Of a DNA stretch of 64,000 nucleotides, positions 1-64,000 are shown one piece after another (the first letter of the stretch is position 1; the number at the start of each line of letters is the position of its first letter). The notes under the pieces were generated by a model, which was not told the DNA's origin, did not search any database, and saw only the letters and a list, made by a program, of their open reading frames with translations. The stretch is from Corynebacterium accolens. GTDB taxonomy: Bacteria > Actinomycetota > Actinomycetes > Mycobacteriales > Mycobacteriaceae. The DNA is taken from NCBI RefSeq assembly GCF_023520795.1, contig NZ_CP046605.1:2091438-2155437 (forward strand). Reading direction: 5' to 3'. Both the position numbers and the translations under genes were made by a program.

Positions 1-720
1 GACGACCTGGTAGCCGTTTTTCTGGAATTCCTTCACGGTGCGGGTGATATTCGTTGCGCGGGCGACCGGCAAGCGGGCCGCGGTGCCAGCCGAGGTGCGC
101 CACGCCACCGCGGTGACAGAAGCCGAACGGCGTTCCGGGATGATCACGCCATCGCCGCCGAAAGCGGCCACGGAACGGATGACGGCGCCCAGGTTGCGCG
201 GATCGGTGATGTTATCCAGGATGACGAACATGCCGGGGCGCGGGTTCTCGGCGGCGTTGGCAATCAAATCCTCCACCGCGGCGTACTTGTACGGCGGGAT
301 CTGCAAGCCGATGCCCTGGTGCATGCCATTTCCCGTCATGCGGTCCATCTCGTGGCGCTGAACCTCGATGATGGGGATATTGCGGGTATTGCACATGGAC
401 ACGGCCTCAGAAAGCCGCTTATCATTGCGCGTTCCGGCAGCGATGTAAAGCGTGGTGGCCGGCACCTTGGCGTGCAGACACTCGATGACCGGGTTGCGGC
501 CCACCACCATCTCTGCGGTTTCTTTCTGGTGACGCCCAGAGTTGCGGCGCTCGCGCTCCAGCTTCGCCTTGTGCTTGGCGTGGTAGACGCGGTCCTCGGC
601 CTTTGGGGTGGGGCCCTTGCCTTCTAGGCCCTTGCGTCGTTGACCGCCGGAGCCTTTGGTAGCGCCCTTCTTATTCGTCTTGCGGATGCCCGCGCCACCG
701 CGGCCATGGGTTCGTGCCAT
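1..720 (-). CDS. rlmB: TrmH/SpoU-family rRNA 2'-O-methyltransferase, RlmB type (3' end cut by window)
   Basis: The minus-strand reading frame starts at ATG 718-720 and stays open for 240 codons to the window edge, so the C-terminus is missing. An AAAGGA ribosome site lies 7 bases upstream of the ATG. The first 65 residues are very basic and disordered, rich in Lys, Arg and Gly, as in actinobacterial RlmB proteins. A substrate-binding segment follows (EMVVGRNPVIECL), then the SPOUT knot signature VILDNITDPRNLGAVIRS around residues 165-182, whose Asn and Arg bind AdoMet and catalyse. The family methylates the 2'-O of G2251 in 23S rRNA or a related tRNA site; which site cannot be told here. It is transcribed just after cysS, the usual actinobacterial order. 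Confidence 0.9.
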   Translation of the reverse strand, partial: MARTHGRGGAGIRKTNKKGATKGSGGQRRKGLEGKGPTPKAEDRVYHAKHKAKLERERRNSGRHQKETAEMVVGRNPVIECLHAKVPATTLYIAAGTRNDKRLSEAVSMCNTRNIPIIEVQRHEMDRMTGNGMHQGIGLQIPPYKYAAVEDLIANAAENPRPGMFVILDNITDPRNLGAVIRSVAAFGGDGVIIPERRSASVTAVAWRTSAGTAARLPVARATNITRTVKEFQKNGYQVV

Positions 721-780
721 CGTTTCAGTCCTTTCGAGGAAACCGTTCAATAACCAGCGGAAATAACAGCAGAAAGCTGC

Positions 781-2187
781 CTAGCGCTGGGTCAACGACC
801 ACGTGGGGCCGTCTGGGGTATCGGTAATGGTGATGCCGGCGGCAGTGAGGCGGTCACGCACGGCATCGGCAGTAGCGAAGTCTTTTTCCGCGCGGGCCTG
901 CGTGCGCCGTTCCAGTTCTGCCTGGACCAGCGCATCGAGCGCCGCATCTGCCCCGCTAGCTTCGCCTCCATCTTCCCACTCCAGCGGGTCAAATCCAAGT
1001 ACGTGCGCCATCCCGCGCACCTGGGCGGCCTTCGCGCGAGCGGCGTCCTCGTCCCCGGCCGCCAAGTCCTTATTGCCCGCGCGCACGGTGGTGTGGATGG
1101 CGGCCAGCGCCTTGGGCACGGCGATATCGTCATTCATGGCGTCCTCGAAGTCCGGCGTCCAGTCGCCGCGTTCGACGCCTGCAAAGCGCTTGACGAAGCC
1201 CTCAATACGCCGGTAGCCCGCCGCCGCCTCCGTCAGGGCGGATTCGGAGTATTCCAGCACGGAGCGGTAATGCGCAGAACCCAGGTAGTAGCGCAGCTCC
1301 ACCGGGCGCACGAGCTCCAGCATGTTCGAGATGGAAAGCACGTTGCCGAGCGATTTCGACATCTTCTCGCCAGCCATGGTCACCCAGTGGTTGTGCATCC
1401 AGTAATTGGCAAACTTATCGCCGGCCGCGTGCGATTGCGCGATCTCGTTTTCGTGGTGCGGGAATTGCAGGTCCAAGCCGCCGCAGTGGATATCGAAATT
1501 AGAGCCCAGGTAGTAGGTAGACATGGCGGAGCACTCCAGGTGCCAGCCCGGGCGGCCGCGACCCCACGGGGTGGGCCAGCTCGGCTCGCCCGGCTTCGCG
1601 GCCTTCCACAGGGCGAAGTCGAGAGGGCTGCGCTTGCCCGCGTTGTCTGACTCGCCCTGTTCCATCTCCTCGACGCGGTTGCCAGATAGCGCGCCGTAGT
1701 CGGATCCCTCCGCCTTGGTCCAGGCCTCGACGTCAAAATACACGGATCCGGCCGCGCCATCGGGGGCGGGAACGGGGTAGGCAAAACCGGCATCGATAAG
1801 CCGCTGCATGTACTCGACCATCTGGGTGACAAAGCCCGTCGCGCGCGGCTCCACGGACGGCGGGAGCACGCCGAGCAGGTTATAAGCCTTGGTGAACTCG
1901 CGCTCATAAGTGGACACCCACTCCCACCAGGGGCGATTATTCTCGGCGGCCTTGGTGAGGATCTTGTCATCGATATCGGTGACATTGCGCACGAGCGCGA
2001 CGTCATAGCCTTGCGCGAGCAGCCAGCGGCGCAGGATATCGAAAGCCACGCCGGAGCGCAGGTGACCGATGTGCGGCTGCGCCTGCGGGGTGGCGCCACA
2101 CAAGTAGATGGAGGCGTGGCCGGGGCGAATCGGCTCGAAGTCGCGTTGGCTGCGGGTGGCTGTGTCAAAAATGCGCAAAGTACTCAC
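781..2187 (-). CDS. cysS: Cysteinyl-tRNA synthetase
   Basis: A 468-residue class I aminoacyl-tRNA synthetase that charges tRNA-Cys. The HIGH motif is at residues 39-42 and KMSKS near residue 276. Zinc and cysteine ligands are visible: Cys30, the Cys in WHLECSAM and the [11 protein letters not shown] segment. A C-terminal tRNA-binding helical region ends in residues like [11 protein letters not shown]. The length fits CysS (about 460). The paralogue MshC, which ligates cysteine to GlcN-Ins for mycothiol, is usually nearer 410 residues, so CysS is preferred. The gene sits 60 bases upstream of rlmB and 31 bases downstream of ispF and is probably cotranscribed with ispD-ispF. Confidence 0.95.
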
Positions 2188-2218
2188 GCCACCCAGTCTA
2201 AATCACCCGTGCGCGGGG

Positions 2219-2707
2219 TTAGTGTTGGCGCCGCCAGACAACGGCCGTTGCTACCGCCGCGCGGCCCTCTTTGCGGCCGGTAAAGCCCAAATGGTCGGTC
2301 GTGGTGGCAGAAATGGACACATCAGCGCCGAGGATTTCCGAAAGCACGGCCTCGGCTTCCTCGCGGCGCGGGCCCATCTTCGGCGTCTGGCCAATGAGCT
2401 GGGCGGCGGCATTGCCGATGATAAAACCTTCCGCTTCCAGCAGCTCGCGGCACTCGCGCAGGAGCTGGGCGCCGGAGACCCCATCGTATTCGGGCCGGCC
2501 CACCCCCACGAAGGAGCCGAGATCGCCGAGGTGGGAGGCGGAAAGGAGGGCATCGACAAGCGCGTGGGCTACGACGTCGCCGTCGGAGTGGCCTTCGCAG
2601 CCGGGGGCGTCATCGAAAAGCAGCCCGGCAATCCAACAAGGCTTGCCGGCTTCGATCTGGTGGGCGTCGGTCGCGATGCCGACGCGGGGGATGATGGGCT
2701 CAGTCAT
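2219..2707 (-). CDS. ispF: 2-C-methyl-D-erythritol 2,4-cyclodiphosphate synthase
   Basis: The fifth enzyme of the MEP isoprenoid pathway, which cyclises CDP-methylerythritol 2-phosphate. Starting at ATG 2707 gives 162 residues, the normal length; the longer frame beginning at 2722 lies inside ispD and is less likely. The metal ligands appear as the D-A-H triad in [12 protein letters not shown] and the histidine of [17 protein letters not shown]. The C-terminal family signature reads [11 protein letters not shown]. The start overlaps the ispD stop by 8 bases, which implies translational coupling. Confidence 0.95.
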
Positions 2708-3425
2708 GCTGCTCCTCTGCAAGGGCGTGGGCCAGGGTCAGGTCCGTGGGGGTGGTGATTTTGAAGGCGAGGATATCGCCCGGCACGGTCTCCACGCGCT
2801 GGCCGTGCCATTCCATCAGGCTGGCATCGTCCGTGGCGGTGAAATCCGGCTGGTCACGCCAATAATCCAGGTTGGCCTGGCGCAGCGCGGCGAGGCGGAA
2901 ACCCTGCGGGGTCTGCACGGCGCGCAGGCGGGCGCGATCGGGGGTGCCAACCACGGCGTTACCGGTAACTTCCTTGATGGTATCGGTCACGGGAACCACC
3001 GGAATGACGGCGGGCGCACCGGCAAGAACGCGCCGCGCCACCCGCTCGACCATCGCGGTGGGCGTAAGCGCACGGGCGGCATCATGGATGAGCACCACGG
3101 CATCCTCGTCCGGAATTGCCTGCAGGCCGGCCCAAATGGAATCGGCGCGCTCGCCGCGCCCATGCACCAGGCGCACCGGGATATCTGCGCCCACGCGCTT
3201 GACGATGCCCCCAGCTTCCCCCTCCATAGCCGGGCTCACCACCGCGATGACCTCGTCCACGAGTCCGGAGTTGGCCATGATGCGCACGGATCGCTCCAGG
3301 AGGGTGCGGCCGCGAAGTTCGACGTAGGCCTTGGGCACCTCCGCGCCGAGGCGGGTGCCTTGCCCGGCCGCGGCGATTAAGGCGATAACGCGGGGTTTAG
3401 TCTTCGTCGTCGAAGGAGAGGTCAT
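2700..3425 (-). CDS. ispD: 2-C-methyl-D-erythritol 4-phosphate cytidylyltransferase
   Basis: Transfers CMP from CTP to MEP in isoprenoid synthesis. The nucleotide-binding signature [10 protein letters not shown] lies near the N-terminus, followed by [14 protein letters not shown], and HDAARALT lies mid-protein. I chose ATG 3425 (241 residues), which overlaps the 3' end of carD by 29 bases; the frame extends to 3470 but adds only a Ser/Thr/Pro-rich stretch. It is coupled to ispF by an 8-base overlap, giving a carD-ispD-ispF-cysS-rlmB transcription order. Confidence 0.94.
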
Positions 3426-3981
3426 CGAGATCGATGTCGTTGTCGATATCGGTGGTGATGGACTGATCATCGACTAGACCTGCGGCGCGGTGGCGCTCGA
3501 TGGTGGCGTCGATTTCTTCCATCATGGTATCGGCCTTTTTGTCATCGACCGGCTGCGCCAGCGCCAGCTCGCCCACCAAGATGGTGCGGGCCTTGCCCAG
3601 CATGCGCTTCTCTCCGGCGGACAAGCCGCGGTCCTGATCGCGGCGCCACAGATCGCGCACTACTTCTGCGACCTTGTTGATATCGCCGGAGGCCAGGCGC
3701 TCCTGGTTGGCTTTGTAGCGGCGGGACCAGTTGCCGGCTTCTTCCACGTCCTCATCGCGCAGCACGGAAAAGACCTTTTCTAGGCCCTCCTTGCCCACGA
3801 CATCGCGCACGCCGACGTTATCCGCATTCTTCTTGGGCACGCGGACGACGAGATCGGATTGGTTAATGTGCAGCACGAGGTATTCCAACTCTTCGCCGCC
3901 CATTTCGCGGGTTTCGATATCCTCGATGACCGCCGCGCCGTGGTGCGGGTAGACGACGACCTCGCCGACCTTATATTCCAT
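3397..3981 (-). CDS. carD: CarD-family RNA polymerase-binding regulator
   Basis: CarD binds the RNA polymerase beta lobe and stabilises open promoter complexes, notably at rRNA promoters. The N-terminal Tudor-like CarD domain is clear ([20 protein letters not shown], residues 2-21). The helical DNA-contacting domain follows, with [16 protein letters not shown] in the middle. ATG 3981 follows AAGGAG by 5 bases and is preferred over a GTG two codons earlier. At 194 residues it is longer than the mycobacterial protein (about 162 from memory); the extra length is mostly an acidic tail ending in Asp/Glu-rich sequence. The 3' end overlaps ispD. Confidence 0.93.
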
Positions 3982-4182
3982 TGCCACTCCTTATAATCCC
4001 GTGAATATGCCGATAACTAAGGCCGCCATTTTATCACGCGCGGCATGCCTACCACCGGATACCCCCGATTACCCCCACGGACTACCCGCTAGCTTAGCGA
4101 GAAACTGTGTACTTTATATCGAAAGGGACTAGGCTAAAGATTTGATAAGCCCTGAGATCGCAATTGATGGAGGATGCTCAAC

Positions 4183-4773
4183 GTGCAGTCCCTGAAGTCC
4201 GCCGCCCGCCGCGGTGCCATTATTTCCGTTACCGCCGTCTCCGCTTTGGCGCTGGCTTCGTGCTCGGCAGGCCACGTCGCCCAGACGGCAGAGAAGGTAG
4301 CTGCGGTTGATGGCGCTTCTGCCAGCACCGATGACGATAAGATTGCCGTCCGCGATGTCACCATCCTGGCCGAGCCAGACGGTGGCGCCGCTTTGAAGTT
4401 CAACGCCGTCAACCAGGGCTATGAAACCGATGTCATCACCTTGAAGTCCGTGAAGGTGGACGGCCAGACCGTCGAGATGAAGCAGACCCAGCCGCTCAAG
4501 CGCGATCACTCCATCGTGGCGGACTCCCAGAAGAACCTGGACGCAACCCCGGATCACGATTCCGAGACCGTGCAGTACGTGGCCACCCACCTGGATAACG
4601 ATGACTTTGGCTACGCCGGCCACCGCCCGGTGACCTTCGAGTTCTCCAACGGCACCATCGAGATCGACGCCACCGTCGCCGCCTCCCAGATGGAGTCCGG
4701 TAAGTACGACCGCGACGTGGAATCCCCAGAGGGCTATACCACCGACGCGAACACCGGTCACTCGCACCACTAA
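4183..4773 (+). CDS. Putative lipoprotein, secreted, unknown function
   Basis: The N-terminus has a basic stretch, a hydrophobic segment and a lipobox ending L-A-S-C at residues 24-27, so the mature protein should be diacylglycerol-anchored at Cys27. GGAGG at 4169-4173 is 9 bases before GTG 4183; the ATG at 4174 touches the Shine-Dalgarno and is a poor start. The mature 170 residues look like a small beta-rich domain (DVTILAEPDGGAALKFNAVN and later a VTFEFSNGTIEI segment), resembling secreted actinobacterial copper-chaperone-like or DUF lipoproteins. The C-terminus ends His-Ser-His-His. It lies between carD and radA on the opposite strand from carD. I do not recognise a named function. Confidence 0.8.
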   Translation: MQSLKSAARRGAIISVTAVSALALASCSAGHVAQTAEKVAAVDGASASTDDDKIAVRDVTILAEPDGGAALKFNAVNQGYETDVITLKSVKVDGQTVEMKQTQPLKRDHSIVADSQKNLDATPDHDSETVQYVATHLDNDDFGYAGHRPVTFEFSNGTIEIDATVAASQMESGKYDRDVESPEGYTTDANTGHSHH

Positions 4774-4786
4774 TAGCCCACCGCAC

Positions 4787-4824
4787 GCGCGCCCTACTCT
4801 TTCCGCGGAGTACGGGCGCGTTCG
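4787..4824 (+). terminator. Hairpin downstream of the lipoprotein gene
   Basis: A GC-rich inverted repeat (CGCGCCCTACTC pairing with GAGTACGGGCGCG, one bulge) is followed by TTCGTCGTTTT. This fits a Rho-independent terminator ending the lipoprotein transcript just before radA. Confidence 0.6.
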
Positions 4825-4857
4825 TCGTTTTGGCCGCCACGTTCTAGGCTCTACACC

Positions 4858-6222
4858 ATGGCCAAAAAATCTCGCCCCATCCACACCTGCTCCGAATGCG
4901 GTTATGTCTCCCCCAAGTGGCTCGGGCGCTGCCCGGATTGCGGTTCGTGGGGGACGATGGAGGAAAAGGCGCCAGTGGTGGCGGGGGCATCGGCAAGCGG
5001 CGGGCATGCGAGCGTGGCGCCTGCGAGCCCAGTGCAGCCCATCACGCAGGTGGGCGCGCAGGCGACGAAGACGGTACGCACGGGCATCGGCGAGCTTGAC
5101 CGCGTGCTGGGCTCCGGCATCGTGCCAGGCTCGGTGGTACTCATGGCCGGCGAGCCCGGCGTGGGCAAATCCACGCTGCTACTCGAGGTCGCCTCCCGCT
5201 GGGCCCAGCTCGGCCGCACCGTCCTCTACGCCACCGCCGAGGAATCCGCCGGCCAGGTCCGCGCCCGCGCCGAGCGCACCGGGGCGCTGCAAGAATCGCT
5301 GTACCTCGCGGCCGAATCCAACCTGGACGCCGTCTTTGGGCATGTCGATGCCGTCAAACCCGGCCTCATTATCGTGGACTCCGTGCAGACCATGCATGCA
5401 GTGGGGGTAGAAGGCGTGCCCGGCGGCGTCGCGCAATCGCGCGCCGTGACCGCGGCGCTGACCTCCCTGGCGAAATCCACCGGCATCCCCGTGCTGCTGG
5501 TGGGGCACGTGACCAAGGACGGAAACGTGGCGGGACCGCGGGTTTTGGAGCATCTTGTCGATGTCGTCTTAAACTTCGAAGGCGACCGCCAGTCCAGCCT
5601 CCGCATGCTGCGCGGGATGAAAAACCGCTTCGGCGCGACCGATGAGGTGGGTTGTTTCGAGCAAACCGCCGGGGGTATTCGGGAGGTCGCGGACCCGTCG
5701 GGGCTCTTCCTCTCCCACCGCGGCACGACTCCGGATGGCTCCGCGGTAACCGTTGCCATGGACGGCGTGCGGCCCATCCTCGCCGAGGTCCAGGCGCTGA
5801 CCGTGGACCCCGTGGCGAAGAACCCGCGGCGCGTGGTCACGGGACTCGATGCCAACCGCGTGCCCATGGTGCTCGCCGTATTGCAGGCGCGCGCCGGCCA
5901 GCGCACTAACGATAAGGATGCTTATGTGGCCACGGTGGGCGGCATGCGGATTACCGAAACCGCAACCGACCTCGCGGTGGCGCTGGCTACCTGGTCCTCG
6001 CTGCACGAGCAGCCGCTGCCGGCGAAGACGGTGGTCATTGGCGAGGTGGGCTTGGCCGGCGAGCTGCGGCCCGTGCCGAATATTGAGCGGCGCCTGCAGG
6101 AAGCGGCGCGGCTGGGATACAAGCGGGCGATTATCCCGCGCGGGGAAATCAACCCCGTGGACGGCATGCAGGTGCGGCAAGTCGCAACGCTTGGCGAGGC
6201 CCTCGCCGCAGTCCAGCCGTAG
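4858..6222 (+). CDS. radA: DNA repair ATPase RadA (Sms)
   Basis: A RecA-like helicase that processes recombination intermediates. The 454-residue protein has the family's N-terminal C4 zinc finger (Cys11, Cys14, Cys25, Cys28), Walker A GEPGVGKST at about residues 98-106 and the RadA-specific KNRFG motif at 255-259. A C-terminal Lon-protease-like domain follows (GEVGLAGELRPVPNIERRL). A Gly/Ala-rich linker of about 25 residues joins the finger to the ATPase core. Length and motif order are normal. Confidence 0.96.
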   Translation: MAKKSRPIHTCSECGYVSPKWLGRCPDCGSWGTMEEKAPVVAGASASGGHASVAPASPVQPITQVGAQATKTVRTGIGELDRVLGSGIVPGSVVLMAGEPGVGKSTLLLEVASRWAQLGRTVLYATAEESAGQVRARAERTGALQESLYLAAESNLDAVFGHVDAVKPGLIIVDSVQTMHAVGVEGVPGGVAQSRAVTAALTSLAKSTGIPVLLVGHVTKDGNVAGPRVLEHLVDVVLNFEGDRQSSLRMLRGMKNRFGATDEVGCFEQTAGGIREVADPSGLFLSHRGTTPDGSAVTVAMDGVRPILAEVQALTVDPVAKNPRRVVTGLDANRVPMVLAVLQARAGQRTNDKDAYVATVGGMRITETATDLAVALATWSSLHEQPLPAKTVVIGEVGLAGELRPVPNIERRLQEAARLGYKRAIIPRGEINPVDGMQVRQVATLGEALAAVQP

Positions 6223-6324
6223 TTCAACCGTAACCGGTGATTGGTTCTTGCCAAGCTGTTGCCGAGGGGAGGGCGCTCCGGCGGCGCGGACTCCCGCGCG
6301 GGATGCTTCCGCCCGAGCTGGTTC

Positions 6325-6353
6325 CGCGCGGCCGACTGCAAGGAGGCCGCGCG
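6325..6353. terminator. GC-rich hairpin between convergent radA and the next gene
   Basis: CGCGCGGCC at 6325-6333 pairs with GGCCGCGCG at 6345-6353 across an 11-base loop, immediately before the minus-strand stop codon at 6355. It could end transcripts from either side; there is no strong T-run. Confidence 0.5.
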
Positions 6354-6354
6354 C

Positions 6355-7071
6355 TTAGCGGAGGGTGAAGTCCTGCGGCGGAGAGGAATTATCGCCAATG
6401 ACCGTGTGGGCGAAGTAAGCGCCTGGCTCGGCGGTCGGTCGGTCGGTGCACTTACCTGGCTCGGATGCCTGGCGGGACCATTCGGCCTCGAATTTCAGGT
6501 CCTTGCCCGCGGGGAAGGTCTGCTCGCCGGTCTGCACGGAGGCGTAGCAATCGGTATCGGACCATACGCGCTGGTTATCGGCCATCTTGTAGACCTCGAA
6601 GCGCAGCGAGTTCTCGTCCAAGTCGATCTTGCAATCCGCGGCGGTGGGGTTGGTGACGGTCATGAAGAACTTCGGCAGTTCGCCGTCCGGCACGGAGTAG
6701 TTGAGCATGGAGGTGCGCACCTCCAAGTCCTCTAGCGAGCAGGTATCCTTCGCGGCGTGCACGGATTCCTCGGGCTCCTTGCTTTCCGATGCCCCATCCT
6801 TAGCTTCCGGCTCCGAGGCAGAATCGGATTCGGACTCGGACTCGGATTCGCTCGTCGAATCCGCGGACGTGGTGGAGGATTCGCTGGTGGTTTCTGCGGA
6901 CGTGGTTGCCGCCGAAGACTCTGAGGACGCGGCAACAGAATCGTCGCTATCGCCGCCAAAGGCGGCCACCGCCGCCCAGATCAGCACCACGGCCAGGACG
7001 ATCACGATGATAAGCGCGGCAACCCGGCGGCGCTTATAGATCTCTTCTGGAAGGGGCTTATTCTGGTTCAC
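6355..7071 (-). CDS. Membrane-anchored secreted protein with Ser/Glu/Thr-rich linker
   Basis: The 238-residue protein has one transmembrane helix at about residues 18-38 after a short basic cytoplasmic tail (EIYKRRR). A long low-complexity linker rich in Ser, Glu, Thr and Ala follows (about 42-110), including a run of alternating Ser-Glu. The ordered C-terminal domain of about 125 residues has four cysteines (in CSLEDLE, ADCKIDL, DCYASV and GKCTDR), which could form two disulfides outside the membrane. The linker probably spans the cell wall. A corynebacterial hypothetical protein is found at this position between radA and carbonic anhydrase, from memory. Function unknown. Confidence 0.8.
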   Translation of the reverse strand: MNQNKPLPEEIYKRRRVAALIIVIVLAVVLIWAAVAAFGGDSDDSVAASSESSAATTSAETTSESSTTSADSTSESESESESDSASEPEAKDGASESKEPEESVHAAKDTCSLEDLEVRTSMLNYSVPDGELPKFFMTVTNPTAADCKIDLDENSLRFEVYKMADNQRVWSDTDCYASVQTGEQTFPAGKDLKFEAEWSRQASEPGKCTDRPTAEPGAYFAHTVIGDNSSPPQDFTLR

Positions 7072-7081
7072 GCACCCAATT

Positions 7082-7741
7082 TTAAGTGGTAGACGCGCCT
7101 GGATCCGCTAAGCCGGGACCGCGTGTCAACTCGACGCCGTAGGAGTGCAACGGCTCCACGCGCGAATCCTCGAGGAGGTAGCGGGCACCGACGATGCCGA
7201 GGGAGCCATCGTCAAGCTGCTTGCGCACGTTGGGGATGCTGGCCACGACCTGGGTGACGGTTTGGAGGGTGTGCTTGCGCTCGACATCGGCAAGCGTGGC
7301 ATCAGGCCCCGCAGTCCACGCGGACGTCGCGACCTTCTCGATGATGGGTCGCTGCAGGCCGATGGGCAGCTCGCCGCCGCGGACAAAATCCACCGCGGCC
7401 GCCACCGCACCGCAGGACTGGTGGCCCAGGACCACCAACAGGTTGGGGTGCAGGTGGTCGAGCGCATAATCCAAGGAAGCCAGCACGGAGGCATCCAGAA
7501 TGTGGCCGGCGGTGCGGATGACGAAGGCATCGCCAAAGCCGATATTGAAGATGTGCTCGATGGGCGCGCGGGAATCCGAGCAAGCCAGGACCACCACGCG
7601 GGGATCCTGGCCCTTGGTGAGCCCGTCGCGCTCATAAATCTTGTTGAGATCCATGATGGTGCCGTCGATGACGCGCTGGTTTCCGGCCTGGAGGGCCTCC
7701 CAGACGGCCTGCGGCTCGTGGGCAACGTTACTTAATGGCAT
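7082..7741 (-). CDS. Beta-class carbonic anhydrase
   Basis: Interconverts CO2 and bicarbonate, supplying bicarbonate to carboxylases. The 219-residue protein carries all beta-class zinc ligands and catalytic residues: Cys54, Asp56 and Arg58 in CSDSR, His107 and Cys110 in GHQSCGA. There is no signal peptide, so it should be cytoplasmic. The start lies 35 bases from the divergent mutY start, so the two genes share a very short promoter region. Confidence 0.93.
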   Translation of the reverse strand: MPLSNVAHEPQAVWEALQAGNQRVIDGTIMDLNKIYERDGLTKGQDPRVVVLACSDSRAPIEHIFNIGFGDAFVIRTAGHILDASVLASLDYALDHLHPNLLVVLGHQSCGAVAAAVDFVRGGELPIGLQRPIIEKVATSAWTAGPDATLADVERKHTLQTVTQVVASIPNVRKQLDDGSLGIVGARYLLEDSRVEPLHSYGVELTRGPGLADPGASTT

Positions 7742-7776
7742 GAAGTATATTTTAATGCCCTAGACTGTCCTGCGAG

Positions 7777-8631
7777 ATGGATACGCACGCACTTCTTTCC
7801 TGGTTTGACGCCAATGAACGCGATTTGCCCTGGCGGCGCCCCGGCACCTCCGCCTGGGGAGTGTTGCTTTCCGAGGTCATGAGCCAGCAGACCCCCGTCG
7901 CGCGCGTCGCCCCCGTCTGGGAAGAGTGGATGCGGCGCTGGCCCACCCCCGCGGACTTCGCCCAGGCCTCCCGCGCCGAGGTGTTGCGCGCTTGGGGCAA
8001 GCTCGGCTACCCGCGGCGCGCGCTGCGGCTCTGGGAGTGCGCGGGGGTAATGGACGAGGTTCCATCGGACGTGGATGAGCTGCTCGCGCTGCCTGGAATC
8101 GGCGACTACACCGCCCGCGCCGTGGCGTGCTTTCACTTTGGCCAGAACGTGCCGGTGGTCGATACCAACGTGCGCCGCGTCTATGCCCGCGCCGAGGACG
8201 GCAACTTTCTCGCCCCGTCACCTTCCAAGCGCGAGCTCGCCGCTGTGGCCGCGCTGTTGCCCGAGCGCAACGGGCCGCGTTTTTCTGCCGCGCTCATGGA
8301 GCTCGGCGCGCTGGTGTGTACTGCGAAAAATCCCGATTGTAAGCGCTGCCCCTTGCGCGCGACGTGTGCCTGGCAGCTCGCTGGGTGTCCCGAGCCTTCC
8401 GCTGCGGAACAAACGCGCGCCAAAAAGCGCGTGCAGAAATTTGCCGGGACCGACAGGCAGGTGCGCGGCAAGATTCTAGACGTGCTGCGCGCCGCCGATC
8501 ACCCGGTGCCGAAGTCCGCTATCGACGTGGTCTGGCCCGATGCCGCGCAGCGTTCCCGCGCGCTGGCTTCGCTGCTTGACGATGGCCTCGCCGAGCAAAA
8601 CCCCGCCGGTCTCTTCCACCTGCCGGACTAA
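7777..8631 (+). CDS. mutY: A/G-specific adenine glycosylase
   Basis: Removes adenine mispaired with 8-oxoguanine in base-excision repair. The catalytic Glu33 lies in LLSEVMSQQTPV and the helix-hairpin-helix is LPGIGDYTARAV, followed by the catalytic Asp in VVDTNVRR. The iron-sulfur loop has Cys spacing C-x6-C-x2-C-x5-C (CTAKNPDCKRCPLRATC). At 284 residues it lacks a clear NUDIX-like C-terminal domain; the last 70 residues look like a small winged-helix-type segment, as in other short actinobacterial MutY proteins. Confidence 0.94.
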   Translation: MDTHALLSWFDANERDLPWRRPGTSAWGVLLSEVMSQQTPVARVAPVWEEWMRRWPTPADFAQASRAEVLRAWGKLGYPRRALRLWECAGVMDEVPSDVDELLALPGIGDYTARAVACFHFGQNVPVVDTNVRRVYARAEDGNFLAPSPSKRELAAVAALLPERNGPRFSAALMELGALVCTAKNPDCKRCPLRATCAWQLAGCPEPSAAEQTRAKKRVQKFAGTDRQVRGKILDVLRAADHPVPKSAIDVVWPDAAQRSRALASLLDDGLAEQNPAGLFHLPD

Positions 8632-8687
8632 CCACCTGCCGGTTTAACCGCCCGGCGGGCCTGTCAGCGTTAAAGCGCAGCGACTCG

Positions 8688-8858
8688 CTACCGCCAGCGT
8701 CCGCGGAAGTTCAGCCCGCCCGGGAGGTTGACCCACATGCCGCCGCGGGAATTAAAGGTCACCGGCCCAATCTTCGTGGACATGGAGGCACCGGATCCGG
8801 AAATGTTTATCCAGCTATTCTTGCCGGTCTTCTTGCGCGAACGATATTGAAGTCCCAT
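8688..8858 (-). CDS. DUF4236-like small protein (56 aa)
   Basis: A 57-codon frame on the minus strand encodes MGLQYRSRKKTGKNSWINIS, then GSGASMSTKIGPVTFNSRGG and an ending WVNLPGGLNFRGRWR. This is the layout of the DUF4236 family, which has a basic start, a Ser-Gly core and the x-R-G-x tail; members are found alone or at the N-terminus of larger actinobacterial and phage proteins. Function unknown. No Shine-Dalgarno is seen; TAGAAT lies 8 bases before the ATG, which suggests a leaderless transcript. It sits in the mutY-clpC gap. Confidence 0.7.
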   Translation of the reverse strand: MGLQYRSRKKTGKNSWINISGSGASMSTKIGPVTFNSRGGMWVNLPGGLNFRGRWR

Positions 8859-8866
8859 AACGGGTC

Positions 8867-8872
8867 ATTCTA
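8867..8872 (-). promoter_or_regulatory. -10 element for a leaderless DUF4236 transcript
   Basis: On the minus strand TAGAAT, preceded by TTGC, lies 8 bases before ATG 8858, placing the predicted transcription start at or next to the initiation codon. Confidence 0.4.
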
Positions 8873-8993
8873 GCAATACCCCCGTGTACGACGCTGCGCC
8901 GCAGAACCATCGGGCCGCTGTACCGCCATACCGCCGGACAAAGGCATTCACCCACCCCGGCTGGTTAGCAAATTGACCATGGGTGGGCGCATA

Positions 8994-9033
8994 CGAAAAC
9001 CACCCAGGGTTCGCGGTGGAACCGTGGGTGGTT
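8994..9033 (-). terminator. Rho-independent terminator of clpC
   Basis: AACCACCCA (8998-9006) and TGGGTGGTT (9025-9033) form a perfect 9-bp stem. Read on the minus strand the hairpin is followed by TTTTCG, as expected about 110 bases after the clpC stop. Confidence 0.75.
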
Positions 9034-9140
9034 ATGTGGCGCCGCGCGCGGCCGGTAGGCGCGGAGCCGGCACGCGCGGGCCGGGCTGGGGTGCGGCGGG
9101 ACGAGCCAAGCCCGAGCCGGGTCGGGGCTTGGCCGATTAG

Positions 9141-12026
9141 TTACATCGGCTGGCCAGCACCTGCTGGTGGCGGGTTCTTGCCATCGTCGTCGGAGTTGCC
9201 GAGGCCCGGCTTTTCCGAAGGCACGTCCGGGGAAATGACGTCTGGCTCGCCGTTGGTGTCGATGCCGTCGTTGTCGGAACCGGAACCGCCGTCCTTTGGG
9301 CCACCATCCTTCGGATCGTCACCCTCTGGGCCGCCGTTGCCGTTGCCGTCACCGTCGCCGTTGTCGCCGTCGGAATCGGAGTTGTCCGAATCGGAACCGT
9401 CGGCGGCGTCTTCGGAGGGGTTGTTGTCGCGCACGGAGGCATCGGCAAGCGAGGGCTCATCGATGTCATCCGGCAACGGCTTCGGGCGCGGGGTGAAGGT
9501 GAAGGTGGCGCCGGAGTCGTCCTTGGACTCGCCGTCCCAGCCTTCGACGTCGACCGAGATGATCTCGCCGGCGCCAATCTCGCCGAAGAGGATCTTCTCC
9601 GAGAGCTGGTCCTCGATATCGCGCTGAATGGTACGGCGCAACGGGCGAGCACCAAGAACCGGGTCGAAGCCGCGCTGGGCCAGGAGGTTCTGGGCCTTAT
9701 CGGTGAGCTCGATGCCCATATCGCGCTCTTCCAGCTGGGTACCCACGCGGTCAATGAGCAGGTTAACCATCTGCACGATCTGCTCGCGGGTGAGCTGGTG
9801 GAAGACCACGACGTCATCGATACGGTTCAGGAACTCGGGGCGGAAGTGCTTCTTCAGCTCGTCGTTGACCTTGGCCTTCATGCGCTCGTACTGGGCATCC
9901 GAATCGTTCTCGCTGGCGCCGGTAAAGCCCAAGCCCACCGGCTTCGAGATGTCCTGGGTACCCAGGTTCGAGGTGAAGATGAGGACGGTGTTCTTGAAGT
10001 CGACGACGCGACCCTGGCCATCGGTAAGCCGGCCGTCTTCCAGCACCTGCAGCAAGGTGTTGTAGATCTCCTTGTGGGCCTTTTCGATCTCATCGAAAAG
10101 CACCACGGAGAACGGCTTGCGGCGAACCTTTTCGGTCAGCTGGCCGCCCTCTTCGTAGCCAACGTATCCCGGAGGAGCACCGAAGAGGCGGGAGGCGGTA
10201 AAGCGGTCGTGGAACTCACCCATATCGATCTGGATGAGGTCATCATCCGAACCGAAGAGGAAGTTAGCCAGCGACTTCGACAGCTCGGTCTTACCCACAC
10301 CGGACGGGCCGGCGAAGATGAAGGAACCGGAAGGACGGCGTGGATCCTTGAGGCCTGCACGGGTGCGGCGGATGGCGCGGGAGACGGACTTGACCGCCTC
10401 GTCTTGACCAATGATGCGCTTGTGCAGCTCTTCTTCCATGTTGAGCAGGCGGGAAGATTCCTTCTCCGTCAGCTTCAGCACGGGGATGCCGGTCCAGTGC
10501 GCCAGAACCTCAGCAATTTGGTCCTCGCCCACCTCGGCGATTTCCTCCAGGTCGCCGGAGCGCCACTGCTTTTCCTTCTCGGAACGCTCCTCGCCCAGCT
10601 TACGCTCGTCATCGCGCAGGCCGGCGGCCTTTTCAAAGTCTTGGGCATCGATAGCCGCTTCCTTTTCCCGGCGGACTTCCGCGATGCGGTCATCGACCTC
10701 GCGCAGGCCCTTCGGGGCGGTCATGCGCTTGATGCGCATGCGGGCACCGGCCTCATCGAGGAGGTCGACGGCCTTATCCGGCAAGAAGCGGTCATTGATG
10801 TAGCGGTCCGCCAGCTGCGCGGCAGCGTGCAGCGCCTCATCGGTGTAGGACACGCGGTGGTGCGCCTCGTACTTATCGCGCAGGCCCTTCAGGATGAGGA
10901 AGGTATCATCCAGCGAAGGTTCATCGACCTGCACCGGCTGGAAACGACGCTCCAGCGCGGCATCCTTTTCGATGTGCTTGCGGTACTCATCCAGGGTGGT
11001 AGCACCGATGGTCTGCAGCTCGCCGCGGGCCAGCTTGGGTTTTAGCAGCGAAGCGGCGTCAATGGCGCCCTCGGCAGCACCGGCACCGACGAGGGTGTGG
11101 ATCTCATCGATGAACAAGATGATGTCGCCGCGCTGGTTAATTTCTTTAAGAACCTTCTTCAGGCGTTCCTCAAAGTCACCGCGGTAGCGGGAACCGGCAA
11201 CCAAAGAACCCAGGTCAAGCGAGTACAGCTGCTTGTCCTTAAGCGTTTCTGGGACCTTGCCGTTGACAATGTCCAGCGCCAAGCCCTCAACCACGGCGGT
11301 CTTACCAACGCCGGGCTCACCAATGAGCACCGGGTTGTTCTTGGTGCGGCGCGAGAGCACCTGCATGATGCGCTCAACCTCAGACTCGCGGCCAACAACG
11401 GGGTCTAGCTTGCCATCCTTTGCCGCCTGGGTGAGGTTGCGGCCGAATTGGTCCAGCACGAGCGAGTTGGAGCGCTCGCCCGAGCCGCCGGAACCACCGC
11501 GTCCGCCAGCGCCGGCGCCGGAGCCTGCGCCCGCACCGATGGGGCCTGGGGCCTGATTCGAGTCGCCACCGCCTTCTTGCTGGCCACCCTCGTAGCCGGA
11601 GAGCAGCTGGATAACCTGCTGACGCACGCGCGGCAGATCCGCGCCGAGCTTCGTCAGCACCTGTGCGGCAACGCCGTCGCCCTCACGGATAAGTCCGAGC
11701 AAGAGGAACTCCGTGCCGATGTACTTGTGCCCCATCTGCAGGCCCTCGCGCAAGGACAGCTCGAGGACCTTCTTGGCGCGCGGGGTAAAAGGAATGTGGC
11801 CGGTGTGCGGCTGGCTGCCCTGGCCGATGATCTCTTCTACCTCACGGCGCACGTCCTCCAAGGAAATGCCCATGGATTCTAGAGCCTTGGCAGCTACACC
11901 TTCTCCCTCGTGGATAAGGCCGAGCAGGATGTGCTCGGTTCCGATGTAGTTGTGGTTAAGCATGCGTGCTTCTTCTTGCGCCAAGACAATGACGCGACGA
12001 GCACGGTCTGTAAACCTCTCGAACAT
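9141..12026 (-). CDS. clpC: ATP-dependent Clp protease ATPase subunit ClpC
   Basis: A HSP100 unfoldase that feeds substrates to ClpP1P2. The 961-residue protein has two N-terminal Clp repeats (residues 1-150), a Gly-rich linker, ATPase D1 with GEPGVGKTA, a UVR/coiled middle segment (about 430-470), ATPase D2 with GPSGVGKTE, and a C-terminal D2-small domain. After about residue 848 comes an unusual tail of about 110 residues, almost only Asp, Gly, Asn, Ser and Pro. The upstream region carries a SigH-type promoter and a ClgR-type operator, consistent with proteostasis control in corynebacteria. Confidence 0.95.
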
Positions 12027-12064
12027 GACTCCCCTAAACTTTCGCTTCTAATGTGGTACCCACT

Positions 12065-12092
12065 GTAACGCCGCACGCCCCAAAGGATTTCC
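12065..12092 (-). promoter_or_regulatory. SigH-type promoter of clpC
   Basis: The minus strand shows GGAAAT (12087-12092), a 16-base spacer and CGTTAC (12065-12070). This matches the actinobacterial SigH consensus GGAA-N16-20-GTT. The -10 end lies about 38 bases upstream of the clpC ATG. Confidence 0.6.
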
Positions 12093-12155
12093 TCTTTTTG
12101 GCCCCCATTGGCCTATAAACGCCCCAAACCGCCCATACTCGCAGCTCACATGGGT

Positions 12156-12173
12156 GTACGCCGGTAGCGAACA
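12156..12173. promoter_or_regulatory. ClgR-type operator
   Basis: The core CGC-N5-GCG is at 12159-12169 inside a T/A-flanked context (GTTCGCTACCGGCGTAC on the minus strand). It differs from the published ClgR consensus, recalled from memory, by one core base. It is 130 bases upstream of clpC and 70 bases upstream of the divergent gene, so it could affect both. Confidence 0.5.
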
Positions 12174-12242
12174 GGGCCTATTTAGCCTAGAATCTTCTTC
12201 ATTCTCCCTGTCTCCTCGTAAATACAAAGGAATAAGCTCACC

Positions 12243-13580
12243 GTGCCGCACCTTCCCGAATTCTTTGCTTCCCAGCACAACCTGCATGAAAAGGCAGTGC
12301 TGGATGAGGGCCCTAATTCCACCCTTTTTGCCGTGGAGGATGGCTCCACGCACGAGGAATTTACGGTGGAGATCTTCGCGGCGAAGGCAAAGGGCATCGT
12401 CAAGGCCTCTACCGCCCTGCACGGCCTGCACCACCCCGCGCTCGCCGCCCTGGTGGGGTCTGGCACCACCGCGGATGGCCAGGAGTTCTTAGTCCGCAAG
12501 GCCTGCTCGAGTACTGCACTGCCCACGCTTGCCGATGCCCCCACCAACTCCCACACCCAAGAAATCCTCACCCCCGTGGCAGGCGCGGTGGATTTCCTGA
12601 TTAGCCGCAACCGCGCGGATTTCGCCGTCCACGGGCTCAAGACCGATCGCGTGTTTGTGGATGAGGATAAAAAGGTCGCCGTCCTCGCCGCCGCTGGCCC
12701 AGGCGGTGCAAGCACGGCGGAGGAATCCGCCGAGAATGATGGGGAGAAATCGGCGGAGGAAACCGCCGAGAAAACTTCAGAAAAGGCCGAGAGCGCGACG
12801 GGTGCCGATGCGGTCCGCGCCTTCCAAGAACTCGTTGCCGCCACGTGCCCTTCCTTCACGCCGGAGGAGGATTATTCGAGCGCTAAAGAGGTCGTGGCGG
12901 CGCTGCGCCCCGAGCGCGATCTCGATACCTCGCAATTCCCATCGGTACAGGCCGAAGAACCCGAGTCCCAGCCGCAGCAACACTTCCCGCCGCAACCGCA
13001 GCAGCAGTTCCCGCCGCAGAACCAGGCGGGACCGCAGTATCAACAGCAATACCAGCAGCAATACCAACAGCAGCCGATGCCACCGATAAATGCGGCCCCG
13101 CCAAAGAAGAAGGGCAAGGGCGGGCTCATCGCGCTCATTTCCGTTCTGGCCGTCATCGCGGTGGCCGCCGCGGGAGCGTTGTGGTTCTTCCTGTCCTACC
13201 CCAGCTGGGATGCCAAGGAAAAGAACCTAGTGGAGGCTTATCCGAGCCTGATTGGCTCGCGCAGCGGCCAAGACGGCACGCTCGGCGCGGAGTGTTCCTC
13301 CCGCACCCCAGAGGACGGGCAAGAAGCGAAGATCACCTGCTCGGGAGATGGCTTCAGCTACACCGCCGCCTACTATCCCAGCGTGGAAGAACGCGATGCC
13401 GTTCTCCCAGACACTGACCCAGTAGAGCTATCTAACGATAGGTGCACCATCCAAAGCTACGAGGCCTCAAAGGATCCGATGACCTACGTCATGGCCGTGG
13501 AAGGCACTCAGTCCATCTTCATGGTGTGGGGCGACGATGCCGAATCCGCGCGGCTCAAGCTACCTCTGTGTGCACAGTAG
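12243..13580 (+). CDS. Membrane protein with degenerate kinase-like N-domain and Gln-rich linker
   Basis: Starts at GTG 12243 with AAAGGAA 10 bases upstream. Residues 1-215 read like a worn protein-kinase fold: a segment DFAVHGLKTDRVFVDEDKKV resembles the HRDLKPxN catalytic loop plus hinge but lacks the HRD Asp and DFG. Residues about 160-185 are Glu/Ala/Lys repeats. A Gln/Pro-rich linker spans about 235-285, one transmembrane helix lies near 293-315, and a 130-residue C-terminal extracellular domain carries four cysteines. The layout (cytoplasmic pseudokinase, helix, external sensor) mimics PknB-type receptors or CwlM/MviN-like scaffolds. It is divergent from clpC. Function is inferred only. 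Confidence 0.7.
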   Translation: MPHLPEFFASQHNLHEKAVLDEGPNSTLFAVEDGSTHEEFTVEIFAAKAKGIVKASTALHGLHHPALAALVGSGTTADGQEFLVRKACSSTALPTLADAPTNSHTQEILTPVAGAVDFLISRNRADFAVHGLKTDRVFVDEDKKVAVLAAAGPGGASTAEESAENDGEKSAEETAEKTSEKAESATGADAVRAFQELVAATCPSFTPEEDYSSAKEVVAALRPERDLDTSQFPSVQAEEPESQPQQHFPPQPQQQFPPQNQAGPQYQQQYQQQYQQQPMPPINAAPPKKKGKGGLIALISVLAVIAVAAAGALWFFLSYPSWDAKEKNLVEAYPSLIGSRSGQDGTLGAECSSRTPEDGQEAKITCSGDGFSYTAAYYPSVEERDAVLPDTDPVELSNDRCTIQSYEASKDPMTYVMAVEGTQSIFMVWGDDAESARLKLPLCAQ

Positions 13581-13636
13581 GCGCCGGAGGAGAGCTGGTG
13601 AGGCTGACCGGTCCGCGCTCTCCCGGCAGGGGTTAC

Positions 13637-13666
13637 TCCGCGCGGCGCTAGTCCGCGCGGCGCTAG
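13637..13666. repeat. Tandem 15-bp duplication at the MFS gene 3' end
   Basis: TCCGCGCGGCGCTAG occurs twice in tandem (13637-13651 and 13652-13666); the second copy contains the MFS stop codon. Each unit is self-complementary in its centre, so it may also act as a weak terminator. Confidence 0.6.
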
Positions 13667-15084
13667 TCCGCGGCGGGCACGCGCTTGAGCAGCGGCGCGA
13701 GCACGAGCACGAAAAGCGAGAGCACGCCGGCGAAAAGGAAAGCCCAGTGCGCACCTTGGGCGGTGGCGGCGGCCTCGCTCATGCCCTCGGCTTGACCGGA
13801 CTTGGTACCGCTGGTCAAAAAGGCCACGAGGAAGGCGGTACCCGCCGCGCCGGCCAGCTGCTGCAGCGTATTCAAGATGGCGGAGCCGTGCGAATAGAGG
13901 TCATCGGGAAGCGAGGACAACGAGACCGTCATCAGCGGGGTCATCATGAGCGCAATACCCACGGCGAACAGGATATGCATGCCGATGACCATCCACACCT
14001 CGCTGTTTTCTGTCAGCAGGGTCATCAACCAGATGCCGGTAGAAAACATGATGGCGCCGGGAATCAACAGGGGCCGGGGGCCAAGGGCGTCATAAATCCG
14101 CCCCACAATCGGGGAAATACCGCCCTGCAGGAGGCCGCCGGGCATCACCACGAGGCCGGTGACCAGCGAGGATACCGCCAGCGAGGTCTGCAGATAAATG
14201 GGCAAGATATTCACCGTACCCAGCAGCAGGGCGAACATGAGCAGCATGGCGATGACCGCGAGGGTGAAATTACGGACCTTAAACGGGCGCAGGTCCAAAA
14301 GCGCGCGGTTTACCTTAGCCAGCCGGAGTTGGCGCACGGTAAAGGTAATGAGGGTGAGGACGCCGAGGAGGAGCACGAGGGCATCGGCAAGCGAGCCGCC
14401 CTCCACCATCTTTTCGATGGACGATAAGCCATAAATGAGCCCGCCGAAGGCCAGGGCGGATAAGAATACCGACGGAATATCGAGCGGGGTATCCCTGCGC
14501 TCACCCACGTTGACCAGGCGGAAGTAGCCGGCGATGCTGATGGCGGCGATGAGCGGGACCATGGTCCAGAAGATGACGTGCCAAGTCGCCATACTCAAGA
14601 TGAACCCGCCGACGGTGGGGCCCAAGGCCGGCGCCACGGAGATGACCACGGTGATAATACCCATGACGGTGCCGCGGCGCTGCGGTGGAACGAGCGTCAT
14701 GGCCACGGTCATAAGCGTAGGAATCATCAGCGCGGTGCCGGCGGCTTGCAGCACGCGGCCGACCAGCAGCAGCCCAAAGGCCGGGGCGAGGGCCGCCAGA
14801 ACCGTGCCCGTCAGGAAGACGCCGGTGGAGGCGCCAAAAATCTGCCGGGTGGTGAATTTATCCATCAGGAACCCGGTGGTGGGAATGACCACACCCATGG
14901 TGAGCAAGAAGCCGGTCAGCAGCCACTGCGCGGAGGTCGCCGGGATGGAGAAATCCGCCATGATGGTGGGCAGCGCCACCGAAAGCGCGGTTTCATTCAG
15001 GATCATCACCATCGCGGAGAGCACCAAGATGGTGAGGTTCGCTATGACCTCTGCGGAGATTTTCGGGGCGGGATTCTGAGACAC
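13663..15084 (-). CDS. MFS multidrug exporter, DHA2 (14-helix) family
   Basis: A proton-driven drug/cation exporter of the EmrB/QacA type. The 473-residue model from GTG 15084 has 14 hydrophobic segments. The family motif C region reads LVGRVLQAAGTALMIPTLMT, and motif A appears in the loop after helix 2 (GFLMDKFTTRQIFG). The open frame extends to 15195 but the extra residues are Arg/Asn-rich and lie in the guaB1 promoter region; no Shine-Dalgarno supports any start, so the start is uncertain. Substrate unknown. It is divergently arranged with guaB1. Confidence 0.85.
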   Translation of the reverse strand: MSQNPAPKISAEVIANLTILVLSAMVMILNETALSVALPTIMADFSIPATSAQWLLTGFLLTMGVVIPTTGFLMDKFTTRQIFGASTGVFLTGTVLAALAPAFGLLLVGRVLQAAGTALMIPTLMTVAMTLVPPQRRGTVMGIITVVISVAPALGPTVGGFILSMATWHVIFWTMVPLIAAISIAGYFRLVNVGERRDTPLDIPSVFLSALAFGGLIYGLSSIEKMVEGGSLADALVLLLGVLTLITFTVRQLRLAKVNRALLDLRPFKVRNFTLAVIAMLLMFALLLGTVNILPIYLQTSLAVSSLVTGLVVMPGGLLQGGISPIVGRIYDALGPRPLLIPGAIMFSTGIWLMTLLTENSEVWMVIGMHILFAVGIALMMTPLMTVSLSSLPDDLYSHGSAILNTLQQLAGAAGTAFLVAFLTSGTKSGQAEGMSEAAATAQGAHWAFLFAGVLSLFVLVLAPLLKRVPAAD

Positions 15085-15133
15085 CAAATCAGGATACTGA
15101 GTTGGCTTAACCTGCAAAACTTGGGGCGTATGA

Positions 15134-16618
<1,485 letters not shown>

Positions 16619-16636
16619 GGTGATTCAGGCGCGTGC

Positions 16637-16642
16637 TACTTT
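16637..16642 (+). promoter_or_regulatory. -10 element for leaderless crtB
   Basis: TACTTT lies 7 bases before ATG 16650 in the 31-base gap after guaB1, and no Shine-Dalgarno is present, so a leaderless crtB transcript is plausible. Confidence 0.3.
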
Positions 16643-16649
16643 TGCAAGT

Positions 16650-17504
16650 ATGTTGACTCGCTATGACCAGGCGGCCTCGCGCGCGGCCGCGCAGGTTATG
16701 GGGCAGTATTCCACCAGTTTTTCCCTGGCCACGCGCCTTTTGCGCGGGCGGGTGCGCGAAGACATCCGCCACCTTTATGCCGTGGTGCGCATCGCGGACG
16801 AGCTTGTCGATGGCACCGCTGACCAGGCCAGCATCGATGCCGCCGCCACGCTCGATGCCTACGAGGCCGCTATCTTGGCGGCGCCGGAGAAAAGGCTGCA
16901 CACCGATCCCGTCGTGCACTCCTATGCCATTACCGCTAGGCGCTGCGGCTTCCAGCGCGAGCACCTCGTGGCCTTTTTCGATTCCATGCGCGCCGACCTT
17001 AACCAGCGGGAGTATTCCGCCGCGGAACTCGCCGAGTATATCTACGGCTCCGCCGAGGTCATCGGCCTATTGTGCGTGCAAGTCTTCCTAGCGGAAGAGA
17101 CCGTCTCTGCCGCCGACCGCGCCGCGATGGACCGCGGTGCGCGCCACTTGGGCTCCGCGTTTCAAAAGATTAACTTCCTGCGGGACCTGGGCGAGGACTC
17201 CTCGGTCCTCGGCCGGGCCTATTTCCCGCAGGCTGCTGGTGGCGTGCTTTCCGAGGCCGCCAAATCCGCCCTCATCGCCGAAATCCGCCGCGAGCTCGCC
17301 GCCGCCGAAGAAGCCATTAACCTCTTGCCGCTTTCCGCCCGCGTTGGCGTGCGCGCGGCCGCCGATATCTTTGCCGAGCTCACCAACCGGCTCGCTGCTA
17401 CCCCCGCCGCGGAGTTAAAAACCACCCGCATATCCGTGCCGAATCGCACCAAGGCGTGGCTGGCCGCCCGCGCCGTACGATGCGCGGGGCGCGCGGGGCG
17501 GTAG
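16650..17504 (+). CDS. crtB: Phytoene/squalene synthase family protein
   Basis: Condenses two prenyl diphosphates head to head, in carotenoid synthesis two GGPP to phytoene. The 284-residue protein has both Asp-rich, Mg-binding motifs: DELVD at 50-54 and DLGED at 179-183. The N-terminal YSTSFSLATRLL (20-31) is typical. A longer frame open from 16251 lies inside guaB1 in another frame and is rejected. It is followed 64 bases later by crtI. No geranylgeranyl-diphosphate synthase, cyclase or elongase gene lies in this window. Confidence 0.9.
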   Translation: MLTRYDQAASRAAAQVMGQYSTSFSLATRLLRGRVREDIRHLYAVVRIADELVDGTADQASIDAAATLDAYEAAILAAPEKRLHTDPVVHSYAITARRCGFQREHLVAFFDSMRADLNQREYSAAELAEYIYGSAEVIGLLCVQVFLAEETVSAADRAAMDRGARHLGSAFQKINFLRDLGEDSSVLGRAYFPQAAGGVLSEAAKSALIAEIRRELAAAEEAINLLPLSARVGVRAAADIFAELTNRLAATPAAELKTTRISVPNRTKAWLAARAVRCAGRAGR

Positions 17505-17568
17505 TGCACCGCGCGGAGATGAGCGAGCAGGTAAAGGACCCCGAAGAAGACTGCAGACTAAGGAGAAT

Positions 17569-19170
17569 ATGATGCGCGCCGTTGTCATCGGGGCCGGCAT
17601 CGCCGGCCTGGCTACCGCTGCCCTACTGGGCAAAGAGGGCTACGAGGTCACCGTCGTAGATTCCCTAGACGAGGTCGGCGGGCGCGCGGGCAGCTATACG
17701 GAGGCCGGGTTCCGCTGGGATACCGGACCGTCCTGGTACCTCATGCCGGATGCCTTCGACCACTTCTTTTCCCTCTGCGGTACCTCGACAGAAAAGGAAC
17801 TGGATCTGGTGGGACTCTCGCCGGATTACCGCGTCTATACCGGCAGCCCCACCGCATCCACTCCTGGCAGCGCCTCGCGACCTACCCCCGTGGATATTCA
17901 CTCCGGAACCGATAACGTGGCCCAACTCTTCGAGTCGATAGAACCAGGCGCCGGCAAGCAGGTGCGCACCTATTTGGCAGATGCCAGCGACGCCTACCAG
18001 GTAGCGCTCGATCACTTTTTGTACACCACTTTTTCGGCGCCGTTGAACCTGGTGCATAGTGATATTCGGCATCGGCTAGCGCGAATCGCGGCGCTTTTAA
18101 CCAGCAGCCTGCAGCGCTATGTCAATGAGAAATTTTCGGATACGCGCCTGCGCCAGATTCTGAGCTACCCAGCGGTTTTTCTCTCCTCTGAACCTGCCGC
18201 AACCCCCGCGCTATATTCACTGCTCAGCCATACCGATTTGGTGGAAGGCGTGCGCTACCCGCGCGGTGGATTCGCTGCCGTAGTCGAGGCCATCTACCGC
18301 CAAGCCCAAAATTTTGGCACCACGTTCCGCTTGGGCGAAGAGGTCACCGCCATAACCACCGCCGGCGGTTCCTCCGCCCGCGCCACCGACGTCCGCGCCA
18401 CCGGTGTCCGCACAACAAACGGGCACATCGATGCCGATATTGTGGTCTCGGCTGCGGACCTGCACCATACCGAAACCCACCTCTTACCGCCGAAGCTGCG
18501 CACCTATCCGCAGCGCTACTGGGCCCGCCGCAATCCAGGGCTCGGCACCGTGGTGGTGCTCGCCGGTGTGCAGGGAAAACTCCCGCAGCTAGCTCACCAC
18601 ACCTTTTTGTTCAGCCAGGACTGGGACCCGGATTTCCGGGCCGTGTTTTCTGGACCAGAACCTATGCGCCCGCTCGGGGCCTCGCGGTCTATCTATATAT
18701 CCAAAACCTCAGCCACCGACGCCGATGTGGCACCCGAGGACCACGAAAACCTCTTCTTCCTCATTCCCGTGCCGGCTGCAGAAGACCTTGGCCACGGCGA
18801 TGCCTACCATCCCGAGGCGTCCCCACGCGTTAAGGCGATCGCTCAAGCAGCCATCGACCAGCTATCGGCCACCGCCGGGATTCCAGACCTGCACGAGCGA
18901 ATTACCATCACCCGCACCCTTGGCCCCGCCGATTTTGCCGAGCGCTATCACTCCTGGTCAGGCGGGGCTTTGGGGCCAGCGCATACGCTTTTTCAATCCG
19001 CATTCTTCCGCGGGCGCAATGCCTCGCGCAAGGTGACCGGCCTTTACTACGCTGGTGCGACCACCGTGCCAGGAGTCGGCGTGCCGATGTGCCTGATTTC
19101 TGCAGAAAACATCATCAAACGCCTGCGCGATGACCGCTCCGCGGGCCCGCTTCCTACAGATGGTGCCTGA
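17569..19170 (+). CDS. crtI: Phytoene desaturase (CrtI family)
   Basis: A FAD-dependent desaturase/isomerase acting on the crtB product. The N-terminal dinucleotide fold is VVIGAGIAGLATAALLGKEG, and the C-terminal signature includes GLYYAGATTVPGVGVPMCLI. The 533-residue length is slightly above the usual 500; a variable insert near residues 265-285 is Ala/Thr/Arg-rich. AAGGAG lies 5 bases before ATG-ATG, so either ATG may serve. It probably forms an operon with crtB. The colour of the end product cannot be predicted because later genes are absent here. Confidence 0.92.
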   Translation: MMRAVVIGAGIAGLATAALLGKEGYEVTVVDSLDEVGGRAGSYTEAGFRWDTGPSWYLMPDAFDHFFSLCGTSTEKELDLVGLSPDYRVYTGSPTASTPGSASRPTPVDIHSGTDNVAQLFESIEPGAGKQVRTYLADASDAYQVALDHFLYTTFSAPLNLVHSDIRHRLARIAALLTSSLQRYVNEKFSDTRLRQILSYPAVFLSSEPAATPALYSLLSHTDLVEGVRYPRGGFAAVVEAIYRQAQNFGTTFRLGEEVTAITTAGGSSARATDVRATGVRTTNGHIDADIVVSAADLHHTETHLLPPKLRTYPQRYWARRNPGLGTVVVLAGVQGKLPQLAHHTFLFSQDWDPDFRAVFSGPEPMRPLGASRSIYISKTSATDADVAPEDHENLFFLIPVPAAEDLGHGDAYHPEASPRVKAIAQAAIDQLSATAGIPDLHERITITRTLGPADFAERYHSWSGGALGPAHTLFQSAFFRGRNASRKVTGLYYAGATTVPGVGVPMCLISAENIIKRLRDDRSAGPLPTDGA

Positions 19171-19320
19171 GCCGCTCGCCGGATCGTTCTCTGCTTGCCG
19201 CTCACCTCTCGCAGCGCGGCCTCCGATGCGCAACGTCTCCCGTTCGGCCTCGATTGTGCAGCTTTCGATGCGCAACCTCTTTTGTGCAACCTCGGATGCG
19301 CATCCTCCTATGCAATAGGT

Positions 19321-19385
19321 CCTCGGTGATAACTGAGCAAACTCGGCCCTGAAATGTAGCATTTTTCGCTCAGATATCACCGAGG
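19321..19385. repeat. 18-bp inverted repeat with a nested inner hairpin
   Basis: CCTCGGTGATAACTGAGC (19321-19338) and GCTCAGATATCACCGAGG (19368-19385) pair at 17 of 18 positions. The 29-base loop contains GAAATG-TAG-CATTTTTC, which can fold again. Outside the right arm AGGTTGCAC mirrors the TGTGCAACCT motif left of the left arm, so the structure may be larger. Confidence 0.75.
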
Positions 19386-19460
19386 AGGTTGCACTTTTGT
19401 GAAGTCGATAGAAGTACGTAGAAATACGCAAAATAGGCAGGAGTAGGTAGAGGTAGACAA

Positions 19461-19494
19461 AGAAAAAGGCTGCAGCCAAAGGGAGGCTGCAGCC
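19461..19494 (-). terminator. Rho-independent terminator of lysS
   Basis: Two copies of the palindrome GGCTGCAGCC (19468-19477 and 19485-19494) form a 10-bp stem. Read on the minus strand it is followed by TTTTTCTTTG, 60 bases after the lysS stop. Confidence 0.85.
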
Positions 19495-19553
19495 GGTGTC
19501 GGGGCGCTAACGTGTGCCCGCGTGGGCGGGCACCGAGTGGGCGCCGGGTATGG

Positions 19554-21131
19554 CTACTTCTGTTCTGGCTTTACCAGCGGGAAGAGCACGGTCTCGCGGA
19601 TGCCCAAGCCGGTCAGGGCCATGAGCAGGCGGTCCATGCCCATGCCGGTACCGGCCGTCGGCGGCATGCCCTGTTCCATCGCGGCGAGGAAGTCCTCGTC
19701 CAAGACCATGGCTTCCTCATCGCCGCCGGCGGCAAGGCGGGCCTGATCCTCGAAGCGCGCGCGCTGGACGACGGGATCGACAAGCTCCGAGTAGCCGGTG
19801 GCCAGCTCGAAGCCGCGCACGTAGAGGTCCCACTTTTCGGTCACGCCGGGCTCGGAACGGTGCTGGCGGGTCAGCGGGGAGGTCTCCACCGGGAAGTTCT
19901 TCACAAAGATCGGGCCTTCCAGTTGGTCCTCGCACAGGACCTCCCAGATTTCCTCCACCAGCTTGCCGTGGCCCCAGCCTTCCCCCTTCGGCACGTCGAG
20001 GCCGATGACCTTGGCAATTCCCTTCAGGGTCTCCACGTCGGTATCGATGGTGACCTCCGGCTGGCCGGGGAACTTGCGCTGCAAGGCCTCATTCAGGGAA
20101 GGATACATCTCGATTTCGGGCCATTGATCGCCGCCGAAGTCGAAATCGGTGCCGTCGGCAAGCGTGACGGTGGTGGAACCAAAGACCTCGCGAGCCACGG
20201 ACTGGATGGACTCGCGGGTCATGCGGGCGCAATCATTGTAATCGCCCCAGGCGGCGTAGGTCTCCAGCATGGCGAACTCCGGCGAGTGGGAGCGGTCCAC
20301 GCCCTCATTGCGGAAGTTGCGGTTGATTTCAAAGACGCGGTCGATGCCACCAACGACGGCGCGCTTCAAGTACAGCTCCGGGGCAATGCGCAGGTAGAGG
20401 TCAATATCGAGAGCATTGGAGTGGGTGATAAACGGGCGAGCGGCCGCACCACCGTGCAGGGCCTGCAGCATCGGGGTTTCGATCTCTACAAAGTCCTGGC
20501 TTTCCAGGTAATTGCGCAGCGCGCGCATGACCTTCACGCGCACCATGGCGTTCTTGCGGGCCTCTTCGCGGATAATGAGGTCGTTATAGCGCTGGCGCAC
20601 GCGGGTATCTTCAGCCATATCCGCGAAGGACACCGGCAGCGGGCGCAGGGACTTGGCCGCCATGGTCCATTCCTCAGCCATGATGGACAGCTCGCCGCGG
20701 CGGGAAGCAACCACGTGGCCGCTAACGGAGATGAAGTCGCCCAAGTCCACGTCGGACTTCCAGGCATCGAGGCGCTCCTTGCCCACCTTGGCCTGCGACA
20801 GCATGGCCTGCATCTGGGTGCCATCGCCGTCCTGCAAGGTGGCAAAGCACAGCTTGCCGGTATTGCGCATGAAGATAAGGCGGCCGGCAATAGCGTGGGT
20901 GACCTCGGTTTCCTCACCAGCGGCCAGGTAGGTCACGCCCTCTTCATTGCCCGGCTCTTCGCCCTCGGCCACTACGCGGAAATCATGGCGCAGATCCTTT
21001 AGCGCGATGGTGCGCTCGACGGATACCGGGTAGGCCTCCACGCCGGATTCGAGCAGGCGGTCGCGCTTTTCGCGGCGGATGCGCAGCTGCTCAGGGACAT
21101 CGTTTACTTCAGTATTCTTCTGCTCGCTCAC
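19554..21131 (-). CDS. lysS: Lysyl-tRNA synthetase, class II
   Basis: A 525-residue class IIb synthetase. The N-terminal OB-fold anticodon domain contains [20 protein letters not shown]; motif 2 appears as [20 protein letters not shown] and motif 3 near the C-terminus as [17 protein letters not shown]. The start is GTG 21131. TACCCT lies 8 bases upstream on the minus strand, so the mRNA may be leaderless. The 42-bp sequence repeated beyond the deaminase-ASCH islet begins 19 bases upstream of this start. The mprF-fused LysX form is absent. Confidence 0.95.
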
Positions 21132-21149
21132 GTTAGCCTAGGGTAGTCG

Positions 21150-21191
21150 ATCCCAGCCGCTACCCGCGATTTGGCCCAGCTATGTCTACCA
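21150..21191. repeat. Left copy of a 42-bp imperfect direct repeat
   Basis: Aligns without gaps to 22391-22432 at 36 of 42 positions; the central core GCGATTTGGCC is identical. It lies in the lysS upstream region. The two copies bracket the deaminase-ASCH gene. Confidence 0.75.
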
Positions 21192-21366
21192 AAGCAACGA
21201 AAGGGCGCACAGACCGCAAGCACACACCATGACGTTGTATCGACTGAGAACATTAACGATTCCTACAAAATATCGTTTAACCCTCGTTTAAGCCTGCGCT
21301 TCCCCACCTATAAAAAGAATCCGGCCCTGAGATACTTACTCAACGCCGGTATTCTGTAGCTGCGGG

Positions 21367-21422
21367 TGAAGTGTCCCAGGTTTTGTTCCGTTTGAGTAGA
21401 TGGGAAGATCTGGGACACTTCA
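21367..21422. repeat. Perfect 13-bp inverted repeat pair (56 bp outer span)
   Basis: TGAAGTGTCCCAG (21367-21379) and CTGGGACACTTCA (21410-21422) are exact inverse complements around 30 bases. It could be an insertion-sequence end remnant or MITE, or a large hairpin upstream of the deaminase gene. Confidence 0.7.
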
Positions 21423-21456
21423 GATCGAAGCTGCTAGTAGTTACTACCATTAGAGC

Positions 21457-22167
21457 GTGATTACTAACGAACTTCGGGAATTAACAGCCAAAGCAACCGC
21501 CCATGCGCAGCGTTTCCAAGACGGAGGTGACCACACCGTAGCCGCAGCCCTCCTGACCAAATCAGGAAAACACGTTCTCGGTTTAAACGCACACCATTTC
21601 CTTGGCGGCCCCTGCGGTGAAGTCTCTGCTTTAGCAAACCATGCCGCTAGTTATCCAGGGGATCCCATCCAAGCAGTAGTCGCCATATATGGACCTACCG
21701 GTCAAGTTATTTCACCTTGTGGTAAATGCCGCCAGGTACTCTTTGATGTCGATCCATCTATCCAGTGTATTGTGCGCGGAAGCAACGGCCTCGTTGCGCC
21801 CACTGTGGAAGAACTTCTTCCATTCGCGTTTAACTTGCAAGACTTGGAAAAAGAGCAGCGCATCTACATGTGGGAAGGCTACGAGGATTCCATTCGGAGC
21901 GGAGAAAAGCAACAAACAATCCGAGTAGATGATCCCTTCAATGAAGGAAAAGCCCAAATAGTCTTTGAGAAGGAAACCGGAGAAGTCGTCACGCTACCCG
22001 CACAGGTCACAGCCGTTGTATCCACCCAGCGCGGGCTGCTGTCGGAAAAGCAAGCTAAAAATGACGGGTTCAATTCTCTATCCGAGCTTCACGAAGCTCT
22101 AGATACTCACTACCCCGGATTAGCGGATACAGACGAAGTTGACGTTGTAGAATTCGAGCTCCAGTAG
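21457..22167 (+). CDS. Cytidine deaminase fused to a C-terminal ASCH (YqfB-like) domain
   Basis: Residues 1-125 are a cytidine-deaminase fold: Cys53-Gly54-Glu55 is the zinc ligand plus proton-shuttle Glu, and P87-C88-G-K-C91 gives the other zinc cysteines, with the same spacing as tetrameric bacterial cytidine deaminases. Residues 135-236 form an ASCH domain with S148-G-E-K151-Q-Q-T154-I-R156, then LSEKQAKND and YPG and a closing VDVVEFEL. From memory this aligns with E. coli YqfB, an N4-acetylcytidine amidohydrolase with catalytic Lys21, Thr24 and Glu74 (here K151, T154, D203). I infer an ac4C to cytidine to uridine salvage enzyme. Start GTG 21457 is probably leaderless (TACCAT 6 bases before). 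Base composition is visibly lower in GC than its neighbours. Confidence 0.8.
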   Translation: MITNELRELTAKATAHAQRFQDGGDHTVAAALLTKSGKHVLGLNAHHFLGGPCGEVSALANHAASYPGDPIQAVVAIYGPTGQVISPCGKCRQVLFDVDPSIQCIVRGSNGLVAPTVEELLPFAFNLQDLEKEQRIYMWEGYEDSIRSGEKQQTIRVDDPFNEGKAQIVFEKETGEVVTLPAQVTAVVSTQRGLLSEKQAKNDGFNSLSELHEALDTHYPGLADTDEVDVVEFELQ

Positions 22168-22196
22168 ACTAGCCAGACCGAAGATCGAATCATTCG

Positions 22197-22391
22197 CTAC
22201 CTCGCCAAAAAGCCGCTGTTCGGAAATTTTTGAGATACTTCGTCAAGATTTACAAGTGCCGCCACCAAAGGGCTCCCAACTGGAGGAAGCGAGATAACCA
22301 CTCCTCCATAAGTCCAGTCGATTGAGCCTTCGCCGTTTACCACGGTACTTCGGCACGACTGGCTCCATGCCGCGTCAGCAGGGTCTTTTAA
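22197..22391 (-). pseudogene. Possible 3' remnant of an unknown gene
   Basis: About 63 codons are open on the minus strand and end at TAG 22197-22199, with no start codon in a sensible context. The translation contains protein-like sequence (KDPADAAWSQSC, GSIDWTYGGVVISLPPVG, SPLVAALVNLDEVSQKFP). The open frame is cut off upstream by a stop inside the right direct repeat, as if the 5' part was lost at that junction. I recognise no family; it could also be chance. Confidence 0.35.
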
Positions 22392-22432
22392 TCCCCGCCG
22401 CTACCTGCGATTTGGCCTAGCCATGTCCGCCA
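22391..22432. repeat. Right copy of the 42-bp imperfect direct repeat
   Basis: Matches 21150-21191 at 36 of 42 positions; the differences are scattered single substitutions, so the duplication is not recent. Confidence 0.75.
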
Positions 22433-22526
22433 GGCCGCGCCGATCGCGCATAAGCCCCTGCGATCCACCCCACCGCGTCCACATAGTGGAACACCACCCC
22501 CTTAATTCACCCGCACCGCAAGATTT

Positions 22527-22542
22527 TGTGTGAACCGTGACA
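22527..22542 (+). promoter_or_regulatory. Weak GlxR (CRP)-like site upstream of cstA
   Basis: TGTG-N8-GACA differs from the CRP-type TGTGA-N6-TCACA core at several positions, so this is only suggestive. A second TGTGATACACA stretch follows at 22556. Carbon-starvation genes are often under such control. Confidence 0.25.
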
Positions 22543-22600
22543 TACTGTTCAGACCTGTGATACACAACACCCCACCTTCGACGCGCAAGGAGACACAGCC

Positions 22601-24313
22601 ATGAACTCTCTCATCCTTGTCATCATCGGCGTGGCGATGATGCTGGCCGGCTACCTGCTCTATTCCAAATTCCTGGGCAAGAGCATCTCCCGACTATCAG
22701 AGAACTACACCACCCCGGCGCACCGCCTCAAAGACGGCGTGGATTATGTTCCCACCAATAAATACGTGCTGTGGGGCCACCACTTCACCTCAGTGGCGGG
22801 TGCGGCACCGATTATCGGCCCGGCAGTAGCCGTCATTTGGGGATGGCTCCCGGCATTCCTGTGGGTCACGTTCGGCACCGTCTTCATCGCCGGCATGCAT
22901 GACCTGGGTGCGCTGTGGGCCTCGCAAAGGCACAAGGGCCAGTCGATTGGTACGTTGTCGGGGCGCTACATCGGCAAGCGCGGGCGCAACCTCTTCCTCA
23001 TTGTGATCTTCTTGCTGCTGCTCATGGTCAATGCCGCGTTCGCCGTGGTGATTTCGAACCTGCTTATCTCCACGCCTTCGGCGGTCATTCCTACGTGGGG
23101 TGCCATCGCCGTCGCGCTGCTGATTGGCCAGGCCATCTACCGCCTGAACTGGAACCTGCCGCTGGTCTCCCTCGTGGGCGTGGTGGCACTGTATTCGCTA
23201 ATGGTCCTGGGTGACCGCTTCCCGGTCGTGCTGCCAGAGACGGTCTTGGGTATCCCGGCCAACGGCGTGTGGATCATCTTGCTATTTATCTACGCCTTCA
23301 TCGCTTCGCTGCTGCCGGTGTGGGTGCTGCTCCAGCCGCGCGATTACATCAATGGCCTGCAGCTTTTCGTCGGTCTTATCATCTTGTACGGCTCCTTCCT
23401 TATCACCCGTCCGGAGCTCGCCGCCCCTGCCGTGCGCGAGAACGTTCCTGACGGGACCCCAGGCATTTTCCCGCTGCTTTTTGTCACCATCGCCTGCGGT
23501 GCCATCTCTGGTTTCCACGGCATCGTGGCCTCGGGTACCTCGTCGAAGCAGATTGATGAGGAAACCGACGTTCGCTTCGTGGGTTACTTCGGCGCGGTGG
23601 GCGAGGGTCTGCTGGCGCTCGGCACCATCATCGCCACGACCGCTGGCTTTAAGACCCTGGCGAATTGGGAGGAAATCTACGCCGAGTGGAACGCCGGCGG
23701 TGTCAACGCCTTCGTGCAGGGCGGCGGCGCGCTGATGAACGAGGGCCTGGGCATTCCCACCTCGCTGTCTGCCACCATCCTGGCGACCATGGCCGTACTC
23801 TTCGCCGCCACCACCATGGACTCCGGCGTGCGCCTGCAGCGCATCGTGGTCCAAGAAATCGGCCAGATCATGGGCATCCGCATCACGGCGCTGGTTTCCA
23901 CCATCATCGCGGTAGGCCTGGCCTTCGGCCTGACCTTCTCGGCCGGTGCGGACGGCTCCGGCGGCATGACCATCTGGCCGCTCTTCGGCACCACCAACCA
24001 GCTCATGGCCAGCCTGTCCTTGGCCATCGTCGTGGTCATCCTCACCCACCTGCGCCGGCCCACCCTGCCGGTTATCATCCCGCTCATCTTCGTCACCATC
24101 ATGTCGCTGTGGGCAGCGCTGCTACAGCTGAAATCCCTGTTTGCAGATCAGAACTGGCTGCTCTTCGGCATGGACGTCATCATCGTCATCGCCTCCATCT
24201 GGGTCATCGTGGAGTCGATCGGCGCTATCTCCAACGCGCGCAAGCAACCACCGCTGGAGTGGACCGATGATGATACCGACGCTCCCCTTCCCCAGCATGC
24301 TCGACAAGCTTAA
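22601..24313 (+). CDS. cstA: Carbon starvation protein A, pyruvate/peptide transporter family
   Basis: A polytopic inner-membrane transporter; CstA/BtsT family members import pyruvate, and some import peptides. The 570-residue protein has about 15 hydrophobic helices and CstA signatures: HHFTSVAGAAPIIGPAVAVI near residue 60, DYINGLQLF mid-protein and FHGIVASGTSSKQIDEETD around residues 305-325. It is shorter than E. coli CstA (about 700). AAGGAGACACAGCC precedes ATG 22601 at good spacing. Its end overlaps the next gene by 47 bases, coupling it to the small CC-ending protein. Confidence 0.93.
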   Translation: MNSLILVIIGVAMMLAGYLLYSKFLGKSISRLSENYTTPAHRLKDGVDYVPTNKYVLWGHHFTSVAGAAPIIGPAVAVIWGWLPAFLWVTFGTVFIAGMHDLGALWASQRHKGQSIGTLSGRYIGKRGRNLFLIVIFLLLLMVNAAFAVVISNLLISTPSAVIPTWGAIAVALLIGQAIYRLNWNLPLVSLVGVVALYSLMVLGDRFPVVLPETVLGIPANGVWIILLFIYAFIASLLPVWVLLQPRDYINGLQLFVGLIILYGSFLITRPELAAPAVRENVPDGTPGIFPLLFVTIACGAISGFHGIVASGTSSKQIDEETDVRFVGYFGAVGEGLLALGTIIATTAGFKTLANWEEIYAEWNAGGVNAFVQGGGALMNEGLGIPTSLSATILATMAVLFAATTMDSGVRLQRIVVQEIGQIMGIRITALVSTIIAVGLAFGLTFSAGADGSGGMTIWPLFGTTNQLMASLSLAIVVVILTHLRRPTLPVIIPLIFVTIMSLWAALLQLKSLFADQNWLLFGMDVIIVIASIWVIVESIGAISNARKQPPLEWTDDDTDAPLPQHARQA

Positions 24314-24554
24314 GGCCTTCGGCGCGGGGCTCAACGAGTTCTACCAAGCCCCGTACCGCGCCGTGTTTGCCAAGGCCAAGCAGCAAGAAGATGACCTATT
24401 TATGATGCTGGTGGCCTCGGAGGCGCTCGGCATCCCCAACCCCGCCAGCTACTACACGCTGGAGCTATTGCCGCTGGTCTACGAAGATTTCCACGCCTGG
24501 CACACGCGCATGGGCATGGATAAATCACCCCTGGAGAATATTCAATGCTGCTAG
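24267..24554 (+). CDS. Cory-CC-star type small protein
   Basis: A 95-residue protein ending in Cys-Cys-stop, the hallmark that I recall for the corynebacterial cory-CC-star family. It contains aromatic and acidic helices (AGLNEFYQAPYRAVF, EDDLFMMLVASEALG, YEDFHAWHTRMGM) and no signal peptide or membrane helix. TGGAG 7 bases upstream supports ATG 24267 (or 24270); ATG 24297 has no ribosome site. It overlaps cstA by 47 bases and the ArsA gene by 10 bases, with the TGC-TGC-TAG ending shared with the next start. No biochemical role is known to me; it may be a metal- or membrane-related partner of the ATPase. Confidence 0.75.
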   Translation: MMIPTLPFPSMLDKLKAFGAGLNEFYQAPYRAVFAKAKQQEDDLFMMLVASEALGIPNPASYYTLELLPLVYEDFHAWHTRMGMDKSPLENIQCC

Positions 24555-25486
24555 AAACCGCGCCCGTCATGTTCTTTGGCGGCAAGGGCGGCGTGGGCAA
24601 GACCACCCTCGCCACCGCCACAGCCCTGTCGCTTTCCCAGGACCACAACGTGTTGTTGGTCTCCACGGATCCGGCGCACAATCTGGGGCATATCTTTGAT
24701 GCCACGCTTTCCGATGCCCCCTCTCACCTCACCCCCTCCCTCTCCGCCATCGAGCTCGATCCGGCACGGGCCACCGAGGAACACCTCGCGACCGTGGGTG
24801 CCTCGATGCGCCGCTTCATGCCGGAGCACCTGCACGGCGAGGTAAAAAAGCACCTAGATTTGGCCCGGCAATCCCCCGGCACGCAGGAGGCAGCGCTCTT
24901 AGAGCGCATGGCCACCTTGGTCGCAAATGCTAACGAGTATGACTACCTCATCTTCGATACTGCCCCGTCCGGTCACACCTCCCGGCTGATGGCCCTGCCG
25001 GAAATCATGGCGGCCTATACCGATGGGCTGCTTGCTCGGCGCGAGAAGTCCGATAAATTCGGCTCGCTGGTGCGCGGAATGTCCGCGGAATCCGGCGCCG
25101 ATAATGACCCGGTGGACCGGCGCAATCAGGAAATCCGCGCCACGCTCTTCCAGCGCCGCGAACGCTTCGAGCAGCTGCGCGCTGCGCTGACTTCTAAGCG
25201 CACCGTATTCCACATCGTGCTCACCGCCGAGCGCCTGCCCGTCTTAGAGTCCTCCGAGTTCCACGCGGATCTCACCGGCAATGGCGTGCGGGTGGGTTCC
25301 ATGCTGGTCAACCGCCGCACCCCGGCGGACCAAGGCGAGTTCTTGGCCTCCCGGCGCGCCGTCGAGGACGAGGCCCTAGCGCTCTTGCACGACAAGCTTC
25401 CTGATACCCCAGTCCACGAGATCCCCTGGCTCCCAGAAGAGGTGGGAAGCCCCGAAGCCGTGGCGCGGCTGGCGGAGCATCTATAG
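24545..25486 (+). CDS. ArsA/Get3-family ATPase, cysteine-free
   Basis: A SIMIBI-class ATPase with the deviant Walker A GGKGGVGKTT (residues 12-21), switch I STDPAHNLG and the A-loop/switch II DTAPSGHTSRLM. The family includes the arsenite pump ATPase ArsA and the tail-anchored-protein chaperone Get3. At 313 residues it is a single-unit form. It contains no cysteine, so it cannot bind arsenite or form the Get3 zinc CxxC; the only cysteines in the operon are the last two of the preceding protein. No arsB or arsR is nearby. A role in protein targeting or in CstA assembly is inference. Confidence 0.85.
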   Translation: MLLETAPVMFFGGKGGVGKTTLATATALSLSQDHNVLLVSTDPAHNLGHIFDATLSDAPSHLTPSLSAIELDPARATEEHLATVGASMRRFMPEHLHGEVKKHLDLARQSPGTQEAALLERMATLVANANEYDYLIFDTAPSGHTSRLMALPEIMAAYTDGLLARREKSDKFGSLVRGMSAESGADNDPVDRRNQEIRATLFQRRERFEQLRAALTSKRTVFHIVLTAERLPVLESSEFHADLTGNGVRVGSMLVNRRTPADQGEFLASRRAVEDEALALLHDKLPDTPVHEIPWLPEEVGSPEAVARLAEHL

Positions 25487-25563
25487 CGGTTTGTAGCGAT
25501 CTCTAACGACCATCCAGTACCCAGCGGCCCCGAGTGAGATCGCAATCTGCTAAAACAGAGAAT

Positions 25564-26883
25564 ATGACTTTGCTCACCAATGACTTCCTGTCCCAATTGC
25601 GCGAGGAGGCCGCAGCGGACTCCCAGCTGCGCGTCGCGCGCAATGCCATTACCAGCGTAGGGGTGGCCAAGGCGGCGCTCGACCGCGACCGCATTACCGC
25701 CCTCTACCCCACCACCGAGGTAAAACTCGATAGCCTCGGGGTCACCGACCAGATGCGCTCCGGGCGCTGCTGGATGTTTGCCGCGCTCAACGTGTTCCGC
25801 CACCGCGCGGCCAAGGAGCTCAATATCGATGACTTTGAGTTTTCCTTTACCTACCTGCAGTACTTCGACAAACTAGAGCGCGCCAACTTCGCGCTCAACC
25901 AGCTGCTGGATCTCACCGAAGACGGCACCGACTGGGATGACCGCGAGGTGGCTACTTCCCTCGAGCTCACAGGCGACGACGGCGGTTGGTGGTCATTTTT
26001 CACCAACCTCGTGGACAAGTACGGCGCAGTCCCGGCCGAGGTCATGCCGGAGGTGCACTCGTCTGGCCACACCGACCAGATGAATCGCGATATCGCCACC
26101 ATCATCCGCCGCGCCGCGCACCGTGCGGTGGAAGGTGAGGGGGATCGCGGGGGCATTATCAAGCAAGCCCGCACCGATATCCAACGCGTGCTCGCCATTC
26201 ACCTGGGCACCCCGCCCGAGGAGTTTACGTGGAGCTACCGCACCAAGGACGATCAATTCTTCCGCGTGCACTCCACCCCGCGCGAGTTTGCGGATAAGTA
26301 CCTGCCAAAGTTGGACGAGTACGTCGTGCTTGCCGATGACCCCCGTACCACCAACGATAAGCACCGCCTCTACACCAGCGCCGGCGTGAACAACGTCGCT
26401 GGTGGACAGGCTGCCGGCTACCTCAACGTCGATGTGGACGAGCTGCGCTCCGCCGCGCGCGCCAGCATCGAGGCCGGCGAACCTGTGTGGTTTAGCTGCG
26501 ATGTCGACCGCCAGTTCTCCTTCCAGAACGCCGTGTGGGACGAGGGCCTCGTTGATACCGATGGCCTCTACGGCATCGATTCCACCATGAGCAAGGAGGA
26601 ACGGTTTACCTCCGGCGAATCTGCGCCCACCCACGCGATGGTGCTGACCGGCATCGATGGTGCACCCCGTGCATGGCGCGTGGAGAACTCCTGGGGCACC
26701 AAGCCGCCGCGCAAGGACGACGCCGACGAAGTACCAGGCAAGGGCTTTGCCACGATGTCGGACGAATGGTTCGGCGAAAACGTCTTCCACATCGCCGTGC
26801 GCAAGGAATTCCTCACCACTGAGCAGCAGCAAGCGCTAGAGACCGAGCCCATTGAGCTTCCCTTCTGGGACCGGATGAACTAA
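25564..26883 (+). CDS. pepC: C1-family aminopeptidase (bleomycin hydrolase/PepC), copy 1
   Basis: A cytoplasmic papain-fold cysteine aminopeptidase that should form a hexameric barrel. The catalytic Cys69 lies in RSGRCWMFAALN, His in THAMVLTG and Asn in WRVENSWG. ATG 25564 gives 439 residues, the normal length; ten upstream codons in frame are rejected. The usual C-terminal self-trimming arm is present (FWDRMN ending). It is 13 bases upstream of a second copy. Confidence 0.92.
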   Translation: MTLLTNDFLSQLREEAAADSQLRVARNAITSVGVAKAALDRDRITALYPTTEVKLDSLGVTDQMRSGRCWMFAALNVFRHRAAKELNIDDFEFSFTYLQYFDKLERANFALNQLLDLTEDGTDWDDREVATSLELTGDDGGWWSFFTNLVDKYGAVPAEVMPEVHSSGHTDQMNRDIATIIRRAAHRAVEGEGDRGGIIKQARTDIQRVLAIHLGTPPEEFTWSYRTKDDQFFRVHSTPREFADKYLPKLDEYVVLADDPRTTNDKHRLYTSAGVNNVAGGQAAGYLNVDVDELRSAARASIEAGEPVWFSCDVDRQFSFQNAVWDEGLVDTDGLYGIDSTMSKEERFTSGESAPTHAMVLTGIDGAPRAWRVENSWGTKPPRKDDADEVPGKGFATMSDEWFGENVFHIAVRKEFLTTEQQQALETEPIELPFWDRMN

Positions 26884-26896
26884 GGAGCATCGAGAA

Positions 26897-28198
26897 ATGA
26901 ATGAGATCAATCCACAGGAAGTTCACACCACCAACGCCACGCTTACCAGCGAGCCGGCCATCAGGGCGGCGCGGAATGCGGTGGCGCAGGAGGGCATCGA
27001 TAAGCTGAGCGTCGACCGCGATCTCGTGCGCGAACTCACCACGGCGACCAGCCACAAGCTCGATAAGTGGGGCGCGGCCAACCAGAAGGCTTCTGGCCGC
27101 TGCTGGATTTTTGCGGGCCTGAATTCCCTGCGCGGTGGCATCATGGATCGCACCAACATCAAGGATTTCGAGCTTTCGCAGACCTACCTGTACTTCTACG
27201 ACAAGCTGGAAAAGGCCAATTGGTTCCTCACCGCGGTAGATGAGCTCAAGGACCGCGATATGACGGACCGCACCTTGACCAAGCTCATGGATGACCCCAT
27301 TGGCGATGGCGGCCAGTGGTCCATGTTCGTCTCGCTGGTGGAAAAGTACGGTGTGGTGCCCAAGTACGCCATGCCGGAGACCGCGTCCTCCGAGGCCAGC
27401 GCCATGCTCAACCGCAACCTGCAGACCGTCCTGCGCCGCGCCGCCCACCAGATTCGCGCGGGTAAGTCTGGGGCACAGGAGCACGCGCTTGCCGATGTCT
27501 ACCGCATCCTCACCGCCAACCTCGGCCTCCCGCCCACAGATTTCCAGTGGCAGTACCGCGATAAGGACGATAACTTCCACCGCGAGGGCACTTTTACCCC
27601 GCAGGACTTCGCCCGCGAATACCTCCCGAAGGACCTGGGCGAGTACGTCTGCGTGGTCAATGACCCGCGCAATAATTACGGCGAGCTCTACACCGTGGAC
27701 TACCTAGGCAACGTCGCCGGTGAAAAGGTCACCTACCTCAACGCCCCGGTCGAGGTATTGCGCGATGCCACCCGCTCTGCCATCGAGGATGGCCGGCCCG
27801 TCTGGTTCGGGTGCGATACCAGCCAGCAATCCGATGCCGATAGCGGCGTCTGGGCCAAGCGCCTGCACGATTATGAGGGGCTGTATGGGGTGGAAATGGG
27901 CATTGAGAAGCCAGATCGCCTCCGCCTCCACGAGTCCCTGATGACGCACGCGATGGTCTTTACCGGCGCAGATATTGCCGAGTCCGGCGAGGTCACCCGC
28001 TGGCGCGTGGAAAATTCCTGGGGCACCGAGAAGGGCAATAAGGGCTTTTGGACCATGGCCGATGACTGGTTTGACGAGTACGTCTTCGAAATCGCCGTCC
28101 ACCCGTCCCGCCTGCCTGAGCAGTACCAAGAGGCGCTGAAGTCCACCGAGATCACCACCCTGCCGGCGTGGGATCCGATGGGCGCGCTAGCGAACTAA
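26897..28198 (+). CDS. pepC: C1-family aminopeptidase (bleomycin hydrolase/PepC), copy 2
   Basis: A 433-residue tandem paralogue of the preceding gene with the same catalytic layout: Cys69 in ASGRCWIFAGLN, His in THAMVFTG, Asn in WRVENSWG. AAGGAGC lies 9 bases before ATG 26897. The two proteins differ at many positions, so the duplication is old and they may prefer different peptides. Both would release N-terminal amino acids from peptides taken up or made in the cell. Confidence 0.92.
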   Translation: MNEINPQEVHTTNATLTSEPAIRAARNAVAQEGIDKLSVDRDLVRELTTATSHKLDKWGAANQKASGRCWIFAGLNSLRGGIMDRTNIKDFELSQTYLYFYDKLEKANWFLTAVDELKDRDMTDRTLTKLMDDPIGDGGQWSMFVSLVEKYGVVPKYAMPETASSEASAMLNRNLQTVLRRAAHQIRAGKSGAQEHALADVYRILTANLGLPPTDFQWQYRDKDDNFHREGTFTPQDFAREYLPKDLGEYVCVVNDPRNNYGELYTVDYLGNVAGEKVTYLNAPVEVLRDATRSAIEDGRPVWFGCDTSQQSDADSGVWAKRLHDYEGLYGVEMGIEKPDRLRLHESLMTHAMVFTGADIAESGEVTRWRVENSWGTEKGNKGFWTMADDWFDEYVFEIAVHPSRLPEQYQEALKSTEITTLPAWDPMGALAN

Positions 28199-28202
28199 CG
28201 CG

Positions 28203-28226
28203 GTGGCGCGGGGAGACCCGCGCCAC
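28203..28226. terminator. Strong hairpin between convergent genes
   Basis: GTGGCGCGGG (28203-28212) and CCCGCGCCAC (28217-28226) form a perfect 10-bp stem with a GAGA loop between the pepC pair and the minus-strand operon. No long T-run follows on either strand. Confidence 0.55.
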
Positions 28227-28275
28227 GAAAAATCGCGCCGAAGTGTGTTCGTTTGCGTGGCGTGACGCGGTAGCC

Positions 28276-28887
28276 TCACGCTACGTGGCGGACGTACAGC
28301 ATGCAGGTAAGGTCGCGGTCCTTATCGATGGAGATTTCCTTCTCCCCCACCCGCTCAAAACCGCGGGAATCGTAGAACTGATAGGTGCAGCCATCGTCGG
28401 TGTAGAGGTAAATATCCTTGCCGGGGTGGCGCTCCTCAAAGGCCTCGAGGAGCGCGGTGCCCACGCCCTTCACACCCGAGTTTGGGTCGGCGACGAGGAA
28501 GCCGATTTCACCGTCCACGGTGTTCTCGGCCAGGTAGCTGACCAACATATCCTCGTTCGCGGCATCGTAGTCCTCGCGGTGGCCGCCAGGGCGCAGGCTA
28601 TTGAAGAGATCCACGGCCTTGACATAGGCCTTGCGCCACCACGGGTACGGCAGCGCTGGATCGCCTTTAATCGATGCCAGAATCACGCCGAGGAAACGCC
28701 CGTCGTCGCCGTAGGCGGCCAAGATGTCGGTGGCCTGGGCGCGCTCTAAATCCCAAAAGTAGCGGCCATAGGCACGCTCAAAACGCGGATTCTTCACAAA
28801 CCAGTGCAGGTGCATGCCTTCGATGGCAAACTCAATCGCCTTGGTTTCATCGCGCGGGTCAAGGTCGCGGATGTGAATTTCGGTCAT
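28276..28887 (-). CDS. GNAT-family N-acetyltransferase
   Basis: The 203-residue protein carries the acetyl-CoA-binding segment VADPNSGVKGVGTALLEAFEE (about residues 130-150), the R/Q-x-x-G-x-G/A type loop, and the closing beta strands around FYDSRGFERVGEKEI. A Trp/Tyr-rich N-terminal half contacts the acceptor. Substrate unknown. It is the last gene of the long dacB-to-GNAT block; its ATG overlaps the panC stop by one base (TAATG). Confidence 0.8.
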   Translation of the reverse strand: MTEIHIRDLDPRDETKAIEFAIEGMHLHWFVKNPRFERAYGRYFWDLERAQATDILAAYGDDGRFLGVILASIKGDPALPYPWWRKAYVKAVDLFNSLRPGGHREDYDAANEDMLVSYLAENTVDGEIGFLVADPNSGVKGVGTALLEAFEERHPGKDIYLYTDDGCTYQFYDSRGFERVGEKEISIDKDRDLTCMLYVRHVA

Positions 28888-29828
28888 TAGTCCTCCGGGG
28901 ATGGGTTTTGTTCGCGCTGCTTTTCGCGCTCGAGCTCGGCCTTAGCCTCGTGCTCTTCAATATTAGTGAACCCAATCCCTAACGGCAGGCCAACGTTGTC
29001 AATTAATCGAACTCCGCCAATGGTGGCAGCGACTAGCAAGCGGGCATCGCCCTCGGCAGGCGGCTCGCCCAGGTCGCGGCCGCGCACTTCTAGGTATTCC
29101 GGTTCAACACCGGCGGCTTCTAGGACACCTGCGGCAACCTCGCGGACCTTATCCGCGCCTGCCTCTGCGGCGTGTGCACCAGCGGTAAGCGCGGCGGAGA
29201 GGGCGGCTACATCCTCGCGCTTGTCCTCGGGCACGCGCGTATTGCGCAGGCTCATCACCACGCCATCGGGCATGCGCACGGCGGGAACGCCCTGCACGCG
29301 AACCCCAAGGTGCAAGTCCTGCACCGCGTGGTGAATGGCCAAGAGCAGCTCGTAGTCCTTCTCCCCGATGAGGACATCGGTGGGCGACAGCGCCATCATC
29401 AGCGTGAGGTAGAGGGTGAGCTCGCCGGATAAGTCTGGTTCTAAGCTTGTGGGCTCAGGTGTAGTCGCGGGAGCGTCTTGATCTGCTGGGAACCCTGGGA
29501 CGTCGCGTTCAACCGCGACGCTGCGAGCCGCGATATTAATCCGGCGGCCATGGGGCCAAAGTTTTTCGGGAGTGTAATCCCAGATGACGTCCACGCCCTC
29601 GGCGCGCAGGAGTTCTACATCTTCGGCGCGGGGTTCTTGGAGGGCCACGACGGTCACCGCGCCGCGGATGCGGCGGGCCGCGCGCACCAGGGCGATGTGC
29701 CCGGCATGCACGCCGGTGGTCAGCGGCACGAAGGCTACGGGACGACCGGTCTTGCGCAGGGCGCTTCCCACCATGCGGATGCGGTCGACCTCGCTGATGA
29801 TGGTGGCTTGTCCCATCTTCAAGCTCAT
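28887..29828 (-). CDS. panC: Pantothenate synthetase (pantoate-beta-alanine ligase) homologue
   Basis: Joins pantoate and beta-alanine with ATP to make pantothenate. HAGH in TTGVHAGHIALV corresponds to the HxGH nucleotide motif; LIGEKDYELL and PDGVVMSLRNTRV match the ligand-binding segments of PanC. The normal PTMGALH start of the first motif is altered to PLTTGVH. ATG 29828 follows GGAGGA by 6 bases and overlaps the preceding stop by 4 bases (313 residues). An insert near residues 110-130 is Pro/Thr-rich. It may be the only PanC or a divergent second copy. Confidence 0.82.
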   Translation of the reverse strand: MSLKMGQATIISEVDRIRMVGSALRKTGRPVAFVPLTTGVHAGHIALVRAARRIRGAVTVVALQEPRAEDVELLRAEGVDVIWDYTPEKLWPHGRRINIAARSVAVERDVPGFPADQDAPATTPEPTSLEPDLSGELTLYLTLMMALSPTDVLIGEKDYELLLAIHHAVQDLHLGVRVQGVPAVRMPDGVVMSLRNTRVPEDKREDVAALSAALTAGAHAAEAGADKVREVAAGVLEAAGVEPEYLEVRGRDLGEPPAEGDARLLVAATIGGVRLIDNVGLPLGIGFTNIEEHEAKAELEREKQREQNPSPED

Positions 29829-30499
29829 CGCGATTCCTCCTGCAGGGCCCACATTTCTAATTCGGTGCGATCTTCTACTTCACCCAATCGCCGAGCGGTT
29901 TCTAAATAGTGGCGGCGCATTCCGGGATCCGTGGCGCCGCGATAGGCCGCGATGATGTCCTCTGTATCGATGTCGAATTCAGACGGTGGGATCTCATCAA
30001 ACTCGGCAAAGAAATTGGCTTCTACGGCCGCTGCTAGGTGCAAGCGGCTGAGCATTTCTATGTAGTAGGAGCGGGCGGCAAAGGCGGGACGTTCGGCATC
30101 GGAAAGCGGCACTGCCTGCCCCCGGAATTCGGTCACTACGAAGTCAGCGATGTTTTCGCCCAGCTCATCCAGCGTGGATACGGCCCAGCGCCCGCCCGCC
30201 ATGGGTGCTATGGCCGCCACGATGCAACCGTGTGTCTCCAGCGGATCGAGGCCTTGCACGCCCCGCGATAGGCAGGTGTGGAAAGCGATGAGCCCCTTGT
30301 GCACGTGGTCCTGGACTAGCTCGACGGCAGCGTCCAGCCGTGCCTCACCCACGGCCAGAATCAGCGCCTGGAAGGAGCCAAGTTCGGCCGGATCATTGAG
30401 CATCTCCACGGTGTGGCCGGCACGCTCCATGGCATTGGCCAGGGAGATCCCGGCGAGGCTGCGTCCGAAAAGGGCAACACGCATGCGCGGTGGACGCAT
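29825..30499 (-). CDS. Rossmann-fold protein with DUF2520-like C-domain
   Basis: The 224-residue protein begins with a short dinucleotide-binding start (VALFGRSLAGISLANAMERAG), followed by an acidic sheet and a helical C-domain, as in Rossmann/DUF2520 proteins often found beside panC in actinobacteria. The family resembles ketopantoate reductase and pyrroline-5-carboxylate reductase, so a role in pantoate supply is possible but unproven. The stop overlaps the panC start. Confidence 0.65.
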   Translation of the reverse strand: MRPPRMRVALFGRSLAGISLANAMERAGHTVEMLNDPAELGSFQALILAVGEARLDAAVELVQDHVHKGLIAFHTCLSRGVQGLDPLETHGCIVAAIAPMAGGRWAVSTLDELGENIADFVVTEFRGQAVPLSDAERPAFAARSYYIEMLSRLHLAAAVEANFFAEFDEIPPSEFDIDTEDIIAAYRGATDPGMRRHYLETARRLGEVEDRTELEMWALQEESR

Positions 30500-31576
30500 T
30501 TATTTATCCTTCTTCATCTGTGCCAAAAGCTCCGAAACGGACACGGAACCATCGCGCTGCTCGTCGCTGCGGCGGCGGCCACGGGTCTGCTGCTGGCGGC
30601 GCGATGCCGTTTGCTTCTGCTCGGCCGCCACGTGGTGGCCCGAGCCCTTGTATTCCTCGCGCGCGTCCTTGCCGGTTGCCTGCTGCGGGATATTCTGGGT
30701 CACCGCATCGGAAGCGGGCTCAGCTGCGGTGTCATCTTCCGGCTTGCGGTGGCTGCCGCGGGAACCAGAGTGTGCCGCGCTATCGGTACCCGCGTGCTGG
30801 GAGCCGTGGCGCTTGATATCGGAGTCTCCGCCTGAATCCCAGCGCACGGCCTGGAAGCTGCCAGTATCGAAGGAAACGTCCTTCGGTTCCTTCGCACCCG
30901 CGGCCTCGCTGGACGCGACGGGCTTGGGGGTATCGGCAAGCGGCTCGGCGGTCCGGCCGGTGCTGCGCTGGGCGCGGGTGTTTTCACTGATGATGTCATT
31001 GAGCGGGTTGGAGTCCGCGTGCGCACCAGTTGGCTGATTGCCCAGGCGGCCGGCGATGGCATCGGCCGACGGCGCACCGGTAGAGGCCTGCTCGAAATCG
31101 ATCTCTTCTTCCCGGTGGTGGGACGCCGCGGCGGTCTGTGCCTCCAGCTCCATGATGCGGCGCGCCTCAGCGTGCAGGGCGGCGGGCTCGTAGGTGAACT
31201 CGTGGCCGGACAAATCCTCGATTTGCTTGCGGATAGAGGCCAGCTCGGTGCGAATCTCATCGAGGATCTGCTGATCCGGCAGCTCCTTGCCTTCGGCCGC
31301 GCGGGCCTGCTTGAGCTCCGCGCGGTGGGCGCGCTCCTGCAGCTCCAGCTTGGTCACGGATTCCTCGGCCTGGCGGCGGTAGCGCATCACCAAGAAAAAG
31401 CCCACCACCGCGGCCCACAGGGCGGCAATCAGCGCAATCTTGAGCGCCGCTGCCGAGCCGGAAATGAGCATGACGATGCTGGCGATGACGGCCAAGATGA
31501 CGAGGGCGATAATCCCAATTTGTCCCAAATCCGGCGAGGACAACGAGTTTTTGGAAGAAGAGCGCGGCTGAGTCAT
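30500..31576 (-). CDS. DUF6779-like membrane protein
   Basis: A corynebacterial protein of 358 residues with two adjacent transmembrane helices (about 20-41 and 44-65), a coiled-coil stretch (about 70-165) rich in Glu, Lys and Arg, and a long disordered Ser/Glu/Asp-rich C-terminus ending in a basic patch and MKKDK. The layout suggests a membrane scaffold with a cytoplasmic tail. Name from memory of the family; function unknown. Its stop abuts the next ATG. Confidence 0.7.
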   Translation of the reverse strand: MTQPRSSSKNSLSSPDLGQIGIIALVILAVIASIVMLISGSAAALKIALIAALWAAVVGFFLVMRYRRQAEESVTKLELQERAHRAELKQARAAEGKELPDQQILDEIRTELASIRKQIEDLSGHEFTYEPAALHAEARRIMELEAQTAAASHHREEEIDFEQASTGAPSADAIAGRLGNQPTGAHADSNPLNDIISENTRAQRSTGRTAEPLADTPKPVASSEAAGAKEPKDVSFDTGSFQAVRWDSGGDSDIKRHGSQHAGTDSAAHSGSRGSHRKPEDDTAAEPASDAVTQNIPQQATGKDAREEYKGSGHHVAAEQKQTASRRQQQTRGRRRSDEQRDGSVSVSELLAQMKKDK

Positions 31577-31581
31577 GCTCC

Positions 31582-32055
31582 CTAATGTACCGCTTGAAGC
31601 CCGTCTGGTGGCGGCGGGGTCTCGCAGTGTCGCTCCAATCGCAGGCCAGCCGCGGACATGGCGACGCCGCCGATAGCAGAAGCCAGCACGCCCGCCAGAT
31701 CATCGGAAGCCGCGACAAGGGTGCCCGCATTCGGGATGACATACACAGCCACGCCGGCATAGAGCCCGCCGACAATCGCACCCGTCCACGCCGAGGCCTT
31801 GCCCACCAGCATGAACTGCGCGATGGTCATGGGATTAAGCTGCGAATTATCCAACCCGATGCCATGATCCTCATCGGTGGCCTTATCCACCTTCCAGGTA
31901 AGCCCCAGGCACACCACCACCATGAGCCATAGCGTGGCAGAGACCGTAACCGGGATGGCCATCATCGAGCCATAAAAGCGCGTGGTGAGGATGGCGGCCG
32001 CGGCGGCCATGAATACCCCAACGCCGATAAGCGCACCGAGCGAGGTTCGTTTCAT
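31582..32055 (-). CDS. DUF3180 membrane protein
   Basis: The 157-residue protein has four hydrophobic segments (about 7-27, 33-52, 79-104 and 118-140), a layout typical of the actinobacterial DUF3180 family found next to folK. Function unknown. Its start overlaps the folK stop by 4 bases. Confidence 0.8.
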   Translation of the reverse strand: MKRTSLGALIGVGVFMAAAAAILTTRFYGSMMAIPVTVSATLWLMVVVCLGLTWKVDKATDEDHGIGLDNSQLNPMTIAQFMLVGKASAWTGAIVGGLYAGVAVYVIPNAGTLVAASDDLAGVLASAIGGVAMSAAGLRLERHCETPPPPDGLQAVH

Positions 32056-32537
32056 AGCTCCTCCATCAGACCCAAGCGGTGGATATCGGCGGTTTCCTGC
32101 GGGTCCAACGCGGCAACCAGCGCGGAGACATCCTGTCCCTTCAATTTAGCAGCCGCATCGGCGGCTAACCAGGGGATAAGCACGAATGCGCGCTCGTGGG
32201 CATAGGGGTGTGGGACGGTAAGTTCCGCATCGGCGGAGCTATATCCTTCAATATCGACGATGTCCACGTCCAGGGTGCGCGGACCCCAGTGGCGCACGCG
32301 CACGCGCTCTGCCGCTTCTTCCAGCTTCTGACCGCGGCGCAAGAGCTCCAACGGGCTTTCCTGGACATCCACGATAAGCACCGCATTCAAGAATTCATCC
32401 TGGTCCGTTACTCCCCATGGCGGGGTTGAATAAACGGGCGAGGCCGCCACGATGTCCTCGCGGAACTCCGTAAATACCGTCCGCAAAAGCTCCACGCGGT
32501 CATCCATATTGGAGCCGATGGATAGTACCGCGCGCAT
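32052..32537 (-). CDS. folK: 2-amino-4-hydroxy-6-hydroxymethyldihydropteridine pyrophosphokinase
   Basis: Transfers pyrophosphate from ATP to the pterin alcohol in folate synthesis. SIGSNMDDRVELL at the start and the central GPRTLDVDIVDIEGY match the HPPK signature (GPRTLDLDIL); VPHPYAHERAFVLIPW follows. The 161-residue length is normal. The folB stop overlaps its ATG by one base. Confidence 0.94.
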   Translation of the reverse strand: MRAVLSIGSNMDDRVELLRTVFTEFREDIVAASPVYSTPPWGVTDQDEFLNAVLIVDVQESPLELLRRGQKLEEAAERVRVRHWGPRTLDVDIVDIEGYSSADAELTVPHPYAHERAFVLIPWLAADAAAKLKGQDVSALVAALDPQETADIHRLGLMEEL

Positions 32538-32935
32538 TACTTACTCCCGGGGTTCGTGCCAAGGCGCGCGTGTTTGCGGGAGCGGCGGGCGACGACGGCG
32601 ACATCGGCAAAAGTGCGCGGGATGGGCGCCTTGGGTTTGTGCACGGTCACTTCCACCGCGTGCAGGTCTGCGAAGGAAGCCATGATGGTATCGGCCACCT
32701 CGCTGGCGACGGTCTCGATGAGGTCGCGGGAGGGGCCTTCGACGATATTGGCGGCGACATCGGCAAGCTCGGCGTAATTGATGGTCTTGGTCAGATCATC
32801 GTGAGCTGCGGCCTCGGCAAACTCGGACCAGCAGGTGATATCGACGATAAAGGGCTGGCCGGTGCGCTTTTCCTCCTCAAAGACGCCGTGGTAGCCAAAG
32901 CATTCCAGGCCGGTTAATTCGATGCGATCTGCCAT
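32537..32935 (-). CDS. folB: Dihydroneopterin aldolase
   Basis: Cleaves dihydroneopterin to the hydroxymethylpterin and glycolaldehyde. The 132-residue protein has the family signature GLECFGYHGVFEEEKRTGQPF with catalytic Glu and Tyr, and the C-terminal VTVHKPKAPIP strand. GGAAAGGAATTAACC precedes the ATG. Confidence 0.94.
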   Translation of the reverse strand: MADRIELTGLECFGYHGVFEEEKRTGQPFIVDITCWSEFAEAAAHDDLTKTINYAELADVAANIVEGPSRDLIETVASEVADTIMASFADLHAVEVTVHKPKAPIPRTFADVAVVARRSRKHARLGTNPGSK

Positions 32936-32937
32936 GG

Positions 32938-33897
32938 TTAATTCCTTTCCGTACCCATCGCGGTGGAGGTCACTGTGCCAGCGCCGGTGGCGGCATTGCG
33001 GTAGCTACCGGTGGCATTGGCGCCGCCTACATAGGACTTGCCGGCGTTCCACGCGGCGGCCACGTCGACGGCATCGCGGGATACGCCCACCTCGTGCACG
33101 CGCACGCCCCACGCGCCCATCTGGGCGGAGATGGCGGTCACGGCGGCGGTGGCGGGATCAGCAAGCAGCGGGCTTGTCTCTACCCCGCGGTCTTCCCGGA
33201 TGGCGGCGAGGAAGCGCTTGCGCGAGGCCCCCACCAGGATGGGGAACTCGCCGTCCAGGAACTCGGGCAGGGCCTTAAGCAGCGCCCAGTTATCCTGCGG
33301 GCTCTTGGCAAAGCCGAGGCCCGGGTCCAGCACAATATTGTCCTTTTTCACGCCCGCATCCAGGGCATTATTGCTCAGGCGGGTGAGGGTCTCGTGCACG
33401 TCGCGGACCACATCGCCGCCGTGATCCGCCGTGCCCGCCGCGGAGCCAAACGCGCCTTCCTGCAGCGTACGCCAGTGCATGAGGCAGACGGGCACGCCGG
33501 CATCGGCCATAGCGGCATACATTTCAGGATCGGCAAGGCCGCCGGAGACATCATTAATCATGTCCACCCCGGCCTCGGCAGCCGCGGTGGCGACCGAGGC
33601 GCGCATCGTATCCACCGAGGTACGAATGCCCTGCTCGTGCAGCGCCTGGATGACCGGGACCACGCGGTCGGCCTCTTCCTGCGCCTCCACGCGCACCGCA
33701 CCCGGGCGGGTGGATTCGCCGCCCACATCGATCATATCCGCGCCCTGTTCCACCAGTTCACGGGCATGAGTGGTGGCAGCGTCGAAGTCGAGCCACCGCC
33801 CGCCATCGGAAAAGGAATCCTTCGTAACATTCACGATGCCCATGACGAGCGTGCGCTTCGCGATGGTCAATTCTCCAACTGAGGAAGCCGGGTGCAC
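32938..33897 (-). CDS. folP: Dihydropteroate synthase
   Basis: Condenses the pterin pyrophosphate with p-aminobenzoate; the sulfonamide target. MGIVNVTKDSFSDGGRW, DVGGESTRPG and the C-terminal KRFLAAIRED segment are diagnostic. GTG 33897, 6 bases after AAAAGGAG, is preferred over the TTG at 33921, because the Shine-Dalgarno would otherwise lie inside the coding region (319 residues). Neighbours folE, folB and folK complete the pathway. Confidence 0.94.
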   Translation of the reverse strand: MHPASSVGELTIAKRTLVMGIVNVTKDSFSDGGRWLDFDAATTHARELVEQGADMIDVGGESTRPGAVRVEAQEEADRVVPVIQALHEQGIRTSVDTMRASVATAAAEAGVDMINDVSGGLADPEMYAAMADAGVPVCLMHWRTLQEGAFGSAAGTADHGGDVVRDVHETLTRLSNNALDAGVKKDNIVLDPGLGFAKSPQDNWALLKALPEFLDGEFPILVGASRKRFLAAIREDRGVETSPLLADPATAAVTAISAQMGAWGVRVHEVGVSRDAVDVAAAWNAGKSYVGGANATGSYRNAATGAGTVTSTAMGTERN

Positions 33898-33938
33898 TGC
33901 GTTCTCCTTTTCGCTCGACAAACTCGACTGCGTACGCG

Positions 33939-34547
33939 CTACGTACGAATGAAGCTGAGCACTTCCGCGCGCGAGGCAGCGTTATTTTTGAACCCGCCGC
34001 GCACCGCGGAGGTCGTTGTGGTCGCGCCCGGCTTGCGGATGCCCCGCATGGCCATGCACAGGTGCTCGCACTCGATGACCACGATGACGGATTGGGCCTC
34101 GAGGACATTAACGAGGGCATCGGCAATCTGCTGGGTCAGGCGCTCTTGAACCTGCGGGCGCTTGGCGTACATATCCGCCAGGCGCGCCAGCTTGCTCAGC
34201 CCGGTCACGTGCCCGTCCTTGCCGGGGATATAGCCAATATGCGCCACCCCATAAAACGGCACGAGGTGGTGCTCGCAGGTGGAATAGATAGGAATATCGC
34301 GCACCAAGACCAGTTCCTGGTGGTCCTCCGCGAAGGTCTTGTGCAGCACCTCCGTCGGATCCTCGTGCAGGCCGGCGAATACCTCGCGGTAGGCGCGGGC
34401 CACACGTGCCGGGGTTTCGCGCAGGCCTTCGCGGTCAGGGTCCTCGCCCACGGCAAGGAGCAGCTCGCGAACGGCCGCCTCCGCCCGCTCATGGTCATAC
34501 GGCGCTCGGGCGGGCACCTGCTGGGAATCAATGTGATTTTCAGACAT
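33939..34547 (-). CDS. folE: GTP cyclohydrolase I, type IA
   Basis: Makes dihydroneopterin triphosphate from GTP. The zinc site appears in [18 protein letters not shown] with its conserved Cys and His, and the second Cys/His pair in [12 protein letters not shown]. The 202-residue length is normal. It lies 11 bases downstream of ftsH in transcription order. Confidence 0.95.
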
Positions 34548-34558
34548 GCACGTACTTC

Positions 34559-36985
34559 TTACTCTTTATCATCCCGCGGCTTTTCCGCATCGCGCGCGTA
34601 GGGGTTATCGCGGCGGGAAGACTCATTCCAGCCTGGGGTGAACCATTGGCTGGTTTCTCCCTCTGGCTTGTGGTGCTTGCCCCTGCTTTCCGATGCCGAA
34701 TCCGCTCGCCCTTCCCCACCGTCGCGGTCCCCGCGGTCGTTGTTGCCGTGGTTGCTGTGGTCCGCGCGGTCGTGGTCGCCGTGGTTCTCGCGGTCGTTCC
34801 GGTCGGCGTGGTCGCTCCGATTCTCGCGGTCCGCGCCGCGGCCATCGCTACCGGTGCCGTGGCCGCTGCGGTTCTCGGAATCGCTGCCGCCGCCGTGCAG
34901 CTCGCGCACGGTTTCGGGGTTCACGTAATCGCCGGCGTGCTGGCCAAAGTTAAAGCCAACTTCGCCCTTGAGCTCTTCGCCGGCGAGGCGGCGCTCGCGG
35001 GCGGCCCGGGAGGCATCGAGAAGCGTCATGCGTTTAGGAAGCTCCTCGCCGCGCTCCTTGGCCAGCTCGACCGGCGTCTTGACCGGCGCATAACCAATCT
35101 GGCGCGGGAAACGATCGTCTTCGCCGGGGAAGACATCATAAGCATCGCGCGGCACGATGCCGTCAAAGATGCTCTCCAGGTCCGGCCGGCGCAGGGTCTC
35201 CTTCTCAAGGAGGGCCTCGGCCAGCTTGTCCAGGAACTCGCGGTTGGTGCGCAAGATGTCGTAGGCCTGTTCGTGCGCGCGCTCGAGGAGGTAGCGCATC
35301 TGCTCGTCGATCTTGGCGGCAACGTCATCCGAGTAATCGATGGAGCCGCCGCCCCCGCCCATCTGGCTGAATGGATCGCCCTGCTCCTGGCCGTACTTGA
35401 CGGTGCCCAGGTCGGGCGAAAAGCCGTATTCCGTCAGCATCGCGCGGGCGATCTTGGTGGCGTTCTCGATATCGGAGGACGCGCCCGTGGTGGGCGCACC
35501 GAAGACCAATTCCTCGGCGGCGCGGCCGCCCATGGCAAAGACCAAGCGGGAAAACAGCTCATCGCGGGTGTACATGCCCTTGTCGTCTTCCTGCGAGGTC
35601 ATGGCGTGGCCACCGGTGCGGCCGCGGGCCAGGATGGTGACCTTGTACACGCGCTCGATATCCTTGAGCGCCCACGCGGACAGGGTGTGGCCGCCCTCGT
35701 GGTAAGCGGTGACCTTCTTCTCGTGCTCGGAGATGATCTTGCCCTGGCGCCGTGGCCCGCCCACCACGCGGTCGGTGGCTTCTTCCAGCGCGTCGTAGGT
35801 AATGACGTTGCCGCCGATGCGGGCGGTGAGCAGGGCGGCCTCGTTAAGCACATTGGCAAGGTCTGCACCGGACATGCCGGCGGTGCGCTTGGCCAGCTGC
35901 GCCACATCGACCTCTTCTGCCAAAGGCTTGTCCTTGGCGTGCACGCGCAGGATCTGCTCGCGGCCGGCCAGGTCCGGGTTGGTGACCGGAATCTGGCGGT
36001 CGAAACGACCTGGGCGCAGCAGCGCTGGGTCCAAGATATCGGGGCGGTTGGTGGCCGCGATGAGGATAACGCCCTCACGGTCGCCGAAGCCGTCCATCTC
36101 CACCAGCAACTGGTTCAGGGTCTGCTCGCGCTCATCGTGCCCGCCGCCGGTACCGGAACCGCGCTGGCGGCCCACGGCGTCGATCTCGTCCACGAAGATG
36201 ATGCACGGGCTGTGCTCCTTGGCCTGCTTGAACAGGTCGCGCACGCGGGAGGCACCCACACCGACGAACATCTCCACGAAGTCCGAACCGGAGATGGAAT
36301 AAAACGGCACGCCGGCCTCGCCCGCAACGGCGCGAGCCAACAGGGTCTTACCGGTACCCGGAGGGCCATAGAGCAGCACACCGCGCGGAATCTTCGCGCC
36401 CAGGTCGTGGTAGCGCGTCGGATCCTCCAGGAAGTCCTTGATTTCCTGCAGCTCATCCACGGCCTCATCGGCGCCGGCAACATCCTCGAAGGTATTGGTC
36501 GGCATATCCTTGGTCAGCTCCTTGGCCTTGGAGCCGCCGATGCCGAACATGCCGCCGGCACCCTGCTGCATGCGGGACATGAGCCAGAACAGCAGGCCGA
36601 AGAGGATGATCATCGGCAGCAGGAAGCTGAGCATGGAGCCCAAGAAGGATTCCTGGGTGACGTTGGTCTCGTACTTCTCCGCACCCGAATCCTTGACCGC
36701 ATCAAAGACCTGCTCGGAGGCGCGCGCGGGGTACTGAGACACGATCTCTTGTACGCCCTCGCGCTCTTCTACCGTGATTTCGTCCTTGAGCTTGATGCGC
36801 AGGCGCTGCTCGCGGTCATCAATTTCTACCTCGTCAACGTTTTTATCCTGCAGCTGTTTTAAGGCCACGGAGGTATCCGCGTCCACGTATCCGCGGGTCT
36901 CGTTGCTAAAGAACGTAAAGGCGTACAGCGCTACGAGGATCAGCGCCGCAATGCCGCCGTAGCGAAGGAGTTTATTGTTTTTCAT
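34559..36985 (-). CDS. ftsH: Membrane ATP-dependent zinc metalloprotease FtsH
   Basis: Degrades misfolded membrane and regulatory proteins. Two transmembrane helices flank an external loop (about 9-25 and 109-131). The AAA domain has Walker A GPPGTGKT at 207-214 and the protease motif HEGGH (the HExGH form) at 429-433 with a distal Glu/Asp ligand region. After about residue 690 the 808-residue protein carries a tail of some 110 residues dominated by Asp, Asn, Arg, His, Gly and Ser. The antisense strand stays open across most of the gene, a high-GC artefact. Confidence 0.95.
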
Positions 36986-36997
36986 TACTGCGCGATT

Positions 36998-37585
36998 TTA
37001 GTTGGTGGTATAGACATCAGGGTGAAGGGTGCCCACAAAGGGCAGGTCGCGGTAGCGTTCCGCGTAGTCAAGGCCATAGCCAATGACGAATTCATTGGGG
37101 ATATCAAAGCCCACATCGAGCAGATCGATCTGCGCCTTGACCACTTCCGGCTTGCGCAACAAGGTCACCACGTTGAGCGACTTCGGGTTGCGCCCCCGCA
37201 GGTTGCGAATGAGCCAGGATAGCGTCAGGCCCGAGTCGATGATGTCTTCCACAATGACCACATCGCGCCCGGCGATATCCCGGTCCAAGTCCTTCAAGAT
37301 GCGCACCACCCCAGAAGAAGACGTGGAGGCGCCGTACGAGGAGACGGCCATAAACTCCAGCTCCGAGGGGATGGATAGCTTGCGCGCGAAGTCCGTCAGG
37401 AAAAAGGCCGCACCCTTTAATACGCAGACCAAAAGCAGGTCCTGCTCGGCGTCGGCATATTTCTCAGATACCGCATCCGCCAGCTGCTGGACGCGGTCTT
37501 TAATTTCCTCTTCCGTGATGAGGATTGCTTCTACATCGTCTCCGTAGCGGTTTGCGGGGACGGCGAAGTCTTTCTTGTCGTGCAC
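36998..37585 (-). CDS. hpt: Hypoxanthine phosphoribosyltransferase
   Basis: Salvages hypoxanthine and guanine to IMP and GMP. The PRPP-binding motif is [17 protein letters not shown], the flexible-loop Ser-Tyr occurs in AVSSYGAS and [16 protein letters not shown] closes the active site. The 195-residue length is usual. It sits 12 bases from tilS and ftsH in the conserved tilS-hpt-ftsH order. Confidence 0.95.
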
Positions 37586-37597
37586 GTGTGCGCTCCT

Positions 37598-38578
37598 TTA
37601 ATGACCAGACAATAGTGCCAGTTTGCCACCTATACGTGCTACTTCCAACCTCTGCCCCGCCTGCCGCGCCGAACTCACAGCCACCGGCCCTTGTCCGTGC
37701 CAGTTGGTACACAGCTTGCCGATGCCCCCGATCCCCTCCCTCGTCACCTTCACTCCCCGCTCGATGAGCCAGGCCGCAATAGCGCGCCGGCGTCGCGGCT
37801 CCGGCAGCGCGGCCAATTCCGCACAGTCCGCGGTGGCCGCCGTGGCGAGGTATTCTTCATCGCGCGCGGTATCCATCGCCGCCTGCGCCAGCGCCGGCAC
37901 CGCATCGCCGCCGATGACCCGCGACAACTCTGGGATGATCTCCCGGCGCAGCGCTACCCGCCGAAAATCCGTATCCGCGTTCTGCGGGTCCTGCCACACG
38001 TCCAGCCCCAGCTCCGCGCACGCACCTTCCGTATCGGCACGGCGTACCTGCAGAAATGGCCGCACCACCCGCGCGCCTTCGACCACTGCTCGCTCCGGCA
38101 TGCCGGCCACCCGGCCGCGCAGGGCGCCAAGAAGGAGCGTTTCCGCCTGGTCATCGGCCGTGTGCGCCACGGCAATCTCCAGCGGCCCTCCTCCTCTGCG
38201 CGAAGCTCCGTCTTCGCGCGCGGCTGCGGACATCGCTTGGTAGCGCGCTTGCCTAGCCACCGCTTCCAGCGAATTCCCCGCTTCCTCCGGCACCCGTACC
38301 ACGAGCACCCGTGCCCGCGCGCCCAAGCTCTCTGCTTGCCAAGCGGCCTTCTCAGCCTGCTCACGCGAACCATCCTGCAATCCGTGGTCGACGCATAGCG
38401 CGATCACGTCGTGGCCCTCCGCGATCATCGCCGCGCACAGCGCCAAGGAATCCGCACCGCCGGATAGCCCCACTCCCACGGTGCGATCCATCCGTGCCGC
38501 GCGGACCGCGCGCCGGCAGGCCAAAAAATGCGGCGAAACCCGCGGCCAAAACGGCGTTACTCCAGGCTGTGGACTCAT
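37598..38578 (-). CDS. tilS: tRNA(Ile)-lysidine synthetase
   Basis: Modifies C34 of the CAU-anticodon tRNA-Ile to lysidine. The PP-loop motif is GLSGGADSLAL near residue 38, followed by VDHGLQDGS and AHTADDQAETLL. At 326 residues it lacks the long C-terminal domain of E. coli TilS, as is usual in actinobacteria. Its ATG directly follows the dacB stop codon. Confidence 0.94.
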   Translation of the reverse strand: MSPQPGVTPFWPRVSPHFLACRRAVRAARMDRTVGVGLSGGADSLALCAAMIAEGHDVIALCVDHGLQDGSREQAEKAAWQAESLGARARVLVVRVPEEAGNSLEAVARQARYQAMSAAAREDGASRRGGGPLEIAVAHTADDQAETLLLGALRGRVAGMPERAVVEGARVVRPFLQVRRADTEGACAELGLDVWQDPQNADTDFRRVALRREIIPELSRVIGGDAVPALAQAAMDTARDEEYLATAATADCAELAALPEPRRRRAIAAWLIERGVKVTREGIGGIGKLCTNWHGQGPVAVSSARQAGQRLEVARIGGKLALLSGH

Positions 38579-39865
38579 TTAGAACTCGTGCAGCGCCGCG
38601 GCGAGGTCATCTTGGGCCGCGCGCGCTGCCATAATCTCGCCATCATTGACCAAGAACGCAAAGGAATACACGCGCCCGGACTGGCCCTGCGCGGTGCCCG
38701 CCAGTGCGGAGACGCCGGTCAACGTGCCGGTCTTCGCCCGGACAAACCCGCGCGCCGCGGACTCCCCGTAGCGCTCGTGCAGCGTGCCGTCACCACCGGC
38801 CACCGGCAAATACGCCGCCAAGGGGCGCAGCTGCGGTTCTTCGACCGCGCCGTTGACAATCTCCGCCAGCACGCTCGCGCTCAACCGATTATCTACAGAA
38901 AGACCCGAGTTGTCCTTGATATCCACGCCGCTGACATCGAACCCGTGCTCACGGAGCACGTCCAGCGTGGCTTGGGTGTCGGCCTGGAAGCTGGGCTGTT
39001 TGCCGCGGGCATCGGCAAGCTCGCGGGCAATGGCCTCCGCCATGACGTTATCGGAATGCCGCACCATCTCCAGCGCGCGCTCGCTGAGGGGCGCCGACTC
39101 GACGCTGGCCAGCTCCTCCGCGCCTTCCGTCACCGTGCCGGGGGCGAATTTATCCGTGCCCAGGCGCTTGGCCAGCTCGCCCGCGACGTCGAGGGCCGGG
39201 GTGTGGCTGCGCGGGACATCGCCCTCCGTAGCGCCGATCCGCCCGCCGTAGAGCATGGCCGGCTCCATGGGCGCGACGAAGCCCTCATCCACGTTCTCCG
39301 GATCCCAGCCCGGCGCCTGGGGCTCGCCCGCCCACGCGGAGGTATCGATGTACACGCCCGCCACCTGGGTGCCGGTCTTTTTAATCTGATTCGCCAGGTC
39401 ATCGAGCTGCTCGTTGGTCATCCAGACATCGCCAGCCGCCTTGATCACCACGTTGTTCGGGTCCTTGCCGCGGTAGACCTTGGTGGTAATCCGCTTGGAC
39501 TCATCCAGGGCCAGCGTTGCCGCGGCGGTGGTCAGCACCTTCGTCGAGGAAGCCGGGGTCAGCGCCTTATCCGCAGCGCGCTCCCACACCACCGTGCCGG
39601 TCTCACTATCGATGACCTGCCCGCCAAAGGTGGCCAAATCCTCGTTCTTGCCCAGCTCATCGAGCTTTGCGCTGAGCGCCGCAAAATCCACGTCCTGCGC
39701 CTTAGCCGGCTGCAGGGGATTTTCCGGGGCCTGGACCGTTTCGGCCTCGCCATGCGAAAGATCGCCGTACTCGCGCTGGATGGTAACCCCCAGCGCAGCC
39801 GTGCCCCCGACCGCCGCCGTGACCACCAGCGCGGTTACTGACCACCAAACCTTCTTAGCTTTCAT
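38579..39865 (-). CDS. dacB: D-alanyl-D-alanine carboxypeptidase/endopeptidase, PBP4 family
   Basis: A peptidoglycan-trimming class C penicillin-binding protein. An N-terminal membrane segment (about 5-27) exports or anchors it. Catalytic motifs are SSTK at 106-109, SDN in the middle of the protein and KTG near the C-terminus. ATG 39865 gives 428 residues; the 52 upstream codons overlap the divergent ppa start region and are rejected. It is the promoter-proximal gene of the dacB-to-GNAT block. Confidence 0.93.
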
Positions 39866-39947
39866 CGCCACCAACCCTAGCGCGGATGGACGACGCGCTA
39901 GACTATTGACGGTAATTAACACCCAATCCCACATGGAGGACATCGCT

Positions 39948-40421
39948 GTGAGCGTTGAAGTAACCATTGAAATCCCAAAGGGCTCCCGCAATAAGTACGA
40001 GGTGGACCACGAGTCCGGCAAGGTCTACCTGGACCGCTACCTGTTCACCCCAATGGCCTACCCCGCCGACTACGGCTTCATCGACCACACGCTTGGCGAA
40101 GACGGCGACCCCCTCGACGCCCTCGTCATCCTCCCCGAGCCCGTTTTCCCCGGCGTCATCGTTGAAGCCCGCATCGTCGGCGTGTTCAAGATGACCGACG
40201 AGGCCGGCGGCGACGACAAGCTGCTCGCCGTCATCGATGACCCGCGCTGGGAGCGCTACCAGGACATCGACGATGTGGAACAGCACATCAAGGACGAAAT
40301 CGAGCACTTCTTCGTGCACTACAAGGACCTCGAGCCCAACAAGGAAGTTTCCGGCTCCGGCTGGGGCGACAAGGCCGAGGCTGAGAAGATTTTGGAAGAG
40401 GCCAAGGCTCGCCTGAAGTAG
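39948..40421 (+). CDS. ppa: Inorganic pyrophosphatase, family I
   Basis: Hydrolyses pyrophosphate and so drives biosynthesis. The 157-residue protein has [10 protein letters not shown], the active-site signature DGDPLDALV with its metal-binding aspartates and a closing [15 protein letters not shown] is 8 bases before GTG 39948, which is preferred over ATG 39933. It is divergent from dacB. Confidence 0.95.
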
Positions 40422-40458
40422 GTCGCGGGGTTTGCGGGGGCTTCGGGGGCTCTTAGGT

Positions 40459-40485
40459 CTCGGCCCGCGCTTTTGCGGGGCCGAG
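40459..40485 (+). terminator. Terminator of ppa
   Basis: CTCGGCCCGC and GCGGGGCCGAG form a stem with a TTTT-containing loop 38 bases after the ppa stop, followed by a GTTTTAGG stretch. Confidence 0.6.
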
Positions 40486-40527
40486 CTCGGCGTTTTAGGG
40501 CCGTGAAGTCTGTTTTGAGGCCCAGCT

Positions 40528-40593
40528 GATGCGTTTTTGCAAATAGGCCGCGGAAACCGCGGGGTTTGAGGCCGCTATTTGTTAAAACGCATC
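40528..40593. repeat. Large imperfect palindrome upstream of the DUF559 gene
   Basis: GATGCGTTTTTGCAAATAG (40528-40546) pairs with CTATTTGTTAAAACGCATC (40575-40593) at 17 of 19 positions. Between them GGCCGCGGAAACCGCGGGG can fold again. The structure lies 68 bases before ATG 40661. Confidence 0.7.
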
Positions 40594-40660
40594 AAGATCG
40601 CATCAAACAAGCGCCCAACCGCGCCACACAACCTTCGCTTCGGGGGATCGAGGGATACAA

Positions 40661-41491
40661 ATGGAGATTTTTCGGGGGAAAAGTGCCGCTCAGCAAGCGG
40701 TACGCCACGGCGCCGTCCGGATCGCGAACGGCTTCTGCCTGTCAGAGGAGCCGACGCCAAACCAGCTCGCGCGCATCATGAGCGAGGAGTGGCCGGATTG
40801 CGCGCTCGACGGTTACTCGGCCGCGCTCAAGCACGTGGAGAAGCCGCTGCGCTTTCCGCTGGAATTCCTGCGCAGCTCATCGCTGCCGTCGAGTAAGTAT
40901 TTCACCTCCCGCCGCGCCAGGCCGAAGGGCGCGTTGACCTGGGACGGCGTCACCGTATGCAATCCACTGCAGGCGGTCGAGGCGATGCCGGAGGATGATG
41001 CGGTCGCCTTCCTCGAGGACTTTTATTCCGGCAAAGATGGGGTCAGCCGGCTGGAGCTGAATAAGCTGGACTACCAGCGGTTTCCGCGGCCGGTAAAGCG
41101 TGCGTTGGACAGGGCGATCATCGGCACGGATAGCGTGCCGGAGCGCCAGTTAACGCGCGCCCTCGCGCCGCATTTCGCGGTCCAGAACAATATAAAAATA
41201 GGCCCCTACCACTGGGATCTGATGATTAAGGAGCACAAAATCGCCATCGAGGTCGATGGCTACGCCTACCACCGGGGCGAAAATCGCCGCCAGTTTGAGT
41301 TGGACAGGCACAAGCTTAACGATGCCGTCCATCGCGGCTGGAAGCCCCTCCACTTCACCGCGACGACGATTGACCACTACCCAGATTTCGTGGTGCAGCA
41401 GGTAATGGCCACGGCAAAGAATAAGCGACCCTTTGCGCGTCCTCCCTGGCAGTGGCACCGCTTGTGGCGGCATGAAAGCGCGCGGCGCTGA
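40661..41491 (+). CDS. DUF559-type endonuclease-like protein
   Basis: The 276-residue protein ends in a very-short-patch-repair/DUF559 nuclease-like fold: YHWDLMIKEHKIAIEVDGYA supplies the D and ExD-type acidic residues, and RDKLND-like and GWKPLHFTATTI segments follow. The N-terminal 150 residues resemble the helix-turn-helix part of AbiEi-like or DUF559 actinobacterial solo proteins. Such genes are common in corynebacteria; DNA cleavage is not shown. GAGGG lies 6 bases before ATG 40661. Confidence 0.7.
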   Translation: MEIFRGKSAAQQAVRHGAVRIANGFCLSEEPTPNQLARIMSEEWPDCALDGYSAALKHVEKPLRFPLEFLRSSSLPSSKYFTSRRARPKGALTWDGVTVCNPLQAVEAMPEDDAVAFLEDFYSGKDGVSRLELNKLDYQRFPRPVKRALDRAIIGTDSVPERQLTRALAPHFAVQNNIKIGPYHWDLMIKEHKIAIEVDGYAYHRGENRRQFELDRHKLNDAVHRGWKPLHFTATTIDHYPDFVVQQVMATAKNKRPFARPPWQWHRLWRHESARR

Positions 41492-41613
41492 AGCAAGGCT
41501 GGCTCAACAGCTGACCAGCGCAAGGCCGGGCATAGGCCCAACCGGGCCAGAGTCTGGGCCAGGGCCAAGGCCAAAACCCCAGAACCACAGCCCGGCGCGC
41601 CCGAGGAAACCGG

Positions 41614-43014
41614 CTATTCCTTGCGGCGGCCACTGCGGAGAACGTGACCGCGCAGGGGCTCGACGAGCGCGATGGCGAGGAAGGTCACCGCCCAGCCCAC
41701 GGCGAGGAAGCTGAAGGAAATGAGGAGCCGTTCGGCGAGGTCGACGCCTTCGTCCCAGACGATGCTCAAGAACATTGTGCCGGCGATGCCGGCACCGAAG
41801 AGGAAACCGAAGATACTGAGCGCGACGATGGGTCCCATCACGGCGAGGGTGTTCGTGCGGAATTGGAAGCGGCGCGGCACGCCCATCAGGTCGAGGGAGC
41901 GGATGAGTTCCTTGTCCTCGAAGGCGGACGATACTTGGCCGAGGAAGATGGACATGCTGGTCAGCGCGAAGCCGAAGAGCAAGGTCAGGACGACCCCGGT
42001 GGAGACGTCTCGGAACACGATGCCCGTTTCTTGTTCTTCTTTCAGAGCGGTGGCGAGGGCATCGGTGCCATTGGGCGAGCCCATCAGGAAGCCGGCGAGG
42101 AAGCCGAAGAAGCCGATGGCCGCGCTTTGCCGCCAGGCGCGGCGGGCGTTGGCGCCCACGCGCTGGCAGGCTACGAGGTGCGCGGTGCCGGGGAGCAAAG
42201 CCAAAAGGCGCGCGCCGAGTTGCAGGAGGTAGGGCGCGACCAGGTTGATGCTCATGATCACCGCGAAGAGCGGGACGACCATGGAGATTTCGGGGGTACC
42301 GGATTGGCCTTTGAGCAGGACACCGCCGACGATGACGATGAGGAGGAAGGCGATGAGGCGCCACCATCGGAAAGCGGCGGGCATCTGGCGTTTAGCCACG
42401 CCGAGGGGGCTGACGCGCACGCGCCACATGCCAGCAAGGGCCGCGGCGAGGGCGAGGAGGAAAAGGACTGCGGCCACCGCGAGGTATCCCCACCAGGGCA
42501 GGATGATTTCCTCGAAGGCGACGGGGCGGTCCTGGAATTTCACGTGTGTGAAGACGGGGGCGATGAGCACGCTGATGAGCCAGCCCAGCACGATGCCGAT
42601 GAGGGCTTGGATGCCGGTCTCCACGGCGGCCATGCGCTCGACCTGGTGGGAGCTTAGGCCCAAAAGGCGGAGGGTGGACAGGCGCTGTTCCCGGCCGGAG
42701 GCGCCGAGGACGGCGGCCTGCGCGGTCAGGTTGAAGAGTGCGGGAACGATGAAGGCGCAGGCCATGAGCGCGAGGACGAACCAGGGCATGAAGTAGTTTT
42801 CCGGGTTTTCGCCGGCGGCGGCGCGCAGGGCGGGCACGGCGTCTTCTGGGTGATGAACGCGCTGCCAGAACATCCAGGTGCCGCCGGCGACGAGAAAGGC
42901 GATGGCAGAACCCAGCGTCAGGCTCACGATGGCCAGCACGCTGACAATGCCCGCACCGGAGCGGGCACGGACGGATTCGCGTTGGAGGCTGAGGACTAGG
43001 GTCGCGGTGTTCAT
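41614..43014 (-). CDS. FtsX/MacB-type ABC transporter permease
   Basis: The 466-residue protein has an N-terminal helix, a run of helices in the first half and a last four-helix FtsX-like unit (about residues 330-450). It lacks a large extracellular domain. FtsX-type permeases export lipids, lipoproteins or antimicrobial peptides. It overlaps the ATP-binding gene by 4 bases and is divergent from a two-component system. Confidence 0.82.
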   Translation of the reverse strand: MNTATLVLSLQRESVRARSGAGIVSVLAIVSLTLGSAIAFLVAGGTWMFWQRVHHPEDAVPALRAAAGENPENYFMPWFVLALMACAFIVPALFNLTAQAAVLGASGREQRLSTLRLLGLSSHQVERMAAVETGIQALIGIVLGWLISVLIAPVFTHVKFQDRPVAFEEIILPWWGYLAVAAVLFLLALAAALAGMWRVRVSPLGVAKRQMPAAFRWWRLIAFLLIVIVGGVLLKGQSGTPEISMVVPLFAVIMSINLVAPYLLQLGARLLALLPGTAHLVACQRVGANARRAWRQSAAIGFFGFLAGFLMGSPNGTDALATALKEEQETGIVFRDVSTGVVLTLLFGFALTSMSIFLGQVSSAFEDKELIRSLDLMGVPRRFQFRTNTLAVMGPIVALSIFGFLFGAGIAGTMFLSIVWDEGVDLAERLLISFSFLAVGWAVTFLAIALVEPLRGHVLRSGRRKE

Positions 43015-43706
43015 GGCTGCACCCCCAGGCGGCGGTCATCGTGAATGATGCCGTCGCGGATTTCCACGCGGCGCTGCATCCAGTCCGCCACCTTGGGGTC
43101 GTGGGTGACCATGACCAGGCTGGCGCCGGATTGGCGCACGGTGGTGGTCAGCATCTGCATGACCTCGTGGCCAGTGGCTTGGTCGAGGGCGCCGGTAGGT
43201 TCATCGGCAAAGATGACGCTGGGGTTGGCCACGAGGGCGCGGGCGATGGTCACGCGCTGGGCCTGGCCGCCGGAGACTTGGGCGGGGCGGCGGTCCGCGA
43301 GGTCGCCGAGCCCCAGCTGGTCGAGCAGTGACAGCGCCTTCGTGCGGGCCGCGCGCCGGCCCATGCCGTTGAGCATCGCAGGCAGCGCGACGTTGTCCAG
43401 GTTGGTCAGCTCCGGGAGCAGCTGGCCGTCTTGGAAAACGAAGCCGAAGTGGCGGAGGCGGGTGCGGGAGCGGGCGGCATCGGAAAGCGTGGAGATGTCC
43501 GCGTCGCCGAAGCGGACGCTGCCGTCGGTGGGCGTGAGCACGCCGGACATGCAGTGCAGCAGCGTGGATTTGCCGGAGCCGGAGGGCCCCATGATGGCGA
43601 CGAGCTCGCCCGGGGTGATGTCCAGGGTGATGCCGGCCAGCACGGGGCCGCCGCCGAAGTCCTTCGTGATGTCGTGGAGGGAAAGTGTTTGTGTCATGCT
43701 GTTCAT
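43011..43706 (-). CDS. ABC transporter ATP-binding protein (LolD/MacB type)
   Basis: The 231-residue ATPase has Walker A GPSGSGKST, the Q-loop VFQDGQLLPELT, signature VSGGQAQRV and Walker B VIFADEPTGALD. The sequence class is that of the MacB/LolD/BceA exporters. A second ATG three codons in is possible. It is coupled to the permease and lies about 100 bases from the divergent kinase gene. Confidence 0.92.
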   Translation of the reverse strand: MNSMTQTLSLHDITKDFGGGPVLAGITLDITPGELVAIMGPSGSGKSTLLHCMSGVLTPTDGSVRFGDADISTLSDAARSRTRLRHFGFVFQDGQLLPELTNLDNVALPAMLNGMGRRAARTKALSLLDQLGLGDLADRRPAQVSGGQAQRVTIARALVANPSVIFADEPTGALDQATGHEVMQMLTTTVRQSGASLVMVTHDPKVADWMQRRVEIRDGIIHDDRRLGVQP

Positions 43707-43806
43707 TTCACCGTGCCGGGCGCGCTATTCCTACAGCGCTAAGGATACTTTCCGGGTAGTGCTAGCTTTACCCCTGCCTGGGGCGCGCGCGATTAGGCTT
43801 GGGGGC

Positions 43807-44505
43807 GTGATTTTCAGCAAGAAGCAGGCCACCAGCAATGAGGAGCAGCAGGCGCGGGTCATCGCGGAGCTGACGGCCTCGCGCCGCGCGATCGCGGATG
43901 CCTACGAGGTAGAGCGCGCCCGCATCGAGCGGGATCTGCACGATGGCGCGCAGCAATATTTGGTGGCGGCCAGCATGAAGCTCGGTGAGGCCCTGCTGGA
44001 TGCCACCGGCACCGAGGCCGAGCTGCTCACCGCCGCGAAGCAGGACGTGGATCGCGGCCTGCGTTCGCTGCGCGCGACGGTGCACGGCATTCACCCGCAG
44101 GTCCTCCAGGATCACGGTTTGGTGGCCGCGCTTGCCGATGCCGCCTCCGCCCACGGCCCCCACGTCAGCGTCTACGCCCCACACCCGTTGCCGCGGCTTT
44201 CCGCCAGCGTGCTGGCCTGCGGTTATTTCTTTGGCACCGAGGCGCTGACCAATGCCGCCAAGCACGCGCCGGGCGCGCCGGTTTCGGTGCTCATCACCTC
44301 GGATGCGGCGCTGCGCATCTCGGTTGTGGATGAGGGCCCGGGCGGAGCGCAGGTGGAGCCGGGGCGCGGGCTGGCCGGCATGGCCGAGCGGCTCGCAGCC
44401 TTTGGCGGGAAGATGTCGCTGTCCTCGCCGGAGGGAGGCCCAACGCGGGTAAGGTGCACGATTCCGCTCCTTTTGGAGCGCGGGCAGACAGGAGTATCAG
44501 CATGA
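43807..44505 (+). CDS. Soluble histidine kinase, HisKA_3 (NarL-partner) type
   Basis: Starts at GTG 43807; the frame is open much further upstream only through the antisense of the ABC gene. The 232-residue protein is nearly only a catalytic core: DLHDGAQQYL with phospho-accepting His45, then the HATPase with a degenerate N box (FFGTEALTNAAKHA) and G box (PGRGLAGMAERL). There is no membrane or sensor domain, so the signal must come from a partner, possibly the adjacent ABC permease. It overlaps the response-regulator gene by 4 bases. Confidence 0.88.
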   Translation: MIFSKKQATSNEEQQARVIAELTASRRAIADAYEVERARIERDLHDGAQQYLVAASMKLGEALLDATGTEAELLTAAKQDVDRGLRSLRATVHGIHPQVLQDHGLVAALADAASAHGPHVSVYAPHPLPRLSASVLACGYFFGTEALTNAAKHAPGAPVSVLITSDAALRISVVDEGPGGAQVEPGRGLAGMAERLAAFGGKMSLSSPEGGPTRVRCTIPLLLERGQTGVSA

Positions 44506-45170
44506 GTGGATTGAGGATTGTGATTGCGGATGACTCCGCGATCCTGCGCGAGGGCCTTGCCGGGCTCTTGGAGCGCCGCGGCCACGAGGTTGTGGGCAGG
44601 GCGGGGACGGCGGTGGAGCTGGAGGGGGTCATCGGCAAGCTGAGTGCCCAGTTGCCGGATGTGGTGATAACGGATGTGCGCATGCCTCCGGAGATGGGCG
44701 ATGATGGGCTGAAGGCGGCGGTGGCGCTGCGCCGCGCCTATCCGGGCCTGCCGGTGATGGTGCTATCGCAGTACGTGGCGCCGGCGTATGCGGTGGCACT
44801 GTTTGATTCGCCGGATGCGGGCACCGGGTACCTGCTTAAGGATCGCGTCTCTGAGGTGCGCGATTTCCTGGCCAGCCTGGAGGTGGTGGCCCAGGGCGGC
44901 ACGGTCATCGATCCGACGGTGGCGCAGGCGCTGATGCGCTCCGGGCGCAGCGGGTTGGGCGAGCTGAGCCCGCGCGAGCGCGAGGTCCTGGAGCTGATGT
45001 CGCGCGGGAAGTCCAATAAGGATATCGCCGCCGAGCTGGTGCTCTCGAATGCCGCGGTGGCCAAGCACGTGTCCAATATCTTTACCAAGCTGCGCCTGGA
45101 TCCCAGCGAGGATAACCGCCGCGTGAAGGCGATCTTGCAGTACCTGTCCGCGGCCACCTACGGCGGCTAG
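44502..45170 (+). CDS. NarL/LuxR-family response regulator
   Basis: The 222-residue regulator has the receiver acidic pair D10-D11, phospho-acceptor Asp58 in VVITDVRMPP and a C-terminal LuxR helix-turn-helix (ELSPREREVLELMSRGKSNK). Likely partner of the overlapping kinase. It may control the divergent ABC genes in the manner of BceRS or LiaRS systems. Confidence 0.92.
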   Translation: MSGLRIVIADDSAILREGLAGLLERRGHEVVGRAGTAVELEGVIGKLSAQLPDVVITDVRMPPEMGDDGLKAAVALRRAYPGLPVMVLSQYVAPAYAVALFDSPDAGTGYLLKDRVSEVRDFLASLEVVAQGGTVIDPTVAQALMRSGRSGLGELSPREREVLELMSRGKSNKDIAAELVLSNAAVAKHVSNIFTKLRLDPSEDNRRVKAILQYLSAATYGG

Positions 45171-45194
45171 CGCGCGGCACGTAGACTGCGGGGT

Positions 45195-45491
45195 ATGCAA
45201 AACGTACAGCCAACCGAAGTTCCCGCAGGCGCGCAGCTTATCGATGTGCGCGAAAACGACGAATGGGCCACCGTGCACGCGCAGGGTGCCACCCATATTC
45301 CCATGAGTGAGATAACGGGTCGTATCCAGGAAATCGACCCGGACCACGATATTTATGTCATCTGCCACTCGGGCGGGCGCAGCGCGCAGGTCTGCCAGTA
45401 CCTGGAACACGCCCTGGGCTGGGATGTTATTAATGTCGAGGGCGGCACCAGCCAGTGGGAGGCTGATGGCCTGCCCGTTATCCGCGATTAA
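45195..45491 (+). CDS. Single-domain rhodanese-like sulfurtransferase
   Basis: A 98-residue rhodanese domain with the active loop CHSGGRS at residues 57-63 and the LIDVRENDEW start. It can carry sulfane sulfur as a Cys57 persulfide. It lies 24 bases after the response regulator. Confidence 0.88.
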   Translation: MQNVQPTEVPAGAQLIDVRENDEWATVHAQGATHIPMSEITGRIQEIDPDHDIYVICHSGGRSAQVCQYLEHALGWDVINVEGGTSQWEADGLPVIRD

Positions 45492-45528
45492 TTGGCCTTT
45501 ACCCATCTTTTGAGATTATGATGATGGT

Positions 45529-45987
45529 ATGTCTTCCACTAATAATTCCGGCATACCCACCTCCCTGCTCGAATCCCCATCCTTCCAGCTAGAGCGCCTG
45601 CGCCGCCGCACCCGCGATGGCGTCGAGGCAGCCCTGCAGACCAAGCAGACCACAATCCGCGAATTCTGGGTGCTTACCTGCCTCGTGGAGGCGGATGCCG
45701 CCTCCCAGTCCTTCCTGTCTGAGACCTTGGCCATCGACGCCTCCGATATGGTGAGGCTTATTGATGCCCTCGAGGACCGCGGCTGGGCCAAGCGCGAGCG
45801 CGATCCCAAGGACCGCCGCCGCCAAATCGTGGCGTGCACCAAGAAGGGCACCAAGACCCACAAGGACCTGGCGGAGCTCGTCGCCTCCGCCGAGGATGAC
45901 GCGCTCGACGTATCCACCAATAAGCAGCTCAAGCACCTGCGAAAGCTGGCCAAAGCCATCATCGCCGCGGACGAGGACGAGGCATAA
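45529..45987 (+). CDS. MarR-family transcriptional regulator
   Basis: The 152-residue protein has a winged helix-turn-helix core: SQSFLSETLAIDASDMVRLI followed by DALEDRGWAKRERDPKDRRR, the wing motif. The DRR signature is intact. It ends 2 bases before the Pls-type synthetase start and is probably cotranscribed with it, perhaps as its regulator. Confidence 0.87.
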   Translation: MSSTNNSGIPTSLLESPSFQLERLRRRTRDGVEAALQTKQTTIREFWVLTCLVEADAASQSFLSETLAIDASDMVRLIDALEDRGWAKRERDPKDRRRQIVACTKKGTKTHKDLAELVASAEDDALDVSTNKQLKHLRKLAKAIIAADEDEA

Positions 45988-45989
45988 GG

Positions 45990-48900
45990 ATGGACGAGCC
46001 CGAAGAATGTAGTAGACCTAGCGTCCCGCAGCAGTACCTCCTGCGCGATCTGGCCCCGCGCCCGCGCACGCTGTGGGACATCATTACCACCACCGCGGAG
46101 ATCCACCCGGAAGCCGCCGCGCTTGACGATGGCGAAATCATCACCTACGCCGAACTCGTCCACGAGGTCCAACTGTGGGCCGCGGAGCTGCACGTCAATG
46201 GCGTGCGCCGGGGCGATCGCATCGGCATCCGGATGACTTCCGGCAAGCGGGATCTTTACCTCGCCATCTTGTCCACCCTGGCCGCCGGCGCGGCCTACGT
46301 GCCGGTGGACGCGGACGATCCGGATGAGCGCGCGGAGATGGTCTTTGGCGAGGCCGACATCGACGGCCTCTTTAGCGATGAGGGCTTCCGCTTCCTGCGT
46401 AAATCACCGCGCCGTGAGGCCCACGGCGATAAGGACCACGCCTTCGAGGCCCCTCGTCCCGAGGACACCGCGTGGATCATCTTTACCTCCGGATCCACGG
46501 GCAAGCCAAAGGGCGTGGCCGTAAGCCACCGCTCTGCGGCCGCCTTCGTGGATGCGGAGGCCAGCCTCTTCCTCATCGATCATCCCCACGGCCCGCTTGG
46601 CCCGGAAGACCGCGTGCTGGCTGGGCTTTCCGTTGCCTTCGATGCATCCTGCGAGGAGATGTGGCTGGCCTGGGGCCACGGCGGCTGCCTGGTCCCAGCC
46701 CCGCGTTCCTTGGTGCGGTCCGGCATGGACCTCGGCCCGTGGCTGATTCGCCGCGATATCACCGTCGTCTCCACGGTCCCTACCCTGGCGGGCCTGTGGC
46801 CTGCGGAGGCGCTGGATAATATCCGCCTGCTCATCGTCGGTGGCGAGGCCTGCTCCCAGGAATTGGTGGACCGCCTGGCCACCGAGGAGCGCGAGATGTG
46901 GAATACCTACGGCCCCACGGAGGCCACCGTCGTCGCCTGCGCGCAACGGATGATCCCGGGGCACGCGGTATCGATCGGGCTGCCGCTGAATGGGTGGGAT
47001 TTGGTGGTCATCGATAAGCAGGGCCAGCCCGTTGCCCTAGGCGAAACCGGCGAATTGGTCATCGGTGGCGTGGGCCTGGCCAGCTACCTAGACCCGCAGA
47101 AGGATGCGGAGAAATACGCGCCGCTGGAATCCATGGGCTGGCAGCGCGCCTACCGCACCGGCGACCACGTGCGCTTGGAAGAAGACGGCCTGTATTTTGT
47201 GGGCCGCGTGGATGACCAGGTAAAGATTGGCGGGCGCCGCATTGAGCTGGGTGAGGTGGACGCGAACGTCGCCGCGTTGGATAACGTCTATAACTCCGCT
47301 GTGGCCGTGCAAAAGACCCCCGGCGGCGAATCCGTGCTGGTGGGGTATGTCTCGCTGGAAGATGAGGCGCGCGGTTTTAACCACGGCGTGGCCCACGAAC
47401 GCCTGGCGGAAACCATGCCCGCGGCGCTGGTCCCGCGCATCTGCGTGATGGATGAGCTGCCGGTGCGCACCTCCGGCAAGGTGGATAAGAAGGCCCTGCC
47501 GTGGCCGCTACCCGGCGTCGGCGTGGAATCGACCACGCTGACAGAGACCGAGAAGTGGCTCGCCGAGCTCTGGGTCGAGACCCTCGGCGTCTCCGTGGAG
47601 GATGAGAACGCCGATTTCTTCGACCTTGGCGGTACCTCCCTGGCCGCGGCGACGCTGGTGGGCCACATCCGCGATCGCTACCCCACCGTGGCCGTGCGCG
47701 ATCTCTATGACCACCCGCGCCTGGGTTCGCTGGCAGAGCTCATCGCCGGCGCCGAACCGCGCCCCGAAGCGGAGCAACAAAAACCGCTGCGTGAGGTCAC
47801 GCCCGTGGGCGCGAAGACCCGCGTGGCCCAAACGCTGTTGCAGATCCCCGCCATGACGCTGGCGGCGACCACCTGGCTAGCCTGGCTCATGCTGGGCTCG
47901 ACCGTGGCCTCTGCCCTGGGCGTTACTTGGGCGCAGTCCTTCCCGTGGTGGCTGGTCATTGCGCTAGTGCTCATCTTTGCCACGCCGCTGGGCCGCATCC
48001 CCATCGGCGGCTTTGGCGCGCGCCTGATTACCGCAGGCATCACGCCCGGCGATTACCCGCGCGGTGGTTCGACCCACCTGCGCATCTGGGCCGCGGAGCG
48101 GTGGGCCGATGCCTCCGGTTCGCGCTCGATTGCCGGTGCCACCTGGGTCAATAACTACGCCCGCGCCTTGGGCGTGAAGATGAAGCGCGGGGTGGATCTA
48201 CACTCGCTACCGCCGGTAACGGGCCTGCTCACCTTGGGCAAGCACGCCGCCGTGGAACCCGAGGTCGATCTCACCGGCTACTGGCTCGACGGCGACGTAC
48301 TCCACGTTGGTGCCATCGATATCAAGGAAGGCGCCCGCGTGGGAGCGCGCTCCACCCTGCTGCCCGGCACCGTGGTGGGCAAGTACGCCCACGTGGAGGC
48401 GGGTTCCACCGTTACCGGCCGCAAGAAAATCAAGGACGGCCAGCGTTGGTCCGGCTCGCCCGCCAAAAAGGTGGGCCGCTCCAAGCACCGCTTCCCCTCC
48501 AAGCCACCAAAGCGCCGCCCCTGGTGGGTAGCCATTTACGGTGCAACCTCGCTCTTCCTGGCCGCGCAGCCACTCATCGCGGTGCTTGTCGGCGCCATCG
48601 TGGATTTGGCGCTGTTGCATTCCACGGCCGGCAACCGCTTCATCGGCGCGGTGCTCTTCGCTCCCCTCGCGGCACTCGTGGCCTTTGCCACCTACATGCT
48701 GCAGACCTGGCTGGGCGTGCGCATATTGTCCATCGGCATCTCGCCCGGCGTGAACCCGGTGCGCTCTGCTGCCGGTTGGCGCCTCTGGGCCATCGAGCGC
48801 CTCATGGATGAGGCCCGCACGCAGCTCTTCCCGCTATATGCTTCGCAGCTGACCCCGCGGTGGTTGCGCGCTTTGGGCGCGCGCATAGGCGCCAACGTGG

Positions 48901-49913
48901 AGATTTCCACTGCCGTGATGATCCCCGCGCTTACCGATGTCAAAGACGGCGCCTTCCTTGCCGATGACACCATGATCGGTGGTTACGAGCTCGGCGGCGG
49001 GTGGATCCACACCGGGGAGACCAAGGTGGGCAAGCGCTCCTTCGTGGGCAATTCAGGCATCACCGCACCCGGCCGCAAGCTATCCAAGAATTCCTTGGTC
49101 GCCGTGCTTTCTTCCACGCCGAAGAAGACCAAATCGGGAGCCAACTGGTGGGGCTCGCCGCCAGAGCGCATGCGCCGCGTCACCGCCCAAATCGACGCCC
49201 CCGGCGAGTCCGCTGAAGCGCTAACCTATAACCCCGGCTTCAAGCTCAAGGCCGCCCGCGGTGTTGTGGAAACCATGCGCCTGCTGGCACCGATGTTTTC
49301 TGCCATGCTGTTGGCCGCCACCCTGGGGACGCTGTATTACCTGCTTGCCGATGTCGGCTTCCCCACCACCTGGGCCCTTTCCGGCCTCGTGCTCATGGCC
49401 ATGGGCGCTATCGCCATAGCGGTGACCATCGCCGTGAAGTGGATCTGCGTGGGCACCCACAGCGCGGCCGACCACCCGCTGTGGAGCGCCTTCGTCTGGC
49501 TCAACGAGCTACAAGACACCTTCGTAGAGGTCGTCGCCGCCCCGTGGTTCTTCCAGCACACCTACGGCACAGGAGAGATCAACCTGGGCCTGCGGGGGCT
49601 GGGCGTGGACATTGGCAAGGGCGCCTGGATCGATTCCTACTGGTTCCCCGAAACCGATCTCTGCCACGTCGGCGCCGGTGCCTCCGTGGGGCCCGGCACC
49701 GTGGTGCAGACCCACCTCTTCCAGGACCGCGTGATGAGCCTGGATACCGTCACCATCGAGGCCGGCTCCACGCTCGCCTCCCACTCGGTGGCGCTACCCG
49801 CCTCGCTCATTGGTAAATCCAGCACCGTCGGCCCCGGTTCCCTGGTCATGCGCGGCGACCGCGTCCCCGCCAACGCCACCTGGCAGGGCAACCCCATTGA
49901 GCCGTGGGGATAG
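45990..49913 (+). CDS. Pls/PosA-family single-module peptide synthetase, predicted lysine-activating
   Basis: The 1307-residue protein has an adenylation domain (about 1-510, P-loop TSGSTGKPKG at 166-175), a carrier domain with the phosphopantetheine Ser near 549 (DLGGTSLAA), and no standard condensation or thioesterase domain. The rest has three hydrophobic pairs (about 615-680, 845-920 and 1095-1155), six helices in all, separated by hexapeptide-repeat-like soluble parts. This is the layout of epsilon-poly-lysine synthetase Pls and PosA. The ten pocket positions, aligned by eye to GrsA, read D218 A219 E222 S261 I282 G284 T306 V314 V315 K497, close to the lysine code DAESIGSVCK that I recall from bacitracin synthetase. 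Predicted to polymerise lysine at the membrane. Confidence 0.85.
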   Translation: MDEPEECSRPSVPQQYLLRDLAPRPRTLWDIITTTAEIHPEAAALDDGEIITYAELVHEVQLWAAELHVNGVRRGDRIGIRMTSGKRDLYLAILSTLAAGAAYVPVDADDPDERAEMVFGEADIDGLFSDEGFRFLRKSPRREAHGDKDHAFEAPRPEDTAWIIFTSGSTGKPKGVAVSHRSAAAFVDAEASLFLIDHPHGPLGPEDRVLAGLSVAFDASCEEMWLAWGHGGCLVPAPRSLVRSGMDLGPWLIRRDITVVSTVPTLAGLWPAEALDNIRLLIVGGEACSQELVDRLATEEREMWNTYGPTEATVVACAQRMIPGHAVSIGLPLNGWDLVVIDKQGQPVALGETGELVIGGVGLASYLDPQKDAEKYAPLESMGWQRAYRTGDHVRLEEDGLYFVGRVDDQVKIGGRRIELGEVDANVAALDNVYNSAVAVQKTPGGESVLVGYVSLEDEARGFNHGVAHERLAETMPAALVPRICVMDELPVRTSGKVDKKALPWPLPGVGVESTTLTETEKWLAELWVETLGVSVEDENADFFDLGGTSLAAATLVGHIRDRYPTVAVRDLYDHPRLGSLAELIAGAEPRPEAEQQKPLREVTPVGAKTRVAQTLLQIPAMTLAATTWLAWLMLGSTVASALGVTWAQSFPWWLVIALVLIFATPLGRIPIGGFGARLITAGITPGDYPRGGSTHLRIWAAERWADASGSRSIAGATWVNNYARALGVKMKRGVDLHSLPPVTGLLTLGKHAAVEPEVDLTGYWLDGDVLHVGAIDIKEGARVGARSTLLPGTVVGKYAHVEAGSTVTGRKKIKDGQRWSGSPAKKVGRSKHRFPSKPPKRRPWWVAIYGATSLFLAAQPLIAVLVGAIVDLALLHSTAGNRFIGAVLFAPLAALVAFATYMLQTWLGVRILSIGISPGVNPVRSAAGWRLWAIERLMDEARTQLFPLYASQLTPRWLRALGARIGANVEISTAVMIPALTDVKDGAFLADDTMIGGYELGGGWIHTGETKVGKRSFVGNSGITAPGRKLSKNSLVAVLSSTPKKTKSGANWWGSPPERMRRVTAQIDAPGESAEALTYNPGFKLKAARGVVETMRLLAPMFSAMLLAATLGTLYYLLADVGFPTTWALSGLVLMAMGAIAIAVTIAVKWICVGTHSAADHPLWSAFVWLNELQDTFVEVVAAPWFFQHTYGTGEINLGLRGLGVDIGKGAWIDSYWFPETDLCHVGAGASVGPGTVVQTHLFQDRVMSLDTVTIEAGSTLASHSVALPASLIGKSSTVGPGSLVMRGDRVPANATWQGNPIEPWG

Positions 49914-49948
49914 CCCACGCCTGGATCCGGAGTTATGTAAGCAAAAGA

Positions 49949-49995
49949 CCCCTCCTCAGCCAAGCCGCTGAACGGTTGACCACCACGAGGAGGGG
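49949..49995. repeat. 9-bp inverted repeat after the Pls gene
   Basis: CCCCTCCTC (49949-49957) and GAGGAGGGG (49987-49995) are perfect inverse complements around 29 bases, 35 bases after the synthetase stop. It could be its terminator or an edge of the following low-GC insert. Confidence 0.5.
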
Positions 49996-50069
49996 AATAC
50001 TATACCGAGTATAATCGGACGTGCCGCCTCAATCAAAAATATTTTTAAAGAGCCTTTAAGTTGGTAGCC

Positions 50070-50861
50070 ATGAGTAGTAAACGGATTAAAAAAGAGTGGT
50101 TATCAGAAAACAGGTTGGAGCCCTACCTTACAAAAACTGGTGGATCCACAGATAAGGCTTTTGAGCTCTACGAACTCGATCGCCACCTTAGTGCTTCCCT
50201 TTTTCATGAGATAGCCTTCATCGAAGTAGCATTACGTAACTCAGTTTCTGGATATCTCAGCTCCGAATACGGAGATGATTGGTATTGCAAGCTCGAGATG
50301 GGGTTCGATAAACGGGTTCGAGACAATATCACAGAAGCATGGAATAGCCTGCCAACAGACTTCACCAAGAATACCGAACGAAGCAAAAGGCTGGGAGGAC
50401 GGGTCATTGCTGCTTCCATGTTTAGAACTTGGACAAATATCCTCGATACAGGAGGCTCCACGGGCTTACCAGCCCCTTTCAACAATGCTGATCATGACAG
50501 AATTTGGTCCCGCCAAGCCTTAATTTCTGTCTTTCCAGGTGCGAATTCAGTAGCTCGGAAGAAAGATCCTGAATTTTCCACTCACGGTCTGACCCGTAAG
50601 TGGGTTCATTCCAAAATCCTCGAGATAAAGAAAATTAGAAATAGGGTTGCGCATCACGAGTCTGTAGTCCTTCGCGGCATCCCTGTCACGGGCACAGATA
50701 CTCGATTACGGCCTAGAGAATGCCACGAGGCCTGCCAAGATGTAGCAGCGATGTTGGACCGTGATTTAGCCTCTTACCTCACGGAAAACCTGCCCACAAC
50801 AGCAATTCTCACCGAGTTGGACACCTTCTACGCAAGTCTAAATAATTCAAACAAATCATAA
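50070..50861 (+). CDS. Abi_2/AbiD-F-like HEPN-type abortive infection protein
   Basis: The 263-residue protein has the Abi_2 start (ELYELDRHLSASLFHEIAF) and the C-terminal HEPN RNase motif R-N-x-x-x-H in KIRNRVAHHE. Such proteins cleave RNA and stop growth during phage infection. Composition is markedly lower in GC than neighbours, pointing to horizontal gain. ATG 50070 is used; a TTG three codons earlier is possible. It stands alone, with no antitoxin gene. Confidence 0.75.
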   Translation: MSSKRIKKEWLSENRLEPYLTKTGGSTDKAFELYELDRHLSASLFHEIAFIEVALRNSVSGYLSSEYGDDWYCKLEMGFDKRVRDNITEAWNSLPTDFTKNTERSKRLGGRVIAASMFRTWTNILDTGGSTGLPAPFNNADHDRIWSRQALISVFPGANSVARKKDPEFSTHGLTRKWVHSKILEIKKIRNRVAHHESVVLRGIPVTGTDTRLRPRECHEACQDVAAMLDRDLASYLTENLPTTAILTELDTFYASLNNSNKS

Positions 50862-50928
50862 ATGACCCACCTTCCCTAGGTCGCTAAAGCCTAAGTACCA
50901 ACCCAACGACAGGGAAAGCAGGTCATTG
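50862..50928. repeat. Imperfect 17-bp inverted repeat after the Abi gene
   Basis: AATGACCCACCTTCCCT on the left and AGGGAAAGCAGGTCATT on the right are inverse complements at 14 of 17 positions, spanning 50862-50928 at the end of the low-GC gene. Confidence 0.5.
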
Positions 50929-50964
50929 TGTGCCGGGCCTATTAAACCCGAGACACGCTATCTT

Positions 50965-52113
50965 CTACACGTGGCGGTCCAGCCAATCCACAACGGTATC
51001 GAGGGCCTGATCAGCGGCGGGCTCGTTAAATACCTCGTGCTTCTGGCCCTCCCAGTTGATGTATTCCACATCTTCAGAGGAAATGGAGTTGTACCAGTCC
51101 TGGGAGAAGTACGGCGGAACAATGCCGTCCTTGGTGCCGTGCATGATAAGCGTCGGCGCGGTGAACAAGTCCGCATTGACGGCATCATAGGTTGCAATAG
51201 CACCCAGCTGCAGCGCGGTACCGGCGCTGGTCTTCTGCGCGATAAGCGGGCTGGTAGCGTACTCGTCCTTCACGGCCTGGCTGGTGGAAATGCCCTCCGT
51301 GAACGGGTTAGACAACATGACCTTCTTAGAAAGCTCCGGCGACTGCGCACCAATGTGGGTGCGGTGCGGGATTAGGTTCTGCGCGTAGTTGGCGTTAAAG
51401 CTGGTGATATCCGCCAGCGGCAGGCGCTCGAACAGGGTGGGGTCGAGCTGCTTTTGCACCTCAGAAATTTCTTCTGGGGTGACGGTCTGGCCGGTTGCCT
51501 TCTTACCGGAAAGGTTCAATGGTGCACCGCCACCATTGGTGATGATGCCATCGACCTTGCCAGGTTCACGGATACCGTACGCCTGCACGGTCAGCGAGCC
51601 CATGGAGTGACCCAACAGGAAGGTCTTTACATCGGGGTGCTCGCCCTTGGCCATATCGACGACGCGGTCGAAGTCATTGAGGATGTACTGGAAGTTATCA
51701 ATGTGCCCCAGCGGCGTGCTGCCGGATGCAGATTTACCGTGTCCACGGTGGTCCAGGCGGTAGACGTTGTATCCGGCATCCAGCAGGCGCTTGGCCACGT
51801 AGTCATAGCGCCCAGAGTGTTCAGAGACGCCATGGGCCAATACGACATTGCCACGCGGGTTTTCTACCAGCTGCTTGCGGTAGTAGATCTTCACGCCTTC
51901 GCCATCGTGGCTATCAAAGTAGCCGTCTTCATCGGCAATCTGCTTATCAGACACCGTCGAACGGCCAAGCACGTCGGTCTTATCGGCCGCTGCCTCCGCG
52001 GCTGCTTCGCCGCCACCGGCAAATGCGGTGGCAGTGAGCGTTCCCGATACTGCAATCGGTGCCATGGATACAGCGGTCGCGGTAGCCAAGACACACAGTT
52101 TCTTCCTTATCAT
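50965..52113 (-). CDS. Secreted alpha/beta hydrolase, monoacylglycerol-lipase-like
   Basis: The signal peptide runs to about residue 32 (basic start, hydrophobic core, small residues AFAGG). The lipase core has VVLAHGVSEHSGRYDYVAKR, the nucleophile elbow GHSMGS, then catalytic Asp in HGTKDGIVP and His in GQKHEVFNEP. ATG 52113 sits 7 bases after AAGGAG; the ATG two codons earlier touches the site. Likely hydrolyses host or medium lipids or acylglycerols outside the membrane. It is minus strand and downstream of a 246-base intergenic region. Confidence 0.86.
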   Translation of the reverse strand: MIRKKLCVLATATAVSMAPIAVSGTLTATAFAGGGEAAAEAAADKTDVLGRSTVSDKQIADEDGYFDSHDGEGVKIYYRKQLVENPRGNVVLAHGVSEHSGRYDYVAKRLLDAGYNVYRLDHRGHGKSASGSTPLGHIDNFQYILNDFDRVVDMAKGEHPDVKTFLLGHSMGSLTVQAYGIREPGKVDGIITNGGGAPLNLSGKKATGQTVTPEEISEVQKQLDPTLFERLPLADITSFNANYAQNLIPHRTHIGAQSPELSKKVMLSNPFTEGISTSQAVKDEYATSPLIAQKTSAGTALQLGAIATYDAVNADLFTAPTLIMHGTKDGIVPPYFSQDWYNSISSEDVEYINWEGQKHEVFNEPAADQALDTVVDWLDRHV

Positions 52114-52365
52114 GTACATACTCCTTAGATGTGGGTTATGCCACGCATACGGGCAAGATGACTCTTAGGTCACCCTAATAGTAGTTTCCCCGGGAACGTA
52201 ACTCAAGAAGTTTTTATTTATGGCTGCTGATTCCCTAATAAATATCCGCATGAGTCACGCCCTCGCCACAGCTACGGTTCAGCCGTGAAGGCCATAGACA
52301 CAGCAAAGCGGGAAGACCGATTATCACGATCTTCCCACTACAAAAGGCGCTAAGACTTAAAGCTA

Positions 52366-53265
52366 CTAATCACCAATCTGGTCGCGCCCACGCTTAACAA
52401 TGTTCGTGTCCGGCTCCCCCACCAATTCATGGTCCTTGTTGGTGTACTCGAATTTCGAGAGCACATAGCGCATCGCATTGACACGAGCGCGCTTCTTGTC
52501 ATTGGACTTGATGGTAATCCACGGCGATTCTTCCGTATCCGTATAGCGGAACTGCTCTTCCTTCGCGCGCGTGTAGTCATCCCACTTATCCAGGGAAGCC
52601 AGGTCCATCGGCGAGAGCTTCCACTGGCGCACCGGATCAATCTGGCGGATGGCAAAGCGCGTGCGCTGTTCCTTCCTAGTAACCGAGAACCACAGTTTGG
52701 TTAACGAGATACCCGATCCCAAGAGCATGTTTTCCAACATGGGTACCTCGCGCAGGAACTCCGCATGCTGGGACTCGGTGCAAAAGCCCATAACCCGTTC
52801 CACACCGGAGCGGTTGTACCAGGAGCGGTCAAAAAAGACGATCTCTCCCGCAGCAGGGAAATGCTCGATATAGCGCTGGAAGTACCACGACGTGGATTCG
52901 CGCGGTGAAGGCTTCTCCAAAGCCACGGTGCGCGCACCACGCGGGTTCAGGTGCTCATTAAAGCGCTTGATGGTACCGCCCTTGCCAGCAGCATCGCGGC
53001 CCTCAAATAGGATGATATGGCGCTGGCCGGTTTCCTTGGTCCAGTTCTGCCACTTCAAAAGCTCAATCTGCAGCGAGCGCTTAATAGTGTCGTATTCATC
53101 ACGCGTCATGCGCTCGTCATAAGGATAATTCTCACGCCACGTCTCCACGGGAGAACCATCCGGCATGATCAGCGACGGATCGTCTTCATCCGCTCCATCG
53201 ACGACAAAGCCGTCCGTCTTTGCAAGGTCAATCTCAGGGAGTTCGTCGTCTTTAATATCAGCCAT
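52366..53265 (-). CDS. ppk2: Polyphosphate kinase 2
   Basis: Transfers phosphate between polyphosphate and nucleoside diphosphates. The 299-residue protein has Walker A EGRDAAGKGG, the lid residues in RGARTVALEKPS, and FDRSWYNRSGVERVMGF, all typical of single-domain PPK2. ATG 53265 is preferred; 34 upstream codons run into the porA terminator region. Orthologues lie beside porHA-groEL in C. glutamicum as I recall. Confidence 0.92.
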   Translation of the reverse strand: MADIKDDELPEIDLAKTDGFVVDGADEDDPSLIMPDGSPVETWRENYPYDERMTRDEYDTIKRSLQIELLKWQNWTKETGQRHIILFEGRDAAGKGGTIKRFNEHLNPRGARTVALEKPSPRESTSWYFQRYIEHFPAAGEIVFFDRSWYNRSGVERVMGFCTESQHAEFLREVPMLENMLLGSGISLTKLWFSVTRKEQRTRFAIRQIDPVRQWKLSPMDLASLDKWDDYTRAKEEQFRYTDTEESPWITIKSNDKKRARVNAMRYVLSKFEYTNKDHELVGEPDTNIVKRGRDQIGD

Positions 53266-53343
53266 GCACTTAGTGTAACCCGTTCGATGGCTTCTAGCGC
53301 GCCAAAAGGCAACGCCGCCCCTGCATACAGGTATATAAAACAG

Positions 53344-53382
53344 AAAACGAAAAATGACCTGCCCCAAACGGGACAGGTCATT
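53344..53382 (-). terminator. Rho-independent terminator of porHA
   Basis: AATGACCTG (53353-53361) and CAGGTCATT (53374-53382) form a stem with an inner CCC/GGG pair; on the minus strand a TTTTTCGTTTT run follows. Confidence 0.8.
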
Positions 53383-53423
53383 CTACTTCAGGAGCTTTAT
53401 AAGCTCACTTTAGAAGGCTGTTC

Positions 53424-53549
53424 TTACTGGAACATGCCGAGCAGCTTGGAAGCAGCGTCAGCGATGTTCAAGAACGGTTCGAACGCCTTGTAGATAGCCT
53501 CACCGAAGGTGTAGAGGTTAGAAGCAAAGGAAGAAAGTTGCTCTTGCAT
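53424..53549 (-). CDS. porA: PorA-like cell-wall channel micropeptide (41 aa)
   Basis: A 41-residue frame (MQEQLSSFASNLYTFGEAIY to SKLLGMFQ) with AAGGAG 5 bases upstream. No signal peptide, acidic and amphipathic, matching the tiny alpha-helical outer-membrane (mycomembrane) porins of corynebacteria, which are O-mycoloylated and oligomerise with PorH. Position beside ppk2 and groEL supports the name; sequence identity to C. glutamicum PorA is low by eye. Confidence 0.65.
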   Translation of the reverse strand: MQEQLSSFASNLYTFGEAIYKAFEPFLNIADAASKLLGMFQ

Positions 53550-53573
53550 TGTGTCTCCTTAAAAAGAATTAAA

Positions 53574-53753
53574 TTAGAATTCGTATACGTTCTGGTGGCT
53601 GGAACCAGCGAAGAGCGGGAAGTTGGAGCTTACCGCACCGAAGCTCTCCTTACCAGTGGTGACGAGGGAGTGAACAGCCTCGACAATGTTGTGCCACTGG
53701 GTCCAAGTGGTAACGAAGTTGTCCAGGTGCATCTGGATGGTGGAGAGATCCAT
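53574..53753 (-). CDS. porH: PorH-like cell-wall channel micropeptide (59 aa)
   Basis: A 59-residue frame starting MDLSTIQMHLDNFVTTW, with AGGAG 7 bases before ATG 53753; the longer frame to 53816 has no ribosome site. The MDLS start, amphipathic helix and lack of a signal peptide match PorH. Ser residues near the C-terminus (AGSSHQN) could carry a mycolate ester. Only 24 bases separate it from porA, so they share an mRNA. Confidence 0.7.
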   Translation of the reverse strand: MDLSTIQMHLDNFVTTWTQWHNIVEAVHSLVTTGKESFGAVSSNFPLFAGSSHQNVYEF

Positions 53754-54468
53754 AATTGAACTCCTAAAGTATGTCCGAAGCTTTCTGCCCCGGAGGGGTT
53801 TGCAGTTTGCAGACACCCTCAGTGGGCGTCACAAGAGATATTTTGGCACAACTTCGATTGAAAGCAAGTCCACTTCGCGGAAAATTTTCGCCTTTTTCGA
53901 CTTGCACTGAAATGGTCCTGTTTTTTATATAGATACGCGATGGAATTTATGACGTCCAGACAAGGCTGTGAGCTGCGGTTTTAGTATTCCCGCACCGCGA
54001 TTTAGTTAATTTCGGGTGAACACTGTAACACCCGAGGGTGCAAATACCGATATACATAACTCTCTAATGTCTGTAGACGCAGCCAAAATTTTCTTGCGCC
54101 TATCGCCCGCTCCAGTACCCACATCGGGGGGTATTGTGACGTATGTGGCTGATGTTATCAGGTAAGGGGACACTTATTTAGCCTCAGTCACCTAGTTTTC
54201 GGCGCTCCATGAAGAAGCTGTCATGACTCAAGAAAGACGCCAATGACTAGCATTTTCGTCGTTTATGCCGCGATTCAACGAAATTTCATCGTTGCAGTAA
54301 CACGACAAGCGCACAGAATGCCTTAGACACGCCGAAGCGCCCCACCATTGTGCGGTATATGCACATTGAAGGGGCGCATTGACACTTACCGTGCCTCCGC
54401 TAAGGCCTTGACACGTATACCTCTTATATCGCCTGAGAGGCGTATATAAGGGCTATACGGCAGGCTTT

Positions 54469-54481
<13 letters not shown>
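53754..54481. other. 728-base non-coding spacer between porH and groEL
   Basis: A/T-richer than the flanks and without a credible gene on either strand. It holds the porHA promoter region (on the minus strand TTGCTT, 17 bases, AAAATA, about 100 bases before porH), several hairpins and the groEL 3' flank. Confidence 0.6.
54337..54377. other. Nested hairpin in the porH-groEL spacer
   Basis: GCGCCCC (54337-54343) pairs with GGGGCGC (54371-54377), and inside TGTGC pairs with GCACA. No T-run follows on either strand. Could be part of an unannotated small RNA. Confidence 0.45.
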
Positions 54482-56161
<1,680 letters not shown>

Positions 56162-56243
56162 TCACGTCTTTCTCGCTGCGGACGCCCGCGACGGCATGGC
56201 TGGTGAGTGTGGACCAACCTCAACCACAACGATGGAGATTTAT

Positions 56244-56270
56244 CTAGCACTCATTCTGTGCGAGTGCTAA
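56244..56270. promoter_or_regulatory. CIRCE element (HrcA operator)
   Basis: CTAGCACTC-N9-GAGTGCTAA differs from the consensus TTAGCACTC-N9-GAGTGCTAA by one base. It lies about 120 bases upstream of groEL and is just downstream of the promoter. Confidence 0.92.
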
Positions 56271-56274
56271 CGAC

Positions 56275-56304
56275 TATTCTGGCACTCTCCTACCCCGACT
56301 GCAA
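56275..56304 (-). promoter_or_regulatory. Predicted groEL promoter
   Basis: On the minus strand TTGCAG (56299-56304), 18 bases and AGAATA (56275-56280) precede CIRCE, so HrcA bound at CIRCE would block the start site. Confidence 0.5.
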
Positions 56305-56386
56305 GGTGCAACGCGCTTGCCTCTAGCGATCTGGCACCTCCCGCAGAGGCACCAGATGCATGCGTACATATCCGTATATATAAGGA

Positions 56387-56405
56387 GTGGCCCGATGAGG
56401 GCCAC
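56387..56405 (-). terminator. Hairpin after the OPT transporter gene
   Basis: GTGGCCC (56387-56393) and GGGCCAC (56399-56405) form a 7-bp stem 13 bases past the stop; on the minus strand TCCTTATATATA follows. Confidence 0.5.
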
Positions 56406-56417
56406 GCGTAAACGGGA

Positions 56418-58433
56418 CTAGCGATTGTCCGCTCGGGCCTTGTCAGGGGTCTCGGTCTGCTCAGGGGCTTGCACCTTGCGCGCGGTCCAGCGGTAGATGA
56501 AGCTGAGCGCCGCGATAAATAGCACGATGCCGAGCACCGTCGCGGAGGTACCGCCGGAAAAGACCTCCAGCGGGCTATCCCCGCCGGAAGCGGCGATAAT
56601 GGCGGCGTTGACCACGCCGAAGAGGGACTCGCCCACGATGAGACCGGTGGCCAGAAGCGTACCCATGCGCTTGGCAAAATCCGGGCGGGATTGGCGTGCG
56701 GCCCACTTGTTATAGAAGGTACCCAGGATGGCGCCGATGGGAATGACGACGGTGAGCGCGGCCGGAAGATACATGCCCATGCCAACAGCCAGTGGGGACA
56801 GCGACCCCTTGGAGGTGAACTTGTGCAAGCACTCATCCACGACAATAAGGACGGCGCCAATCCCCATGCCGGTAAAGATAAGGCTCCAGTTCAGCGAGTT
56901 TTCAAAAATGCCGGAGGCCACCGAGGACATCAGGGCGGCTTGTGGGGCAGCAAGGGCATCCTCGCCGGCACCTTCCATACCCTGGAAACCGAATCCGGTG
57001 AGCATGAGCTGCAGGATGGGCGGGATCACCAGGGAGCCGAAGACCACGCCGATGATCAGCGCCACCTGCTGTTTCCACGGGGTAGCGCCAACCAGCTGGC
57101 CGGTCTTTAAATCCTGCAGGTTGTCATTGGAAATGGTGGCGATGCCAAAGACGATGGCCGCGGTAAAGAGCGTATAGGCCACCAGGGAGAGCGGCTCCGC
57201 GCTGCTGCCGCGGGTCACGGCCGCGATGACTAACGATGCAGTAAGCACCGCGATCACGCCAATGGAGGAAATCGGCGAGTTGGAGGCACCGATCAAACCA
57301 GCCATATAACCGCACACGGAGGCAATGATTAGGCCAACCAGCAGGGTAAAGACCACAGAGACGGTAATGAGCACCACCATGTGATCATGAATATCGGTAC
57401 CTTGCACGAAGTCCCAGAGCAATAGCGCGATGGGCACCATCAGCACCACAATCGTGGTCACAACGTACGGGAACGGGATATCGCGCTCGGTGACATCGAC
57501 CGTGCCGCCGGATTTGCGGGTGCGCGATGAGGCCAAGGACTGGCGAATGCCCACCGTGATGGGGCCTGCGATCTTGATAAGCGTCCAGATAGCGGCGATG
57601 GCCATGGTGCCCACGCCGATGAACCGGATGTCATCGGCGAAGGTGGGATCGACGACATCGGCTAGCGCGGCAGCAGAGCCCACATCGCCGGAAGTGCGGA
57701 TGGGCAGCAGGACGAAGTAGGAGATGACCACGCCGACCAGCATCGCAATACCCACCGGCAGGCCCACCAGGTGGCCGACGCCAATGAGAGCGGTGGACAG
57801 GCTCGCGCCCAGCGTGGTGGCACCGGAGCCGAGCTTGAAATAGGTAGAAACCTCAGCGGCCGCGGCCTTCATCGAGGTCAATAGTGCCATCGCGGCGGAG
57901 ACCAAGCCGCCGACGACGATAACGCGCAAGCCCTTGGCATTCTCCCCGTGACTGGCGCCGTCGCCGCTTTCATCACCAACCCGGAGGACCTCCGCGGCGG
58001 CAACGCCTTCCGGATAAGGAAGATCGGAGCCGGTCACCAGCGCGCGGCGCAGCGGGATGGAATACATCACGCCCAGCACGCCGCCGATGATGCAGACGCC
58101 TGCGGTTTTGAAAAATCCGAAGCCCTGCCAATAGCCCACCATGACCAGGCCGGGCAGGACGAAGATGATGGCGGACAACGTGCCTGCGGCCGAGGCAATG
58201 GTCTGCACAATGTTGTTTTCTTTGATGTTGTGCCCGGCAAACCGGCGCAACACCGCCATGGAAATCACGGCGGCGGGAATAGAGGTGGCAAACGTCAGGC
58301 CCACCTTCAGGCCCAGGTAGACGTTAGCGGCGGTAAAAATGAGGGTAATCAGGCCGCCGATGATGACCCCGCGCAGGGTCAACTCGGGCAGGCTGGCCTG
58401 CGAACCGGCGGCGGGAGCTTGCGTAGACGCCAT
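56418..58433 (-). CDS. OPT-family oligopeptide transporter
   Basis: A 671-residue polytopic protein with about 15 helices and OPT/YSL-type segments: LTLRGVIIGGLITLIFTAAN at the start, SDLPYPEGVAAAEVL near residue 140 and GATPWKQQVALIIGVVFGS about residue 455. The family imports peptides or metal chelates using proton gradient. The substrate is not readable. No partner genes are adjacent; it is 179 bases from the divergent M20 gene. Confidence 0.9.
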   Translation of the reverse strand: MASTQAPAAGSQASLPELTLRGVIIGGLITLIFTAANVYLGLKVGLTFATSIPAAVISMAVLRRFAGHNIKENNIVQTIASAAGTLSAIIFVLPGLVMVGYWQGFGFFKTAGVCIIGGVLGVMYSIPLRRALVTGSDLPYPEGVAAAEVLRVGDESGDGASHGENAKGLRVIVVGGLVSAAMALLTSMKAAAAEVSTYFKLGSGATTLGASLSTALIGVGHLVGLPVGIAMLVGVVISYFVLLPIRTSGDVGSAAALADVVDPTFADDIRFIGVGTMAIAAIWTLIKIAGPITVGIRQSLASSRTRKSGGTVDVTERDIPFPYVVTTIVVLMVPIALLLWDFVQGTDIHDHMVVLITVSVVFTLLVGLIIASVCGYMAGLIGASNSPISSIGVIAVLTASLVIAAVTRGSSAEPLSLVAYTLFTAAIVFGIATISNDNLQDLKTGQLVGATPWKQQVALIIGVVFGSLVIPPILQLMLTGFGFQGMEGAGEDALAAPQAALMSSVASGIFENSLNWSLIFTGMGIGAVLIVVDECLHKFTSKGSLSPLAVGMGMYLPAALTVVIPIGAILGTFYNKWAARQSRPDFAKRMGTLLATGLIVGESLFGVVNAAIIAASGGDSPLEVFSGGTSATVLGIVLFIAALSFIYRWTARKVQAPEQTETPDKARADNR

Positions 58434-58612
58434 GCCAGGTCCTTTCTAGTATTGCTTCACTGTTTTTAATCTCAACCATCTTCGCGTCGGCCACCGGAAG
58501 GTACCTGGCGGGAAGATGGGGAAAATTCTAGGCCACCGCAGCCCCGCGTACCTATTCCATTTAATTTATGGCTTACTTTATGGCCCGCGCACGGCAGGGT
58601 ACCGTGGGGTGC

Positions 58613-59980
58613 ATGACAAATATCATTGACAGCGTACGCAGTGACCGCGACACCATCTTCCGCCAGCTCAGCGAGCTCGTGGCATTCAACTCCGTCCACA
58701 ATGAGCCAGGTTTGGAAGACCAGGCTCAGGGCGCAAGCCAGTGGGTAAAGGCCGCGCTGGAAGAGGCCGGGGCAACGGTAGAAACCATCACCACCGCGGA
58801 TGGTTCCACCGCCATTTTGGGCGAGCGCAAGGGCGAGGAAGGCGCTAAAACCGTCCTGTTGTACTCGCACTACGATGTCGTGCCCGCCGGAGACCGCGCG
58901 GCCTGGGAATCCGATCCGTTCACCTTGACCGAGCGCGCCGATGCCGAGGGCACCACCCGCTGGTACGGCCGCGGCGCGGCGGACTGCAAGGGCAATGTGG
59001 CCATGCACCTGGCAGCCCTGCGAGCACTGGAAGCCAATGGCGGCACGAAGGTGAACCTGAAGTACCTCATCGAGGGCTCCGAGGAGCGCGGCGGCGAGGG
59101 CCTGTCCCAGCTCATCAAGGACCGCCCGGAGCTTTTCGCTGCCGATGCCATCCTGATCGCGGATGCCGGCAATGCCGCCGTGGGCCAACCCACCTTGACC
59201 ACCTCCCTGCGCGGCGGCGCGCAGATTGAGGTCGAGGTCAATACCCTGGCCGCGCCCGTACACTCCGGCCAATTCGGCGGCGCGGCCCCGGATGCGGTGA
59301 AGGCGCTCATGCGCACGCTGGATTCGCTGACGGATGAATACGGCCGCACCACCATCGATGGCGTGGATACCAGCGCCCACTGGCAAGGCCAGGAATACCC
59401 GGCCGAGGCCTTCCGCGGCGATGCGCAGCTGCTCGAGGGCACCGAGATCATGGGATCCAAGGACCCGGAGGGTGCTACCCCGGTGGCGGATATGGTGTGG
59501 TCCCGCCCGGCCCTTTCCGTAACCGGCTTTACCTCTACCCCGGTGGCTGAGGCCGTCAACGCCGTGCCCGCTACCGCGGCCGCCAAGCTGAACCTGCGCG
59601 TTCCAGCAGGCACCGATGCCCGCGCCATCGGCGAGGCCGTCTGCGAGCACGTGAAGAACCACGCCCCGTGGGGCGCGCACGTCAAGGCTGAGGTCGTGGA
59701 GGCCAATGCCGGTTTCTCTACCGACCCGGAAAAGCCCGCCGTGGCACTGTTGGGCCAGTGCCTCTCCGAGGCCTACGGCAAGGACACCGCAGCCCAAGGC
59801 ATGGGCGGTTCCATCCCGCTGACCACCGAGCTGCAAGAGGCACACCCCAACGCGGAAATCGCCCTCTACGGCGTGGAGGAGCCCAAGTGCACCATCCACT
59901 CCGCCAATGAGTCCGTCGATCCCACCGAGATCGAACACGTCGCCGCCGCGGAGGCTCTTTTCTTGCAGCGCTACGCTTAA
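58613..59980 (+). CDS. M20-family metallodipeptidase
   Basis: A 455-residue di-zinc peptidase. His86 and Asp88 lie in LYSHYDVVPAG, the bridging Asp in YGRGAADCKGN, and the Glu pair in EGSEERGGEG; the lid dimerisation domain follows, ending with HSANESVDPTEIEH. ATG 58613 is used; 15 upstream codons have no support. TACCGT 7 bases before the ATG suggests a leaderless mRNA. It releases amino acids from dipeptides, fitting the divergent OPT importer next door. Confidence 0.9.
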   Translation: MTNIIDSVRSDRDTIFRQLSELVAFNSVHNEPGLEDQAQGASQWVKAALEEAGATVETITTADGSTAILGERKGEEGAKTVLLYSHYDVVPAGDRAAWESDPFTLTERADAEGTTRWYGRGAADCKGNVAMHLAALRALEANGGTKVNLKYLIEGSEERGGEGLSQLIKDRPELFAADAILIADAGNAAVGQPTLTTSLRGGAQIEVEVNTLAAPVHSGQFGGAAPDAVKALMRTLDSLTDEYGRTTIDGVDTSAHWQGQEYPAEAFRGDAQLLEGTEIMGSKDPEGATPVADMVWSRPALSVTGFTSTPVAEAVNAVPATAAAKLNLRVPAGTDARAIGEAVCEHVKNHAPWGAHVKAEVVEANAGFSTDPEKPAVALLGQCLSEAYGKDTAAQGMGGSIPLTTELQEAHPNAEIALYGVEEPKCTIHSANESVDPTEIEHVAAAEALFLQRYA

Positions 59981-60000
59981 AAAAGCGCGCAATGGCGGCA

Positions 60001-60225
60001 TATAATACTGTGCACGAAAAGTAATCTTTCGAAGTTGTGGAAAAACCGGTAAACTTTTGACGAGTTGACCCCGTTTCCGGCCACGCTACTTGCACAAGTG
60101 GGACAGTTCGTACTCGGCCGAGTGCGAACTGTCTTGGTGTGTATATGCTCCCGGCGCATATGCCCACGCACCGCGGCACCGAGGGTCTGAGAACTTGACA
60201 CAACCTAAGGAGCGCAGATTCCAAC
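60001..60225 (+). promoter_or_regulatory. Mrp operon promoter and structured 5' leader
   Basis: TATAAT at 60001-60006 is a perfect -10 with TG-poor upstream sequence. A transcript would have a leader of about 210 bases before mrpA, containing the long palindrome at 60102-60133. A second possible promoter (TTGACC near 60065) also precedes the palindrome. Confidence 0.4.
60102..60133. repeat. 32-bp near-perfect palindrome in the mrpA leader
   Basis: GACAGTTCGTACTCGG joins CCGAGTGCGAACTGTC with no loop; 15 of 16 pairs are Watson-Crick and one is a G-T wobble. It may be a regulator operator, a hairpin or a terminator of the M20 gene. Confidence 0.75.
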
Positions 60226-63200
60226 GTGCTAATACTTCTGGGTGCCCTCATCGTTGCCACCGTGGTTGCACCGCTGCTCATCATGAATGTGGGCCGCCCA
60301 GCCTTTGGTTTATTGGCAATAGTTCCCGGTGTCGGTTTCGTGTGGACCCTCGCGCACTTTGCCCGGGGTACCTTCCGCGATGGCGGCACGCTGAATTACA
60401 CCATCGAGTGGATGCCGGCCGCGCACCTCGCCGTGGATCTGCGCATGGATGCCCTAGGCGGGCTCTTTAGCCTTATTATCCTGGGCATGGGCGCGTTGGT
60501 CTTGCTGTATTGCTGGGGTTATTTCGATTCCACGCGGCGCCGCCTTGCCATGTTCGCCGGCCAAATGGTGGGCTTTGCCACCGCCATGTTTGGGTTGGTC
60601 ACCTCCGATAGCCTGCTGCTCATGTACGTCTTCTGGGAGATCACCTCCCTCTTGTCGTACCTATTGGTCAGCTACTATGCCGAGCGCGCCTCCTCGCGCC
60701 GCGCTGCACAGCAGGCCCTTATGGTCACGGTCTTGGGTGGCCTGTCCATGCTGATGGGCATCTGCCTGCTCGGCCGGCAGACCGGGGCGTGGACATTTAG
60801 CGAAATCCACGCCTACGATCATTTCCCCCAAACGCCATACGTCACCGTCGCCATCGTGCTCATCCTGGTCGGCGCGCTGACCAAGTCCGCCATCGTGCCG
60901 GCGCACTTCTGGCTACCGGGTGCCATGGCCGCGCCGACGCCGGTCTCGGCGTACCTGCACTCCGCGGCCATGGTCAAGGCCGGAATCTACCTGGTCGCGC
61001 GCCTGGCACCGGATATGTACGAGGTCGCCACCTGGCACCTCGTGGTCATTTCCTTAGGCGTCTTTACCATGCTGCTCGGCGGCTGGATGGCGCTGAAACA
61101 AAAGGACCTCAAGCTCATTTTGGCCTATGGCACGGTCTCCCAGCTGGGCTTTATTACCTCCATCGTGGCGGTTGGCTCCCGGGAGGCCATGCAGGCGGGC
61201 CTGGCGCTGACCTTTGCTCACTCGCTCTTCAAGGCTGCACTGTTCATGGTGGTCGGCGCCATCGACCACTGCTCAGGCACGCGCGATATTACGAAGCTAT
61301 CCGGCCTCGGCCGCAGGCAGCCCTTCCTTTACAGCCTCGCCCTAATCTCCGCCCTGTCCATGGCGGGCGTTCCCCCGCTCTTTGGTTTTGTGTCCAAGGA
61401 GGCCGTGCTGGAATCCACCATGCACGAAGGACTGCTCATTGGCATGCCGCGCAATATGATCCTGGTGGCCTATGTGGCAGGTTCCATCCTCACCATGGCC
61501 TATGCCCTGCGCTTTTTGTGGGGCGCGTTTGCCTCCAAGAACCTCCCGCACGATAAGGACGGCGTCTCTGCGGCCGTGGCCACGATGCACAAGGTCAACG
61601 TGGGCCTGTGGCTCGCCCCGGCCGTGCTCACCGCGCTGACTATCGCGCTTGGCCTCGCGCCGCAGGCGCTCTCGGCGGCCATCGATCAGCACCTCGATTC
61701 CACCTTCGGGGCAGGCGAGCACCACGGCCTGGCCCTCTGGCACGGGTGGTCGGTGACCTTGGGCGTATCCGCCATCATCATCGTGGCCGGCATCATCGTC
61801 CACTGGCGCCGCCAGGTGCTGGAGCAATGGCAGTTTGCGTACCCCGCGCTTGGCGATGCCGACGCCGTCTACGACAAGGTCATCTCCACCCTGCGCAAGC
61901 TCTCCCTGCGCACCACGGCCGTGACCCAGCGCGGTTCGTTGCAGCTCAACCTGACCGTCATCTTCGCCACCCTCATGGTGCTGCCGCTGACCATGCTGAT
62001 TACCGGTGATCTCACGGATATCCGCATGGTGGTTGCAGAAAATCCCTGGCAGATTGTCGCCGCCATCATCATGATGGTGGCCGCCATTGCCGCCACGGTG
62101 ACTGATAACCGCTTGTCCGCCGTCATCATCGTCGGCATTACCGGCTATTCCTTGTCTTTCGTCTTTGCCATCCATGGTGCCCCGGACTTGGCGCTGACCC
62201 AGCTGCTCACGGAAACCATCATCATGGTGCTATTCATGCTGGTGCTGCGCCGCATCCCGGCGTCTACCGAGTGGAAGCAGGACCCGAAGATGGGCCGCCT
62301 GCGCGCCTGGCTCTCCGTCGGCACCGGCTTGACCGTCACCATCGTGGCGATGTTCGCCATCAACGCGCGCTCGGCCGAGCCCATCTCGCAGTACATGCCG
62401 GAGCTGGCAAAGGAGATTGGCCACGGCGCCAATGCCGTCAACGTCTTGCTGGTGGACCTGCGCGCCTGGGATACCTTTGGTGAGATCACGGTGATCATCA
62501 TCGCCGCGCTCGGTGTGGCCTCCCTGATTTACCGCACGCAATCCTTCTCTAGGGACAGCCGCCGGCCTACCCTGCAGGTCACGGGCCGGCGCTGGCTGGC
62601 CGCGGGCGCGGAATCGGAGCAGGCGCTCAACCGCTCGCTGATGATCGATGTCTCCACCCGCGTGCTCTTCCCCTCCATGATGGCGCTGTCCTTCTACTTC
62701 TTCTTCGCCGGGCACAATGCGCCAGGCGGCGGCTTCGCCGGTGGCCTTGTGGCCGCACTCGCACTCATCCTGCGCTACCTGGCCGGTGGCCGCGCGGAGC
62801 TCGATGAGGCCCTGCCCATCGATGCCGGGCGCACCATGGGCGCTGGCCTCACCTTCTCCGCCCTGGCGGTGGTGGTGCCGATGTTCTTTGGCTACCCGCC
62901 GCTTACCAGCGGATATACCTCGCCCGAAATCCCGCTTATCGGCGCGGTCTCGCTGCCTTCGGCGCTGGTCTTTGACCTGGGCGTCTACCTCATCGTCGTG
63001 GGGCTCACGCTCTACGTGCTCAGCTCGCTCGGCGCCAAGCTGGATGAGGAAGAAGAGATGCGTAAGCAGCGCGCCCGCGACCGCGCCCGTTCGCTTGCGC
63101 GGAAGAACCGGGAGCGCAGCACCAAGCAGAAGGCCCAAAGGGCGCAAAAACAAGAGAAGAAACAAGAAAAGGTACCAGCCGCAACGAGCCCCTCCGGCAC

Positions 63201-63234
63201 AGATTCCGGGGACAACGCAGGAAAGGAGAAATAA
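60226..63234 (+). CDS. mrpA: Na+/H+ antiporter subunit A, fused A+B (MrpA/MnhA)
   Basis: The largest subunit of the Mrp antiporter, related to NuoL of complex I. The 1002-residue protein has a proton-conducting core (YVFWEITSLLSYLLVSYYAE, PAHFWLPGAMAAPTPVSAYL) and a C-terminal MrpB-like domain after about residue 800 (FFAGHNAPGGGFAGGLVAAL). The last 65 residues are a charged Arg/Lys/Gln-rich tail. GTG 60226 lies 13 bases after AAGGAG, wider than ideal, so the start is uncertain. The stop is directly followed by mrpC. Confidence 0.92.
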   Translation: MLILLGALIVATVVAPLLIMNVGRPAFGLLAIVPGVGFVWTLAHFARGTFRDGGTLNYTIEWMPAAHLAVDLRMDALGGLFSLIILGMGALVLLYCWGYFDSTRRRLAMFAGQMVGFATAMFGLVTSDSLLLMYVFWEITSLLSYLLVSYYAERASSRRAAQQALMVTVLGGLSMLMGICLLGRQTGAWTFSEIHAYDHFPQTPYVTVAIVLILVGALTKSAIVPAHFWLPGAMAAPTPVSAYLHSAAMVKAGIYLVARLAPDMYEVATWHLVVISLGVFTMLLGGWMALKQKDLKLILAYGTVSQLGFITSIVAVGSREAMQAGLALTFAHSLFKAALFMVVGAIDHCSGTRDITKLSGLGRRQPFLYSLALISALSMAGVPPLFGFVSKEAVLESTMHEGLLIGMPRNMILVAYVAGSILTMAYALRFLWGAFASKNLPHDKDGVSAAVATMHKVNVGLWLAPAVLTALTIALGLAPQALSAAIDQHLDSTFGAGEHHGLALWHGWSVTLGVSAIIIVAGIIVHWRRQVLEQWQFAYPALGDADAVYDKVISTLRKLSLRTTAVTQRGSLQLNLTVIFATLMVLPLTMLITGDLTDIRMVVAENPWQIVAAIIMMVAAIAATVTDNRLSAVIIVGITGYSLSFVFAIHGAPDLALTQLLTETIIMVLFMLVLRRIPASTEWKQDPKMGRLRAWLSVGTGLTVTIVAMFAINARSAEPISQYMPELAKEIGHGANAVNVLLVDLRAWDTFGEITVIIIAALGVASLIYRTQSFSRDSRRPTLQVTGRRWLAAGAESEQALNRSLMIDVSTRVLFPSMMALSFYFFFAGHNAPGGGFAGGLVAALALILRYLAGGRAELDEALPIDAGRTMGAGLTFSALAVVVPMFFGYPPLTSGYTSPEIPLIGAVSLPSALVFDLGVYLIVVGLTLYVLSSLGAKLDEEEEMRKQRARDRARSLARKNRERSTKQKAQRAQKQEKKQEKVPAATSPSGTDSGDNAGKEK

Positions 63235-63735
63235 ATGCAAGCCAACCTCTTCCTCCTGCTCGCCGCCGGAGTGATGGTTTCTGCGGGCATCTACCTCTTG
63301 CTCGATCGCGCCATGACCAAGATGCTGCTCGGGCTGCTCTTGCTGGGCAATGGCGCCAACCTCTTCATGCTGCAGGCCGGTGGCCCGGCGGGCTCGCCGC
63401 CCATCGATGGCCGCGAGGCCCAGCCTTATGGCAGCGATATTGCGGATCCACTTACCCAAGCGATGATCCTTACCGCCATCGTCATCTCCATGGCGCTAAC
63501 GGCCTTCATCCTCACCTTGGCCTACCGCCAGTACCGCTACCGCACCGCCGACGTCATTGAAGATGACGCCGAAGACACCGCGATTGCCGCCAAGGCCTCC
63601 AAGCCCGGCAATGCCGCGGCGAGCGCGGATCATGATGCCTCCAATGACCCCGCCACCGGGCGGGCCACCAAGGAAGGCGATAATTTCGGCCCCGAGTCCT
63701 TCGAGGAGCCAGTGAAGGGAGCCGAAGATGACTGA
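63235..63735 (+). CDS. mrpC: Na+/H+ antiporter subunit C (MrpC/MnhC)
   Basis: Related to NuoK. The 166-residue protein has three helices (about 4-24, 28-48 and 82-105) with DRAMTKMLLGLLLLGNGANL and DPLTQAMILTAIVISMALTA; a long acidic Ala-rich tail of about 55 residues follows. It starts right after the mrpA stop. Confidence 0.92.
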   Translation: MQANLFLLLAAGVMVSAGIYLLLDRAMTKMLLGLLLLGNGANLFMLQAGGPAGSPPIDGREAQPYGSDIADPLTQAMILTAIVISMALTAFILTLAYRQYRYRTADVIEDDAEDTAIAAKASKPGNAAASADHDASNDPATGRATKEGDNFGPESFEEPVKGAEDD

Positions 63736-64000
63736 GCCATTCCACCAGGCGGCCGAGGCGATGTACCCGTATGTCGGCGCCCTCATCCCGCTGCCGGTTA
63801 TCATCCCGGCCGTGGCCGCGGCGCTCTCGCTGCTTTTTGCCCGCATGCCTAATGTGCAGCGCCAGATCGCCTTTTTCTCCCTGCTGATTACGGCTGCGGT
63901 GAACGCGAGCCTGATCATAATAGTGGATTTCCATGGCATACAGACGCTGCAAATTGGCGGCTGGGATGCGCCGGTGGGCATCACGTTGGTAGCGGACCGG
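63728..64000 (+). CDS. mrpD: Na+/H+ antiporter subunit D (MrpD/MnhD), 5' part
   Basis: ATG 63728 overlaps the mrpC stop by 8 bases; 91 codons are visible before the window ends. Two hydrophobic segments (LIPLPVIIPAVAAALSLLFA and FFSLLITAAVNASLIIIVDF) and the IGGWDAPVGITLVADR segment match the NuoN-like MrpD start. Confidence 0.88.
   Translation, partial: MTEPFHQAAEAMYPYVGALIPLPVIIPAVAAALSLLFARMPNVQRQIAFFSLLITAAVNASLIIIVDFHGIQTLQIGGWDAPVGITLVADR

Follow-up and report, generated by a model that had tools for sequence, protein, structure and literature searches.

A gene of Corynebacterium accolens joins, in one reading frame, a zinc deaminase of the blasticidin S deaminase type to a YqfB-like ASCH domain, a new combination of two known kinds of enzyme that is both conserved and mobile (Table 1). 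It lies in a stretch of 64,000 nucleotides from this species (contig NZ_CP046605.1), which is referred to here as the window. Whether the gene encodes a mobile bifunctional enzyme that carries out N4-deacylation and deamination of foreign cytosine nucleosides, chiefly ribosome-targeting antibiotics, seems to us evenly balanced; we infer that the two active sites are both functional, in which order they act and which class of substrate they take. A preliminary description of this DNA, made from its letters, knew of no account of such a fusion, and we found none in the portions of the literature covered by our search (on ASCH, YqfB, deaminase, blasticidin and Corynebacterium, and without the ASCH survey of 2006), so that an earlier mention is possible.

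A two-domain gene kept by purifying selection

The GTG codon is the earliest possible start, with an in-frame stop two codons upstream. The preliminary description had read the frame as a deaminase joined to an ASCH domain and had named an HMM search as the check; this search bears it out, since both Pfam domains score above their cut-offs, dCMP_cyt_deam_1 at residues 6–98 (28.5 bits, cut-off 25) and ASCH (PF04266) in the C-terminal half at residues 137–235 (43.4 bits, cut-off 21.2). The active-site residues that it listed are likewise all where it placed them (C53, E55, C88, C91, K151, T154, R156 and D203). Both domains are matched at E <= 0.01 in 20 of 20 aligned members (the window protein and 19 homologues), one of which, L048, scores 20.9 bits with the deaminase model and so falls under the cut-off of 25. 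When the window gene is compared with ten relatives, dN/dS is 0.05–0.10 in the deaminase half and 0.06–0.16 in the ASCH half, and thus both halves of the fusion are kept by purifying selection; among relatives, two of four further comparisons gave 0.33–0.35 for the ASCH half. Judged by this selection and by the presence of both domains in every aligned member, the join is no accident of the frame. A whole-protein AlphaFold2 model built with 22 sequences has a pLDDT of 90.8 and a pTM of 0.58, and the latter value leaves the mutual arrangement of the two domains unsettled.

Table 1. Positions of the fusion gene, its domains and associated elements (window coordinates unless a locus is named)
Feature	Position	Strand	Details
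Gene for the predicted bifunctional protein	21457..22167	+	236 aa, GTG start, TAG stop
N-terminal zinc deaminase domain, blasticidin S deaminase type	21472..21831	+	About residues 6–125; C53, E55, C88, C91; Pfam, PDB phmmer, Foldseek, tree
C-terminal YqfB-like ASCH domain	21859..22164	+	About residues 135–236; K151, T154, R156, D203, Y219; Pfam, PDB profile, AF2, Foldseek, VIA, residue table
TACCAT, a TANNNT -10 box	21445..21450	+	Ends 6 nt before the start codon
Facing insertion-sequence ends TGAAGTGTCCCAG	21367..21422	21367–21379 +, 21410–21422 -	34 bp upstream of the gene
Mercury-resistance-like block with fusion	L028 1690–8285		Also in L026, L029, L041; Pfam domains checked in L028 only

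The deaminase half groups with blasticidin S deaminases

C53, E55, C88 and C91 make up a zinc deaminase site of the form C-x-E plus C-x-x-C, and C53, E55 and C88 are invariant in 20 aligned fusions. In the Streptomyces homologues L053 and L055, Asp replaces the zinc ligand C91. The preliminary description had seen here a full cytidine deaminase zinc site; the ligands are indeed present, but the surrounding motif, N-A-H-H-F-L-G-G-P-C-G-E, is of the blasticidin S deaminase type and unlike that of cytidine deaminases. The fusions carry HF-x-GGPC (with A for P in L048) where other rows of the deaminase tree have N-(V/I)-E, whose Glu we take to be the ribose binder in rows of the cytidine deaminase type.

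Three rankings agree with this motif. The best PDB matches by phmmer (2z3j, 1wn5, 2z3i and 3oj6) are all blasticidin S deaminases, with E 2.6e-22 for 2z3j versus 1e-12 for the best cytidine deaminase, and a Foldseek search with the AlphaFold2 model returned blasticidin S deaminases in all of its top 16 rows. In a maximum-likelihood tree of 51 rows (input loci L065–L092 without L073, which lacks the motif used for trimming), a branch with 100/100 support parts the 20 fusions and eight blasticidin-type rows from 23 rows of the cytidine deaminase type, and the Cdd of the same genome falls on the cytidine deaminase side. The scores with TIGR01354 (50.2 bits, cut-off 113.65) and PRK05578 (51.4, cut-off 74) are both below threshold. 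A cytidine deaminase identity of the N-terminal half, as first proposed, is thus rejected on the PDB sequence ranking, the fold ranking and the tree; this half is of the blasticidin S deaminase type, and activity on blasticidin S is predicted for it from these comparisons. Blasticidin S deaminase has been described as acting specifically on blasticidin S (PMC539255). The host genome also encodes its own TadA-, Cdd- and RibD-like proteins, named by eye and, for Cdd, also by the tree. The fusions do not form one side of any single branch of the deaminase tree (three changes), and gain or loss of the fusion may therefore have happened repeatedly.

The ASCH half resembles YqfB

The YqfB resemblance claimed at the outset for the second half is upheld by profile and by structure. 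YqfB is the best PDB match by profile (E 1.8e-8, the next ASCH chain being at 0.13), and E. coli YqfB, 9kyf, is the top structural match of the ASCH-domain AF2 model (pLDDT 94.7) in Foldseek and in VIA, where absences of other families were given no weight; as modelled, the ASCH half has the YqfB fold. K151, T154 and R156, which correspond to Lys21, Thr24 and Arg26 of YqfB, are invariant in 20 of 20 fusions and 19 of 19 ASCH rows, and Y219 is invariant in the 20 aligned fusions. The position of YqfB Glu74 is acidic in all 19 ASCH rows (17 Asp and two Glu; Asp203 in the window protein), so that the Lys/Thr/acid set of the preliminary description is kept, together with the equivalents of R26 and Y89. 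Ala mutants of YqfB at Lys21, Thr24 or Arg26 are each inactive (PMC6972931). His70 and Asp27 of YqfB, two residues that YqfB-like proteins conserve, are not kept in the residue table, where the window protein has Q199 and V157, and position 70 varies among Q, D, H and I across the 19 ASCH rows; in YqfB itself, H70A lowers activity about tenfold and D27A is still active (PMC6972931). The NCBIfam equivalog NF003443 (cut-off 93) is not reached by the whole protein (19.1 bits) or by the domain alone (21.4 bits).

The absence of His70 and Asp27 speaks for a different idea, namely that the ASCH half is a PUA-like binding module that has no hydrolase activity and guides the deaminase to RNA, a nucleotide or a modified base. 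ASCH and PUA domains are widely described as binders of nucleic acids or modified bases and are often fused to RNA-modifying enzymes (PMC7641849). We consider such a module improbable.

In the ASCH tree, YqfB, L104 and L114 are long branches, and the place of YqfB in it is therefore not settled. Two single-domain ASCH proteins (L020 1429–1812 and L057 4962–5309) lie inside the ASCH clade of the fusions, a placement which suggests either that they have lost a deaminase half or that fusion took place repeatedly.

Distribution

The gene has a patchy distribution. In a sample of the genus, 20 of 201 genomes gave matches; 14 of these hold an intact fusion (15 copies), and the other six have only partial, split or single-domain forms. 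A genome scan found 28 loci, and in 26 the alignment spans 233 residues or more. The 28 come from Corynebacterium, Dermabacter, Helcobacillus, Propioniferax, Zimmermannella, Piscicoccus, Brachybacterium, a Propionibacteriales MAG and Saccharopolyspora. Further hosts, known from plasmid records, are Rhodococcus, Streptomyces and Curtobacterium, with six records covering at least 80% of the protein; the plasmid homologues are annotated in the database as 'ASCH domain-containing protein'. The full-length fusion is rare in a sample of the phylum, occurring in at least two of its 396 genomes, with at most seven candidates scored per genome; any match at all was seen in 196 of the 396, and among the matches listed almost all were deaminase only.

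One locus, L048 of a Brachybacterium MAG, has deaminase, ASCH and GNAT domains in a single 416-residue frame (6001–7248). On its own, the GNAT part has matches in 31 of the 47 genomes searched in this family; it is joined to the fusion only in G617, whose copy is 100% identical and hence the same sequence; the neighbouring frames of the other loci hold no second GNAT copy. We treat GNAT as a chance join after insertion and not as a third domain.

A mobile gene with its own promoter

The gene behaves as mobile cargo, its contexts changing from locus to locus. Its G+C content is 0.51 versus 0.62 for the window. When window positions 14001–30000 were compared with the loci by blastn (matches over 80 bp), alignments to the 27 genome loci other than the closest relative, L024, reached at most about 25 bp past the gene, save for an unrelated stretch of L048. 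In four loci (L026 of C. kefirresidentii, L028 of C. tuberculostearicum, L029, and L041 of C. striatum) a mercury-resistance-like (mer) block lies just upstream of the fusion with 98–100% protein identity, comprising MerR, a DsbD-like transporter and a pyridine-nucleotide-disulphide oxidoreductase, by eye a mercuric reductase; the fusion copy in L041 is truncated. In L030, all that is present are diverged relatives of two mer-block genes, on the other side of the fusion. An IS240-type transposase lies downstream in L028 and in no other locus, and on the Rhodococcus plasmid the gene stands between IS3 and IS5 transposases. The real shared context consists of the mer block in its four loci and of five loci of the C. 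minutissimum/aurimucosum group; no neighbour gene is widely common to the loci, and the widest clusters besides the fusion are overlapping or general frames.

In the window itself, the two facing TGAAGTGTCCCAG ends upstream of the gene are probably the scar of a mobile element. This end has ten exact copies in the genome, both facing ones included, and its reversed control has none; in L024 it bounds an insert of about 5.7 kb that carries an integrase-core gene together with genes that look, by eye, like those of iron transport. On the other side of the fusion gene, the window holds an ArsA-type anion-transporting ATPase gene (24545–25486, PF02374) and tandem genes for C1-like peptidases (25534–26883 and 26897–28198, both PF03051) that look duplicated.

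Of 34 sequences, 28 have a TANNNT -10 box that ends 6 nt (26 sequences) or 7 nt (two) ahead of the start codon; many of the 34 are close relatives, so that the 28 are not independent cases. At these spacers the box is absent in L016, L043, L046, L052, L054 and L055. The background for spacer 6 is 0.37% of random window positions and three of 116 window frames, and for spacers 5–8 it is ten of the 116 frames. The promoter moves together with the gene: the box turns up again at loci in other families, where the flanking DNA cannot be aligned. Leaderless transcripts make up 33% of the mRNAs of C. glutamicum, and TAnnnT is located 3–11 nt ahead of the transcript start there (PMC3890552). From its box and spacer we predict a leaderless mRNA for the fusion gene, a mode of expression that is common in the group and by itself is no sign of function. 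By eye, the 170 bp before the start hold no conserved leader or attenuator; in Corynebacterium homologues besides L024, only about 10–20 bp upstream of the gene can be aligned to the window.

A patchy, mobile gene might also belong to phage defence, or act on the nucleotide pool by depleting or editing cytosine nucleotides upon infection, and near the L042 homologue there are indeed genes for a recombinase and for type I restriction. We think this very improbable: no PADLOC-DB family was matched up to E 1 (absence from that library does not exclude such a role), 50,697 phage records gave no match covering 80% of the protein, none of the 60 stretches that fitted a pattern in an IMG/VR scan is a relative of the fusion, and the lack of a widely common neighbour also counts against it.

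Salvage of N4-acetylcytidine

The preliminary description proposed that the protein recycles N4-acetylcytidine (ac4C) from the cell's own RNA by way of cytidine to uridine. This purpose fares poorly, as an ordinary Cdd is already in the genome and the Pfam families PF08351 (TmcA_N) and PF05636 (HIGH_NTase1) were each found in none of 26 carrier genomes, compared with three and four of 14 control genomes. These are the families of the ac4C writers TmcA and TmcAL. Of the 26 carriers, 21 have an intact fusion and five a copy that is partial or single-domain. They comprise all genus genomes with a match except G096, which is deaminase-like only (19 of 20), as well as G393 and the hosts of six named loci; hosts of the remaining named loci and of the plasmids lay outside the search. 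With no known writer in these genomes there should be little ac4C of the cell's own to recycle, and recycling of its tRNA ac4C is unlikely, within the limits of a search that covers known writers only.

A supply of ac4C from outside the cell is possible, and salvage could take that form, with exogenous ac4C, for example from host-cell RNA on skin, being turned into uridine as a pyrimidine source. In its favour, ac4C is regarded as the main substrate of YqfB, the nearest ASCH relative that has been characterised, and many of the named carriers are skin species. The missing writers bear only on self-made ac4C; however, since the deaminase half does not belong to the cytidine type and a Cdd is already encoded in the genome, an ASCH half alone would do, and the mobile context fits cargo better than core salvage. 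We therefore hold this form of salvage to be rather unlikely; the predicted conversion of ac4C to uridine is possible as chemistry and is not the likeliest role.

A possible role in antibiotic detoxification

Under the detoxification reading with which we began, both halves would act on one position of a cytosine nucleoside, its N4. First, N4-acyl-cytosine would be split by the ASCH half into cytosine and the acid, by a YqfB-like mechanism through Lys151, Thr154, Arg156 and Asp203, and the zinc half would then turn cytosine into uracil irreversibly. The likeliest substrates would be foreign, chiefly antibiotics whose N4 is either free (blasticidin S type) or acylated (amicetin type), rather than breakdown products of the cell's RNA, and the gene would be mobile detoxification cargo carrying its own promoter.

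On the ribosome, blasticidin S and amicetin occupy one and the same cytosine pocket, and the cytosine amine of amicetin bears a para-aminobenzoyl arm (PMC12856912); the activity of amicetin on M. smegmatis needs the amino sugar and/or this arm (PMC4278220). YqfB-type enzymes take many N4-acyl groups (PMC9599836), with bulky ones such as benzoyl among the accepted substrates (PMC10688628). A bifunctional N4 enzyme could, we infer, handle both types of drug. More tentatively, the protein could be a mobile two-headed resistance enzyme covering both classes of cytosine-based ribosome inhibitors, the ASCH half removing the N4-acyl arm of amicetin-type drugs and the deaminase half destroying the exposed cytosine, as well as blasticidin S-type drugs directly, so that inactivation would be irreversible; we see this as possible and somewhat doubtful. 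No nucleoside-antibiotic cluster is obvious around any of the five annotated plasmid loci inspected, out of the six records.

If true, no earlier ASCH enzyme with a part in antibiotic resistance is known from the searched literature, and here there would be two enzymes for one atom of the cytosine nucleoside joined and travelling as a single gene. If both halves work, they would connect the recently discovered ASCH amidohydrolases with the detoxification of drugs instead of the turnover of RNA, explain why in some skin corynebacteria the gene has a resistance operon and insertion sequences as neighbours, and offer a ready-made cascade for prodrug and nucleoside chemistry. The ac4C-writer test is in addition a simple way to sort ASCH hydrolases between RNA turnover and other roles.

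Comparison with known systems

The deaminase half has in common with blasticidin S deaminase (PDB 1wn5, 2z3g–j and 3oj6) its sequence, predicted fold, HF-x-GGPC-x-E motif, Cys/Cys/Cys/Glu zinc site and branch of the tree. The matched structures have one domain and some 130 residues (158 in 3oj6), whereas the window protein is fused to ASCH; it also has K90 in place of R90, a change that recurs in the deposited 2z3j mutant, according to its title. With homotetrameric cytidine deaminase (Cdd; PDB 1jtk and 3ijf) it shares the superfamily and zinc chemistry, but it lies on a separate tree branch, lacks the N-(V/I)-E motif and misses the TIGR01354 and PRK05578 cut-offs. YqfB, an N4-acetylcytidine amidohydrolase (PDB 9kyf–9kyh and 1te7; PMC6972931), stands alone, whereas the window ASCH domain is fused, has Asp for Glu74, lacks His70 and Asp27 and scores far under the NCBIfam equivalog cut-off. 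The metagenomic D8_RL amidohydrolase is also an ASCH-domain protein and, according to the paper that describes it, an N4-acylcytidine hydrolase (PMC10688628); likened here by description and not by sequence, it is a single domain of 128 aa, in contrast to the fused protein of the window.
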